Source: Tetraselmis striata (Eukaryota > Chlorophyta > Chlorodendrophyceae > Chlorodendrales > Chlorodendraceae). Taken from it: a DNA stretch of 64,000 bases. Shown here in pieces: positions 1 to 64,000 of the stretch (position 1 is the stretch's first letter; every line of letters starts with the position of its first letter). The translations under genes and the position numbers were made by a program. A model generated the notes under the pieces. That model ran no database searches. It was not told the origin of the DNA and saw nothing but the letters and a program-made list of their open reading frames with translations. Where the stretch lies: contig VCJN01001359.1 in NCBI GenBank assembly GCA_006384855.1, forward strand, positions 1-64,000, given 5' to 3'.

Positions 1-340
1 GCGCGGCCTGGGCAGCGGGGCAGCACGGGCGCGCGGCCGGGGCAGCGGGGCGGCAAGGGCGCTCGTCCGGGGCAGCGGGGCGGCAAAGGCGCTCGTCCGG
101 GGCAGCAGGGCGGCAAGGGCGTGTGGCCGGGGCAGCGGGGCGGCACGGGCGCGCGTCCGGGGCAGCGGTGTGGCAATTGCGCAAGGGCGCTCGGCCGGGG
201 CAGCGGGGCGGCAAGGGCGTGTGGCCGGGGCAGCGGGGCGGCACGGGCGCGCGTCCGGGGCAGCGGGGCGGCAAAGGCGCTCGGCCGGGGCAGCGGCGTG
301 ACAAGGGCGCGCGGCCGGGGGCGGCGCGGCACGCGCGCGC
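1..340. repeat. 30-bp GC-rich minisatellite
   Basis: About eleven tandem copies of a 30-bp unit with core CCGGGGCAGCGGGGCGGCA run from the window edge to about position 308 and then decay to about 340. Clean units begin at 61, 91, 121, 151, 189, 219, 249 and 279, with one 8-bp extra insertion near 181-188. The array probably continues left of the window. Gly/Arg/Ala-rich reading frames across it come from the repeat and are not taken as genes. No spacers separate the units, so it is not a CRISPR array. Confidence 0.9.
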
Positions 341-552
341 GGCGGGGGGCAGCGGCGCGGTCTATTTTCATTCGTAACTATTGGTCACTATTAGCATGTG
401 CTCCGACTCGCGCTCATGGAAGCCGCTACACGACCTCTTCATTCTTGGCCGTACTGGCGACCGCTTTCCCGTTGGCGCACCCCGCTGGCCTATCGTCGCC
501 TTCAACATTCCCGCCCGTGACCACAGCGCCCCCCCCCCCTCTCGTTGTGGGC

Positions 553-640
553 TTGTTTGCATTCAAATTCCTCATTGTTTATTATCACAGCAACCTACAA
601 CTAAACCTGGCATTCTTCGGCAAACCGGACGTTCCTTGCG
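553..640 (+). mobile_element. Short remnant matching the end of the DIRS-type fragment at 50730-50815
   Basis: The stretch shares a GTTTGCATNCAAATTCC block and a downstream CCTGGCATTCTTC block, in the same order and similar spacing, with sequence that follows the reverse-transcriptase/RNase H remnant at 49770-50345. I infer a terminal piece of the same DIRS-like family. The alignment was made by eye. Confidence 0.45.
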
Positions 641-649
641 AAACTCCTA

Positions 650-1925
650 ATTCTGGCTTTGCCAAGAAGGTCGTGTAGGCTGTTTTACGGTAAAACCCTA
701 AAAAACCCCAAACCCGACGGAAGGCGCCCCACGTCGTCACGCGTGCTCACCTTTGCGACCACGCCCCCGACAACCACTGCATCCACGTCCTCGCCCGCGA
801 CCTGCGAGCGTCGCCACCACCCTTGCAATGGAGGTAGCCCTCGCCATGTTGGCAACTGTCGCCTCGAAGACGCGGCGCTCGTAATCGCGCATCAGGTTGC
901 CGAAAACTGCAAAGCCCAAATGCTTTGCTGCGCGCTGGAAATGCTGAGCCCGCAGTACGTCCAACACCCCCGGGTCACCATATGCACACGCTTGATCTCG
1001 TTAAGCCTCCGACGTCGATGGCATGGTCGAAGGCCTCGGCGTTATTCCGAGCACGCGCGAGGTAAGAGGATAAATCTTAATTAGCAGCGGGAACGCAGGA
1101 GAGCAGCTCATCGAGAGCCACAAAGAGAGCGGCTGTGTGGGCCCCAAAACACGTCATCCAAATGGGCCTGCAAACGCCGGTCCTGGATCCTGGGCCGGCA
1201 ATGCTCCTACTCCCTTTGGAGAGTAGGAGATGCTAGTAGTGTATTTTAGTGGAATGCTCCTACTCCCAGGAGGAGCAAACTCCTCCTGGGCCGGCAAACG
1301 CCGGTCATCTTGCTTGAGGTAGTCGGTCTTCATGTCGGTACGCAAAGGGAAAAGCCCGTGCATTCGGCTAACCGGTCGAACGTTCTCGCAGCCAAGCTCG
1401 GCTCGTTGTAGTAGCTCTAGCACCGCGAGGTAGTCGTCCTCGTCATTCGCGGATATCTTGCTCCGACACGGCCGCTCGATATGGGTTGGCTCTAGCAAGT
1501 CGGGGCGCATTGTGGCTCCTCCGCTGCATGTCGGATGTCCCGCGACGCGCTGCCCGGGTCCATAGCCATGCGCCCCGTCTCCATCGACGCCACGTTCACG
1601 AGCCGCCAATTGGGCCAACGACGATGTGAGCTCGAGCGGCAATGTAGACTGGGCATGTACGCATGCTTGCAACGATTCGAGCGTCGGCCCGGCGACGGGG
1701 TCCTCTCCATCGGGCATGACGACGCACGGACGTACGGATGAAACGTATACACACTACTACGGATGGTGAGCCGGGTGTGCTCTCGAAACAACCTATGACC
1801 TTGTCCGCAACATAATACATATGGGACAGTTATAATCGATGTGCGTAACACATCGAAACTGGAAGACGGCATGCTCAGTTGTTTGCGGCTGCTTTTTGTC
1901 TACTCGTGCTGCCCAATATCTAAAT
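650..1925 (-). mobile_element. Internally deleted tyrosine-recombinase element with broken gag
   Basis: The stretch is a degenerate relative of the element at 54725-58206. Positions 650-705 match the start of that element's terminal repeat (GCTTTGCCAAGAAGGTCG). From about 715 the sequence jumps straight to the 3' end of its gag, so the recombinase part is missing. The minus strand of 737-967 matches the gag C-terminus, including an RDYERRVFEATVA motif and an Arg/Gly tail; 1154-1717 matches the N-terminus (MPDGEDPVAGPTLESLQ). Positions 1850-1915 match the other terminal repeat. Stops, frame changes and a 124-bp insertion break the gene. It is a dead, non-autonomous copy. Confidence 0.8.
1164..1306. 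mobile_element. Small foldback insertion in the gag remnant
   Basis: A 19-bp sequence, GGGCC(T/G)GCAAACGCCGGTC, occurs at 1164-1182 and 1288-1306, but only once (slightly diverged, near 57196-57214) in the intact relative. The 105 bp between holds two hairpins: CTCCTACTC/GAGTAGGAG at 1204-1229, and CCCAGGAGGAG/CTCCTCCTGGG at 1265-1290. This looks like a tiny foldback element with a target duplication, or a slippage duplication that captured a hairpin. Confidence 0.5.
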
Positions 1926-3208
1926 CTAAATCTAAGAGCTAAGCATAACGGTGGTTCGACAAAATCCCGAGGACTTGTTTGTTGGGCGAAGCCCCGGAGG
2001 CTGGCTAACTCGAACCGGTAGACGGAACCCCGATGCGGTAGCGTCGGGAGGGTTGTGCACTGGCCCCGGAGGCTTAATTAGTGTGTATCCCCGCCCCTTA
2101 TGGGCTGGTTTCGGCTCGCTCGTGGAAGCGACCTCGGCTGTTTTATTTTCTAACGACTCCGGATGCGCGCCGGACGCATAGACTTCTCCTTGCACACCGC
2201 ATGCGCCCACGTGACGTGTGAGGGCCCAAAACCTAAACAACTCAATTGCGGAGGTGCTGGTGAGTGGAATTGCTCGGAGCATCGTACAGTGGGAGCGGCG
2301 AGCCGGGCTCGAGCGAGCTGCGAGGACTGTGGGCAGGAAGAGAGTGGCGGAAACAGAGCGCCAGGCGGGCCAGGAGACAAGCGCGCGCGCAACCATGTCG
2401 ATAGAGCTGTCGCGCAGCGCGTGCAAGAGCAACTAACATATCGAGCGCGATATGTGCCCGGCCGGTGCTAGGGTATCGGCGGTGCTAGGGTATCGGGCCG
2501 TGTGCACCATGTGCAAGACCTGTTAAAGTCAGTGAACCACTACTACAATCGGCTCAACCACACCTTCACATGCACATACACATTGCTGCAGCTCGCAACA
2601 CGCACTTTTCCCACTGTTTGTCGGCATGGCAGTACTTTGCGCAGTATGTGACCTAGCAAAAACATCCGAGGGGGGGGGGGGCGGGGGGGCAATAAAACCG
2701 TTTATCTGATATCAGAACAAAACAATTCTGACTGGCCTTACTGATGCAGGATGAAAATACGAGACCCAAACAGGGTATATATTCTCGGTCGCAATCCTCA
2801 ATTCGACGATGCGTACGGGTAGTCGCCAACAGCATGATTCGTGCTTCGCGGTGGCCCGGCGGGACGAATAGCAACTAAGTACTGAAATCGCCCCGAGCGC
2901 GCGCCCGTGGCTGCTACTGTCATCCTATTTCCCGCCGTACACCCGCCCTCGCACCGAGCATCGAAGTTACTCCCACGTACCAGTATTCTCCCTGTACACC
3001 GACTGTAGATACATGTACCAGTACATGTACCGGTACGACGAGTACTACGAGTCCAGCCCCCAGGCTGGCAGGCTGAGGATCCTGCCCCGATGTAATTAAT
3101 GATATTTTGAGTTCCGCGCTATATAAAATGATAGCCTACGATGTCCCTACGCGACCTCCGTTATCGTAACGCCCCCCTATAAGTGAGGATTACGGAAAGA
3201 GCCCGTGT
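1926..3208. other. Spacer with no recognised gene
   Basis: I see no supported coding sequence here. It includes a G20 tract (with one C) at 2670-2689 and a GTAC-rich low-complexity stretch near 2985-3055. Short open frames in several phases look like chance. Confidence 0.5.
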
Positions 3209-3248
3209 GGGGGGGGGGGGGGGGGGCGGGGGGGGGGGGGGGGGGGGG
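3209..3248 (+). promoter_or_regulatory. 40-nt G tract upstream of gene A
   Basis: Forty bases are all G apart from one C, ending 174 bp before the chosen ATG of gene A. Gene B has a similar G tract at 20291-20307, about 181 bp before its ATG, and gene C has a G/C tract about 255 bp upstream on the opposite strand (54540-54557). Recurrence near the promoters suggests a G-quadruplex or nucleosome-excluding element, but such tracts are common throughout this window, so a promoter role is inference. Confidence 0.35.
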
Positions 3249-3421
3249 TGTCTCCCGACGAGGTGCTGCCTGCTTATATTATGCCAGGAGCACATGTGGC
3301 AAAGGCATACCACCCTATCACACCATCACGTCGACGGGCACAGGAGCAATCTCCGCCAGGCCTGAACACTTCCACGGGCCCAATTTCATTCTCTTGTCAT
3401 CCAGCTGTAAGCATGTTGAAG

Positions 3422-5597
3422 ATGAACGCCCCCCCCTGGCGTTTGCCGTCTCCTTCCTGCGCCGCTCTACTAGTTCTGGTGTCCTTGGCCATCTCGGCGG
3501 GCGTTTTCGTTTCTGCCGACGAGAAGCTAGAGTTGCTGGGCGCTGGTGCGTCTTTCCCAGAAGCCTTTTACCAGGACGCAATCTTCGCGTATCAGTTTGT
3601 CGAGCCAACCGTGACCCTCTCTTATCTGCCTACTGGGTCTTCCAAAGGAAAATGTCGGGTCAAGGTATCCCCCCCCCCCCCCCCCCCCCACCCGCCCCCG
3701 TCGGGGGCGTTCCCCTCGTTTCGAACTCGGGTGCAGAAAATCGCCTTCTACTACCGTCCATCTGCGTTAAGCGTGACCATATCATCCCCAACCCTTTTTT
3801 TCTGCGGCATGAGACGAATCCGCAGGGGTTTCAATTGACATTCTCGTCTGCTTTTGGCAATGGTCATGAAATGGGTTATTGCGCCAGGTTATTACGTGCT
3901 CGTTTTCTACACCGCATGCGCACCGTCCGGTCCGCACATATGCCGCGTCACCGACGACCGATTGCTGTTGCACACTCGCACTCGCACATTTGCATGGACC
4001 CTGGATATTGTTGCGTTGGTCGCTGCCCGCCGGCCCGCGGGTGAAGCCGCCCGACTGAGAGTGGCTGCTTCTATGTCTTCAGGACTTCGACGCAACTTGT
4101 AGCTCCAGTGACGACCTAGGCAGCCAGTACATCGACTTCGCAGGCTCCGACTCTCTGCTAAAAGCGGCGGAGTACCAGGCCTACCCCGACCTCCAGATGC
4201 TTCCCACGGTGCGTGACTGCTTGCAAAAACGGCGAGCTAGATCGGGCCTGCCACTGCTGAATACCTACGCTTGGGCACCTCCTGCTGCAGTGTGTATATT
4301 GGTGTTGGCAGGGACGGACGAATCAGCGGAAGTGCTTGTCTCTGCCTACATACGTGTGTCGGCGGTACATTATGCTAGGTTTTACTAAGGGTATTATCAT
4401 CCCCCTCCGAGTCCAGAGGTCCTGTAGTCGTCCGCCGAGAACGTCAGGTTACTAATTTCGACACGAGCTAGCTGCAAAAGGCTATAGTCAGGAAACCACC
4501 CGTACCTGTAGTAACACCCTGATGCACTGTTTATTTCACTCCTATGGTCCTGCCATGTCATAGAATACAGGTACTGGGACGTCGATAAGCCGGTGCCATG
4601 CTGATAAGCCGCAAAATATATAGCAGGTCATAGTCGTCGTCGCCCGCCTAGTTTGCAGACTATACGGCGGGGACATTACCAGTATCTGTAGCAGTACCTG
4701 CTGTGAATGAGCTCGTACCTGTACCCGTACACGCCTGTATTCATACTCGGATAGTACAGCAGGTGATAGTCGCTACTCGTCGTCGTCCGCCTATTTTGCA
4801 TACCAAACGGCGGGTACCTGTACCTGTACCAGTACCTCCTGTACCTGAACTGGTTTGGATTTCAAAAGCGCAAGCAACAAAACTAGTACATGTACCTGTA
4901 CTGTTACATGCCTTTATTCGTACTTTTCATTACTAATAATAACATTGTCCCTAACTACCACCAGGAACATCGTGATGTCCGCCGTCTGACTCCTGGGGAC
5001 CAAAAAATCCGCCGGGCATTTTCTTTGTACAATACTGAATTTCTTTGGTGCCGCGCGCGCATCCCATGTTCTAGGAAGTACTACCGCGTGTACATTATTT
5101 ACATGAGCTAAACCGCGTGTACATTCAATCGGATTACTCGTGATTGTGTACCCTCGTTTACTGCACAGTGGACGATGAGACGTGCTAATTGTCGTAGCGA
5201 CCAATGAATATCATCATACTACTGATGCTGGTGCCCGCGCTGCGTCGCGACTACTCGTAGTCGCTACAGGGCAAATAAAACCCGACTGCCTACGGGGACT
5301 TGTTACGGGCTAGTCGTCGTCATTCCTCACATCGTCATTTTTCAGATACATACAGGCAAGTAAATACAGGCACTACTCGTACACTACGGAACTGTGCTGC
5401 TGCAATATATTCATCACATATCGTTGCATATATCCATCGCATATATTCGAATATTCGTTGTGTTTGAAACATCCTCGTATACCGTATTAATATATAAATG
5501 ATATTATTATGAATTCTACAGTTTTATACTGTTTTAAATACATACGGCTAACAATCCCTTTACACATATCCATACTAATTCGTACGTACACATCATT

Positions 5598-5628
<31 letters not shown>

Positions 5629-8600
5629 CGATCCTTACCTATTCCCGCAGTACTCCGAGCCTGTAGTGCGGGCCGCCAAACACGCTTTAGGGCTTTATGG
5701 TCGCTACCGGTACCCGGAAATGCCGGAAAGGGGGCCAGACTTCGTCGGAAATGCCTACTTGCTCCGCGCGCGGAATTTGTCGCGGTTTTTTTTTCCCGCC
5801 CCCGGGACAGGACTGGCACCAGTGAAACCCTTGCAGCGTCTCTACGACGGCCGTTTAGGCAGCAATCCAGTTACGGAAAGCCCTGGGTAGGCGACGCTCC
5901 GTTATAGTCATAAAGCAAATTGCCGAAGCATTTCGCAAGACTAATTGGAGGCCAGTGACGGAATTTCCAACACTGTTGGATCACCGTCTAAAACACTGCC
6001 ATCAAAATACCCGGCACTGACCACGAAAGGTCCGCCCTACCCGTTTGGGCGTCGGCCCATTCGAGTAATGCGAGTTGGGGCAAGCCCCAACCCGCGGAGC
6101 AAAGCATTTCGGGAGTGCGATACATGTGCAACAAAAAAGGCAATGTGAGGGAGGGCCCGACGCCATAGCTGGAAAAATTTCCCATTCCCAGTAAAATCCA
6201 GGGCGCCGTGAAGGGAGGGGGGGACCCCGCCCAAAATAAAGACAGCTAAGTCGTCAGGCGTTGACGCACTAACCTGACTACTAGTAAAATCCCTGAACTC
6301 CGGAACTAACAACCCAAAATTATGACGGTGATACCCCCACCGCGGGCACTCCACCAACATACGTTCGATAGTCTCAGATTCACCTCCGCCACATGCAGGG
6401 CAGTGTTCAAGGAACCGCTCAGGCATGGCATGAATCCGGGCCAATCGGCGGGCAGTGGGAAATACTCGGGTGCGTAATTGTATCGTAATGTGCAACCCGG
6501 CCACAACCCCCGCGGGGACACCCACACCGTACTGTGGCAACGGGTTTGACGCATAGGACGCCTGGACATATATACCCCGGGTGTTATTGCGTGCTAACGA
6601 TACCGACGATTCGTAACGCGCCCACACCGATGCCTTTACTAGTTTAGCGGCATCGCGCGCGGCTAGTGACCTCCACTCAAGTGGAAGGTGCGCCCCCTCA
6701 GCTAGCCCTACGTTCGCCCTAGCTAGTCGATCTAACCACCGCACAGTCCCCGACGTCCATGTGTTAGGGCGCGCCCGACTTGGCTGATCTACTAAATGGG
6801 TTATACATGTATTCAAGTCGGATGCTTTAAGGAACGCCCGAGCCCGTGCCGTAGCCTCTATGGGCGCAATATCCAATTCCCGCATCATCGGTGCAGTGGC
6901 TACCCCAGGGGAGTTTTTACCTACCCCAATGAGGCAACGCAAGCACTGATTGAGTACAGTTTGTAATTTATTTGCGCCGCTAGTTCTATCCATGCCCCAT
7001 ACTTCACACCCATAAGTTAAAACCGGCAGTACACAGGTTTTAAAAACCGACACACGCACATTAATAGGGATTATGTCCCGTCCACCGACTAATACCGAAT
7101 CGAGCGCCTCAATAGCGCGTTTACCCTTCTTAACCCGGTCGTCTACTATGTGTTGCATACCTAAATCCGACTTAATGACCGTACCCAAGTACCGATATTC
7201 ATTTACAACCGGTACCCGTTCCCCCCCAAGCTGCCATCGGGCAGCTTGTTCGCGTAACGCGGTCTCGTCGGAATATCGGCCTAATGCCATCACCCCACAC
7301 TTAAGTACCCCAAACCCCATAAAATGATCCTCCGCCCACTGCAAGAAGTGGGCGAACATGGCATGCAGGTTATCGAACGAGCATGTGATACCAACAGCGT
7401 CGTCCGCGTATAACTGACCTGGCACCCTTAGTGGTTGCCTTGCCGCTAATGTGTCAGTGCACCCTGGTACATCACATCCTAGATGTTCTACCCCATCGAA
7501 TATATCGTTAATAAATATGTTAAATAGGATGGGGGAAGCGGGGCATCCCTGTCGGAGGCCACGCTCTATGGGTATGGGGTCTGATAGTGTTCCCGGGGCC
7601 ACCCCTGTCTTGACCCGTACCATACTATCCCTGTATAAAGTTTTAATGAAGGTAAGCATATGACCCGTAACTCCTATGGCTTGTAGTTTTAGGAATAAAA
7701 GCTCATGAGGTACGGTGTCATGTGCCTTCCTAAAGTCAATAAAACCCGCGTACGTGGGTAGACCTGCCGCTTGCCGCGGTCTTACCAGGGTCTTACGAGG
7801 CTATTCCCCAGCGGGCCGATGTTTCGACATTCCCGCGAATTTATCCCATTTCACGGCATTCCGCGCCACAAGTATCTCTTAATCGCGCCACACTGGTCGG
7901 TCAACAACCATCGCCCCCAGCCACGCGGCGTCCCGTCCCGCACGCACTCCTGCGTCCCACAGCGCCCATCGAGGGACCAGATCGACACACGATGAGTGCA
8001 CTTTTGCATATGGGATCCGTCGGGGAGCTTCCGATAGGCCATGTGGCGTGCTCCACGGCAGGTCGCGGTTGTGGCTGCGGATCGCGGGCGGGGCGGGCAA
8101 CTCGGATTTCCGCTTACTGCGTCTTGCCGCGTGGCCGTCGACGCATCTCCGCACCTCCGCTGACCTGGCGTCCCTTGGGAGTTTGATCTTGTCAGGGAGG
8201 TCTGCGACATCTCGGACTCGCGGAGGCGGGATGGCTGAGGCGCCGCGGTCACGCGGGCGGTGGTGCGCTCTTGCGCGGTGGCACTGATCGGTGGCCACGG
8301 ATATCATACAATATAAATATATAGCAGGTGGTGGCCTAGGGCGTTGCTATATCGTATGATATCCGTGAACGATTCTCCCTGATTTCCACAGGGGGTGCCA
8401 TGATGCAAGTCGGCGACCGGCCGTCGGCATAGGTAAACTCGTACGGGTATCGGGGTACCGGGTAAGTCGTAATATTGGCAGTCGTAAGCCGTGATCCGGG
8501 ATTAAGTCACCGAGTAATCAGCTCGATCAGCCGCATCGCTGGTCAATGTCGCGAAGAATCTGCAGGAAGAATAACACTTATAACAATCTGCTGGATTCGA

Positions 8601-9103
8601 GCATGTAACTAAGATATCCCCCCCTCCCCACCCGCGCCCCCCCGGGCCCCCGTCGTAGTGATCATCGACGAATGCCATTTACGCATTCAATATATTATCG
8701 ATAATGGATGTATATGATTGGTACGTAGGAATCCTTACACGATATACATATGCTCGATAAAAAACGTCTATATTTACTCGTAAGGATTACATACCGCGTT
8801 TGGTTAATTACTAAGGATTACAAACGCCGTGATGTCGTTCATGTAATATCAGGTGTAGACATGATTCAAAGGGTGTAATATAGGTGTCGCACTCTCTCCA
8901 TTACCGCGTCTAGACGATCTATGTGACGGAAGCTCAGGAATCCTCAAAGCAAATCAGGGAATAGAATACCTAAATATGATGGAATGGTGATACAATAACG
9001 CTAGAAGGGTCAAAATGCGTTTTGCTTTTTTGCCATATATGCGCTAGTACTGATGATGATGCGTTATTAAGCTTGTACTAGCAGAACTATATATCAAATG
9101 CGT

Positions 9104-9154
<51 letters not shown>

Positions 9155-12100
9155 CAGTTGTTTTGTATTCCATAAGCTTACTCTGCTTATCCATGTTTAA
9201 TTCTCAGAGTTGCAGAGTCTGCCTGTAGCGAGCCCCTGCGGCCGCATATGGAGAAAGCTTTTATTAGCAGGTGCGCCGCGCAGCAGCGGAATGACCTTTT
9301 TCTCAGGTCTCCTCTGCTCTTGTCGCAGGTTGCGGGATCCATAGTCCCCGTCGTGAATATCCCCATCCTGGATTCCGAGGCCGGCGAGATTCTGGTCGTC
9401 GACCGCAGCGTCCTGTCGCGTATTTTCATGGGATTGATCATCCGCTGGAACGACCCCGATATACTCGCCCAGCAGTCGCCCAGTGTAGCTGACAAGCTTG
9501 CTGCCGCCGAGAATTCAATCAAGTTGGTCGTCCGAGGCGACGGGTCGGGCAGTACAGAGGTGTTCACCAAGGCGCTGAATCTGTGAGTTCACGCGCCCCG
9601 GGTTTACCTGGCGTGCTTGCTGTGTGCCGCTCCTTCCAGTGACCATAGTCTACACTACTTTCATGGCTGTTAATGAATACACATTGATTGTTCACACCCA
9701 TGTTCAAAATGATGGAGCACTTGGTAGTTGCCACATCGGCACATGAATTGTTGCTTTTGTGGCACCTTGGCATCATAAGGCTGAGGCATCTCATTGGACG
9801 TTGTGCACATGTTGCCGCCCACCACTACCTGCAGGTTCAGCGACGGCGATTTTGCCGCTATTGTCGGAGAGCCGAGTTCTAATCGCGCTGTCTGGGATGG
9901 CGCCATCAACCGCGGCGCTAATGTGTCGTTTCACGACGGTACATCTGCGCTGTCCGGGGCCGTGCTACTCACCGAGTGGACGATTGGCTACGCGGCGGGC
10001 GATGCAGCTGAGGCCGCGGGACTTCAAGTCGCAGCGTTTCGCCAGAACAGCAAGCAGACCATACCTGTCACATACGGTAGCAGCCCGTGCCCGACAATTT
10101 CCCACGTCATCAGCAGTGACAGTTAGAGTATAACTGAAAAAAGCAAGTTGCAATAGATAGCCTCCTTTCAGGTCATGCAACGCATTGCTAGTGGGAATTG
10201 TGATTGCACATATTCAAATACGTGTATGGCTTTGTTGATCTGCAGGAACCGAATCCGTCAGCTTTGCAATGCTTGAGAAAGGCCTTCAGTTTGGAAACAA
10301 TGGGGACGATTCAGAGCGCATGACTGCCGACCTGATGGACGCCCGTGGCGGTCTAGCCTGGCCCATCTCCACCTACACCTACGTGATATTCCGAAACGGC
10401 ATCGGTGGGGATCGCCTGCGACCGGGCGCCACCTGCGAGCACGTCATGGAGTCTCTGAAGTTCTGGTACTGGCTGTATACATCGGACACTGCCTCCCAGC
10501 TGGCGGCCCGGAAGTCTTTCGTCGGCCTTCCACAGCTGGTGCGTCACTAATCTACATCTTTGAAAGGCACCTGCATATATTTCTAAATACGTGAGCAGAA
10601 CTTGGGTGATTCTCAAAATTGTATGCTCAGTAGTAGAAGGCGTCGTTCACGTGCTTCCATATTATAGCCCCTGTTGTGAGCTAAGTGTGAACATCTCCGA
10701 CCCCTGTTTTTGGCGCTCTGAGTATTGCCGGTGGCACCAAACCTCCATGTTCACTTCTTCTCATCTGTTTGTGCTACAGGTCAGGGCGCCAATCATTAGC
10801 GCATTGCGGAAGTTCAAGTGTGGCGGAGTGGAGCTTTTTCAGAACTACGGGGACAGAGATGAGCAAGCGGTGACCGTGAAGGGCACCGTGGATGGGCTCG
10901 CCGACTATGTGGCCGACCTATTTGCTTTGTCCTTCCAGGTTTTGACCTTGCCTGGCGCCCATATATACAGTGGGGGCACTGCACCCAAGTTGCATCAACG
11001 AGACTTGCCACTGCATTCCTCAGTATTTACTGACATTGTTATCCTTGGTAAACCTCACAGGCGGTCTTTGAGTGGGCAAGGATCACCTACGCCAAAGTCA
11101 CCGCAGGACATTTGATCGACATTTCTGATCCGTTGGTGGACTCAGAGGGCTTCCAGGTGGTTGTTGGAAACGAGATCTACGGCAATGCATGGATGAAGCG
11201 AGAACTGGCCAAGGTGCCGCAGATCATTCGCTGCCCGATGTTTGAAGTTGGGCATGTAGATGTTCATCTGTCCCAGGGGCTAAGCCTGACGAGCATGTGC
11301 CCCCTGTTCCTTGTCCTGTACAGGTCCTCACCGCCAGAGGCACCCCCACTGACACCAGTTGGAGTGACCTCCACGGCGCGGGCGAGAGCAGCACCATGGC
11401 GCTTCCATGGTTTGCGTTTTCGATCGAGTTTTACGCCAACATCCAGGGCAAAGTGGGCGGCCTGCCGCTGGTGGTGAGCAAGCAGACCCTTGGCCTCATC
11501 CTTGACGGGGGGATCACCGCCTGGAACGACCCGCGGCTGGCGGCAGACAACACCTGGCTGGCCGAACTTCAAGCCTCGGAGGCCGACCTGGCCATCAAGG
11601 TGCGGCTGACCCCGCATACTGCCCCGTGCTGTGCTCGGTAACGGTTGTGCTCCGTCGACTCGCAGTGCACCTCCTGATTAAGAGCTGTGCTTCACTGACT
11701 CCCCTCATCCCCCCCCCAATCACGCCCTGGTTGACACGTGGTGGCCGCAGCTGTTTGCATCTCATGACAGCGACTCCGTCTATACTATCCTGAGCTCGGA
11801 ACTGTCCTCTGGGTTCAAGGCGTACAGTTCCTCCCAGAAATTCCACTCATACAATCAAGTGCGTCGCCTGCCAGTCCCTGTGCCCTGCTTCTAGCCGCCC
11901 AGCCATGTGAAGATGTATGTGCGTGTTCGCGATATGGCTGCACCCTGCTGACCGCGAGTTCCACACCCCTCTGACAGGCCGCCATTGTCGCCAGCGGAGT
12001 CCCTGGCGCATTCCTGTACACCACCTCCATGTCCTCCACACCCAGCTCCCTCACCCCGCTGGCGCTCAAGTGGCCCCGCGCACCCTCCGCCGTGGAGCCC

Positions 12101-13731
12101 TCCCGTGAGTCGGGCCTGGCGTGCGTCACCCACCCGGACGCATTTGATCCCGCGACACAGGCGCTGATTGTCGACGAGGCGGTCCCAGGATGCTACCCCC
12201 TCCTGCAGCCTGTCAACATGATATTCCATCACAGCTACGCCGACGACGAGGAGATGTGCCACGGCAACTCGGGCGAGGACGAGACCGACTACGGCACCGG
12301 CCTGACCGCTACTAGGTTTGTGAAGTGGCTTTTTGAGAGCGGGCAGGCGACGGAGGGCGCGCTGTCCAACAACGGCGCCATCCCTCTGACGCACGCCACT
12401 GGCAACGAGGCCCATATTGCGGCCGTGCTCCACATCACCGAAACCATCAACTGCGGCCATGCCCCCGACCTCGAGGTCTTTGACTGGACCATCATCATCA
12501 TCGCCTGCAGCGTCGGCGGCGCCGCGGCGCTGTGTGTGCTTGGGCTGGCGTACTACACCATCTCCAGCCGCAATGAGATGAAGTCCAACCCGCTGAAGGG
12601 CCTCAATGTGCTCGCGGAGATGCGCGATGTGATGGAGGACGTGCGGCCCATCGAGGAAGGGGCCGTGGCGACCTACATTCCGGAGCTGGGCCTGGTCCCG
12701 CCAGACCTCTTTGCGATCGCAATTGTCACAACCAAGGGCAAAGTTTACAAGCTGGGCGACTTTGAGAGCACCTTCTCCATCCAGTCCATGGTAAAGCCCT
12801 TCTCCTACGCGCATGCCCTGGACCAGAACGGTGTGGAGTTCATGAAGACAAAGGTGGGCGTGGAGCCCGCTGGCGGCGCGTTTGACGCGATCGAGATGAA
12901 CCCCGATGGGCTCCCCTTCAACCCGTACATCAACGCCGGCGCCATCGCGGTCACCATGCAGCTGGAGGGCGACACCGACGAGCGTTACAACGCCTTCCGG
13001 AAGTTCCTCAGCTCCTATGGCAGCCGCGAATTGAAGTGTGACGACAGCATCTACAAGTCCGAGTCCTCCACAGCGGCACGGAACCGCGAGATTGCGGAGG
13101 TCCTGCAGCGGAATGGTGTCTGCGCCAGCGACTTTGACAAGGTATGGTGCACCCCAGGGAGGGGGGGGCACTCCCATGAGTTATGTACCTCTTCCCGTGA
13201 CCGCTCGGCAAGGAGCCCGCAGGCACTGAGCCAGGCCCGCACTGTGACAGGAGCACGGTCTGGAGGCGTACTTCAAGCAGTGCTCCACGCTTGTGAACAC
13301 CGTGGACCTGGCCATGATGGCCGCAACCTGTGCCAACGGCGGCACCAACCCCATCACCAAGCAGCAGGTGGTGCCGTCCGAGATCAACGAGGAGGTGATG
13401 AGCGTGATGATGACCTGCGGCATGTGAGTACGCCGCCGCCTCATGAGCACCGCGCAGTTTTACGCCCCACATAACTCTGCGCTGTTTCCAGCATTCCGCC
13501 GGTGGCACACTTACAGCCTCGGTCACGTGGCTATGCGTGTGGAGTGCGTCTGGTGGCTGTCATCAAGTCTTGCATCAAGTTCCATTGTCACGAAACCTGA
13601 GCTGCTGTGACTGCTATACACCCAGCTTTTTACAAGCAATTCAAACCATTATCTGGCAATACTATTTTCTAATAATAGATACTTATCCATGAATAACTGC
13701 CCCCTGTATTGAGAGAGAGAGAGAGAGAGAG

Positions 13732-13763
<32 letters not shown>

Positions 13764-14434
13764 AGGCAGAGGTAGAGCTCTTATGGAGCTGCACGCGGTT
13801 AAAGGCACTAGCACTGCATCCCAAGAGTGGGTAGAAGGCTTAGACGTCCGCCTGTTGCATACACATTTGCTTTATTATACACAACGTTGACAACTTCACC
13901 ATCAGTGATTTTGTGTGTACATAATGGTTAGCAGGACTTCCCGTCCAATCTGCTGATTCTTGTGCTGCCTGCGGGCGCAGGTACAACGGCGCGGGCAACT
14001 GGATGGTGGACGTCGGCATCCCCGCCAAATCGGGTGTCTCTGGCGGCATCTTTGGCGTCGTCCCCGGCGTGTGCGGCGTGGCCGTGTTCAGCCCCCGTCT
14101 CAACGAGGCCTTCAACTCGGTGCGCGGCATCTATGCGTTCCGCGAGCTGTCGCAGCGCATGGGGTTGCATGTGCTGCAGAAGAGCAAGGGCGGTGTGAGC
14201 GTGCTCGCGCCCTTCGTTGGCCGCAAGTCCCGCATGCGGGGCAGTCAAGGCAGCACAATCGCGAAGTCGTTCCTCGCCCCTGCACCAAAGAAGGCCCGCG
14301 TCGCGGACAACATGGTTACCCCCGGCGACATGCAGGCCAAAAGCCACGGCAGGGAGCAGGCATCGCCGCGCGTGATGGCGAGCCGGCCCGCCGAGGTCAC
14401 GCGGGTGCAGGCCTGGCAAGTGGAGGAAGTCTGA
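3422..14434 (+). CDS. Copy A: secreted tandem PstS-like domains - TM - glutaminase fusion (12 exons)
   Basis: Exons: 3422-3664, 4083-4208, 9329-9582, 9835-10076, 10246-10538, 10780-10938, 11061-11246, 11324-11599, 11751-11858, 11978-13141, 13251-13423, 13981-14434. All junctions are GT-AG and in phase, giving 1225 residues. The ATG was chosen because it is the one shared by all three copies; a signal peptide covers about residues 5-28. PstS-like domain 1 (about 30-440) has GAGASFP, TGSSKGK and the anion loop RGDGSGST (192-199). Domain 2 (about 441-750) keeps the GGLPLVVSKQTLGLILDG core and WNDP but lacks that loop. One TM helix lies at about 800-823. The glutaminase (about 857-1141) has Tyr863, Ser899-x-x-Lys902, NAGAI (Asn948), Glu991, Asn998, Tyr1024 and Tyr1076, matching the active site of human GLS. 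It should hydrolyse glutamine to glutamate and ammonia in the cytosol. The tail of about 85 residues is basic. The fusion is unusual; coupling to phosphate is inference. Confidence 0.92.
5806..5889 (+). repeat. Dispersed repeat copy 1 (intron 2 of gene A)
   Basis: The core is GCAGCAATCCAGTTACGGAA followed by AGCCCTGGGTA, preceded by CTTGCAGCGTCTCTACGACGG. Related copies lie at 20090-20181 (-), 49280-49365 (-) and 52655-52763 (+). The family is unnamed and has no coding capacity that I recognise. Confidence 0.6.
6037..7808 (-). mobile_element. 5'-truncated LINE (non-LTR) reverse transcriptase in intron 2 of gene A
   Basis: A minus-strand frame open from about 7807 to 6037 encodes the C-terminal two thirds of a non-LTR retrotransposon RT (540 residues from the first Met at 7659; the frame reads further upstream). 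Motif A is FIDFRKAHDTV, near 7720-7755. Then follow GLRQGCPASPILFNIFI and the catalytic LYADDAV. A zinc-ribbon-like CPACGG...CP segment typical of LINE C-termini lies near 6350-6420. The endonuclease and RT N-terminus are missing, the usual 5' truncation from incomplete reverse transcription. The frame is otherwise clean, so the insertion may be young. It lies antisense to the host gene, so it would be spliced out with intron 2. I saw no clear poly(A) tail or target duplication. Confidence 0.88.
8296..8367. repeat. 20-bp near-perfect inverted repeat
   Basis: CACGGATATCATACAATATA at 8296-8315 is mirrored by its reverse complement at 8348-8367 with one mismatch, around a 32-nt loop. It lies in intron 2 of gene A. 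It could be a cruciform-forming site or a tiny foldback element. Confidence 0.7.
9106..9152 (+). repeat. (TG)n microsatellite
   Basis: About 23 uninterrupted TG units lie near the 3' end of intron 2 of gene A, some 175 bp before exon 3. Gene B has only a short GTGTGCGTG at the matching place, so the array expanded after duplication. Confidence 0.95.
13711..13763 (+). repeat. (GA)n plus poly-G tract in intron 11 of gene A
   Basis: About 12 GA units are followed by AAAGA and then 24 G. Gene B has the same composite at 29549-29612; gene C keeps only the GA part (TC on the + strand, 44261-44276). Confidence 0.9.
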
Positions 14435-14960
14435 GCCATCATCAAATCCGGAAAAACTGTTCACCGGCGTCTTTGAAGTCTGCTTCTTCATCGCATACTG
14501 CCATCTGGCCAGCTAAAGCGCAGCTCCAAACTGGCCAGACAGCTGAGTGCAAAACCCATCGATCGTGTTTTGGTCAGTTATGGAACGGTCCACCCAGTGG
14601 TACCGACCTCGCCCTATCAATTAGATGCCACCCAACCCTCTCTTGAAGCAGTTGCTGCTGCAAGGGGGAGGTTAGCATAATATTAGGAAGTATCAGCCCG
14701 CCGCATGTGATGGCCGCAATGCCATTCGCAGGCGCAGATTATAACCGCGTAAACATGCTACCGGTCTCCCCCCCCCCCCCCCCCCCCACCAATCCACACA
14801 CACGTATCCCCGTATGTTGTTGCTGCTTACGAACAGAAGCACCCACCGCAGCGCTTTTTTCTCAAGGGATGTAATACACACTGCCATCTACCAGCGGTCA
14901 GGCTTCCTACATCAGGGGCGGCGAGTCAAGCTGTTGCATGGCTGGTTGCACTTGCAGTGA
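14435..14960 (+). other. 3' flank of gene A, shared with copies B and C
   Basis: Sequence after the stop codon is homologous to 30295-30845 (B) and, for about 400 bp, to 43574-43160 (C, reversed). It includes a C20 tract at 14768-14787 inside the conserved block. TGTAA at about 14870 (and about 30749 in B) is a candidate poly(A) signal of green-algal type. The duplication therefore included 3' UTR and flank, not only exons. Confidence 0.65.
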
Positions 14961-15585
14961 CATTTCATGTGCCCTGCCCTCCTACCAGCCCAGCATGCAA
15001 ATATGCGGACTGGGCGAGGACTGACTGCGGAAGACCGTAAACTGGGCGAGGAAGACTGCGGAAAGCGCAAAACGTAGGAAACTGGCAATCCCACGAGCGT
15101 TGCTGTCGAGGACTAGTGAATATGAGCATCTGCATATACCGGATCGGCTGTTAGGAATGTCAAGTATAGCCTATATATTCCACATTGATCCTCACTTTAT
15201 TGCTTGCATGTCATCAGGTAGCTGTATGTAGTAAGCACGTCGTGGCCAGCCAGTTGGTGGGCATTACATAATGACACATGCTACAGGCGCAGCGTCTCAG
15301 GCATGACCCACACACCTGGACCTTGCTTATGCATCAGCACTTTCTCGGCACCAAGAGGGCGGGCCATTGGACATTGAAGTCGAATTACAACGTGCGGACT
15401 TGTTGCTCTGCGCCACCCAAGCCGAGATGTTTTAGGGCCCACCATTGGCTGCGCTCGCTGTCTTCCTATCCGCTGACTGCTGGCCAGTGCCTCCTTTACG
15501 TCCATCCCCCCCGCACCTTCCTCCCAGTCAAACAGCTTGAGTCCCCCCTCACCAAAATGGTGGTTGCCGCGGCGGAGGGGGCGGG

Positions 15586-15599
15586 GGGGGGGGGGGGGG
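15586..15599 (+). repeat. Poly-G tract
   Basis: A run of about 14 G with flanking GGGGGC lies in the spacer between genes A and B. It is one of many such tracts in this window. Confidence 0.8.
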
Positions 15600-15606
15600 C
15601 ACAGCT

Positions 15607-15825
15607 GCTTATCGTTGGTTGGTGTGGTGTAGTTCAAGTTGCATGAGCGTTTGTTATTGAAGGGGCTAATTTGTATTCGAGAAAATACGTCAATAGCTGC
15701 AATATTGACGCATGCACCTGGTTGGGCTTAGCACTGGCGCACAGCGCTTATCGTTGGTTGGTGTGGTGTAGTTCAAGTTGCATGAGCGTTTGTTATTGAA
15801 GGGGCTAATTTGTATTCGAGAAAAT
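15607..15825 (+). repeat. Pair of identical 80-bp direct repeats
   Basis: Positions 15607-15686 and 15746-15825 are identical by eye over 80 bp, separated by 59 bp of unrelated sequence. The unit begins GCTTATCGTTGGTTGGTG. Identity over the whole length points to a recent local duplication. No coding function is recognised. Confidence 0.85.
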
Positions 15826-15938
15826 GTGTCAATTCGCGTCGGGCTATTTTTAGGAGAAGGTAGGCATCGCCGATTGGGTGGCTTTGTAGGTTCTGGCATA
15901 TTGTCGATACTTTATGGTCTGGCGGTTTACACGGTTTG

Positions 15939-16124
15939 TCAGGCGGAATCCGCTTGAGGGGTGAGGTCGAATACTCTAGCGACGGACTCGATGGTCGCGA
16001 GTCTGTGCATGGTTAAACTTTTTTCTGAGCGTTTATTAATTTCCATGTTGCACTTTTGCCGAATTCCTGCGTCACGCAAGGCGTCGACACAAGGCTGGTG
16101 CTTGGCGAACATTGCGGCATGCAT
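15939..16124 (-). pseudogene. Possible ankyrin-repeat fragment
   Basis: The minus-strand frame contains HAAMHAAMFAKHQPCVDALR followed by DAG, which resembles one ankyrin repeat (LHxAxxxGHxxCVxxLLxAG). The same frame reads on upstream to about 16230 beyond one TAG at about 16142-16144. I found no further repeats, start or splice structure. It could be a decayed exon or chance. Confidence 0.25.
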
Positions 16125-18570
16125 GGCTGCGTGGTTTAGGTCGGCGCACTACCTACTTGAGCTCGATAATTTGGAGCGCAGGTGGGACTCTAGCTTCAAC
16201 GTCAGGCAATACGCTTTCTGTGGCAGGGCCCAAAGTGCATCCAACCAGGCGCACATCCACTTGTATCTCTAGATTTCAACAACAGGCTCGTTATTTTCAT
16301 CGTGCTTTGGCAAGAGAAAGGCGGGGATGAACAGGGGCGGGGGGGGGGGGGGGGGGGGAGGGGGCGTTCGCCGTCCTCAATTGTCATCTGTCTCTCCGTA
16401 TGTGGCGTGAGACTTTTGGTCGATGGTGCTGATGACTTCAGTGAATCACTTTGTGGCGCACTTGTGAGACTGATGGCGGAGGAGTCTGCGATGGGTTTTG
16501 TTGCCTGTGTCCGATGCGCGTGTACTCGCCGCCGGTGCCGACAGCCGCTGGTAGTATGTTTTCAGATCGCGGACGAGAGGTTTTGCCATATGGCGAGGCC
16601 ATAATCTTGCCGCACAGGTCCATTCCTGCCCGTAAGGCTCACGCGTTGGTTGTAGTATCTCATGTAGTGGCTATCTTAAGTGCCACAAAATCATGTCCAA
16701 TATCATGATTCTAATGGAGTGTATGCGATAATGTCAATGGTGCAGCTTCCCGGTGCACTACTACAAGATCAAGCTCGCGGAAGAGTGAGGAGCACTGCAA
16801 CGTTGGCAGTCAGGCAGTTTGATTGATTACGGTTTCGGCTGGCAGAACATCATGATATTTGCGGAGGGCTTTCCCGAAGCGTACGACCGTACCCCCCCCA
16901 CCTTCCCAGTAGCGGTGAGTGAACGTACCCCCCCCCCACCCCCCCCCCCCCCCCCCCCCCGCAGGCTTTTGCGTTGTCCTGCGCTTGCTCACCTTCTACA
17001 ATTGCAATCAAACGTAGTTGACACCTTCGTTCCGCGCTTGAACCCAGGTGCATGCTGTGGCGGAGGACATGATAAATGGCATGGCGCTTCACGTGATATC
17101 CGTCCGAAGGAGTGGACTGCAATGGTCAGTGTGCGGAAGTACAAAGAGCGTCTCTCCTCGAACGCCTCTTCCATTTTGTTGGGAAGCCCCGGGGCGAAAA
17201 GATCTGGAATGCTGTTCAACATCAGTTATATACACACATACATACATACATATATATACTTGCAATAACTTGCTTTATAGAATAACTTGATTTATTAGTG
17301 ATACAGCTTGTACCGTACTTGCTGCATTGCACATGGGGGGCGCACCAGCTCTTTGGTGCGCTTGAAAGTGATTTCCACGGTGCTCGAGGTACGGCGCCGC
17401 CCCGGCGCCAGCCGTCCAGACTCTCCGGCGCTACCGCCGCCGCCACCTTCACGCCCCGCACACGCCCCGGCGCCAGCAGGCCCACCGGCGGCGGCACAAC
17501 CCCGCGGCCCTAATCGCCCCCGCGGTCTTGGCGTCCCGCTGCGACATGGAGGGAAAAGGGGTGGGGTCCTACCTGCTGTATAAGATTGTGCTTCTCGGCG
17601 GCTGCGTCAATCATAACAGTGATCACGATAACCATAACGACTGCGTCGGGCAGCGTTGCCCCCCCCCCCCCCCCCCCCCCCATTCTCCCCACCCCCCATG
17701 CAGCTGGCAGCTGGCATGCACTCATGCATGCCGTCGCTGCAGGTGCACCGGGGTCGCAGGATGTGTCCATGGAATTATTACAAATTCCTAACCAACGAGC
17801 ACCGCCGAGCAGCCTGACGCCTTCGCTGCCCTGCCCGCCAAAGCTGCCCTGCCCTGCGCCCTCCTCGGGCCGCGCCTCAACAGGGTGCATCACCCCATTA
17901 CGCAGCCTTATGCCGAACATGGCTGCCATCAGGAACTAAGCCCCCCCCCCCCCCCCCCCCCCCCCACCCCAACCCCCCACCCCCTCCCCTCCCCCTCGAA
18001 CCTGCTGCGTGCCCTCCGCCGTACAGCCCGCCCGCCACCTGCAGCACCGCCACTTCCCCGCGGTGGTGGACAGCGCGGCAGCCTTACGCACCTGCTGCTC
18101 GCCGCCCGTCCACTCCGCTGCCCGTCCACCCGCCCGCCACCTGCAGCACAGCCAACGGAGCGCACCTGCGGCACACTCTCAGCCCACCCGCCCACTAGCC
18201 TCCTCCGTCGCTCGGGCTGCGCCCCCCTAAAGCTGCACCTTCCGTCAGCGCCACCCCATGCCCGTTGTTCCCGCAAGCCCAGCCGCGCCCGACATCGCAG
18301 CCAGGCACCTGCCGCAGAGTCCGCGGCTACATAAACAAAGGGTAAAGATGGGTAGCATCAGTACTGCCTGAGGCCACTGTACTGACCAGAGCCGGTCCCG
18401 GAAAGGGGGATTGCGCAGCTGCGATGGGGTGCGTTACTGTGGGGACGAGTGAGAACCGCCTGCCTGGCGGGGGTTTTTTATTAGCGACTGTACCCCGGCG
18501 CCCATCTGCACCTCCCACGCCGGCACGGCATCCGTCCGCAGAATGGCGGGCGCCGCAGCGCCAACCAACG
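16125..18570. other. Spacer rich in G/C homopolymers; no supported gene
   Basis: Poly-G lies at about 16339-16358; poly-C lies at about 16930-16960, 17660-17680 and 17941-17966. Open frames here are Pro-, Gly- or Ala-rich by-products of these runs. A 22-bp CCCGCCCGCCACCTGCAGCA direct repeat occurs near 18027 and 18128. I cannot support any coding region. Confidence 0.5.
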
Positions 18571-18889
18571 CCTGCCCATACAAAGGCCGAATCCTAACCG
18601 CGATCCGGCGCCTGTCCATACAACGGCCTACCCGCCACCGTGCGTCGTGCCACCGTGCAGACGGGCTTGCCCAGCGCGGCCCATGTGAACATGGGAGGAA
18701 ACAAACGTTCCCTGCTACCCGGGGTCAACCTGTGTGGACAGGGGCCGACAGACGGCCCGTGTCCACACGGATGTGACCCGGACTGCTCCATGTGTACATA
18801 GGACATTCCAGGTGGACATGGGTCGATGGAGGCTCCATGTCCACAGGGACCGCTCCATGTACACATTGGCCGTATGTCCATATGGGTCC
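18571..18889. repeat. Cluster of about ten degenerate 17-19-bp dyad units
   Basis: Short imperfect palindromes of the form CCATGTSYACANGG recur at about 18571, 18611, 18681, 18729, 18756, 18785, 18808, 18833, 18853 and 18871 (for example CCATGTCCACAGGG, CCATGTACACATTGG, GTATGTCCATATGGG). Spacing is irregular, about 18-70 bp. The pattern could be a decayed minisatellite or a cluster of sites for a dimeric binding protein. Confidence 0.55.
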
Positions 18890-20289
18890 TAACACATATA
18901 CAAATGGGCTTAAAGAGGCGCCACGAGGGGGGAGGAAGCAGCAGTAAATAGCGGGGCAGGAAGTGGGCCTGAGGCATAGGTGCCCTGAGCCGTGTCCAGC
19001 GGGCCGCGGGGTGGACCGTGCGCGGCTTCAGGCGCCTACGGGGCCAGCTGAGGTTAAACAAACTTCGCGTTCCTATGCGCCGCGAAGAGGCGAGGCACGA
19101 GCGAGGGGGGGGGGGGGGGGGGCACGCAAGCCGCGAATATGTTATCACACAACACAACTGCAGTGAAAGCGTCGGGGACAAGGGGGGGGGGGGGGGGGGG
19201 GGGAGGGGGCGCCGGCATCGCCGCCACCAGGCCCGAGCAGCGCGCAGTTGACCGAGGGCATCAACTTGCTGGCGACTAACTGCCTGTAATTGCCATTCGA
19301 GTAATTGGTTACCGTCGTGCGGTTATTGCGGTGAGCATGCTAGTCGGCCGTGTGAAAAGCCGCGCGCCCAATACTACTGTCTGCGGCGCTATTGGGGGAG
19401 GAGGGGCGGGGGGGGGGGGGGGGGGGGGGGGCGTCGAGCGGGAGAGAATTCTGGAGGCGGTACGACAGAGTCGAAGGGACGGCCAGTGGTCTTCAGCGCT
19501 GCTCGCACGTGATCCGGGTCCTGCGGGCCGTGGTGTGGACCGGGCGCGCCTCCGGGGGCAGCTACGGTTTTAAAATAGCGCTTGCTTGTCAGTGCGGCAG
19601 TAAGGGACGACTGCAGCCGCCACAGGCCGCTCGCGTGGGCTGATGGTACGGTACGCCAGCGAGTGTCATCATGCAACACTGCAGTGGATGCGCCGCGCCG
19701 CCGGGAGTCGGTGGGGCGGCATCGCAGACGCAAAGCAGGCGGACCGCCAGGCAGCGGCACCTGTTCACGTACGGGTACACGTCGAAGTCGCTACCTTTCT
19801 CGGGGATATTGGTACGTACAGGTGAGGATTGCCCGTCGTATACAAAAAACCATATGATGATTCTGGGACTACTACTGAAATTATGACGAGTGTGTAGTAC
19901 TTAATCGCTGCCGCGTGCCGAAGCGCTGCCGGCCCACCCCCGCTCTAAACCCTCCGCATACCGAACGAACCTTGATTGGAACCAAACCTTGATCAAAACT
20001 ATTTCCGGGCTTTTCTGTGGGTTTATTAACCGAGACGGAAAGGGCAAGTTACGGCAGCATCGAAAATATCGGAGGGTCGTCTACCAGTACCCAGTAGGGC
20101 TTTCCGTCTTTTAGGTAGCTGGATCGCTGCTTCAACGGCAGCGTCGCAGAGACGCTATTTCACTACTGTTGCCAGTCCTGTCGTCCGCCCGGAGGGGGAA
20201 AATAAAACCCGTACTGGTAAGGGTAGTACGAGTACGACCATAGGATGATACAGGAGTGCGTGGCGGGGCTCCGCCGCCGCCCGTGCTGG
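18890..20289. other. Spacer upstream of gene B; no supported gene
   Basis: It holds poly-G tracts at about 19106-19122, 19182-19203 and 19407-19431, and a minus-strand dispersed-repeat copy at 20090-20181. No recognised coding sequence. Confidence 0.5.
20090..20181 (-). repeat. Dispersed repeat copy 2 (5' of gene B)
   Basis: On the minus strand it carries the AGCGTCTCTGCGACG and GCAGCGATCCAG blocks and an AAGCCCTACTGGGTA block of the family described at 5806-5889. It is more diverged, with a short insertion near 20110. Confidence 0.5.
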
Positions 20290-20487
20290 GGCGGGGGGGG
20301 GGGGGGGTGTGCACGTAATAGTGATGACGCATACTGCTTATTATCCCAGCACATCAACAACATGCCAATCTATCATACCAACCCGACGACAACCCGTGGC
20401 CGCCATAGGAGCACCCTCCGCCAAGCCTGAACGCCTCCACGGGCTCGAGTTCTTACTGTTTGTCATCCAGCTGTAAGCGTGTCGAAG

Positions 20488-23400
20488 ATGAACGCCCGCC
20501 CCCCCCGGCGTTTGCCGCCTCTTTCCCGCGCTGCTCTACTAGTTCTGGTGTTCTTGGCCATCTCGGCGGGCATTTTCGTTTCTGCCAACGAGAAGCTGGA
20601 GTTGCTGGGCGCTGGTGCGTCCTTCCCAGCTGCCTTTTACCAGGACGCGATCTTTGCTTACCAGTTTGTCGAGCCAACCGTGACCCTCTCTTATCTGCCT
20701 ACTGGCTCTTCCAAAGGAAAGTGTCGCGTCAAGGTGCGCCCACCCCCCCCCCCCCCACCCCCCCCCCCGGGTGTTACCCGTGCTTCGAACTGCGGTGCAT
20801 GAAGTCATTTTTTACTAGGACCCATCTTTGCAAGTGGACGTGACCATATAACGCCAGGCTGCAATAGGGCGTACCCCGCATGCGCGCCTATTGACCCTCA
20901 TATTTTCTTCCCCGTCGCCGACGACGACCGTTTGCTGCTGTTGCACACTCCCAGTCGCACAGCTGCGTGGACCCTGGCTACTGTTGCGTCGGTCGCTGTT
21001 CGCTGGCCCGCAGGCGAAGCCGCCCAACTGAGTGCGGCTGCTTCTGTGTCTTCAGGACTTCGACGCAACGTGTAGCTCCAGTGACGACCTAGGCAGCGAG
21101 TACATTGATTTCGCAGGCTCCGACTCCCTGCTTACAGCAGCGGAGTATCAGGCGTACCCAGACCTCCAGATGCTTCCCACGGTGCGTGGCTACCTACTGG
21201 AACGTCGAAATAGATTGGGCTTGCCAGTGCTGAACACATACTCTTGGTCACCTCAGACTCATGGGCAGGCGCTTGCGGTGGGTTGACGGCTACACGGCCC
21301 GACGGTGATTGTCGGTGCAGTCGTCATATACGGGTACCACTGGCGTAAGGATTAGCGACTACCTGTAGTTCGAAAAACGTACGCCCCCCGTTCCCTGTAT
21401 TACTGGTGTGAATTACAAAAAGCCAGTAATCATAACGATAAAAACAGTACTAAAAGATAAAGATTAACACAGGCCGAGGGGAGTGGCCGGATTGCTGTGT
21501 TGATCTTTTAGGACTGCTTTTTTAGCAGCAGGTGGATTTGTAACGGCATTTTTTTTGGTAATTCACACCGCGATACAGGTACCCTGTACCCGCACCTAGT
21601 CGCAATATGCTAATCTTAGTACTTACACTCGTAGTACCTCGCCGCCTCGGGCCAGCTCCAAAATGCTGCATGCCATTAAATGCACCCCGCTAAGGTATTT
21701 TCCGTGCTACGGGTACTCGTATTCCGTGCCTGGCCTGTAGTAATCCTTAGAAATCCTTGCCCTCGTCTATAACTACAAGCCGAAGTAATCCAACACATCC
21801 CGGTGCGATTTCAAGCGACGCGACCGCGACGAAAAAACCATCACAGCATATCAGAGTGTAATCCGTATTAGTATGAGTATGAGACGACCCCTACGCCAGA
21901 CCGCCAAATAATGTCACAAACAATGTCACAAACACATCTGTAATTTGTGCAGCCTTAAAACCACCGTGTATACTACACATGTAAGTTTTCAAAAATACAA
22001 TGTATTATTTGATAACCATCTCAATAAAACAACGCTACATAAAACGAGTATCGTGTAGTAAACAACCCGGGTGTTTACTACTCCCTGTCCTCCTGCTCGA
22101 CCTTGGTTTCAGGCTTACGTCTCTCTTTTGCTGGCAACAACCCGGGTGTACTGCTGTTACCTCGGCGCAGTTCAGGGTTTCTATCTGATGTTGTTTGCTA
22201 CGATTTGGGGTGGTTCGGGGTACTTTGTGTCGGAGATAAGCTGTTCATATCGAGGTATTTATATTTTACGGCGGTCGTGCTTGCTTGACAACCGGAATAT
22301 TCCTCGGATAACCCGTCGCATATATTCCCATATTCCCCGCATAATATACCAACCAGCAGCACCAACTCATTGATGTATCGACCTCAAAGGATACGCGGGA
22401 AATTTATTCTGTTAAAGGATGATGGTGGCGGTGGCGGTGGCGGTGGTGATGGCGCAGTAGCGGTGGCGGTGGCAGTAACGACCACCACCTTCTAGCCGCC
22501 AGGTTCTAGCGATCAGGCGGTGTCGGGACCTCAGCGGGCCGCGCGCTGGGTTAACGGTACCAACTCAGCATAGCGGGCCCAAGGGGTCCGGACTCTCTTG
22601 TTGTGGCATAATAGCCTCGTACAGAAAGACGCTCTTCGCACGACCCATAGCCCCTGTATTCCATCAACTCGCACGAGGATTCGAGAGGCGACGGGCATAT
22701 CGCTGTATTATTCCTTTATCCCACATTCCATCGAGTTTCAGCCTAAACGGCATACGTCCGGGCGTTATTCCCCCCTATCAGCACCTGTTGATAAGGCTAT
22801 CTCACTTATAAATAAGATACCTGGAGATACTTGGAGATTCGTTTAATACGTCCGATTATAATACTAGTCGCTACTGCTCGTCCGCCGGCACAGATTTTAC
22901 GGCACTAACTGTACCTGTACCTGTACCTGTAGAGGACCTTTCTGATATTGTCCTTTTTTTCGGTGATTTCCTGATATCGCCATCTGCTGCTAGCTCTTGT
23001 AGTGTGGTACCTGTACCTATACGTAGGGTCAAAGCGATATTTCATTCGGGGGGTCAACATTGCGTCTTGGTAATCATGCAGCCAGGTTATTACGACGAAA
23101 AAAAACCTGCATTTCGCAGTACAGTACGTTATTTAGTAGTTTTGAATAGTGTTGAATAGTCTTGAATATCGAGTTTATCGCTTATTTCCCGGTAGATGGC
23201 TTTCTTGTCTCCCTTGTCCGCTCGGTTGAGCGGTCGTCTCGTACGCGAGGGGTCCCTGGATCTATTCCTGGCCGATGTATGTCGGCAGTGCCAGTGCCCT
23301 TCGGGGTTCGAATGAGGCAATAGGTCTACGGGCTATGCCAGACCTACGACTACAGTTGGTGCAAGAGGTCAAGTGCTGGGGCGGCTTCGGCTGATGTCCC

Positions 23401-26400
23401 GGCGCGAACTTTACTTTTACTTTACTTTAATGTCTTTCTTTCCCTGGCAACCTTTCAGTTGCTTTTAGTTCTGTTTGTATGCGCATGTGCTATAGCACTG
23501 ATACATCACGCAGAAAAACAGAGTTGTCCGCACAGCAGTGTCTACTCGCTACCGTACGTAGTTCAGTCGCTGCGGAGATTTGACAGCCGTACGTAATCGG
23601 GTACGAGTAATTTTGATAATTTTGAACGGCACCTTTAGTATTATTATAGGGACCTATCATTCTTACTATTTGTGCCACCGGCAGCGCGCACGGTACGGGC
23701 AAAGAACACTACGGGCAGTTCCCCATCAGCAGTAGCGCACTGGGTTATCTGCTACTGCCATCTCGACGGCGCTAACTAATAATTACATGGCATTGTCCAT
23801 CCGGATCCCGGGAGTGTATATCAAGAGAACAAGATTATAATAGAAAATGATGAGATAGTTTGGATTATTGTAACACAGACTAGACAGATACATGTGTCGT
23901 ACAGCAAATTAATATCGGAAATCACAAAGCACATGCTTTGAGTTTGTATTGCCCATGTATTCAGAAAACGTATATGTGCATTGTTTGAAAGTGGATACCG
24001 ATACATGCATGCGGACCGATGCACAGCGAGAAGCTGACATTAATCATACTAATGGCAATGATTAGGAGTTACATTAAGAAATGTAGACAGATGCACGGCG
24101 ATTCCCCGTTTGGGACATTTCATCCTTGTATGGTATGAAACAGCACGTAAAAGTTGCGTATGCATATGCTGGAAAGGATTACATATAGCTCAATCGTTAT
24201 ACATATATTATATCCTAAGGATATACAAACGGTGTTAAGTAATCAATTGCAGCAGGCACAGATGATATCATTAATCATTAATCATAATTTTACAATGGAA
24301 ACTTGGCAATAACGAGAAGGGAATAAAATAATAGTATAGTAGCATAATAAAATAAGAATATGAAAAACGTTAGAAGGGTCGCAAACCACAGCCAGGCACC
24401 GCCGTTATAACGTTTTTGTGACCTATACATGCATGCGCCAGTGTTGTAGTGGGTATATAATGATGATGCAACATACTTTTACCTGTAGATATATATATTT
24501 GATCTTATTATTTATGAGTGTCTGCATGCGTATTATAAGCCGGTGTGTGCTCATTCAACTTCATATTGCGCATCAACTGATTTTCATCTCCCTCTTTGCC
24601 CCACAACATGGTTTTTGGGTGAATCTTCGTGGTACAATCATTAATCAATACGAATACCCAATAACCCAAATGCTGACAATGGAATATTGTCAGGTCACGC
24701 GCTTGTTATGGCGGAAGGACGCTTGCAAACAAACAAAATATGGGGAGGGGGTAGGCTAAACTTGGAAAAAATAAGTTTGACAATTGGCTGGCCCAATAAC
24801 GGATTTCACATATAGCGACTATGTCTAACTAGTAGTTATTATCATCATCCTGGTGGCTGGTGCAGGGATCTGCGGCAGCATGCGCATGGTAACACATTCT
24901 CCTGCTTGTTTGTGAAAATATGCCTGTCAACTGTGTGCGTGTTTTTTCTAGTTGTTTTGTACTCTATAAGCTTACTCTTCTTATCCATATTTAATTCCGA
25001 TAGCTGCAGAGTTGGTCGCTATCGACCTTAGCGGCCGCATATGGAGAAGGCTTTTCTTAGCAGGTGCGCCGCGCAGCAGCGGAATGACCTTTTTCTCAGG
25101 TCTCCTCTGCTCTTGTCGCAGGTTGCGGGATCCATAGTCCCCGTCGTGAATATCCCCATCCTGGATTCCGAGGCCGGCGAGATTCTGGTCGTCGACCGCA
25201 GCGTCCTGTCGCGTATTTTCATGGGATTGATCATCCGCTGGAACGACCCCGAAATACTCGCCCAGCAGTCGCCCAGTGTTGCTGACAAGCTTGCTGCCGC
25301 CGAGAATTCAATCAAGTTGGTCGTCCGAGGCGACGGGTCGGGCAGTACAGAGGTGTTCACCAAGGCGCTGAATCTGTGAGTTCACGCGCCCCGGGTTTAC
25401 CTGGCGTGCTTGCTGTGACCATAGTCTACACTACTTTCATGGCTGTTAATGAATACACATTGATTGTTCACAACCATGTTCAAAATGATGGAGCACTTGG
25501 TAGTTGCCACATCGGCACATGAATTGTTGCTTTTGTGGCACCTTGGAATCATAAGGCTGAGGCATCTCATTGGACGTTGTGCACATGTTGCCGCCCACCA
25601 CTACCTGCAGGTTCAGCGACGGCGAGTTTGCCGCTATTGTCGGAGAGCCGAGTTCTAATCGCGCTGTCTGGGATGGCGCCATCGACCGCGGCGCTGCTGT
25701 GTCGTTTCACGACGGTACATCTGCGCTGTCTGCGGCCGTGCTTCTCACCGAGTGGGCAATTGGCTACGCGGCGGGCGATGCAGCTGAGGCCGCGGGACTT
25801 CAAGTCGCAGCGTTTCGCCAGAACAGCAAGCAGACCGTACCTGTCACATACGGTAGCAGCCTGTACGGGACAATTGCCCAACTCATCAGCAGTGACAGTC
25901 AAAAAATAACTGAAACATATCTGAAACAGTCATAAAATAACTGAATACATTATCAACAGAGCACCTCCACTGCCACATCATGCAACACATTGCTAGTGGG
26001 AATTGTGATTGCACATATTCAAAGACGTGTATGGCTTTGTTGATCTGCAGGAACCGAATCCGTCAGCTTTGCAATGCTTGAGAAAGGCCTTCAGTTTGGA
26101 AACAATGGGGACGATTCAGAGCGCATGACTGCCGACCTGATGGATGCCCGCGGCGGTCTAGCCTGGCCCATCTCCACCTACACCTACGTGATATTCCGAA
26201 ACGGCATCGGTGGGGATCGCTTGCGACCGGGCGCCACCTGCGAGCACATCAAGGAGTCTCTGAAGTTCTGGTACTGGCTGTATACATCGGACACTGCCTC
26301 CCAGCTGGCGGCTCGGAAGTCTTTCGCCGGCCTTCCACAGCTGGTGCGTCACTAACATATTTGAAAGGCACCTGCATAGCTTTATAAATACCCAACGATT

Positions 26401-29400
26401 ACAAGACGGCTTTCTCAAAATTGTATTCTCAGTCGGAAAAGTCGTCATTCACTAAAACGTGCTTCCATATATGCCGCACGGATACATACGTGTATCAAAG
26501 TGTGAGCAAAGTGTGAACATCTCTGACCACTGTTTTTTTGCGCTTTGAGCATTGCCCGTGGCATTGAACCTCCATGTTCACTTCTTCTTCTGGTCTGTTT
26601 GTGCTCCAGGTCAGGGCGCCAATCATAAGCGCATTGCGGAAGTTCAAGTGTGGCGGAGTGGAGCTTCTTCAGAACTACGGACACAGTGACGAGCAAGCGG
26701 TGACCGTGAAGGGCACTGTGGATGGGCTCGCCGACTATGTGGCCGACCTTTATGCTTTGTCCTTCCAGGTTTTGACCCTTTCTGGCTTTATATACAGTGG
26801 GGGCACTGCACTAAAGGCGCGTCAGCGAGACAGTGAGACGCCACTGCATTCCTCAGTATTTACTGACATTGTTATCCTTGGTAAACCTCACAGGCGGTCT
26901 TTGAGTGGGCAAGGATCACCTACGCCAAAGTCACCGCAGGACATTTGATCGACATTTCTGATCCGTTGGTGGACTCAGAGGGCTTCCAGGTGGTTGTTGG
27001 AAACGAGATCTACGGCAATGCATGGATGAAGCGAGAACTGGCCAAGGTGCCGCAGATCATTCGCTGCCCGATGTTTGAAGTTGGGCATGTAGATGTTCAT
27101 CTGTCCCAGGGGCTAAGCCTGACGAGCATGCGCCCCCCGTTCCTTGTCCTGCACAGGTCCTCACCGCCAGAGGCAGCCCCACCGACACCAGTTGGAGTGA
27201 CCTCCACGCCGCGGGCGAGAGCAGCACCATGGCGCTTCCATGGTTCGCGTTTTCGATCGAGTTTTACGCCAACATCCAGGGGAACGTGGGTGGGCTGCCG
27301 CTGGTGGTGAGCAAGCAGACCCTTGGCCTCATCCTTGACGGGGGGATCACCGTCTGGAACGACCCGCGGCTGGCGGCAGACAACACCTGGCTGGCCGAAC
27401 TCCTAGCCTCGGAGGCCGACCTGGCCATCAAGGTGCGGCTGACCCCGCATACTGCCCCGTGGTGTACTCGGTAACGGTCGTGCTTCGTCGACTCGCAGTG
27501 CACCTCGTGATAGAGAGCTGTGCTTCACTGACTCCCCTCATCTCCTCCCCCCAATCACGCCCTGGTTGACACGTGGTGGCCGCAGCTGTTTGCATCTCAT
27601 GACAGCGACTCCGTCTATACTATCCTGAGCTCGGAACTGTCCTCTGGGTTCAAGGCGTACAGCTCCTCCCAGAAATTCCACTCATACAATCAAGTGCGTC
27701 GCCTGCCAGTCCCTGTGCCCTGCCTCTCCTCATGCTCGCACATCTGCGGTCCTACCTAGCCGCCCAGCCATGTGAAGATGTATGTGCGTGTTCGCGATAT
27801 GGCTGCACCCTGCTGACCGCGAGTTCCACACCCCTCTGACAGGCCGCCATTGTCGCCAGCGGAGTCCCTGGCGCATTCCTGTACACCACCTCCATGTCCT
27901 CCACGCCCAGCTCCCTCACCCCGCTGGCGCTCAAGTGGCCCCGTGCACCCTCCGCCGTGGAGTCCTCCCGTGAGTCGGGCCTGGCCTGCGTCACCCACCC
28001 GGACGCATTTGATCCCGCGACACAGGCGCTGATTGTCGACGAGGCGATCCCAGGATGCTATCCCCTCCTGCAGCCTGTCAATATGATCTTCCATCACAGC
28101 TACGCCGACGACGAGGGGATGTGCCACAGCAACTCGGGCGAGGACGAGACCGACTACGGCACCGGCCTGACCGCTACTAGGTTTGTGAAGTGGCTCTTTG
28201 AGAGCGGGCAGGCGACGGAGGGCGCGCTGTCCAACAACGACGCCATCCCTCTCACGCACGCCACTGGCAATGAGGCCCATATTGCGGCCGTGCTCCACAT
28301 CACCGACACCATCAACTGCGGCCATGCCCCCGACCTCGAGGTCTTTGACTGGACCATCATCATCATCGCCTGCAGCGTCGGCGGCGCCGTGGCGCTGTGT
28401 GTGCTTGGGCTGGCGTACTACACCATCTCCAGCCGCAATGAGATGAAGTCCAACCCGCTGAAGGGTCTCAATGTGCTCGCGGAGATGCGCGATGTGATGG
28501 AGGACGTGCGGCCCATCGAGGAAGGGGCAGTGGCCACCTACATCCCGGAGCTGGGTCTCGTCCCGCCGGACCTCTTTGCGATCGCAATTGTGACAACCAA
28601 GGGCAAGGTTTACAAGCTGGGCGACTTTGAGAGTACCTTCTCCATCCAGTCTATGGTAAAGCCCTTCTCCTACGCGTATGCCCTGGACCAGAATGGTGTG
28701 GAGTTCATGAAGACGAAGGTGGGCGTGGAGCCCGCTGGCGGCGCGTTTGACGCGATCGAGATGAACCCCGATGGGCTTCCCTTCAACCCGTACATCAACG
28801 CCGGCGCCATCGCGGTCACCATGCAGCTGGAGGGCGACACCGACGAGCGCTACAACGCCTTCCGGAAGTTCCTCAGCTCCTATGGCAGCCGCGAATTGAA
28901 GTGTGACGACAGCATCTACAAGTCGGAGTCCTCCACGGCGGCACGGAACCGCGAGATTGCGGAGGTCCTGCAGCGCAATGGTGTCTGCGCCAGCGACTTT
29001 GACAAGGTATGGTGCACCCCGGGGATCACTCCCATGACTTCCACCCCTCTGCCCTCCTGACCGCTTGGCAAGGCGCCCGCAGGCACTGAGCCAGGCCCGC
29101 ACTGTGACAGGAGCACGGTCTGGAGGCGTACTTCAAGCAGTGCTCCACGCTTGTGAACACGGTGGATCTGGCCATGATGGCCGCAACCTGTGCCAACGGC
29201 GGCACCAACCCCATCACCAAGCAGCAGGTGGTGCCGTGCGAGATCAACGAGGAGGTGATGAGCGTGATGATGACCTGCGGCATGTGAGTACGCCGCCGCC
29301 TCATGAGCACCGCCCAGTTTTTACCGCTCACATCACACTGCGCTGTTTCATGTGGCTGCACGTGTGGAGTGCGTCTGGTGGCTGTCATCAAGTCTCGCAA

Positions 29401-30294
29401 CAAGTTCCAACGATTTTCACGAAACCTGAGCTCTGCCGTGACTGATATACACCCAGCTTTTTACATTAAGCAATTCAAACCCTTATCTGGCAATATTATT
29501 TTGTAATTATGGATACTTAACAATCAATCAATGAATTCCAACTGTATTGAGAGAAGAGAGAGAGAGAGAGGGGTTGGGGCGGGGCGGGGGGGGGGGGGGG
29601 GGGGGGGGGGGGATTGAGGCATAGAGGCAGAGCTCTCATGGAGCTGCACTCGGTTAAAGGCACTAGCACTGCATCCCAAGAGCGGGCCAAGCCGTTCGCC
29701 TGTCGCATACACATTTGCTAAATTATACACAACGTTGACAACTTCACCATCAGTGATTTTGTGTGTACATAATGGTTAGCAGGACTTCCTGTCCAACCCG
29801 CTTATTCCTGCGCTGCCTGCGGGCGCAGGTACAACGGCGCGGGCAACTGGATGGTGGACGTCGGCATCCCCGCCAAGTCGGGCGTGTCTGGCGGCATCTT
29901 TGGCGTCGTCCCCGGCGTGTGCGGCGTGGCCGTGTTCAGCCCCCGCCTCAACGAGGCGTTCAACTCGGTGCGCGGCATCTATGCGTTCCGTGAGCTGTCC
30001 CAGCGCATGGGGCTGCACGTGCTGCAGAAGAGCAAGGGCGGTGTGAGCGTACTCGCGCCCTTCGTTGGCCGCAAGTCCCGCATGCACAACGGTCAAGGCA
30101 GCACCATCGCGAAGTCGTTCATCGCCCCTACGCCAAGGAAGGCCCGTGTTGCGGACAACATGGCAGCCCCTGGCGGCATGAAGGTCAATAGCCGCCATGG
30201 GGAGCAGACATCGCCGCGCGTGATGGCGATCCGACCCGCAGAAGTCAGGCGGGTGGAGGTCACGCGGGTGCAGGCCTGGCAAGAGGAGGTGTGA
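20488..30294 (+). CDS. Copy B: secreted tandem PstS-like domains - TM - glutaminase fusion (12 exons)
   Basis: Exons: 20488-20733, 21056-21181, 25122-25375, 25611-25852, 26051-26343, 26610-26768, 26894-27079, 27157-27432, 27586-27693, 27843-29006, 29111-29283, 29829-30294. Exon lengths equal those of copy A except exons 1 and 12, giving about 1230 residues with no frame break. Domain order and active-site residues are as in A: signal peptide, domain 1 with GAGASFPAAF and RGDGSGST, domain 2 without the loop, TM helix VFDWTIIIIACSVGG, SIQSMVKPF, NAGAI, TCGMY. Introns 3-11 are still alignable with A, so the duplication is recent or the copies are being homogenised. Intron 2 (3.9 kb) is unlike that of A and carries a MITE instead of a LINE. 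The tail after the glutaminase is four residues longer than in A. Confidence 0.92.
21403..21572. mobile_element. MITE-like foldback element in intron 2 of gene B
   Basis: The left end TACTGGTGTGAATTACAAAAA is mirrored at the right end (TTTTTTTTGGTAATTCACACC). Inner blocks also pair: CTAAAAGATAAAGATTAACACAG lies opposite CTGTGTTGATCTTTTAG, so most of the roughly 170 bp can fold into one long stem. There is no coding capacity. Single-ended matches to the terminus (TTGTAATTCACACCAG) lie near 58226 and 58311. Confidence 0.7.
22423..22477 (+). repeat. (GGTGGC)n short tandem repeat
   Basis: Variant GGTGGC/GGTGAT hexamers repeat within intron 2 of gene B. The rest of that intron (22480-25120) shows no recognised gene. 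Confidence 0.8.
29549..29612 (+). repeat. (GA)n plus poly-G tract in intron 11 of gene B
   Basis: It is the counterpart of 13711-13763 in gene A: a short GA array, a GGGTTGGGGCGGGG link, and a run of 27 G. Confidence 0.9.
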
Positions 30295-33200
30295 GCCAAC
30301 ATCAGTTCCGAAAAAACTCTTCGCCGGCGTCTTTCAAGTCTGCTTCTTCATCCCCGTGCATACTGCCATCTGGGCAGCCGGGGCGCAGCTCCACGCTTGC
30401 CAGACAGCTCAGTGCAAACCCTTCGAATCGTTCTTTTTCTTGTGAGTTTTGGAACGGTCCACCCGGTGGTACCGACCTTGCCTCATCAAGTACATGCCAC
30501 CCAATCCTCTCTCGAAGCACTTGCTGCTGCGAGGGGAGGTTATCAAAAAGTTAAAAAGTACCATGCCACCGCATGTGATGGCCGAAATGCCATCACATGA
30601 GACCATCACATGAGAGTTGCAACGCGTAGACATGCTACCGGTGCTCCCCCCCCCCCCCCCCCCCCCCCTTCCCCACACACACATATTCCAACATGCTGTT
30701 GCTGCGTAAGAACAGAGGCACTCAACGCAGCGCATTTTCCCAAGGGATGTAACCACACTGCCATCTACCAGCAGTCAGGCTTCCTACACCGGAGGCGGTG
30801 AGTCAAGCTGTTGCATGGCTGGTTGCACTTGCCGCATTCGCTGACATTGGCTGTTTACAATATCATCTCACGTGCCCAACCCCACATCAGAGGGGGAGGG
30901 TGAAGGAGCTTAGCTTCGCTTATGCACACGATGCCGTCCTTCGACTCTGTCTCATCCGTCGGTGTACGTGAAGGAGCCCGGGTGGGTCGTGGCGGGGGCG
31001 GGGGGGTATGCGTGATGAGGCATGGGAGTGGCGGGGTCAGCGCTTCAATGTTGGGGTTGTGCGGGAGCTCAGACCACTCCGAGGGCCGAAAAATCCGGCG
31101 GCCTTGGGGATTGGCTGCCCTTACCACAAAGCGTTGTGAAATGTGATGCCATGGGATGGCCAGCGGTGACAGCCTCCAGGCCTTGCATGCTTTGAACATC
31201 CACATGGCTAATGGCTTTACCCGCATTTAGCCCCATCTGCCAGTGTGGGAGTGGTACGTGCATGGATGCAAGCCCATTACCACAGCCGCTCACCTCGCCC
31301 CCACCGCGCACTTCACCGACGCCGGGTCACCACACGCGCATTGCTTTCACGCTCACATGTCGCCACACTCTCCAGAGAGTTGCTCCTCAACGGCATAATA
31401 CCTCCCCTCCATTTGCATCCTGAACGCGATGGCGTGAGTTATGGATGTCTAGACAGTGCATATCCAACGCAGGAACACCACGCAAATATGAAATGTGTCC
31501 CAACTTGGCCCTAGGAAGCAACGCAAGCTAGATGTCTTACGGGCCGACTTGATGAACCTGCACAGGGTGGGCTTGGCCCGTTGCATGTAGCTCTTTGCAT
31601 GCCAACGTTATCCACTTTGAGAACTCCTGTCGGTCAATCTCACATGCATGTTTCTCGAGTGATTTGCCCGGACTGCCCTCCAATTGAACTCGACTTCGAT
31701 TCTTATCAGCTTACTCCTCATGTGACCTGTTCCATGTCTTGGCTTGGTTTGGTGAGTTGACATAGGATGCCAACGACGCAGTCTCTGAGAAACCATTGAC
31801 TGTTGCTACATGACACGGGGCATCCTTATCTGTTATGTATTTCTTGCTGGACGCCTGGAACCCTGCCTGGCTGGCCCATTGACTGCCAGCCTCGTGCGAG
31901 TCGCCGGCTTCCTGCCGCTGCCCTATATATTCCCAAGCCGCGAATGAAAAACTTGTTGGCCTCAGAGCGCGGCATGCCACATGCCCAGTGCCGAGCATAT
32001 ATGCGAGTTCATGCAGTCGGGCCGTGAGACGGTTCGCTCAGTCAACTACATTGTAATTGTGATACACTTCAGAAACTTCAGAAAAAAACTTGCAGTTTAT
32101 AAACATCGCACCTGCAGTGTCATCTCGGTATCGCGAATGCCTAACGAACGATGCGCAGAATGCTATCACCGCATGTTTTGCGGCGGCTACGCAAATCCTT
32201 CATGCACATTTCCAAAGGGGTGTGCAGGAGGAAGTGTGCCGTTCCCAAAGTTGGGGTGTCGCTTGAAGCTGAAGCTACAGATTCCTATGTGGCAGTGACA
32301 CCACTCTGGAGCACTTTTCTGGCGGCATCAATACAACAAGTAAGAGGGTGACGAGGGTAGAGAGGAGGGTGACTTTGGCAGCGCGGATTATGGTGAGGTT
32401 CAGGCGGCGGGAGGCGGAGAACATGCGGCAGTCCTGGCCAGCCCTATGCGAACTCATGAAGTGAGGCCATGCGACAGTAGGCTTGCGGTTCTGCCCGGGG
32501 AAAGGCAGAAAGCAGGGACATACCAGCAGTGTCGCGGAGTACGCAGTTTGATATGTTGTGAGTGAGGGGAGGAGAAGGGGGGGTGGGGGGGGGGGGGGGG
32601 GGGGGGGGGGGGCTTGTTGGGGTGCCAACCAATGGTTGGTGAGCAGCGCGTCGCCCGCAGCCTCCCCGGTGCCCTGACGCCCGCCGGGGCCGCCATCCGT
32701 TCCACCATGCCGCGCAGTAGTGCCGTGGTCTCTGCAGCGCCCGCCACCTCGGTCTGGCAGCCGCCCTCCTCGGGCGGGCAGAGGCTTTGAAGGCGCGCGC
32801 CATCCGCGTGCGGAGCTGCAGTCTGACACCCGGACCGTTGCGAGGTGGGGACCTGAGCCATTGGCATCGGGCAACATAAAAGGGGGAGAGGGGAGAGGGG
32901 AGAGGGGGTCATCTGCTTGCAGTTGTGTGGCACTAACCACGAGGCCGTAGGGCGGGGAGCCCTGAAGATTGGAGGAGGGGGGAAGGGGTGCGATAGTCAC
33001 AAGTATAGAGAGGGAGGGAGCAAGAGAGATAAGTGGTGAGTGGCAGGGAGGGGGACGGAACAAGAGGTAAGCAGGGTGAGTGACGAGGGGTCGTGGCCGC
33101 ATCTGCGAGCATGCGCTCCCTGATGACGGCGGCTGCCTCACACTCGGGTGCGCCGGGCTCGTCCGCCTCCAGCACCAACATGAGGGCGCAGGCCGCGATC

Positions 33201-34578
33201 ACGATGCCCTCCTGGTCGCCCAGCGCATGTGTGACTGCGCGGGTGCTGGGCCTTTGCCCGCGCGGGGGTTCCGCGCTTGTCACATGCCATGGCCCCACGT
33301 GTGGTATTGATCCCTTATGGCTTCGCTTTACGGATGGCTCGAACCTGAACGCCACGGATTTCGTCGTGAATCATATGCCCATCTGCCTTGTCGCAAACTA
33401 CAAGCATGCATACCGCTTTGAAAAATCTGTGGGCTTCCATGGCGATTGAAGCGGGGGCGGTGCTCGACCGGGACCGCTCGGGAGTCGGCGCCTTGACCCT
33501 TGAGACGAGTGGGCTACGCCCAGCGGACCGTTCGCGGCCGTCAGATTTGACGCTGGCAGGGTGAGGGGCCCCGCGTGCGATTATGTCACCGATTTGGCGT
33601 GCGTGTCCTCCACGACTCCCCCGATGGTGCACCCCGGGGATCGCGCAGACCGAGGCGGAACACAACAAGCTGGCGCGGCGGACAGGGCGTCTTCCGCCCC
33701 CGCAGGGTGTTCACCGGTATGACCCTTGTGCGGTTGAGGACCGCGGCCGCCTCGGGACATCTGCTTCGACGGTGGTCTACATCTTCGCGATGTTGCTTGA
33801 TGTGCGCAACTTCCCGGGCGGTCCTTCCGCCCCGACTTCATGCTTCCTTCGTGGTCATTATGTCCAGGCTCTTCGGAACAATGTCGCCAGCCAGCCCGCT
33901 GAGTTCCGCCATCACCTGTCGCGCACGGGGCCGCGGGGGTTGTTGCGGCGAGTCTTTGCTTGCGTGCACGGGATCTTGGGCGGCATTCTCTTTGCCGGAG
34001 TGCAGCAGACGGCCAAGTCTCATGCGTATGCCCGTGCTCATTGCGCACCCTATTCTGCTGCTGCTGCTTCCACCTTGCAATTGCTGTAGTGGACGTTTCC
34101 TCTTGCCTTTTACGGTGATTTCCTGATCGCCTTTTGCTAGCCCTTGTGATCTACTGTAGTATCATATCCGCCAACCCATATCGGTGATGCGGTCGGTATC
34201 ACACCGTGTAATATTGGGTAGTATCATCCCTGTGTATACACTCGGTTCCGCCTCTGGCGCGCGGGGAGGTTGCACGCCGCACCACCTTTCCCGCGGCCCT
34301 CACCGGCTCGTCCGCGCGATTCGCCGCCCCGAGCGCCGGATGTGCAGCGACGATGGCAGGAGGGGATCGCGGACGACTCGGGCGCGCTGAACGACTCAAT
34401 CAGCGGATTTTCGATCCGTACAAATACTGGTAATGGGATCTCCACCGCACCTTATCGCCCGCCCCCGCCCTTCGGCCTCCACTCGCCCCTCCTGGCGCTG
34501 GATCCCTTTCCTACCGACAAACCACCCTCCGCTGCCGCCGCCGCCGCCGCCGCCTAGCCCTGCTGCCCTAGCTCGATA
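30295..34578. other. Spacer between gene B and the kelch-MYND gene
   Basis: 30295-30845 is the duplicated 3' flank, with a C tract at about 30645-30668. Beyond it I recognise no gene. Minus-strand frames at 32275-33141 and 32933-33355 contain a hydrophobic stretch and an Ala/Glu-rich helical stretch but lack coherent splice structure. A plus-strand frame at 33583-34089 is also unrecognised. Poly-G lies at 32585-32612. A small undetected gene here cannot be excluded. Confidence 0.45.
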
Positions 34579-37500
34579 ATGGCGTCGTCCTCCGCGTCGC
34601 CGGACCGCGCGGGGCTTCCCCTGAAGACGGTGGAGGAGGCGCACGCGGCGATCGCCTGGTGGGCGGAGGCGGAGCCGGCGGATCTGCCGCGAAACGGCGG
34701 GCCGAACGGGGCGCCGGTGAGCGCGGCCTGCCTCGCGCAGCGCGACGCCGCCGTGGACGCTATGCGGCGCCGGATTGAGGGGCTCGCCGCCAGCTACGCG
34801 GCGAGCGGGAGCACCAAGTCGGCGCGCAAGGCGGCGGCGGGGGCGCTTGCCAAGTGGCACGTTGCCGTCGGTTTCGCCTACGTGCCGGAGCTGTGCAGCC
34901 TACACCAGAGCACGGCGCAGCAGCGCTGGCACCTGGTGGTGCTCGAGGCGGAGACGGCGCTGTTCTACAAGCCGCGGCTGCCGGACGCGCTGGGGCTGCG
35001 GGGCATCGCGGAGGCGCAGCGGATGCAGTACGCGGAGGCGCTGACCACCTTCACGCAGGCCAGCGCGTGCTCGCTCACTAAGTTCCAGCACCCGGGAGCG
35101 CACTCGATGCTGGCGCAGGTCACCACAACGTAGGAGCCGGCACCCTTTGAAGCCGCGCGGGGGATGGAGAGGGGAGCAGAGAAAGGAGCCCCGGGGGGGG
35201 GGGGGGGAGACAGGGGTTGAATACCCTAAAACCCCTAAATGGCCTTCACTGCCACCGCAGGATGGAGCAGCGGCTGCAGGCTGTTCCGGGAAAGTGGGCG
35301 CTCATCCAGGCCAAGGGCGAGGAGCCGCCCGTGCGATTTGCGGCCGGCTACTGCCAGTCTGCCACCGAGCTGTACGTGTTTGGCGGGGACGGCGGGCAGA
35401 CGGAGGGGGCGCGCGAGGCGGTGCGGTCGATGTCCAAATCCCAAGCCCGGAGGTTGCTCAACACGCTGCCGCCGGAGATGCTGGCGCCATTCAAGGTGGG
35501 TCTCCCAGGGTGGGGGGCAGGGGAGGAAGGGGGGTGGGGGGGACCCACATGCATATACAGCCCAGCCTACAACCGCCCCAAGTGTATGCATGGCGCGTAC
35601 ACGTACACGCGCATGGCGGCGAGAACAATATGTCTTCTGATACTTGTCCTATGGGATCTCACTGCGCAGGAACTGTGACACAGAGCAGTTCATTGCATTT
35701 GGGGGCCACACACGCAATTAAATGGTAAAGTGTATTTGTGGGCGTGCTGCATAGGGTGTTGCATACGGTTGCTTGCGGGCATTGATAGTCTGCTCATGTG
35801 ATTGTTTCACATCCAAAGTACTGAATGGGGCCGGACTCGGGTGCGTGAAGAGAGTGAACGAAACACAATCCGCTTGGAGAATACCTTGCAGCTTCTTCCA
35901 CAGCAACATCAAATAATTCGAGCAGACTATCCGGACTCTTACCTGAATAAAGCGGTCGGTTCATGACCGTTCCAGAGCAGTCCGGGAAGGGCAACAACCC
36001 CCTTCTGTCCGCTCGTTCCTCAGTGGTGTTCAGAATCAGGCCAACTGTACGGTTGAGCCAGATCAGCACAGTTGCCTGTCTGTGCATAGTAGTGGCTCGC
36101 TGGTTGACAGGGAGTGGCGCGCCGCGTGACAGGGACGAGACGACGTGGACCCCCGCGACATGCTGCTGATGTTCCCGCAGTTCATCCCCCCGCACCTGCT
36201 GCACGACACCTGGTGCGTGGCCCGCGTGGCGATGTGAGCCGCTCGCACGCTGGTCGCCACAGCACACCTCCCCCTCCCTCTCAACCCATACACGCACCCC
36301 CCCCCCCCCCCCCCCTCCCGCACACGCACACACAACCAAAGTCTGGCGCCAGTCACCTTAGCCCACACCGCGGCCGCCGTGATGGGCTCCCCCCCCCCCC
36401 CCCCCCCCCCCTCTCCCTGTCCTTCCCGCACCCATCAGGGCCCTGGACCTGCAGACCCTGCGATGGCGCAACCTGCAGCCCGGCAACGCCCCCAGGTGCC
36501 CCCCCCCCCCCCCCCCCCCTCCCCCTCTTCGCTTCTCCGCGTCATGCTGCTGCGCCTCCGATGTCAGCTGCAGGACAGCGCACATGGTTGCGATACCTCC
36601 TGCGCCATCACATGGGGGTGGGGGGGCATCCTTTGAGACGCGTGGTCCAGACATACCCCATGCCTAAAGCAATCAGCCGCAAGTGAGTCGGCCGTGGAGT
36701 ACCTGGCCCTTTTTTGCATGCTACACTCTAGTACCCGGGGCCCTCCAAGGAAGTGTGGGAACGCCCATCGCGTCAACATGGTCGGCACGCACACAGAACC
36801 ACACCGTACCCCTTTGGCTGCCTCCGCCGGCCCCAGCACCGCGTCGATAGCTCGATGCTCTATTACATGTACTTATTTTGACTTGCTTCTCACTGTTTGT
36901 GTGTGTGGGTGGGTCGGTGGGTGGCTGGGTGGAGGGCACCGGAGGGGGAGAGGGGGCGGGGGGGGGGGGGGGGGGGAGGGGGCGGGTCAGACGCTTGAGG
37001 TGACCGTGAGCCGAATGGTGTGAAGGGCATGTCCCCTCATCTGCGTGCCAACTGCCAAATCGCCCTTGCGGCGCTCGCTCATTTAGAGCCGTTGGTCAAA
37101 GAGTGCGCCCAACGCGTGCCGGGACCGCCCGCTGTGCGCAGCCCTCGGCAGGGGGCCGCGCTGTGGCTGTGGGACGGCGCGCTCTACTGCCACGGCGGGG
37201 AGGGCGCGGACGGCACCCTCGGCGACCTGCACGCGCTGGAGCTGTCGGCCGGCGCGCTCGCCTGGCGGCGCCTGCTCCCCAAGGGCAGCCCCCCCGCCGC
37301 CCGCCACCGCCACTCCGCGTTTGTGTTCGCCGGCGACAGCTACGTCTGGGGAGGTCGCACGCAGGGCGGCGGCGACTCAAAGCTGTATAAGCTCAAGTGA
37401 GACAGAGCCCCCCCCCCCCCCCCCCCCCATCTCCACCCATCTTTCTCCCTCTCACACATCTCACCCTCTTCCACTCCTCACGCCTTCTCAGCCGCTCTAA

Positions 37501-38392
37501 ACCTCCCCCCCCCCCCCCCCCGCCGCCAACTCTGCCTCTTGCATTAACCTCTCCCACTCTCCCGCTCTTCCAATCACCCTCCCCTCCAAACTCCTGCCCG
37601 GAAGCATGACCACAATCCCTGTGTAGCCTGCCGGGCGTGCTCTGAATGTGCTGTATGTACCTCCTTCCGGTGTACTTATGTAATGAACCGTTCAGTCGGG
37701 TTCACAGGGCTGCGCCGTCCACGCTGTGTAATGGATGGTGAAGCATACGTTGTATGCCCTGCCATGTATGCCCACTCTGGGTAAATATGCCCACACCATC
37801 ACGAAAGTCGATATAATGCCGTCATCCATGCGCAAATACACACGTTTTCGTTGTCATGCCGCAAGCCGTGTAATGCAAAGACCCTCTGGGTGGGGAGGAG
37901 TATACCATGCGTTTCCCTCATTGCCGGCACCGACCTCCCCCCGGGGCAAGTGTGCGCACATCCGTGCAGCGCAGCGATTTGATGCGGGGCGCTGCGAACG
38001 CGGCGCTCCGCTTACAACGTGGCTGCGTGCCGCGCGCCCGCCCAGGCATGACGCCGCCTCCGGGAAGTACATCTGGAGCGTCGTGGGAGGCGCCGCCGAC
38101 CGCGCGCCGCCCGCCCTGGCGCAGCACATGTGGTGGCTGGACGCCGAGGCCGGGGAGCTCGTCGTCCACGGCGGGGTGCCGGTGGGGCAGCAGCCGGCGG
38201 ACCTGTCCGGGCACCCACTGGACGGCGCCCTGTGGAAGTGCCGCCTGGCCTCGGGGCAGTGGCGCCGGGAGAAGCACCCGCGGGACGACGAGGGCTGGCT
38301 GGGCCTCACGCCCTTTGACGAGGCCTCCTGCTGCTCGCGCTCGCAACGGTGCGCCCAATCGGCTGCGCGCCATCCCCTGCAGCGCCACTTCA

Positions 38393-38454
<62 letters not shown>

Positions 38455-41190
38455 GAGGCATGTGCCCCCCCTTATTGCCGCCAGCACCTCGACCTGCGCT
38501 TTAACCCCCCCCTCCCCCCCCCCCTGCCCCCCTGTCCTACTTCCCTACCAGGTGGGCGCACGGCGGGTACTACACCAGGAACAAGCGCACCGTGGTGAGG
38601 CCCTCGCCCGAGCAGCCGCTGCGCCCAGCGACTGCGCTGATGCACTCGTACTACTACGACCACCTCCTCACGCACCGCAAGGGCGCGGGCTGGAGCTTCG
38701 TGGCGGCCGCGGGTGAGTCCCCCGGGCGGCGCGCTGCGGCCGCCATGGCCGAGCTCCCGGGCGGCAAGGGCGTCGTCGTCTGGGGCGGCTACAGCACGCT
38801 CACGGAGGACGGCAGGGACTTTGCGACCGCGCCGCGGCTCTTCCCCGGCGTCTACCGCTGCTTGCTGCAGGAGCCAGCGGCCGCGCCTCCGCCCGCCAAT
38901 AGCGGCAGCGCCACCAAGGCTGAGTCGGCCCAGGGCGAGCAAGCTGCGCCACCGGCAGCGGCTGCCAGCGCCAGCCCCGCCATCCAGGTGGGCACCCCTG
39001 CGCCTGGCTGAGGCAGTCGTCTTGCTTGCATGTCAGTCACCGAGTGCTGACATGGCGCAGCTCCATAGCGGCCATTTTTGTTTTTTTTTGTTGGCGAGGG
39101 GGGGGGGGGGCAACCAGCCGGATGCTGAGGAGGCTGCGCATGTGCCCACAGAGCGAAGATCCGGCCGTGCAGGAGTCGCGCGTGAAGCTGCGGAACATCA
39201 AGCTCGGGCCGGGGGAGCAGGCCATCCTGATGCACAACACCCCGACCTGGCACGAGGCTGTCCGGCGCCTGGTGCAGACCGACATCCAGCTCCGCAGGGC
39301 GATGTCCCACATCGCCTGGGAGGTGCTCCCACCCGGCGCGTCAACGATGCCCAGCCTCACCGCCATGTCTCTTCCGGTTCACTCTCCATAACTGCCACAT
39401 TCCGCTCGGTGGCCATTCTGCTGTCCCGCGAGTGTGGGGCGAGACCTTGTCGACGCAGGGTATCAAGGCAAATAAGAACGGAATCGAGATAAACTTCTGG
39501 ACTGAACTATCTGTCTAATTGTTTGTTGTCGTCGGAGATGGCGTGGCATTGCCGCCGCGACAAGTTGGGCTCGGAATCGCTCTCGGCTGTCTGGCTCGGG
39601 GCTAGGTTATCTAGGTTACGTTCGCTAGGTTATCCACGTGACCTGGAGCCAGAGCGCCCCGGCGCTGGCTGGTACGATCATCCCGCTCCCCCATCAACAC
39701 GCGATGGATAGCGTTCGGTCCCGCTGCAATATGGCGGGGCGTTGTTGCCGGCAGCGATGTCCTGTGTGTTGGCCGATTGGCCGGCTACGCGTGCCTGCTG
39801 GCGAGCTCATGCTCTGCCCCGGTCGCCTTACGGAGCCCAATGAAGATCGTCCCGCCCTGTGCTGCACTCGGCGGGTAGTGGTGGTCTGACAGGGCATGGA
39901 CTGCGGATTTCCAGCGTGACAAGCCCTCTCCTTCTGCCCCCATCCCCCACTGTGGCCCACCGCCATGTAAATCCTCCAGGGCTTTCAGCGCTCCGGCTTC
40001 GGCGCCCTTCTTATCCGCGTGCCCATCCCCCCCAACATCCCCGTCCCCCGGGAGGCCATCGACCCCACCAAGATGATCTACGTGACGCGCCTGTCCGCCA
40101 AGCGGCACTTCAAGGGGCCCTCGCGCGCTGCGGGGCTCTCCGTCTTCATGGACTACATGGAACTGATGACGGCCATCGACACCGCAATGTGCTTTGCGGT
40201 AGTGGTGATGCCGGAGGAGATCAGCCCCACCGACGTTGCGGCCCTGGGCATGCCTGCAGAGGCTGCGTGGGAGAACTTGTCCAAGGTATTGGCTGTAGGT
40301 TGCGGCATCGCCATCCCACGGACCAACCGCACAAACCAACACATCCAATCGTTACAAAACTGCACAATCATGTATGAGTAACAGTTTCCTCAATGAGCAC
40401 AATGTTCTGTCCTTTGACTGCTGAGAAGCATTATTGTGGCTGTTTCGTAAACGACCCCCCCCCCCCCCCCCCCCCCCCCCCCCTTGAGGTGCCACACCTG
40501 AGAGGCTGCCGCCCCGACCGCGCCGCAGGGCCACTCCTTCGGGTACTACGGAGGCTACGGCGCTGTGCCCGCAGATGTGATGTCGACCGCCAACTACGCG
40601 GACGCCAACGGCATTGAGATGCCAGCCTCAGATGACGCGATCGCAAAGATGATGAATGCCACGGTCAGTGCCTATGCAGCGGCGGCAGTGGTTGCCCTTG
40701 CCCGTGCTCACGTGCCCGTACCATTGAGTCGCAAAGCCAATGAACTTTTTTGAACCGGCGAGTTGGAGGATCTCCGCTGCGTTCATGACCTGTTCTGATA
40801 CTTTCCAGATGCATGTTGGTTTCGCATCGTCGTGAGGGGGTCAAAAACAGCATTGCACAGCGATTCGATGCCGCCGTGACTGCGGGCATGTACTGATGCC
40901 CCGTGCGGCCCGCCTTCCACCCGCCCCCACTCGTGGCGCAGACGTACGAGGACATGTGCAAGCTCATGACGGTTGTCCGTTCGTGCTTCAACTGCCGAAA
41001 AACCGAGGTCATGCCCGACAACATGCTCGCGGCCTCCGGCCCCATGGCCACGACCGGCAAGTTCCAGGCGTGCAGCGCTTGCAAGGTCGCGCGCTACTGC
41101 TCGCGCACGTGCCAGAAGGCTCACTGGAAGGAGCATAAGAAGGAGTGCGAGCGGCTCAAGGCGGAGTCCGCCTCGGCCTCCGCCACATAA
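34579..41190 (+). CDS. TPR-like / kelch-repeat / MYND zinc-finger protein (11 exons)
   Basis: Exons: 34579-35129, 35261-35495, 36133-36212, 36439-36495, 37142-37396, 38046-38348, 38552-38987, 39152-39322, 39980-40285, 40529-40663, 40942-41190. All junctions are GT-AG and in phase; about 925 residues. Residues about 95-165 form TPR-like helices (ALGLRGIAEAQRMQYAEALT). Five kelch-type blades follow, each with a GG pair (YVFGGDGG, YCHGGEG, YVWGG, VVHGG, VVVWGG), about 190-640. A C-terminal MYND finger (about 858-912) has CFNC, CSAC, CSRTC and HKKEC spacing. MYND fingers bind proline-rich partners and kelch propellers are interaction platforms, so this is probably a scaffold or transcription/ubiquitin adaptor; its partner is unknown. 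It sits between copies B and C without obvious functional link. Small exons 3 and 4 are the least certain. Confidence 0.82.
38396..38451. repeat. (TA)n microsatellite
   Basis: About 28 uninterrupted TA units lie in intron 6 of the kelch-MYND gene, about 100 bp before exon 7. Confidence 0.95.
40457..40483 (+). repeat. Poly-C tract in intron 9 of the kelch-MYND gene
   Basis: A run of about 27 C lies some 50 bp before exon 10. Poly-C also directly follows the 5' splice sites of introns 4 (36497 on) and 5 (about 37408 on) of this gene. Confidence 0.85.
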
Positions 41191-41344
41191 GGCACCGCTG
41201 GCAGCGAGTCTGCCCCGGTGCTGCACCCGCTGCATGTCCCGCTGACCAAACACCTACGTGATGATGCCCCCACCCCCCCCCCCCCCCCCCCTCTCTCTCC
41301 CACCACCACCACCCACCGATGATTTGCTCACGCCGCTACTCGCA

Positions 41345-41788
41345 TTAGCGACTTCTCGAACCAGTAACCGCGCGGAGTCCCTTCACATGAAAGCGTTCTC
41401 GTCTAGAAGCCTCCTCTAGTTCGCCTTGTTGTGGCTGACGCCGCTTGCACTCAGCCGTGAGGGCTCGCAGGATGTTGACTACTCCCATGGCCACCTTGCC
41501 CACTCCCGGCCTGGCTCCGTCTCCTTGCCTGGCTCCCGAGCTTCCTACGCAAGGCAGTGACGCAACCTCGGGATATGGTAGCTCCTCAGCAAGCATGAAC
41601 TCACATGCTGGGGCCTTGAACTCAAATACGCCTACAGGAAGGCAGTCATCCAGCTGGTCGAACGCCATTGGGTCGATCAAGTGCGTGTGCCACTCGCGCA
41701 ATTGCACGATGTGGGGGGGGTTTGCCGCCAGGCCTGCTGCACTCAGCATCCTCCGCTCATGGTGGGCGGCACATTTCTCGAGAATCAA
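41345..41788 (-). CDS. Unrecognised ORF, 147 codons
   Basis: The frame has ordinary amino-acid composition, with a fairly acidic middle (DQLDDCLPVGVFEFKAP) and a basic C-terminus, and no low-complexity run. No family is recognised. It faces the kelch-MYND gene tail to tail, with the copia-like remnant 41962-42537 on the same strand just upstream, so it may be transposon debris rather than a host gene. Confidence 0.3.
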   Translation of the reverse strand: MILEKCAAHHERRMLSAAGLAANPPHIVQLREWHTHLIDPMAFDQLDDCLPVGVFEFKAPACEFMLAEELPYPEVASLPCVGSSGARQGDGARPGVGKVAMGVVNILRALTAECKRRQPQQGELEEASRRERFHVKGLRAVTGSRSR

Positions 41789-41961
41789 TAAGTATTGAGA
41801 TGCGTCGAATGAAGGCTTTTGGGTGGGTGGGTGGGTGGGTAATAATGGCCTTCAAAGGCCAACATGCAACACGCGTAGCCGGCAGCCTCACGCACGATGA
41901 GGAAGCTGGGTCGTAAGACAACTAGCTTGTAACGCTTTCGAGGGACAAGCTGGAGCGCGTG

Positions 41962-42537
41962 TCAGGTGTGCATAGAGCTTAGGCGTTGTGGATACACTGC
42001 CATCGGACATGTGTCCTCATGATGGAGAATCGGGTCACCCTCGGTTATCTTAAGAAATGCATATAAGCAGTACACGGCAGCCACGGGGAGTTCTATAGCA
42101 CCATGTGCGATGGACTTCGTCGCTTCTTCCACACAGGGTTGTCCGCCGTTGCTAGACTGGCCTGCCGTGGACATCCGTCTCCCCTTGCTAACGTAGCTTC
42201 GCCAGCACGCATGGCTCACCCTGGATGACAGTGGGCGGACCATAGCTATTGGGTCCGATGATGCGATGTGAAATGAGCGCTGGCATGCGGTCATGTTGCT
42301 GTGCCCAGGGCGACCCAGTCTCAAGCGCCAAAGATGTGCATCGCCGAGATGTCCGCAATTAGCTGACAAATGGAGGGGGGCATCATGCTGTTTGGGAGCA
42401 GCTGTGCTCTGGATGGTGACGAGCAGCGAAAAAAATGTGCGTGCGCAGGGGGTGACCATGCATCGGTTAAGTACGTGGCGGCAGGGGGGAAAGCGGGGGG
42501 GGGTGGGGGGGAGTGTTGACATCAGTGCTGCTGTCAC
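41962..42537 (-). pseudogene. Possible degenerate Ty1/copia pol fragment
   Basis: The minus-strand frame contains HLWRLRLGRPGHSNM, which resembles the GAG-pre-integrase motif (LWHxRLGHPS) found between protease and integrase in copia elements, and later VYCLYAFLKITEGD, reminiscent of the integrase core. No zinc-binding HHCC set or catalytic triad can be made out. The assignment rests on one motif. Confidence 0.35.
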
Positions 42538-42599
42538 TGCTGTACACCAGACAATGTTGCTAGGGTATTAGTACTTTAGCCCATATCTGAGTGGTACGC

Positions 42600-43159
42600 A
42601 CGCGCCGCGAGCACCGCATCGCGCCAGCCATCTAGGCGTTGGGCGCTCCGGGCCTGCTCACTTCTCTGTAACCAGACACTCTCCCGGCTATGGGCTTCCG
42701 CCTCCCAACCCCGGCTCATGCCGGGACGTGCGACATGGACCAGCGCGTCGGTTGCGGGGAGGTTGCGCATGACAGGGAGGTTAATTGAGCGAGTGTGGCA
42801 TCGTGTCACCATGCAACGGCATGTGTCCGCTGGGCGCCGTACTTCCATGAGTACTTCCGTCCGATGATGTGCAACACGACATCGCGCCATATGCCTAGCG
42901 ATGTGGTATATGACAGACTTGACATATGCTGATGCACGCACCGGTAGGAAGAAAACTATTTTGGACTATTTCTCTGGTTTCACGGCAGCATGCTGATACA
43001 TCATGTCGTCCGTCCAGTATGCAGATGCCCATCTCGATTTGCCTCTCGGCAGCAACGCACATGGAGTTGGCAATCTCTGACGCCCGACGCGTTGCCAAAC
43101 GTGGTCGCTCCATATATGGTTTACATTCGTTGGGAAATGGTGCTGGGCTGGGTGCCTTT
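42600..43159. other. Spacer, nothing recognised
   Basis: I see no supported gene or repeat between the copia-like remnant and the duplicated 3' flank of gene C. Confidence 0.4.
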
Positions 43160-43574
43160 GTTCTTAAGCAGCAGCAGCAGCATGTGGATACGTGTGTGTG
43201 GATGGGGGGGGGGGGCGGGGGGGGAGCACCGGTAGCATGTCTACGCGGTGATATTCTCGTGTGATGGTCGCATGTGATGGCATTGCGGCCATCACATGCG
43301 GTGGCGTGGTACTTTCTAACATTATGCGTACCTCCCTTTGCAGCAGCAACTGCTTAGACAGAGGATTGGGTGGCATGTACTTGATAGGGCAAGGTCGATA
43401 CCACCGGGTGGGCCTTCCAAAACCCACAAGGAAAAAAGCGACTGGGAGGGTTTGCACTCGGCTGTCTGGCAAGCGTGGAGCTGCGCTTCGGCTGGCCAGA
43501 TGGCAGTATGCACGGGGATGAAGAAGCAGACTTCAAAGACCCCGGCGAGGAGGTTTTTCGGAACTGATGTTGGC

Positions 43575-46500
43575 TCACACCTCCTCTTGCCAGGCCTGCA
43601 CCCGCGTGCCCTCCACCCGCCTGACTTCGCCGGGCTCGGCGGATCGGCTCGCCATCACGCGCGGCGATGACTGCTCCACATGGACGCTTGTGGCCTCCAT
43701 GTCGCCGGGGATGACAATGTTGCCCGCGGCGCGGGCCTTCTTTGGCGTAGGGGCAATGAGCGACCGCGCGATGCTGCTGCCTTGACCGTTGTGCATGCGG
43801 GACTTGCGGCCAACAAAGGGCGCGAGTACGCTCACACCGGCCTTCCTCTTCTGCAGCACGTGCAGCCCCATGCGCTGCGACAGCTCACGGAACGCATAGA
43901 TGCCGCGCACCGAGTTGAAGGCCTCGTTGAGGCGGGGGCTGAACACCGCCACGCCGCACACGCCGGGGACGACGCCAAAGATGCCGCCAGACACGCCCGA
44001 CTTGGCGGGGATGCCGACGTCCACCATCCAGTTGCCCGCGCCGTTGTACCTGCGCCCGCAGGCAGCGCAGGAATAAGCGGGTTGGACAGGAAGTCCTGCT
44101 AACCATTATGTACACAGTACATACAAAATCACTGATGGTGAAGTTGTCAACGTTGTGTATAAACAAGCAAATGTGTATGCAACAGGCGGACGGCTAAGCC
44201 TCCTACCCACTCTTGGGATGCAGTGATAGTGCCTTTAACCGCGTGCAGCTCCATGAGTGCTCTCTCTCTCTCTCTCAATACAGGGGGCAGTTACTCACTG
44301 ATAAGTATCCCTAATTACATAATAGCACTGCCAGATAAAGGTTTGCATTGCCAAATTTAGGTGGCTATGTGTGTAGCAGTCACAGCAGCTCAGGTTTCGT
44401 GACAATTGCTGGAACTTGTTGCAAGACTTGATGACAGCCACCAGGCGCACATCAGTCGGATTCGGCGAGACCGAGGCTGTAAGTGTGCCACCGGCGGAAT
44501 GCTGGAAACAGCGCAGAGTTATGTGGGGCGTAAAACTGCGCGGTGCTCATGAGGCGGCGGCGTACTCACATGCCGCAGGTCATCATCACGCTCATCACCT
44601 CCTCGTTGATCTCGGACGGCACCACCTGCTGCTTGGTGATGGGGTTGGTGCCGCCGTTGGCACAGGTTGCGGCCATCATGGCCAGGTCCACCGTGTTCAC
44701 AAGCGTGGAGCACTGCTTGAAGTACGCCTCCAGACCGTGCTCCTGTCACAGTGCGGGCCTGGCTCAGTGCCTGCGGGCTCCTTGCCGAGCGGTCAGGGGA
44801 AGAGATACATAACTCATGGGAGTGCCCCCCCCCTCCCCGGGGTGCACCATACCTTGTCAAAGTCGCTGGCGCAGACACCATTGCGCTGCAGGACCTCCGC
44901 AATCTCGCGGTTCCGTGCCGCCGTGGAGGACTCCGACTTGTAGATGCTGTCGTCACACTTCAACTCGCGGCCGCCATAGGAGCTGAGGAACTTCCGGAAG
45001 GCGTTGTAGCGCTCGTCGGTGTCGCCCTCCAGCTGCATGGTGACCGCGATGGCGCCGGCGTTGATGTACGGGTTGAAGGGGAGCCCATCGGAGTTCATCT
45101 CGATTGCATCAAACGCGCCGCCAGCGGGCTCCACGCCCACCTTTGTCTTCATGAACTCCGCACCGTTCTGGTCAAGGGCATGCGCGTAGGAGAAGGGCTT
45201 TACCATGGACTGGATGGAGAAGGTACTCTCAAAGTCGCCCAGCTTGTAAACCTTGCCCTTGGTTGTCACAATTGCGATCGCAAAGAGGTCTGGCGGGACC
45301 AGGCCCAGCTCCGGAATGTAGGTCGCCACGGCCCCTTCCTCGATGGGCCGCACGTCCTCCATCACATCCCGCATCTCCGCGAGCACATTGAGGCCCTTCA
45401 GCGGGTTGGACTTCATCTCATTGCGGCTGGAGATGGTGTAGTACGCCAGCCCAAGCACACACAGCGCCACGACGCCGCCGACGCTGCAGGCGATGATGAT
45501 GATGGTCCAGTCAAAGACCTCGAGGTCGGGGGCATGGCCGCAGTTGATGGTGTCGGTGATGTGGAGCACGGCCGCAATATGGGCCTCATTGCCAGTGGCG
45601 TGCGTCAGAGGGATGGCGCCGTTGTTGGACAGCGCGCCCTCCGTCGCCTGCCCGCTCTCAAAGAGCCACTTCACAAACCTAGTAGCGGTCAGGCCGGTGC
45701 CGTAGTCGGTCTCGTCCTCGCCCGAGTTGCTGTGGCACATCCCCTCGTCGTCGGCGTAGCTGTGATGGAAGATCATGTTGACAGGCTGCAGGAGGGGGTA
45801 GCATCCTGGGACCGCCTCGTCGACAATCAGCGCCTGTGTCGCGGGATCAAATGCGTCCGGGTGGGTGACGCAGGCCAGCCCCGACTCACGGGAGGACTCC
45901 ACGGCGGAGGGTGCGCGGGGCCACTTGAGCGCCAGCGGGGTGAGGGAGCTGGGCGTAGAGGACATGGAGGTGGTGTACAGGAATGCGCCAGGGACTCCGC
46001 TGGCGACAATGGCGGCCTGTCAGAGGGGTGCGGAACTCGCGGTCAGCAGGGTGCAGCCATATCGTGAACACGCACACACACATTCACATGGCTGGGCGGC
46101 TAGGTAGGACCGCAGATGTGCGAGCATGAGGAGAGAAAGGGCAGAAAGGCTGGTAGGGGACGCACTTGATTGTATGAGTGGAATTTCTGGGAGGAACTGT
46201 ACGCCTTGAACCCAGAGGACAGTTCCGAGCTCAGGATAGTATAGACGGAGTCGCTGTCATGAGATGCAAACAGCTGCGGCCACCACGTGTCAACCAGGGC
46301 GTGATTGGGGGGAGGGGACAGGGGGAGTCAGTGAAGCACAGCTCTTTATCAGGAGGTTCACTGCGAGTCGACGGAGCACGACCGTTACTGAGTATAGCAC
46401 GGGGCAGTATGCGGGGCCAGCCGCACCTTGATGGTCAGGTTGGCCTCCGAGGCTTGAAGTTCGGTCAGCCAGGTGTTGTCTGCCACCAGCCGCGGGTCGT

Positions 46501-49500
46501 TCCAGGCGGTAATGTCCCCGTCAAGGATGAGGCCAAGGGTCTGCTTGCTCACCACCAGCGGCAGGCCGCCCACTTTGCCCTGGATGTTGGCGTAAAACTC
46601 GATCGAAAACGCAAACCATGGAAGCGCCATGGTGCTGCTCTCGTCCGCGCCGTGGAGGTCACTCCAACTGGTGTCAGTGGGGGTGCCTCTGGCGGTGAGG
46701 ACCTGTACAGGACAAGGAACAGGGGGCACATGCTCGTCAGGCTTAGCCCCTGGGACAGATGAACATCTACATGCCCAACTTCAAACATCGGGCGGTGAAT
46801 GATCTGCAGCACCTTGGCCAGTTCTCTCTCCATCCATGCATTGCGGTAGATCTCATTTCCCACCACCACCTGGAAGCCCTCTGAGTCCACCAACGGAGCA
46901 GAAATGTCGATCAAATGTCCTGCGGTGACTTTGGTGTAGGTGATCCTTGCCCACTCAAAGACCGCCTGTGAGGTTTACCAAGGATAACAATGTCAGCAAA
47001 TAGTGAGGAATGCACTGACAAGTATCGTTGACGCCGCTTTGGTGCAGTGCCCCCACTGTATATATGGGCGCCAGAAAGGGTCAAAACCTGGAAGGACAAA
47101 GCATAAAGGTCGGCCACATAGTCGGCGAGCCCATCCACAGTGCCCTTCACTGTCACCGCTTGCTCATCTCTGTCCCCGTAGTTTTGAAGAAGCTCCACTC
47201 CGCCACACTTCAACTTTAGCAATGCGGCAATGATCGGCGTCCTGACCTGTAGCACAGCCAGAAAAGGAGGAAAAAGTGAGCGTGGTGGGTAGCTCCCAAG
47301 GGCAATTCACTGAGCGCCAAAACAGTGGTCTAAGATTTCACACTTTGCTCACAGAGGCTAATGTGAAGGCACGTGAAAAGTGAATGACGCCAAATGAACT
47401 GGGCTTATACCCTTATCATATACAGTTCTGATAATCTCGTCACATACAGAAAACTTCTAACGTAATAAGAAAGTAGTGTCTTTCAAGTGGTAGTGTCTTT
47501 CAAAATTGCAGATTAGTGACGCACCAGCTGTGGAAGGCCGGCGAAAGACTTTCGAGCCGCCAGCTGGGAGGCAGTGTTCGAGGTGTACATCCAGTACCAG
47601 AACTTCAGAGACTCCTTGACGTGCTCGCAGGTCGCGCCCGGTCGCAGGCGGTCTCCCCCGATGCCATTTCGGAATATCACATATGTGTAGGTGGAGATGG
47701 GCCAGGCTAGACCGCCGCGGGCGTCCATCAGGTCGGCAGTCATGCGCACCGAATCGTCCCCATTGTTCCCAAACTGAAGGCCTTTCTCAAGCATCGCAAA
47801 GCTGACAGATTCGATTCCTGCAGGTCAACAAAGCCATACACATGTCGTTGAACACGGGCCATCACACTCCCCACTAGCAAGGCATTGGATGATGTGGCAG
47901 TGGAGGTGCTATGTAGGCAATGTATTCAGAATGCTTTTTCAGTTATATTCAGACTGCCGCTATTGCTGAGGCGGGAAATCGCCGCGCACAGGCTGCTACC
48001 GTATGTGACAGGTATGGTCTGCTTGCTGTTCTGGCGAAACGCTGCGACTTGAAGTCCCGCGGCCTCAGCTGCATCGCCCGCCGCGTAGCCAATCGTCCAC
48101 TCGGTGAGAAGCACGGCCGCAGACAGCGCAGATGTGCCCTCGTAAAATGACACATCAACGCCGCGGTCGATAGCGCCATCCCAGACAGCGCGATTAGAAC
48201 TCGGCTCTCCGACAATTGTGGCGAACTCGCCGTCGCTGAACCTGCACACCATGTGGGGCAGGCGGCACATGTGATCACCATCACATGGCATGCCGCTGCC
48301 TTTTCTTATGACTTATATTTTAGACTGTGCCACAAAAAAAGGACATGCGCCAAGGTGGTAACTACGCAAACGCTCCATTTTATCGGTGTGTACAGTTGAT
48401 TTCTCTATTCAACAGCAACAGTCATGTAAGTCGTGTAGACTGTGTTGACTGCAAGGAGAAACAAATAGCAAGCATGCTGGGATGTCACGGGGCGCATGAA
48501 CTCACAAATTCAGCGCCTTGGTGAACACCTCTGTACTGCCCGAACCGTCGTCTCGGACGAACAACTTGATTGAATTCTCGGCGGCAGCAAGCTTTTTGGC
48601 AACGCTGGGTGACTGCTGGGCGAGTATTTCGGGGTCGTTCCAGCGGATGATCAATCCCATGAAAATATGTGACAGGACGCTGCGGTCGACAACCAGAATC
48701 TCGCCGGCCTCGGACTCCAGGATGGGAATATTCACGACTGGGACTACGGATCCCGCAACCTGCGACAAGAGCAGAGGAGACCTGAGATGAGGGTCATTCA
48801 GCTATTGCAGCAGGGTGTAGCTACCGACCAATCAAGCAACTATATAGACATAATAAGATGGACAAGCGGTGTAAGCTTACGGAGTACAAACAAGTACACA
48901 CACACACGGGACATGTTATTCACAAATATTAGTAGGAGAACGTACGCATGCTGCCGTAAATCCATGCACCAGGAGAGTTATAACATTCATAGCGCTAGAT
49001 ACTGTGGGCTAAAGATTGTCCATACACCGATGCTGATCATGGTAGACGGCACTTCATAAACTGCAAATGCACTTGGATGGATGTTACAAATATGCTTTGT
49101 ATGCTACATCTGTATGTGTGGCATCATATGCTGATACAATTGTCAAGCTTCCATGTTCAGTAATTGTTTGTACAAAGATTATAAGATAAGAAAAAAAGTG
49201 ATATGACGATGCACACATGATGCATCATATCACTCAATCACTCTCAATGGGCATACACAAGTGCGAAGCACATGCTTTCCTACCCAGGGCTTTCCGTAAC
49301 TGGATTGCTGCCCAAACACGTTGATGAAACGCCGTCATAGAGATCCTGCAAGGGGTTGACTGGTCCCAATGGCGAAAAATACGACTAACGGGTCCTCCGA
49401 TATAACGGTTCTAGACCTAGCACCATGCCGTAGTATGCGTGTTGCCTTGTGTCTTGCTACCCTTCTAGTATTTTCTTTTATGTTTCCGATCTATTCTGAT

Positions 49501-51649
49501 ATTGATTAAAAAACGATATAAACTAATTCATACGGTTTCTCTCACGGTACGGGATAGCCCTGGCGCGGCGCCCGTAGCGCGCGTGGGCGCGCATGTTACG
49601 GGGGCCAGTCGGGGCCACCACCTGCCTCCACGGCGGCCGACCAGTCCACTCTTCTTTGCTGTGGCACGCTCCATCAAGCGCACCACAGCAAAGTCGCAGC
49701 ATTTATTGACCGCGCAGGGTGCCGGTCTTCCGCTATCGTACCATGTACGGTGAGCGTAGCCTTTCGATTACTGTGGCACTCTGTGCCGATTGGCTGGCCT
49801 TCCCATGGGCTATTCTTCGTCCACTTACTACTTATGTCAGTTAACCAACGTCCTCACTAGGGAATTGCGTTGTAACCCGGCTGAATCAGGCGTCACACCA
49901 ATTCCCCGGCGTATGTTGCCTTACATGAACGATCTCCTGTTTCTAGCTCGAGCTGAGGCCATGTGGCAACGCGACTACATCGAACGCCACCTCTCGGGGT
50001 TTGGCATGCTGTGCAACCCCAACAAGGGCGTATTGGAACCCACCCAGAAGCTCGTGCACATCGGGTTTGTCTACTCTTCCTGCGCGCGCTGAGAAACGCG
50101 CCATCATTGCTCGCACGGCAAAACGCACAATCCAGCGTGCTTTCAGGGGCCGGTCAGGGCCACCACCTGCCTCCACGGCGGTTAACCAGCTCAAGCGTGG
50201 CCTGCAATGGTGGGTGGGCGTGACCACCCAACACAACGGCCGGCCCATTAACCGAGCTGCCGAGAGCGGTTACTTGCACATAGACAGTTCGTCGTACGGT
50301 TGGGGCGCCACCCTGAATGAACACCATGGGGCTTTGGTTTTTGGTACGATGATGACCGCTCTACGCACAATACCCTGAAAGAGCTTAAAGCCGCCTGTCT
50401 GGCCATTGAGCCCTTCCTCCCCGTGCCCTGCAACCGTCACATCCGTGTGCACGAGGATGACCAAGCGGTTGTGGGCATCCTCACCAACCTCTCACCTCTC
50501 GCTCCCCGCGCCTCATGGTTGAGCTACGCAAAACATGGTAGCTCATGGACACGCACCGTACTACCCTGTCCGTGCGCAACACCCGTTCCGCGGCGAATAT
50601 CTGGGCTGACTGGGGGCCGATCAGGGCCACCGCCTGCCCACACAGCGGCCGACTGGTCCACTAACCTTTGTTGTGGCACGCTCCATCGAGCGCACTGCAG
50701 CCTGTGCATCCCCCCCTCTCCGCGGGCTGGTTTGCATGCAAATTCCGAATCATCACAACGTGTAACCAGACCTGGCATTCTTCAGCGAACAAGGCGTCTC
50801 CTGTGAATAATTGTACCTGAGCGGGTCTCCCAAGACCTATTCGATGCCCTGGGGTTTTAGGGTTTCTAGGGTTCAGTACGTGGGTTGGACCGGCTCCAGT
50901 CGGTACGCGCTGCCCTCCCAGCATGCGGTGGTAAATAGCCCACAATTGTTGGGAGTAACCTGCCCGTATTGAAAATTTTTTTCGTAGCCGCCTCCGCACG
51001 GCGTGGTAGCGGCGACGCGAGCAACGACCCGGTGCATATCCTGGGTTATACAGCTACATGGGTCCGTGTACAATGCTATGCGCTGCTTTATTGTGCAGGG
51101 TATGTTCTGCAGGTGGCCCCAATGGGCGGATGCGTGCGCGCATCTGGAGGGCAAGATGCGCCAATGTGCAGGCGCAACCGGTGTGATAATTGCGCTGATG
51201 AGTACCTTTTTCCTCCGCCTTTGTCCCGGATGGTTGTTCACGCCCCGTGAGACGGTAACTCGGTGTACAGCTCGGAGCTTTCTGTGGGCTCCGAGGCTTC
51301 CCTCGGATGTGTGGGATGAGGTGGCGCCAACTCCCGTTTCCGAGTACAGAATATTGTGCAATAAATACACTGCCCGTGTCCGTATGCCAGCAGAAGACGC
51401 CATAACTGATTTGCCGTAGTGACGCGCGAACCTATGATTTTCATGCCCCACCCCAGATTGCAACGCAGTATACATGCCCTAGACGACCATGCCCCCAACC
51501 CCCTTGACACCTGAAGTTGACCCTAGGCTGCTGAGGTGGCCCATCATGCCCTACATGAGTGCTGGGGTTTGGGTGACCAGAAGAAAAAATGGATAGTTGA
51601 AACTAAAACTAAGAGGTAATCCAAAAGGCAATGAGTCTACGACCTGTTG

Positions 51650-51721
<72 letters not shown>

Positions 51722-54284
51722 GCCGGCTGAATCGCGAAGCCTGGCGCGATGACTACGGGGCCCAATCCTCGCACTTTAGGTAGTCGCCGTCGGAGGCGAG
51801 AGGACGTGCTGGCGGTGTAGGCGCGAGGGGCGGGTCGTGAGGCGTACAGCGCTTCGCGGCGGCGCCGGGGCGGGCGCGTGTGGCTCCGAAAGGGTGAAGC
51901 CGCTAGGACGCTGGGGCTCACGGGCGAGCGAGTCGCGGAGCAAAGCCACGAGAACCGAAACTGAGGCCTCCGGGGCGGCAAAACGGGTTGGAGCGACGGT
52001 AAATGAGCTGGCGCTCGCCTCGGGCTCCTTGCCTTTTCCGCCGTTGTTGCTGGGCATACTAAGCCGAGCGAAGGCCGCGCGGGCAGCGTTGTGCTGAAAC
52101 GGACAGGAGTTAAGTCGATAGACGCTCTCTCACAGTTCAGTGCGCTGTGCGGTTGCTGTAGTGCGAGAAGCGCTACAGCAAAAGGAATGAGCGCAGTGTC
52201 ACCTCCGGCAACACCGAGTAGTCGATAGTGCTGGAAGTTCGAGACTGTGAGGTCGGGAGCTGTCGACGGTCAGCTGGCACAGCTGCCAGCCGCCGCCGCT
52301 ATAGAAACTTCGGGATTCCCTAGAAAGGTCGGCGCGTCGCGTCAAGTAGCAGCGACATCCTGACAGAAAGCTTTACGATTTTAGCGGCGCGAATTGGAAA
52401 GCCCGCGCCACTCGGTGTGTCTGGATAAGGCGGTAATAGCATGTGATGCCGGTTGGTCGCCGCCGATGGGGTGACAAAATGCCTCTACCGGTACCGCCAT
52501 TGGCCGGTCAACGGCGGGAACCGGCGAAGGAGCCCGCGGGGGGGGGGGGGGGGGGGGGGGGGGGGACCTGTGCCCGACACGACAGCGGCGTGGCGGGACG
52601 ACTGCGAGTAGGGATCACCGAGAGGGAATTCTGGTAGGGGTGGTATGGGTTACCGCTGGTAAAACCCTTTCAGCGTCTCTACCCGGCGCAGGAATCCAGT
52701 GTCTCTACCCGTAAAACCCGGCGCAGGAATCCAGTTACGGGTACCAAGGAAAGCCCTGGGTATCGGCTGTCTAAGGATTACTACCGGGTAGAGATATCGC
52801 TTGTCGCTACTACTTGGTACTGATGCTACTGATTACTCTACTGATGCTAATGCTGCTGATACACTTGCTACCGTAAAATACGAGTATGGGAACCAGTACG
52901 AGTACTCGGCCGTACTGGTAGTACAGGTGGTTTAGGTATTAGTACAGGTGGTAGTACAGGTACAGGTACCTGTACTCGGTCCCGGTACGAGGATACATAT
53001 GCCATCATCCTACTCGCTCATCGTCGGATATAAGGAAATTACACTAATCGAATGATCGGATTTATAATCGATTAATTCATTAACGCATCAATTTGTGCAC
53101 ATACATCATCAAGATATATGAATCCTATATAACTGTAATGGTGAGTGCGTGCGTAGGGACCATACCAGCGAGAAATCTAATATCCTCAGCGTCAGCTGAT
53201 CCGATGCAGCCCCATGGTAGGGGTGCAGACCCAACGAATGCTTGCAAGGAATAGTGGCTTACGGGTAGATCGCGGGTTATAGACAATTTATGGGACGAGA
53301 TGCTACTAAATGCACAGATGAACGGTCAATAGTACTTTGTGTTTCTACTGATTGACTGATTGACGACTCGCTCCGCTGTAGTACAGTACATAAATCACTC
53401 TACTCCATAAACCCGATCTGCTGACTCGGTCATGTTTTGAGCAGCCGCACCGTGGGAAGCATCTCGAGGTCGGGGTACGCATGATACTCCTCCACTTCAA
53501 GTAGGGAGTCGGAGCCTGCGAAGTCGATATATGGGCTGCCTAGATCGTCACTGGAGCTACATGTTACGTTGAAGTCCTGCAAGACACAAAACAGCCACAC
53601 TCAGCAGTTGGCTGGCTTCGCCTGCGGGCCAGCGGGCAGATGACCGACGCGACATAGCCAGGGCCACGCAGTCGTGCGACAACAAACGGTCGTCAGATGG
53701 CGCGCAGGACATACTTGTAAGCCCGACGTTGCGCATGTATTATACATTACACAATCATGGGGGGGGCGGGGGGCGCTTACTGGCCTATATCCATACTACC
53801 CATTTACATATGCGTATACATCACGAATGTAGTAGTGTAACCAGAAATACGAGCAGACTATGGTCGGATCCATGCGGGATATCAGCCCGCGCAGGGCAAT
53901 AAAGGCGACACCGAAGCAGGGGGCGCTGCATGGTCACACTTGACAAGAACGCTAGTGGAAAACAACATGAAGAACCCGTGTTCAAAAACCGATAAGACCG
54001 CCCTGGTTGGGGGGGCGGGGGGGGGGGGGGCTGCCTACCTTGATGCGACATTTGCCTTTGGAAGAGCCGGTGGGAAGATATGAGAGGGTCACGTTTGGCT
54101 CGACAAACTGGTACGCAAAGATTCCGTCCTGATAAAAAGCCGCCGGGAAGGACGCACCAGCGCTCAACAACTCGAGCTTCTCGTTGGCAGAAACGATACC
54201 GCCCGCCGAGATGGCCAAGGTCAGCAGAAGTAGTAGAGCAGCGCTGGAAAGAGGCGGCAAACTACGCCGCGAGGGAGCATTCAT
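43575..54284 (-). CDS. Copy C: secreted tandem PstS-like domains - TM - glutaminase fusion (12 exons, inverted)
   Basis: Exons in transcript order: 54284-54039, 53576-53451, 48759-48506, 48241-48000, 47817-47525, 47246-47088, 46965-46780, 46702-46427, 46273-46166, 46016-44853, 44742-44570, 44049-43575. Lengths of exons 2-11 equal those in A and B to the base; about 1233 residues, no frame break. It is the most diverged copy at the N-terminus (signal region SAALLLLLTLAISAGG; anion loop RDDGSGST) but nearly identical in the TM-glutaminase part, with SIQSMVKPF, NAGAI, YFKQCS and TCGMY all present. Intron 2 (4.7 kb) holds a DIRS-type RT remnant, two dispersed repeats and a (TA)n array. It lies tail to tail with the B/kelch block, so an inversion accompanied or followed the duplication. 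Confidence 0.92.
49280..49365 (-). repeat. Dispersed repeat copy 3 (intron 2 of gene C)
   Basis: On the minus strand it carries CTTGCAGGATCTCTATGACGG and GCAGCAATCCAGTTACGGAA followed by AGCCCTGGGTA. It is close to the copy at 5806-5889. Confidence 0.6.
49601..50702 (+). repeat. GC-rich 90-bp repeat, two full and one partial copy
   Basis: Blocks at 49601-49690 and 50612-50700 share GGGCC(A/G)(G/A)TC(A/G)GGGCCACC, a CTGCC(T/C)(C/A)CAC(G/A)(G/C)CGG core, and a shared TGTGGCACGCTCCATC tail. A partial copy (first half only) lies at 50146-50190, inside the RNase H frame of the DIRS-type remnant. Confidence 0.6.
49770..50850 (+). pseudogene. Degenerate DIRS-type retrotransposon RT / RNase H fragment
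   Basis: The frame 49790-50092 has LPMGYSSSTYYLCQLTNVLT and a YMNDLLFLARAE box (family consensus YMDD, so one catalytic Asp is lost), then NPNKGVLEPTQKLVHIGF, all typical of DIRS-like RTs. After a frame change, 50200-50345 has HIDSSSYGWGATL, the start of the RNase H domain. The rest is frameshifted. It lies inside intron 2 of gene C in antisense orientation to that gene. It is inactive. Confidence 0.8.
51003..51419 (+). CDS. Unrecognised ORF, 138 codons
   Basis: The frame has mixed composition with several Cys and Trp residues (QWADACAHLEGKMRQCAG) and no low complexity. No family is recognised. It lies within intron 2 of gene C next to the DIRS-type remnant and may be transposon debris. It could equally be chance. 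Confidence 0.2.
   Translation: MVAATRATTRCISWVIQLHGSVYNAMRCFIVQGMFCRWPQWADACAHLEGKMRQCAGATGVIIALMSTFFLRLCPGWLFTPRETVTRCTARSFLWAPRLPSDVWDEVAPTPVSEYRILCNKYTARVRMPAEDAITDLP
51655..51718. repeat. (AT)n microsatellite
   Basis: About 32 uninterrupted AT units lie in intron 2 of gene C. Confidence 0.95.
51776..52057 (-). CDS. Possible N-terminal gag-like ORF fragment
   Basis: The frame starts MPSNNGGKGKEPEASASSF and includes VSVLVALLRDSLAREPQRPS before a Pro/Arg-rich end. Its composition resembles gag N-termini of retroelements, but there is no diagnostic motif and the (AT)n array begins just beyond its 3' end. Weakly supported. Confidence 0.2.
   Translation of the reverse strand: MPSNNGGKGKEPEASASSFTVAPTRFAAPEASVSVLVALLRDSLAREPQRPSGFTLSEPHAPAPAPPRSAVRLTTRPSRLHRQHVLSPPTATT
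52538..52565 (+). repeat. Poly-G tract
   Basis: A run of about 28 G lies in intron 2 of gene C. Confidence 0.9.
52655..52763 (+). repeat. Dispersed repeat copy 4 with internal duplication (intron 2 of gene C)
   Basis: It carries AGCGTCTCTACC, two copies of CCGGCGCAGGAATCCAGT about 40 bp apart, then ACGGGTACCAAGGAAAGCCC. The internal doubling distinguishes it from the other three copies. Confidence 0.55.
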
Positions 54285-54724
54285 GTTCGTCCGGCTTACA
54301 GGTGTAACTTGGACGACAAGAGAAAGAAGTCGAGCCCGTGGAGGCGTTCAAGCCTGGCGGAGGTTAATCCTATGGCTGTCATTGACTGTCGACGTGATAT
54401 GGTAGAGCAGCACGGTAGCAGGATAGGAGAGAGGGTGCCCGACTGCCTGCAGGTATGTAGTGGACTGGAGCGCCAAGCCCCCGCCATGCCTGTACAGTAG
54501 CGCGCAGGCGCGCATCAGAGGCCGGCGGCGGAGCTGTATGGGGGGGGCGGGGGGGGCAGTCCCCCAGTAAAATCGCGTCTATACCGGTAGGTTCGCGCGT
54601 CTGGTCTGGTCTCGCGATGAAGGCCGATGTAGTACATACGAGCAGGCCAGTATGTACCTCGTACATAGGATTAGTCGCCACTCGGGCACTCTTACCAGCA
54701 GTACCGGCATTTCTAATTTCAGTC

Positions 54725-55050
54725 CAAGTTGAGTCTGGTTTTGCCAAGAAGATCGCGCAGGCTGGTTTACACGGTCAAGAGCCGATATTGGCAGGATGGT
54801 TTAGCGAAAGCGTGGAGGGAAAACGGAGTTAGGGAGGGGCTGCGTGGAACGCAGCGAAAACTGGAAGATGGCAGGCTCAGCTGTTCTGGCTGCTTTTATG
54901 TCTACTCGTGCTGCACCCAAAAAGGGCACAACAACATATGCCTAGTTCCCGTACCACTGAGCAGCACTTGTAGCTAAAAGCGGTTAGGTCAAGGGAGGAA
55001 ACCCCATAAACTAGTTTAGATCATTTCAAAGTTGAGTCTGGTTTTGCCAG
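54725..55050. repeat. Left split direct repeat of the YR element
   Basis: Positions 54725-55027 match 57900-58206 almost throughout (GTTGAGTCTGGTTTTGCCAA at the start, AACTAGTTTAGATCATT at the end). The repeat start is then repeated at 55027-55050 before unique internal sequence begins. Confidence 0.85.
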
Positions 55051-55139
55051 TCTTGAGCGAACGGAGAGAGCGGTGGATTGACGGAGAAGAGGTAGCGCCA
55101 AGTCATGAAGGAGGCACTGGGAAGGCCACCGCTGCGGAG

Positions 55140-56705
55140 TCCTGTTGGACTTAGAAGTGGCGTAGGGGGGCGATGTGTCCAAAGAAGAACCATGCGCCAG
55201 GTGAAGGAAGAACGTTGGGGTAGATGTAGTCCAGAACGACGTCAGAGTTAGTGGCCCAACCGCCTTGGTAGCGAATGTGGGACAGCGGTACCCCGATGGC
55301 GTTCGCTGCAGAGGCTGCGCCCTTGCGAAGACTGTGCGAGGTCCAGGAGGTGCCAGCGGGGGGGGGGGGCAGCGTTGAGTAGACGGACAGCTGTGGTCAG
55401 CCAGTCTGACATTGTAGCCGCAGTCCAGAATTCTGACTGCTCGTTTGGTCTGACAGCCCAGAAGTTTGACACAGCCAACCCAACAGTAACAAGGGGAACT
55501 GACTGGACGTGGTCGAGGAAGTGGTGCAGGAGACGCGCCACTCGGGGGTGCTCTGACACGGGTCCCCGTCGACCATCTCGACCCTTCTCTCGGTACACTA
55601 CTTGCAGGGTGATGTTGTAGGCGTCGACGTGCAGGTCCCGCGCTCGACAGGACACTCCAGTGAGGCCCCTGGCAAAGAACATGAAGTTGACAACAGAGGC
55701 CAGGAGGGCTCGGAAGTCGTGGTGGTATTCTGGGTAGGGAGCAGACACAATCAGCTCGGCTTTTGTGACGAAGCGGTAAGCTACATCCGCATGCAGAGGG
55801 ACACGTAAGGGGGGAGCGTCCAGTCGACGCTGGCGCAACATCAGCCCACGCCTTGCTGAAGTCGGGTGTAGGCTGTCCTTAGCGATTGGGTCGAGGTTGT
55901 GCAGCTCGAAGAAGGTGTTGATTGCAAACAGATAAAGCTGCAGCGACTTAGCTGCAATGTGTCCTCGCTCGCCGATCCAAGCAACATACCGAACGACAGT
56001 GGCAGTAGTCGCCTCCAGCGGGCTGATGTTCTCGGAGTCGTGGCAGAACTCTGCGAATTGAGACAGCCGGCCGGCGTAGCTCTTGAGTGTCTGAGCGCTG
56101 AGGGAGCTGGAGAGTACGTCGAGCGTCCGTTGGCCCAGCTCGTCCTAGCCGAAAGCAACATGCAGCCGGGATCGCAATGAAGCAGCCCAGGGAGCGACAG
56201 GTTCGGGCTCGTCAATCACGTAAGTGCGCCGTTTTACCGACAGAGTTCCACCGGTGCGACTACTGTTCGCAAAGTACTCGGCAGCAGCGGTAAGGTTCCC
56301 GGCGGTTGGCCGGTAGCTGCGGGACGGGTTTGCAGTAGCAACGGTACGGGTTTGCGGGGCTAAGTTCGGGTAGGAGGGCCGCCCCGCGCGCCCTTCGCGC
56401 TCGTAGCGCCTGTCACGCGCGTAACGTACCCGCGCGAAACTTGGTCGTTGCGAACCAGTTGTAACACGTAGTGTAACAACCGACGGACGCAGAGGTGGTG
56501 AAAAGAAAGCGGTTGGTTGAGCCGCCATGTGCAGGTGTGTGGATGGTTGAGCCACACGCGGCTGTAGCTGTAAGAAGCGCCGCACCGAGGAAGGTCTAAA
56601 GGAAGTCTGTAAGGTGGGGGGGTCAGGTCCTGACACGGGGCGCTCATCTCGCCGTTGAGCTGCAAGGGTGCGTCTTGCGGCGGTCACCGAAAGGTGGCCT
56701 CGCAA
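55140..56705 (-). pseudogene. Tyrosine recombinase of the YR element, two lesions
   Basis: A single minus-strand frame runs from 56705 to about 55370 apart from one TAG at 56147-56145. An Arg/Pro-rich N-terminal part is followed by a core-binding domain (LKSYAGRLSQFAEFCHD, near 56090-56040) and the catalytic domain. The frame slips at a C12 run (55358-55369 on the + strand). In the shifted frame come the box HSLRKGAAS (His-x-x-Arg), the GGWATNSDVVLDYI segment with the presumed nucleophile Tyr, and a GHIAPLRH end. These are hallmarks of DIRS-type recombinases. The homopolymer length could be a sequencing artefact, so only the TAG is a firm lesion. Confidence 0.8.
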
Positions 56706-56741
56706 AGCTCCAGCAGCTCCGACGGAAGGCGCCCCACACCG

Positions 56742-57596
56742 TCACTCGTGCTCACCTTCGCGGCCACGCCCGCGTCCCCCGCCTCGTCCTCGCCCACGTC
56801 CACGACCTGCAGCTGCAGCCGCCACTCGAGCAGTAGCGGTCGCCTTTGCGCTGCTGGCAACGGTCGCCTCGAAGACTTGGCGCTCGTAGTCCCTCATGAG
56901 GTCCCCAAAAATCGCAGAACCCAGATGCTCCGAAGCAGGTTGAAAGTGCTGGGCTCGCAGCACGTCCAGAACACCTTGGTCACCGTGCACACGCTTGATC
57001 TCATTTAGCCTCCGCAGGAAGGCCAAACGAAACCGAAACGCCTTGTCGATGGCCTCGGCGTGGTTCCGAGCTCTCGCGAGGTAAGGGGTGAAGTCTTGGT
57101 TGGTGACAGGGACGTAGGGCAGCAGCTCGTCGAGAGCCACGAAAAGTGCGGCCATGTGAGCTCCGAAACACGACATCCACAAATACTCCTCATGGGCCGG
57201 CAGACGCCGGTTATCCTGCTTGAGGTACTCGTTCGTTAGGTCCGTGCTCAGGGGAAAGAGTCCAGGCACTCGGCTGACCGGTCGAACGGCCTCGTAACCA
57301 GACTCAGCTCTCTGCAGTAGTTCTCGCACCGCGAGGTAATCATCCTCGGCACTCGCGGATTTTGCTCCGACACGGCCGCCCTGGGCTAGCTCTAGCAAGT
57401 CGGGGCGCTCTGCGGCCCCCCCGCTGCCTGTCGGCTGTCCCGCGACGCGCTGCCCGAAGCCGGAGCCATGTGCCCCCTCTCCATCAGCAACGCGCTCACG
57501 AGCCGTCAATTGAGCTACAGCTGTAGCCAGTGCTCGCACATCTGCTTGCAACGACTCCAGTGTCGGCTCCGCGACGGGTTCTTCTCCATCTGGCAT
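56742..57596 (-). CDS. Gag-like protein of the YR element
   Basis: Intact frame of 284 codons from the ATG at 57596; an upstream in-frame Met at 57629 is less likely, because the gag remnant at 650-1925 begins at the equivalent MPDGE. The N-terminus has a short helical heptad-like stretch (LESLQADVRALATAVAQL). The middle includes EYLWMSCFGAHMAALFVALD and LRDYERQVFEATVA-like motifs. The C-terminus is an Arg-Gly-rich tail (GRGRGRGRGGGRGRGREG) probably for nucleic-acid binding. There is no zinc knuckle. It likely forms the nucleoprotein particle. Confidence 0.75.
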   Translation of the reverse strand: MPDGEEPVAEPTLESLQADVRALATAVAQLTARERVADGEGAHGSGFGQRVAGQPTGSGGAAERPDLLELAQGGRVGAKSASAEDDYLAVRELLQRAESGYEAVRPVSRVPGLFPLSTDLTNEYLKQDNRRLPAHEEYLWMSCFGAHMAALFVALDELLPYVPVTNQDFTPYLARARNHAEAIDKAFRFRLAFLRRLNEIKRVHGDQGVLDVLRAQHFQPASEHLGSAIFGDLMRDYERQVFEATVASSAKATATARVAAAAAGRGRGRGRGGGRGRGREGEHE

Positions 57597-57899
57597 GGTA
57601 ACGCACGGACGTACGGACGAGAATATCACACTCGGGTGGTGAGCCGGGTGTGGTCTTGAACAACCTGGGGTGACCTTGCTCGCAACTGGTTACGAGACAG
57701 TTTTTACATCGCAAAGTAGGGGAGGTGAGACGGGTGCCTGGCGTATGGATAGTGCTGGGGACACTGACGAGACAGTCTCGAGTGTCGCTGTCGTTGCTGT
57801 CGCTGTTCACTGAGCGCGCATCGGTGGTGCTGACGATGATTTCGTTTTTTGTCGCCGTGATGAGCGAGGGCAGAGCAGTCGCTAACCTCTACCCCTGGT

Positions 57900-58206
57900 G
57901 TTTCAAAGTTGAGTCTGGTTTTGCCAAAAAGGTCGCGCAGGCTGTTTTACACGGTCAAGAGCCGATATTGGCAGGATGGTTTAGCGAAAGCGTGGAGGGA
58001 AAACGGAGTCAGGGGGGGCGCTGCGTGGAACGCAGCGAAAACTGGAAGATGGCAGGCTCAGCTGTTCTGGCTGCTTTTATGTCTACTCGTGCTGCACCCA
58101 AAAAGGGCGCAACAACAGATGCCTAGTTCCCGTACCACTGAGCAGCACTTGTAGCTAAAAGCGGTTAGGTCAAGGGAGGAAACCCCATAAACTAGTTTAG
58201 ATCATT
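57900..58206. repeat. Right split direct repeat of the YR element
   Basis: This is the partner of 54725-55027, with only scattered substitutions by eye. It begins TTTCAAAGTTGAGTCTGG and ends AGTTTAGATCATT. Confidence 0.85.
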
Positions 58207-58340
58207 CTGGGGAACTGCTCTTTTTGTAATTCACACCAGCAGTACCGGCATTGTACTTTTCATTGTACATTGTATTTTTTGTTGATTTTCTAATTATGGG
58301 GAACTGCCTTTTTTGTAATTCACACCAGTACCGGCACGTC
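58207..58340. repeat. Two tandem copies of a MITE-terminus-like sequence
   Basis: GGGGAACTGC(T)C/TTTTTTGTAATTCACACCAG(CAG)TACCGGCA occurs at about 58209-58252 and 58299-58337. The GTAATTCACACC part equals the terminus of the foldback element at 21403-21572. A shorter CCAGCAGTACCGGCATT also flanks the left side of the YR element near 54691. Confidence 0.5.
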
Positions 58341-58585
58341 CGGTCCTGCTAATCATCGCGATCCTGACGACCAATTTGGCCATATAAAACGATCATGGCC
58401 GTAGGATATTCGATGACCTGACATGACACAATAATCTTGGATAAGCGATGAAGGCGGAGAAAGCCCTTTCTCGTCGGCGCCGCCATCTGTCTTGTGCTGC
58501 TGGGTAAAGGTGTCGCGATTAAAGCCGATTAGGCAGGTCCGACTTAATGTCATGTTTTAGTACTCTTCTTTCCGGAGAAACAGAA

Positions 58586-58612
58586 GGGGGGGGGGGGGGG
58601 GGGGGGGGGGGG
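58586..58612 (+). repeat. Poly-G tract
   Basis: A run of 27 G lies between the YR element and the methyltransferase retrotransposon. Confidence 0.9.
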
Positions 58613-58826
58613 TCACTTCGAAAGTTGCCTCAACTTTATGTGCACGTACTTTAGTAGTACTTGGCGGCTGGGAGCGGTGCATGAGCGGCTGGGGGCTCAG
58701 CCCCGCACCGCCGCCTTAAATATACTGTGTTGGTTACCGCCTCGCTAAGACCGATGAAGGAAAATAGGCACCAATTTTCCTCCTCGTATTTCGCGCGAAG
58801 CCCCGCCGGCACCTCTCGCCCCCCCT

Positions 58827-59036
58827 TCAGCGGCATGCCACTGGCCGCTCTAGGCACTTAGAGCACAGCTTGCGGATAGCCACGTCCTCGGTAGGATCCT
58901 GGGCCTCGCCGAGGTCCGCCACGAGCTGCGCGTACTCGATCTGGCCGACGTGGTGGAGAAACGCTGTCGTGCAGCGGCCGCACGACTCCCAAGAGGGGCA
59001 CGAACACCATGCGTGGGCCGAGGCAATACTTGCCAT
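58827..59036 (-). CDS. Small Cys-rich ORF, unrecognised
   Basis: The 69-codon frame contains CSCPSWESCGRC and KLCSKCLERP, pairs of CxxC/CxC spacing that could bind zinc. No family is recognised. A second minus-strand frame at 58651-58857 follows in another phase. It could be a host exon cut off by the retrotransposon, or chance. Confidence 0.25.
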   Translation of the reverse strand: MASIASAHAWCSCPSWESCGRCTTAFLHHVGQIEYAQLVADLGEAQDPTEDVAIRKLCSKCLERPVACR

Positions 59037-59146
59037 AGTGTTGAGTAGTAATAGATTACACTGGTATGTTACTGGTCTATTGATCTGACGGTAAGGCCAC
59101 CAACTGCAGTGCTAGGCAGACTGCACTGCCCACTGAGAGCTGCATG

Positions 59147-59912
59147 TGTTGCGCCGATATTTGGCAGTAGTACTATGTATAATACATACATGGCATAATG
59201 TATTAAGGAGCTGAGAGCTCCACCAAGAGCCAAGTTCCTAGAGAGCCATCAGCAGGCATGAGGCGAACATGCCCACTCTAGAATGACCTCAGATGGTCAT
59301 GCAACTCTGGGCCCCACCTCAGCCAGTAGTTAAGAGACATGAGCCGCCAGAATGGCGGCTCAACATGCTTTATATACTAGAATACATCAATGCCAAGGTG
59401 CACCAGCTAGCATCCCCAGCTGAGCCCATAGCCAGCAGGTGTAGCTGCTGATAGTACTAAGGGCTATGTTGAGCCCATAGAACTGTAACAGATTCTAAGT
59501 CACCCTCAGCTGCTGCTTGTTTGCAAGGCAACCTGCACCAACTCCATAAGGTTATGGCGTACTCAACGCCGGAGTTGCCTTGCTGACACTCCTCTGTGGG
59601 CTGCCTCTTCGGTTGCCCCTCTCGGTTTTCCGAGCGCTGGTGGCGCTCTCGTTTCCTGCACCGGTGTGCTGAGGAGGGGTGTATCGGTCACACCCCTAGG
59701 CATGCTTCTGTGCGGCTGCCGGTACCCCTTTGGGTGTGCGATTTTCGAGCCCTCGCTGACATCAGTGCTTTGGCGCTGGGGTGTTTCTGTCGGAGCAAGG
59801 TGCCCAAGTCTAAGAGAGAGGCGGGCGCAGTGGCACCATGCCTCATCTTGCGGGCATATACTAGTAAGAACCCCTTAGTCTGCGTAATTCGCTAACCTTC
59901 GCCACCTTCATC
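59147..59912 (+). promoter_or_regulatory. Probable 5' LTR and leader of the methyltransferase retrotransposon
   Basis: The region precedes gag. A TGTTGCGCC at 59147 could begin an LTR, and TTTATATACTA at about 59369 is a plausible TATA element. I could not fix the LTR end or the tRNA primer-binding site, since the second LTR lies beyond the window. Confidence 0.35.
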
Positions 59913-61940
59913 ATGGCGGACGCTAACCCGCCAGCACATGTAACCAGTGGCATCATCACTGATGGTGCTGCGCCTGGAGCAGAACAACCTGTGTTTGCGG
60001 ACGCAGCCGCTGCTGTCACTGCTGCGGAGGCCCATGTTGTTGCGCAACATCACCAGGCTCTTGCTGCCGCTGCCGCCGCAGCCGGGCTACAAGCCCCGCC
60101 TAGTGATGTTGCAACCGCTCTTGTTGCTGCAGAGTCTCATGCGGCAACAACTGCAGCTCGTGCTGCAGCTGCTGCCCAAGCTGCAGCAGATGACCGCCAT
60201 CTGCGCCGTGACGTTGAACTCCGGCCCAAGCAGTTCACATACCTCCAAGTGTCAGACTGTCACGATATCGCAGCCTTCCGCATGTTCCTCGTGCAATTCA
60301 AGCAATCCATCAAGAATGTGCAGGGCTATCGCACCACCTTTGAGCCCAGTGATGCCGATGACACCTGCAGCGCGTATCACCACCAGCAAGTCTCCCTGCT
60401 GCTCTTGTCACTGCTTGACAAGCACCCAATCGCAGTCAATGCGATTCTGACAGCCCGTGAGGATGTTGGGCCCAATGGTCGGCAAGCCTACCACTGTTTG
60501 GAAGCTCTGCGTCTCGAGTTCATCCCGAATCATGAAGGTGAAGCCCTCGAGCGGCGTCGTGACCTGGATGAAAAGCAGCGCGCAACCGAGTCGGTGCGTG
60601 ACTACACTCGCCGTATGGAGCAATGCCGTAGTGCGCTCTTGGATGCAGGTGGTCACATCACAGGTCGTGAAATGTTTACCCTCTTCAAACATGGCATGAA
60701 TCCCGATATGGAGTTGTACCGCGTTGCACTGCGAATGGACACCTCACTCACCTTTGCTCGCTACAAAGCAGCGCTCTTCCAATCACTCCCAAATCCCAGC
60801 ACGGACCCGACTGGAGCCTTCACCGCAGTGTCTGCTCGGACATCCGCACCCCTAGTGGCAGCCGTTTCATCACCGCCGACCGCTCCATCAGGTGACATTG
60901 CAGCCATGATGGCGAAGCTGGAGCAGATGCAAACTCAGCTCCAAGCTCATTCACAGGAACTCAGCAGATTCCGGGGCCGCCACACCGGTCCTAGTAGCCC
61001 CCGCACCTCTCATCCGTTCACTGGCAAGTGTTGGACCTGCGGGCGTCAGGGGCACCATGAATCAGAATGTCGTGCCAAGACGCATGTTGCAGCGGACGAT
61101 GTTCCAGCAGCTACAGCACCTACTCACGACTTTGGCGCACTGTCAGTTAGCTTCCTTGCAGATGACGCGAGTCTCCCACATGCTGAGACCCCACTGCCCC
61201 TAATGCCGCCGCACGCCTCGTTGGTTGACAGCTCCAGTTTCAAATCGGTGCGCATCTCCTCAGTGTCCCTGCCGGAAAGCCCGTTTGGCACTCTCACGTT
61301 TGACGACGAGAGCAGACCGCTCATGATCTCTGCACCAGCCCGCTCACCCACACCCGAGCCAATCTGTGCGGGCTCAAGCCCTCCTGTGGCACGCCGCTTG
61401 TCAGCACGTGCCAAGGGCAAAGGTCCGGCGCCCATGCCCGATGCGCGCAGTCCCGAGGCGCATGGAGGGGATGCAGGCATGTGGCAGTGGGTGCCAACCA
61501 AGACTCGTCACGCCATCAGCGCGACAAGCGCGGTAACCACTCCACTGACGGCGACCACAGTCAACCCGTACCAAGCATTGGCGGCAGGAGGGCGTGGCCT
61601 TGGTGGCCCTGACGAAGAGCCTCATCTCCTTGTGGGGCAGCGTGAGACACTCGCGCGAGCACATCCCCTCGCAGTGGAAGAACGGGCCACACAAGCCGCG
61701 ATGGAGGAAGTGGCTGCAACACCTGTCATGGAAATCAAGGAGTTGGTTTCGGAGCCAGCAATCCTCAGCTCCTCGGAACGCCGTGACGAGGAGCTCAAAT
61801 GGCTACATCAGTACGTGTACGCATGTTACCTCAAGCATGTACCATCTGCATTGCCGCATTTATTAGCCCTACCGCTGAGTGGCCGTCGCACCAAGCGCCA
61901 GATGTGTCAAACTTTCAGCCGCATGCGGGGCAGACACTAG
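59913..61940 (+). CDS. Gag of a Ty1/copia-like retrotransposon
   Basis: 675 codons from the ATG at 59913 to TAG 61938-61940. The N-terminus (about 1-95) is Ala-rich; residues about 100-310 form a helical capsid-like region (DVATALVAAESHAATTAARA precedes it; ALRLEFIPNHEGEALERR lies inside). A CCHC zinc knuckle CWTCGRQGHHESEC lies near residue 373. A Ser/Pro-rich stretch follows (about 440-510). It packages element RNA in virus-like particles. The frame stays open after the TAG to 62306 with similar composition, so the TAG may be read through or be a recent mutation. Confidence 0.85.
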   Translation: MADANPPAHVTSGIITDGAAPGAEQPVFADAAAAVTAAEAHVVAQHHQALAAAAAAAGLQAPPSDVATALVAAESHAATTAARAAAAAQAAADDRHLRRDVELRPKQFTYLQVSDCHDIAAFRMFLVQFKQSIKNVQGYRTTFEPSDADDTCSAYHHQQVSLLLLSLLDKHPIAVNAILTAREDVGPNGRQAYHCLEALRLEFIPNHEGEALERRRDLDEKQRATESVRDYTRRMEQCRSALLDAGGHITGREMFTLFKHGMNPDMELYRVALRMDTSLTFARYKAALFQSLPNPSTDPTGAFTAVSARTSAPLVAAVSSPPTAPSGDIAAMMAKLEQMQTQLQAHSQELSRFRGRHTGPSSPRTSHPFTGKCWTCGRQGHHESECRAKTHVAADDVPAATAPTHDFGALSVSFLADDASLPHAETPLPLMPPHASLVDSSSFKSVRISSVSLPESPFGTLTFDDESRPLMISAPARSPTPEPICAGSSPPVARRLSARAKGKGPAPMPDARSPEAHGGDAGMWQWVPTKTRHAISATSAVTTPLTATTVNPYQALAAGGRGLGGPDEEPHLLVGQRETLARAHPLAVEERATQAAMEEVAATPVMEIKELVSEPAILSSSERRDEELKWLHQYVYACYLKHVPSALPHLLALPLSGRRTKRQMCQTFSRMRGRH

Positions 61941-62306
61941 CCCCTGCCCAAAACGGCTGCTCAACCGGACAAGACCCATATGACTCGCCAGTCCCACACA
62001 AAACAGATGGAGAGCTCAGTTGCAGTTGCGGCTGTGGAAGCGTTTCAGAGCACACCTCAGGACTACGACTTCTATGGGTCTCACCTGCTCGCGAGACAGC
62101 CGAGGGGCGGTTCAATGCGCTCGGCATCCGCCATGAACATCCCGCGCCCGGAACGGTATCCACTGTCGACGCATCCCAGACGACTGCGCAGCACTCCAGG
62201 CCTAGGCAACCTGATGCATGTCAACGATACCTACACTACCCAGACATACAGTGATGGAGACATGCCTGACCTCCAATCTAACTCTGACACGTCAGATGAT
62301 TGCTGA
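61941..62306 (+). CDS. Gag-frame extension between gag and methyltransferase
   Basis: It is in the same frame as gag, from just after the TAG to TGA 62304-62306; an ATG at 61980 could also start it (108 codons). The end is acidic (DGDMPDLQSNSDTSDDC). The methyltransferase frame, one base ahead, continues with similar acidic sequence (EGDMPSLALDSTNDSS), which argues that a +1 shift at TGC TGA joins them. No domain is recognised. Confidence 0.55.
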   Translation, partial: PLPKTAAQPDKTHMTRQSHTKQMESSVAVAAVEAFQSTPQDYDFYGSHLLARQPRGGSMRSASAMNIPRPERYPLSTHPRRLRSTPGLGNLMHVNDTYTTQTYSDGDMPDLQSNSDTSDDC

Positions 62307-63645
62307 GGATGAGCATGAGCGCTCTGCCCACACCGCGCACACCGAAGGAGACATGCCGTCTCTCGCTCTTGACTCCACCAATGACAGCAGTGAGCCGGAC
62401 TACGATGATGATTCTCCTGGAGGCGCTTACCTGAGGCGTGCGCTAACGGCGCTCGCAGAATTACATCACGATGAAGCTCGTCACCATGACAATGGGCTGA
62501 TTGACCGCGATGCCAAGCGACGATGGCGACGCCGCACACAGCGTCAACGCCGCCGAGCTCGCCGCCGCGCGCAGCATTGGTGCACCCGCACTGACGCTAC
62601 ATACCTACTATCAGCATGGGCTGCATGCCGACAGCAAGAGCGTGAAATCCAGGACAGCATTGCCCCTCTCACAGAGATTCAACACCTGAAACCCGATAGC
62701 ACAGCCTTCAGCAAGTCACGGCCTATTCACTACGTTGGCCTCTGCAACGGAGCTACTTTCGCCATCCTTGGTGAGCTGTACTCATTAGGGCATCGTTTCA
62801 GTATGGTGACACTGGTAGAGAACGACCGAGCAATCGGAGCAGCAGCTCAGTCGGAGCTACATACTCTGCAAAGCAAATGGTCTCACAGCTTGCCACGTGC
62901 GGCCGTGGACAATGCGTTTGATCGCCTCCCATCACAAGATGTTAACCAACTCTCGGCTGAGGACTTCCAATCTCTGCCACGTGTCGACTTGGTGGTCAGC
63001 TCCCCACCATGTCAACCGTTCTCTGCTGCGGGGCTCGGTCTAGGCCTGCGAGACGACCGAGCACATGCATTCTATGCGACGACCATACTCATTTATGGGA
63101 TCCAGCGCCAACAGCCGCGTGGTCTCAACTATGCGGTTGAAAATGTCATTGGCGCGGCTCGGTCATCACAGATCCGCGCAACCCTTGGGCAGCCCATGCT
63201 TGCACGAGCGCACGAACTGGGCTCCACTGCACGACGTGACACTCTATTTTGGACCAACATTCACAGCCTTGCTGACCTGCGACGACACTATCAACGATGT
63301 GTGAGACCACCAGTGACATTGGATGACATGCTTACCCGTGACAACTTCTCGCTTGCATGGGCGGCTCCCCCGCACCTGAAAGACAGCGTCCTTCCAAAAC
63401 TGCTGTCTCGCAAGGGTACCTGGGCATATAGAATGCACGGCCCAACCCCGGGTCGCGGCATGCTGCTCCTCGATGGAGTCAGGATGGAACCTGACTGCGA
63501 CGTCCGCTGCGAAAGCATGGGCTTCGATCAGTCCACGCTCAACCTCCCTGGCATATCTGAGGACCTCCGACGTCGTGCACTTGGAGCGTGTATTGATGCC
63601 AACGTTGCTTGCTGGTTGGCTCTCGCTATCTTCGTGACATCCTGA
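62218..63645 (+). CDS. Dnmt3-like cytosine-5 DNA methyltransferase carried by the retrotransposon
   Basis: 475 codons from the ATG at 62218; a product entering by +1 shift at 62304 would start at codon 30. An acidic segment (31-68) is followed by an Arg-rich, nuclear-signal-like segment (99-118). The catalytic domain (about 168-475) has SAM motif I (HYVGLCNGATF), motif II acidic residue in LVENDRAIG, motif IV SSPPCQPFS with catalytic Cys265, motif VI ENV (308-310), and motif VIII STARRDTLFW. The motif VIII region and the CESMGFDQSTLN end resemble Dnmt3-type enzymes more than Dnmt1. It would transfer methyl groups to cytosine in DNA. I recall Dnmt-bearing copia elements reported from dinoflagellates and a streptophyte alga; the role there is proposed to be self-methylation. 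It ends TCC TGA, where the pol frame begins one base ahead. Confidence 0.88.
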   Translation: MSTIPTLPRHTVMETCLTSNLTLTRQMIAEDEHERSAHTAHTEGDMPSLALDSTNDSSEPDYDDDSPGGAYLRRALTALAELHHDEARHHDNGLIDRDAKRRWRRRTQRQRRRARRRAQHWCTRTDATYLLSAWAACRQQEREIQDSIAPLTEIQHLKPDSTAFSKSRPIHYVGLCNGATFAILGELYSLGHRFSMVTLVENDRAIGAAAQSELHTLQSKWSHSLPRAAVDNAFDRLPSQDVNQLSAEDFQSLPRVDLVVSSPPCQPFSAAGLGLGLRDDRAHAFYATTILIYGIQRQQPRGLNYAVENVIGAARSSQIRATLGQPMLARAHELGSTARRDTLFWTNIHSLADLRRHYQRCVRPPVTLDDMLTRDNFSLAWAAPPHLKDSVLPKLLSRKGTWAYRMHGPTPGRGMLLLDGVRMEPDCDVRCESMGFDQSTLNLPGISEDLRRRALGACIDANVACWLALAIFVTS

Positions 63646-64000
63646 AAAGGATGAAACAGCCTTGCCCAGCATCCACACCTTTCTTGACCAGTGGGTGTTC
63701 GACACTGGCGCCACGTCCCATATGGCCGCTTGCTTCGCAGACTACGCCGTCGCCGGTGATTACCGAACTATAACCCGACGATTGATCAGTGGGCTTGGCG
63801 CGTACGCAGTGGGTGTAGGCACAATCCACCTTACCATGCAGACTGAGGATGGACGCTCTGTGTCTTCCATGGTCCGCAACTGCATGCACGTCCCCGACCT
63901 GGCATCGAAATCAAATGGACGCGTACTTCGGCTGTTCAGTGCGCAAGCCGCTCAGATAGCCAACCCAGATTTCAAAGTGATGATGACAGCTCAGCGCAAT
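63644..64000 (+). CDS. Pol start: Ty1/copia aspartic protease (partial, runs off window)
   Basis: An open frame one base ahead of the methyltransferase frame runs to the window end (119 codons). WVFDTGATSHMAACF is the copia protease active site (consensus D-S/T-G-A-T-x-H). The flap/second half ISGLGAYAVGVGTIHL and VRNCMHVPDLASK follow as in copia proteases. There is no ATG near its start, so it is presumably made as a fusion by +1 shifting at 63640-63645. GAG-pre-integrase, integrase, RT and RNase H are expected beyond 64000. Confidence 0.85.

Follow-up and report, generated by a model that had tools for sequence, protein, structure and literature searches.

Does the green alga Tetraselmis striata possess a membrane protein in which PstS-like phosphate-binding domains and a glutaminase are joined in one chain, and what could such a protein do? 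The question is raised by a stretch of 64,000 nucleotides of contig VCJN01001359.1 (hereafter the window), for which an earlier note had described one gene of this kind at positions 3422-14434. The gene is indeed present there, but the window contains three such genes.

The gene, its paralogues and their surroundings

Copy 1 (3422-14434, + strand) comprises 12 exons with consistent frames and zero internal stops, and all of its 11 introns have GT-AG borders. The features of the locus are the following:

3422-3664 (+), copy 1 exon 1: hydrophobic leader and start of PBP domain 1 (predicted phosphate-site residues S47, F48 and S76)
4083-4208 (+), copy 1 exon 2: PBP domain 1 (predicted phosphate-site residue D107)
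9329-9582 (+), copy 1 exon 3: PBP domain 1 with the VVRGDGSGS motif (R195, D197, S199, G200, S201)
9835-10938 (+), copy 1 exons 4-6 (9835-10076, 10246-10538, 10780-10938): end of PBP domain 1 and start of domain 2
11061-11858 (+), copy 1 exons 7-9 (11061-11213, 11324-11599, 11751-11858): PBP domain 2, with LFASHDSDS at residue 586 and the phosphate motif gone
11978-13141 (+), copy 1 exon 10: end of PBP domain 2, transmembrane (TM) helix, NPLKGLNV juxtamembrane motif and first half of the glutaminase, in a single open frame
13251-14434 (+), copy 1 exons 11-12 (13251-13423, 13981-14434): second half of the glutaminase and C-terminal tail
6037-7800 (-), reverse transcriptase ORF of a retroelement (RVT_1, E 1.6e-17) inside copy 1 intron 2 (4209-9328, 5.1 kb), outside the protein
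20488-30294 (+), copy 2: complete 12-exon paralogue, 1219 aa
43575-54284 (-), copy 3: complete 12-exon paralogue, 1222 aa

For copy 1 we prefer the start at 3422 (1214 aa), the one given in the earlier note, because the equivalent ATG opens our models of copies 2 and 3 as well as the transcript protein P0001; residue numbers given here are those of the alternative 1217-aa version, which starts three codons upstream, at 3413. Our in-house gene finder over-split genes at low intron penalty; at a penalty of -11 it recovered 12/12 copy 1 exons, having been trained on the paralogous copies 2 and 3, so that this recovery is no independent test.

The transcript-derived protein P0001 (1215 aa, from MMETSP) matches the copy 1 protein at 99% over 100% of its length and, to judge by this identity, probably comes from the same species as the window. 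It is copy 2-like to about alignment column 172 and copy 1-like from about column 218, which would indicate either recombination or an assembly that merged near-identical copies; the simplest explanation is an assembly mix in exon 3, where copies 1 and 2 are 99.2% identical. Since P0001 combines both copies, it establishes a single reading frame for this type of gene, not the letters of copy 1 one by one.

The possibility that the PBP and glutaminase parts are separate genes, or were joined wrongly in our model, can be regarded as negligible. A single exon, exon 10, runs from the last part of PBP domain 2 through the TM helix into the glutaminase, half of which it encodes, so that the fusion is independent of splice prediction, and both domains are carried by two distinct full-length MMETSP proteins, P0001 and P0003; the regular GT-AG borders of the copy 1 introns point in the same direction. 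What could be cited for such an artefact is the mixed nature of P0001 and a public gene model (jgi/Tetstr1 TSEL_015496, P0035), which joins copy 3 exons to a transposon-like gene instead. The latter, whose label we read as Tetraselmis striata, is encoded piecewise within window positions 57596-53433 (-): residues 1-204 match at 100%, 74 consecutive residues are identical to copy 3, and part of exon 1 as well as exon 2 of that copy fall inside the model. The public model is thus a tyrosine-recombinase-like (transposon-like) element joined to copy 3 exons. On the strength of the exon 10 frame and the transcript-derived proteins we rejected the separate-gene explanation.

The three complete copies are under purifying selection: the pairwise dN/dS figures over the TM and glutaminase part are 0.0038/0.1316, 0.0063/0.0926 and 0.0076/0.088, while PBP domain 1 shows a higher dN, of 0.026 to 0.055 against a dS of 0.11 to 0.24.

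Several repeats or elements were observed elsewhere in the window. A relative of the tyrosine-recombinase-like part of TSEL_015496 lies at 982-1717 (-), a tandem repeat with a 30-base spacing occupies the contig start (1-371), and two long ORFs at 59868-63642 (+) are possibly a mobile element: one matches a C-5 DNA methylase, the other, weakly and under the cut-off, a gag-type zinc finger.

Domain layout, predicted ligand site and active site

In the copy 1 protein Pfam reports PBP_like_2 (PF12849) at residues 39-343 (E 1e-22, in two stretches when the lax limit of E<=1 is applied) and Glutaminase (PF04960) at 849-1131 (E 6e-98, 327.9 bits against a cut-off of 27, covering profile positions 1-285 of 286). 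The same scan gives no match to a permease domain, to EF-hand or to ankyrin, and none to 7tm_3 at E<=1. Leader and TM helix were called by hydropathy, which exceeds 1.5 at residues 9-37 (leader) and 786-816 (TM); two weaker segments over that value, at 146-164 and 1084-1107, lie within the PBP and glutaminase domains, respectively. A second domain, homologous to the first (hhalign probability 99.8, E 4.2e-30), owes its assignment as a PBP to this profile-profile comparison. Pfam, hydropathy and hhalign together thus bear out the previously proposed order of leader, PBP, PBP, TM and complete glutaminase. By hydropathy and domain matches, a leader, a ligand-type ectodomain, a single strong TM segment and an enzyme follow one another, i.e. 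the layout looks receptor-like, as had been suggested, with the PBP part predicted outside and the glutaminase inside. The ectodomain has few N-glycosylation sequons (1 in copy 1, 0 in copy 2 and 3 in copy 3), which counts against the reading that we favor below. Identity as a class-C GPCR was considered and rejected, given the lack of 7tm_3 at E<=1 and only one strong TM segment besides the leader.

Domain 1 has the PstS-type fold, according to a fold search with the predicted structure of a relative, of which the ectodomain alone was used (mean pLDDT of the whole model 57.6, glutaminase mostly <50). The resulting list of matches covers model residues 69-435, domain 2 being outside its reach, and includes molybdate/tungstate binders at lower ranks. 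Among the matches shown by a PDB sequence search with the ectodomain profile, only stretches of domain 1 were aligned. When the phosphate-contact positions of PstS are mapped on domain 1, 9/9 positions of the putative site are kept or have Ser for Thr in all three copies; mutants of two of the PstS residues, D56 and D137, are on record. In domain 2 the R..SGT phosphate motif is absent from the alignment to domain 1, LFASHDSDS taking the place of VVRGDGSGS. Of the two PstS-like phosphate-binding domains described earlier, therefore, both stand as homologous PBP domains, but a phosphate site is recognizable in the first only. Among relatives the site varies: two positions are changed in P0003-P0005 (F11 to L or A, D56 to E) and more of it is lost in P0021, P0028 and P0031, which suggests that the ligand may differ by lineage.

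The chains in the PDB nearest to the glutaminase part by sequence are the Micrococcus enzyme (3agd, E 8e-65), followed by YbaS (1u60, 2.1e-56) and kidney-type GLS (4.5e-55). Judged by the catalytic and substrate residues of human GLS, the predicted active site of copy 1 is present in full (Y854, S891, K894, N940, E983, N990, Y1016, Y1068 and V1086, including the Ser-Lys catalytic pair), and its nine positions are invariant across the four aligned rows (copy 1, P0003, and the ANF and MHYT types described below). The domain is thus full-length with its catalytic residues, and we predict that it hydrolyses glutamine.

Glutaminases behind other sensors, and relatives of the ectodomain

A genome search for glutaminase returned, besides the window contig, matches on contigs C719, C29 (two genes) and C2415, the last being closest to ankyrin-type proteins by tblastn. 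The C719 gene (L019, G000:C719:20000-29900, approximately 6252-1031, -) is modelled as an ANF_receptor ectodomain followed by a TM helix and a glutaminase (Pfam E 3.9e-28 and 2.3e-97, the final exons being included and joined without a splice check), and has a juxtamembrane motif, NPLIGVNV, like the NPLKGLNV of the window protein. This model was assembled by hand from 10 exons, whose nine introns are all GT-AG and phase-consistent; at the chosen start the first exon lacks an acceptor, and the N-terminus is provisional. The gene finder at penalties -7 and -9 missed much of the ANF part. The single frame that holds both the TM helix and the glutaminase gives a glutaminase match of E 4.2e-37, and one of the four upstream single frames scanned gives ANF_receptor at E 1.1e-4, under its cut-off.

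On C29 two genes (L017, G000:C29:38500-48000, 6004-9501, +; L018, G000:C29:69000-78900, -), modelled at gene-finder penalties -7 and -9, have MHYT repeats upstream of the glutaminase (MHYT E 2.2e-21 and glutaminase E 2.1e-98 in the model scanned with Pfam). MHYT is reported by Pfam in two frames upstream of the one in which the glutaminase starts; the latter frame also contains a third MHYT-like motif, spotted by eye and unreported by Pfam. The genome search for MHYT returned at least two matches, both just upstream of the C29 glutaminase genes. In the alignment the NPL juxtamembrane motif is absent from the MHYT type. Both the ANF and the MHYT glutaminases are predicted from gene models, with no transcript of these genes seen, and a protein search with their rows is uninformative on their distribution (0 matches among 7997 candidates, ordinary glutaminases having been missed too).

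When 28 glutaminase domains are placed in a tree, the five PBP-type rows cluster with the ANF row and the MHYT row (97/93); inside this cluster the PBP type itself groups separately (98/94), and the branching order of ANF and MHYT is unsettled. Set apart from these sensor-fused rows are 12 rows of Actinomycetota and Acinetobacter, grouped together (100/98), another four bacterial rows, and the ankyrin type, whose five rows form a separate group (100/100). An earlier tree of 26 rows, with two bacterial ones, placed ANF beside the PBP type (91/91, with the bootstrap unsettled) and left MHYT unplaced among the bacterial rows; a single origin of the MHYT type with the other sensor-fused types is consequently the weaker part of the result. 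Both trees were midpoint-rooted for drawing only, and the MHYT, YbaS and L063 rows are long. With that qualification for MHYT, the glutaminase of the window groups with those fused to ANF and MHYT. Its bacterial counterparts group elsewhere, even though 3agd is the closest PDB chain and the Hoyosella glutaminase is 48% identical over its best segment; at 10 of 80 bacterial glutaminase loci the frame extends more than 60 aa upstream of the match, counted from the first possible start codon. Animal-type GLS (EF-hand-like, ankyrin) shares the Pfam domain, but we rejected this identity, since the window protein falls outside the ankyrin-type group in both trees and gives no match to either accessory domain; the analogy once drawn to phosphate-activated animal GLS finds no support here either.

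Outside the window the combination of both Pfam domains, PBP_like_2 and Glutaminase, recurs in P0003, P0004 and P0005, and the partial protein P0002 is 70% identical to copy 1. The claim that no protein of this order had been described therefore has to be narrowed: such proteins exist as records, while searches of openly licensed PMC papers (listings and abstract starts) found no description of a sensor-fused glutaminase, which suggests that the receptor type is undescribed in that literature. A protein search with the ectodomain also found relatives on 7tm_3 (class-C GPCR) and phosphodiesterase proteins; it scored the 7996 candidates richest in shared words and left the query rows P0003-P0005 themselves unlisted, so that its list is a lower bound. 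In P0016 a related double-PBP ectodomain is fused to a 3'5'-cyclic nucleotide phosphodiesterase. The PBP_like_2-7tm_3 proteins (from Heterosigma and Batrachochytrium, by record names) share the double-PBP ectodomain, whereas the window protein has one TM segment and a glutaminase rather than 7tm_3. A search of this genome for 7tm_3 is uninformative (0 matches, with 0/14 controls detected). PBP ectodomain-7TM fusions are already in print: those of Plasmodiophora, which we liken to the window protein by their published description, are interpreted as transporters (PMC4815078). In the searches of openly licensed PMC papers no glutaminase appeared as a receptor output.

Two further loci contain PBP matches. 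L015 (G000:C602:126351-136350, -) has PBP_like_2 matches, two of them over the cut-off, hydrophobic stretches seen by eye and no glutaminase match, and is a different kind of eukaryotic PBP protein; a PstS-like match in a 354-aa open frame (G000:C606:22227-23096; L009, L022) could reflect either a contig of contaminating bacterial DNA or gene transfer. With respect to a viral origin, one scan of viral contigs with two short patterns gave 36 matching stretches, none of which encodes a relative.

A candidate receptor glutaminase and its alternatives

A flytrap, a single helix and a cytosolic enzyme are the order of enzyme-linked receptors. Receptor guanylyl cyclases consist of an ANF-receptor ectodomain, one TM helix and a cyclase; the window protein would resemble them in its flytrap ectodomain, single TM helix and (by inferred topology) cytosolic enzyme, and the C719 gene model also in the ANF_receptor ectodomain itself. 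The differences are in the output, here a glutaminase, and in the ectodomain, here a double PBP of the PstS type. Bacterial PstS, for its part, has the fold and phosphate-site residues of domain 1 in common with the window protein, in which the domain is duplicated and built into a membrane protein, with no ABC permease in the same chain.

We consider it probable that the product of this gene is a type-I membrane receptor of the enzyme-linked kind (a "receptor glutaminase"), most likely responding to phosphate, its output being the hydrolysis of glutamine. Its secreted double Venus-flytrap ectodomain would bind a small anion, most likely inorganic phosphate, in the first PstS-like domain, and the second PBP domain, devoid of the ligand motif, may serve as a structural or dimer linker. 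When the flytrap closes, the signal would travel by way of the single TM helix and the conserved NPLxGxNV segment next to it to the cytosolic serine-lysine glutaminase and alter its oligomeric state or activity, so that external phosphate status would set local glutamine hydrolysis to glutamate and ammonia. From this layout we infer the topology, the ligand, the control of activity and the direction in which it acts, and the membrane in which the protein resides.

The strongest competitor, which we nonetheless consider unlikely, is a metabolic glutaminase tethered to the membrane, whose ectodomain merely targets or anchors it or is a leftover, its ligand state having no control over catalysis. 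The loss of the ligand motif in domain 2 would fit such a protein, and regulation is beyond what sequence can show. Tethering alone, however, leaves unexplained the related glutaminases behind two other sensor modules in the same genome, and sits poorly with the retention of the domain 1 site in three paralogues and with the related ectodomains on 7tm_3 and phosphodiesterase proteins. Somewhat less likely still is a receptor whose ligand is not phosphate but phosphonate, organic phosphate, arsenate or another oxyanion: the variation of D56 and F11 among relatives and the molybdate/tungstate binders among the lower fold matches favor it. A role in phosphate uptake or scavenging, with the glutaminase serving nutrient supply, recalls the transporter interpretation of the Plasmodiophora fusions, yet it is very improbable, as one strong TM segment besides the leader provides no transport path of its own and Pfam finds no permease domain.

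Returning to the receptor reading, we interpret the occurrence of glutaminases behind three sensors, and of related ectodomains on three kinds of output, as a set of interchangeable receptor modules, and therefore read the protein as a receptor glutaminase. There is in our view an even chance that receptor glutaminases are a distinct class of algal receptors, in which one type of glutaminase is placed on swappable sensors (the double PstS flytrap, the ANF-receptor flytrap and the MHYT multi-helix module) with glutamine hydrolysis as output, the PstS form being a surface phosphate receptor that links nitrogen metabolism to outside phosphate. We know of no glutaminase that acts as a receptor output, and to our knowledge no surface phosphate receptor has been established in green algae. 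If the proposal is true, the protein would add a new effector enzyme to the enzyme-linked receptors, offer a concrete candidate for how outside phosphate is sensed directly, and physically connect phosphorus with nitrogen metabolism in phytoplankton; with ANF and MHYT versions present in the same genome, the idea of swappable sensors is directly testable.
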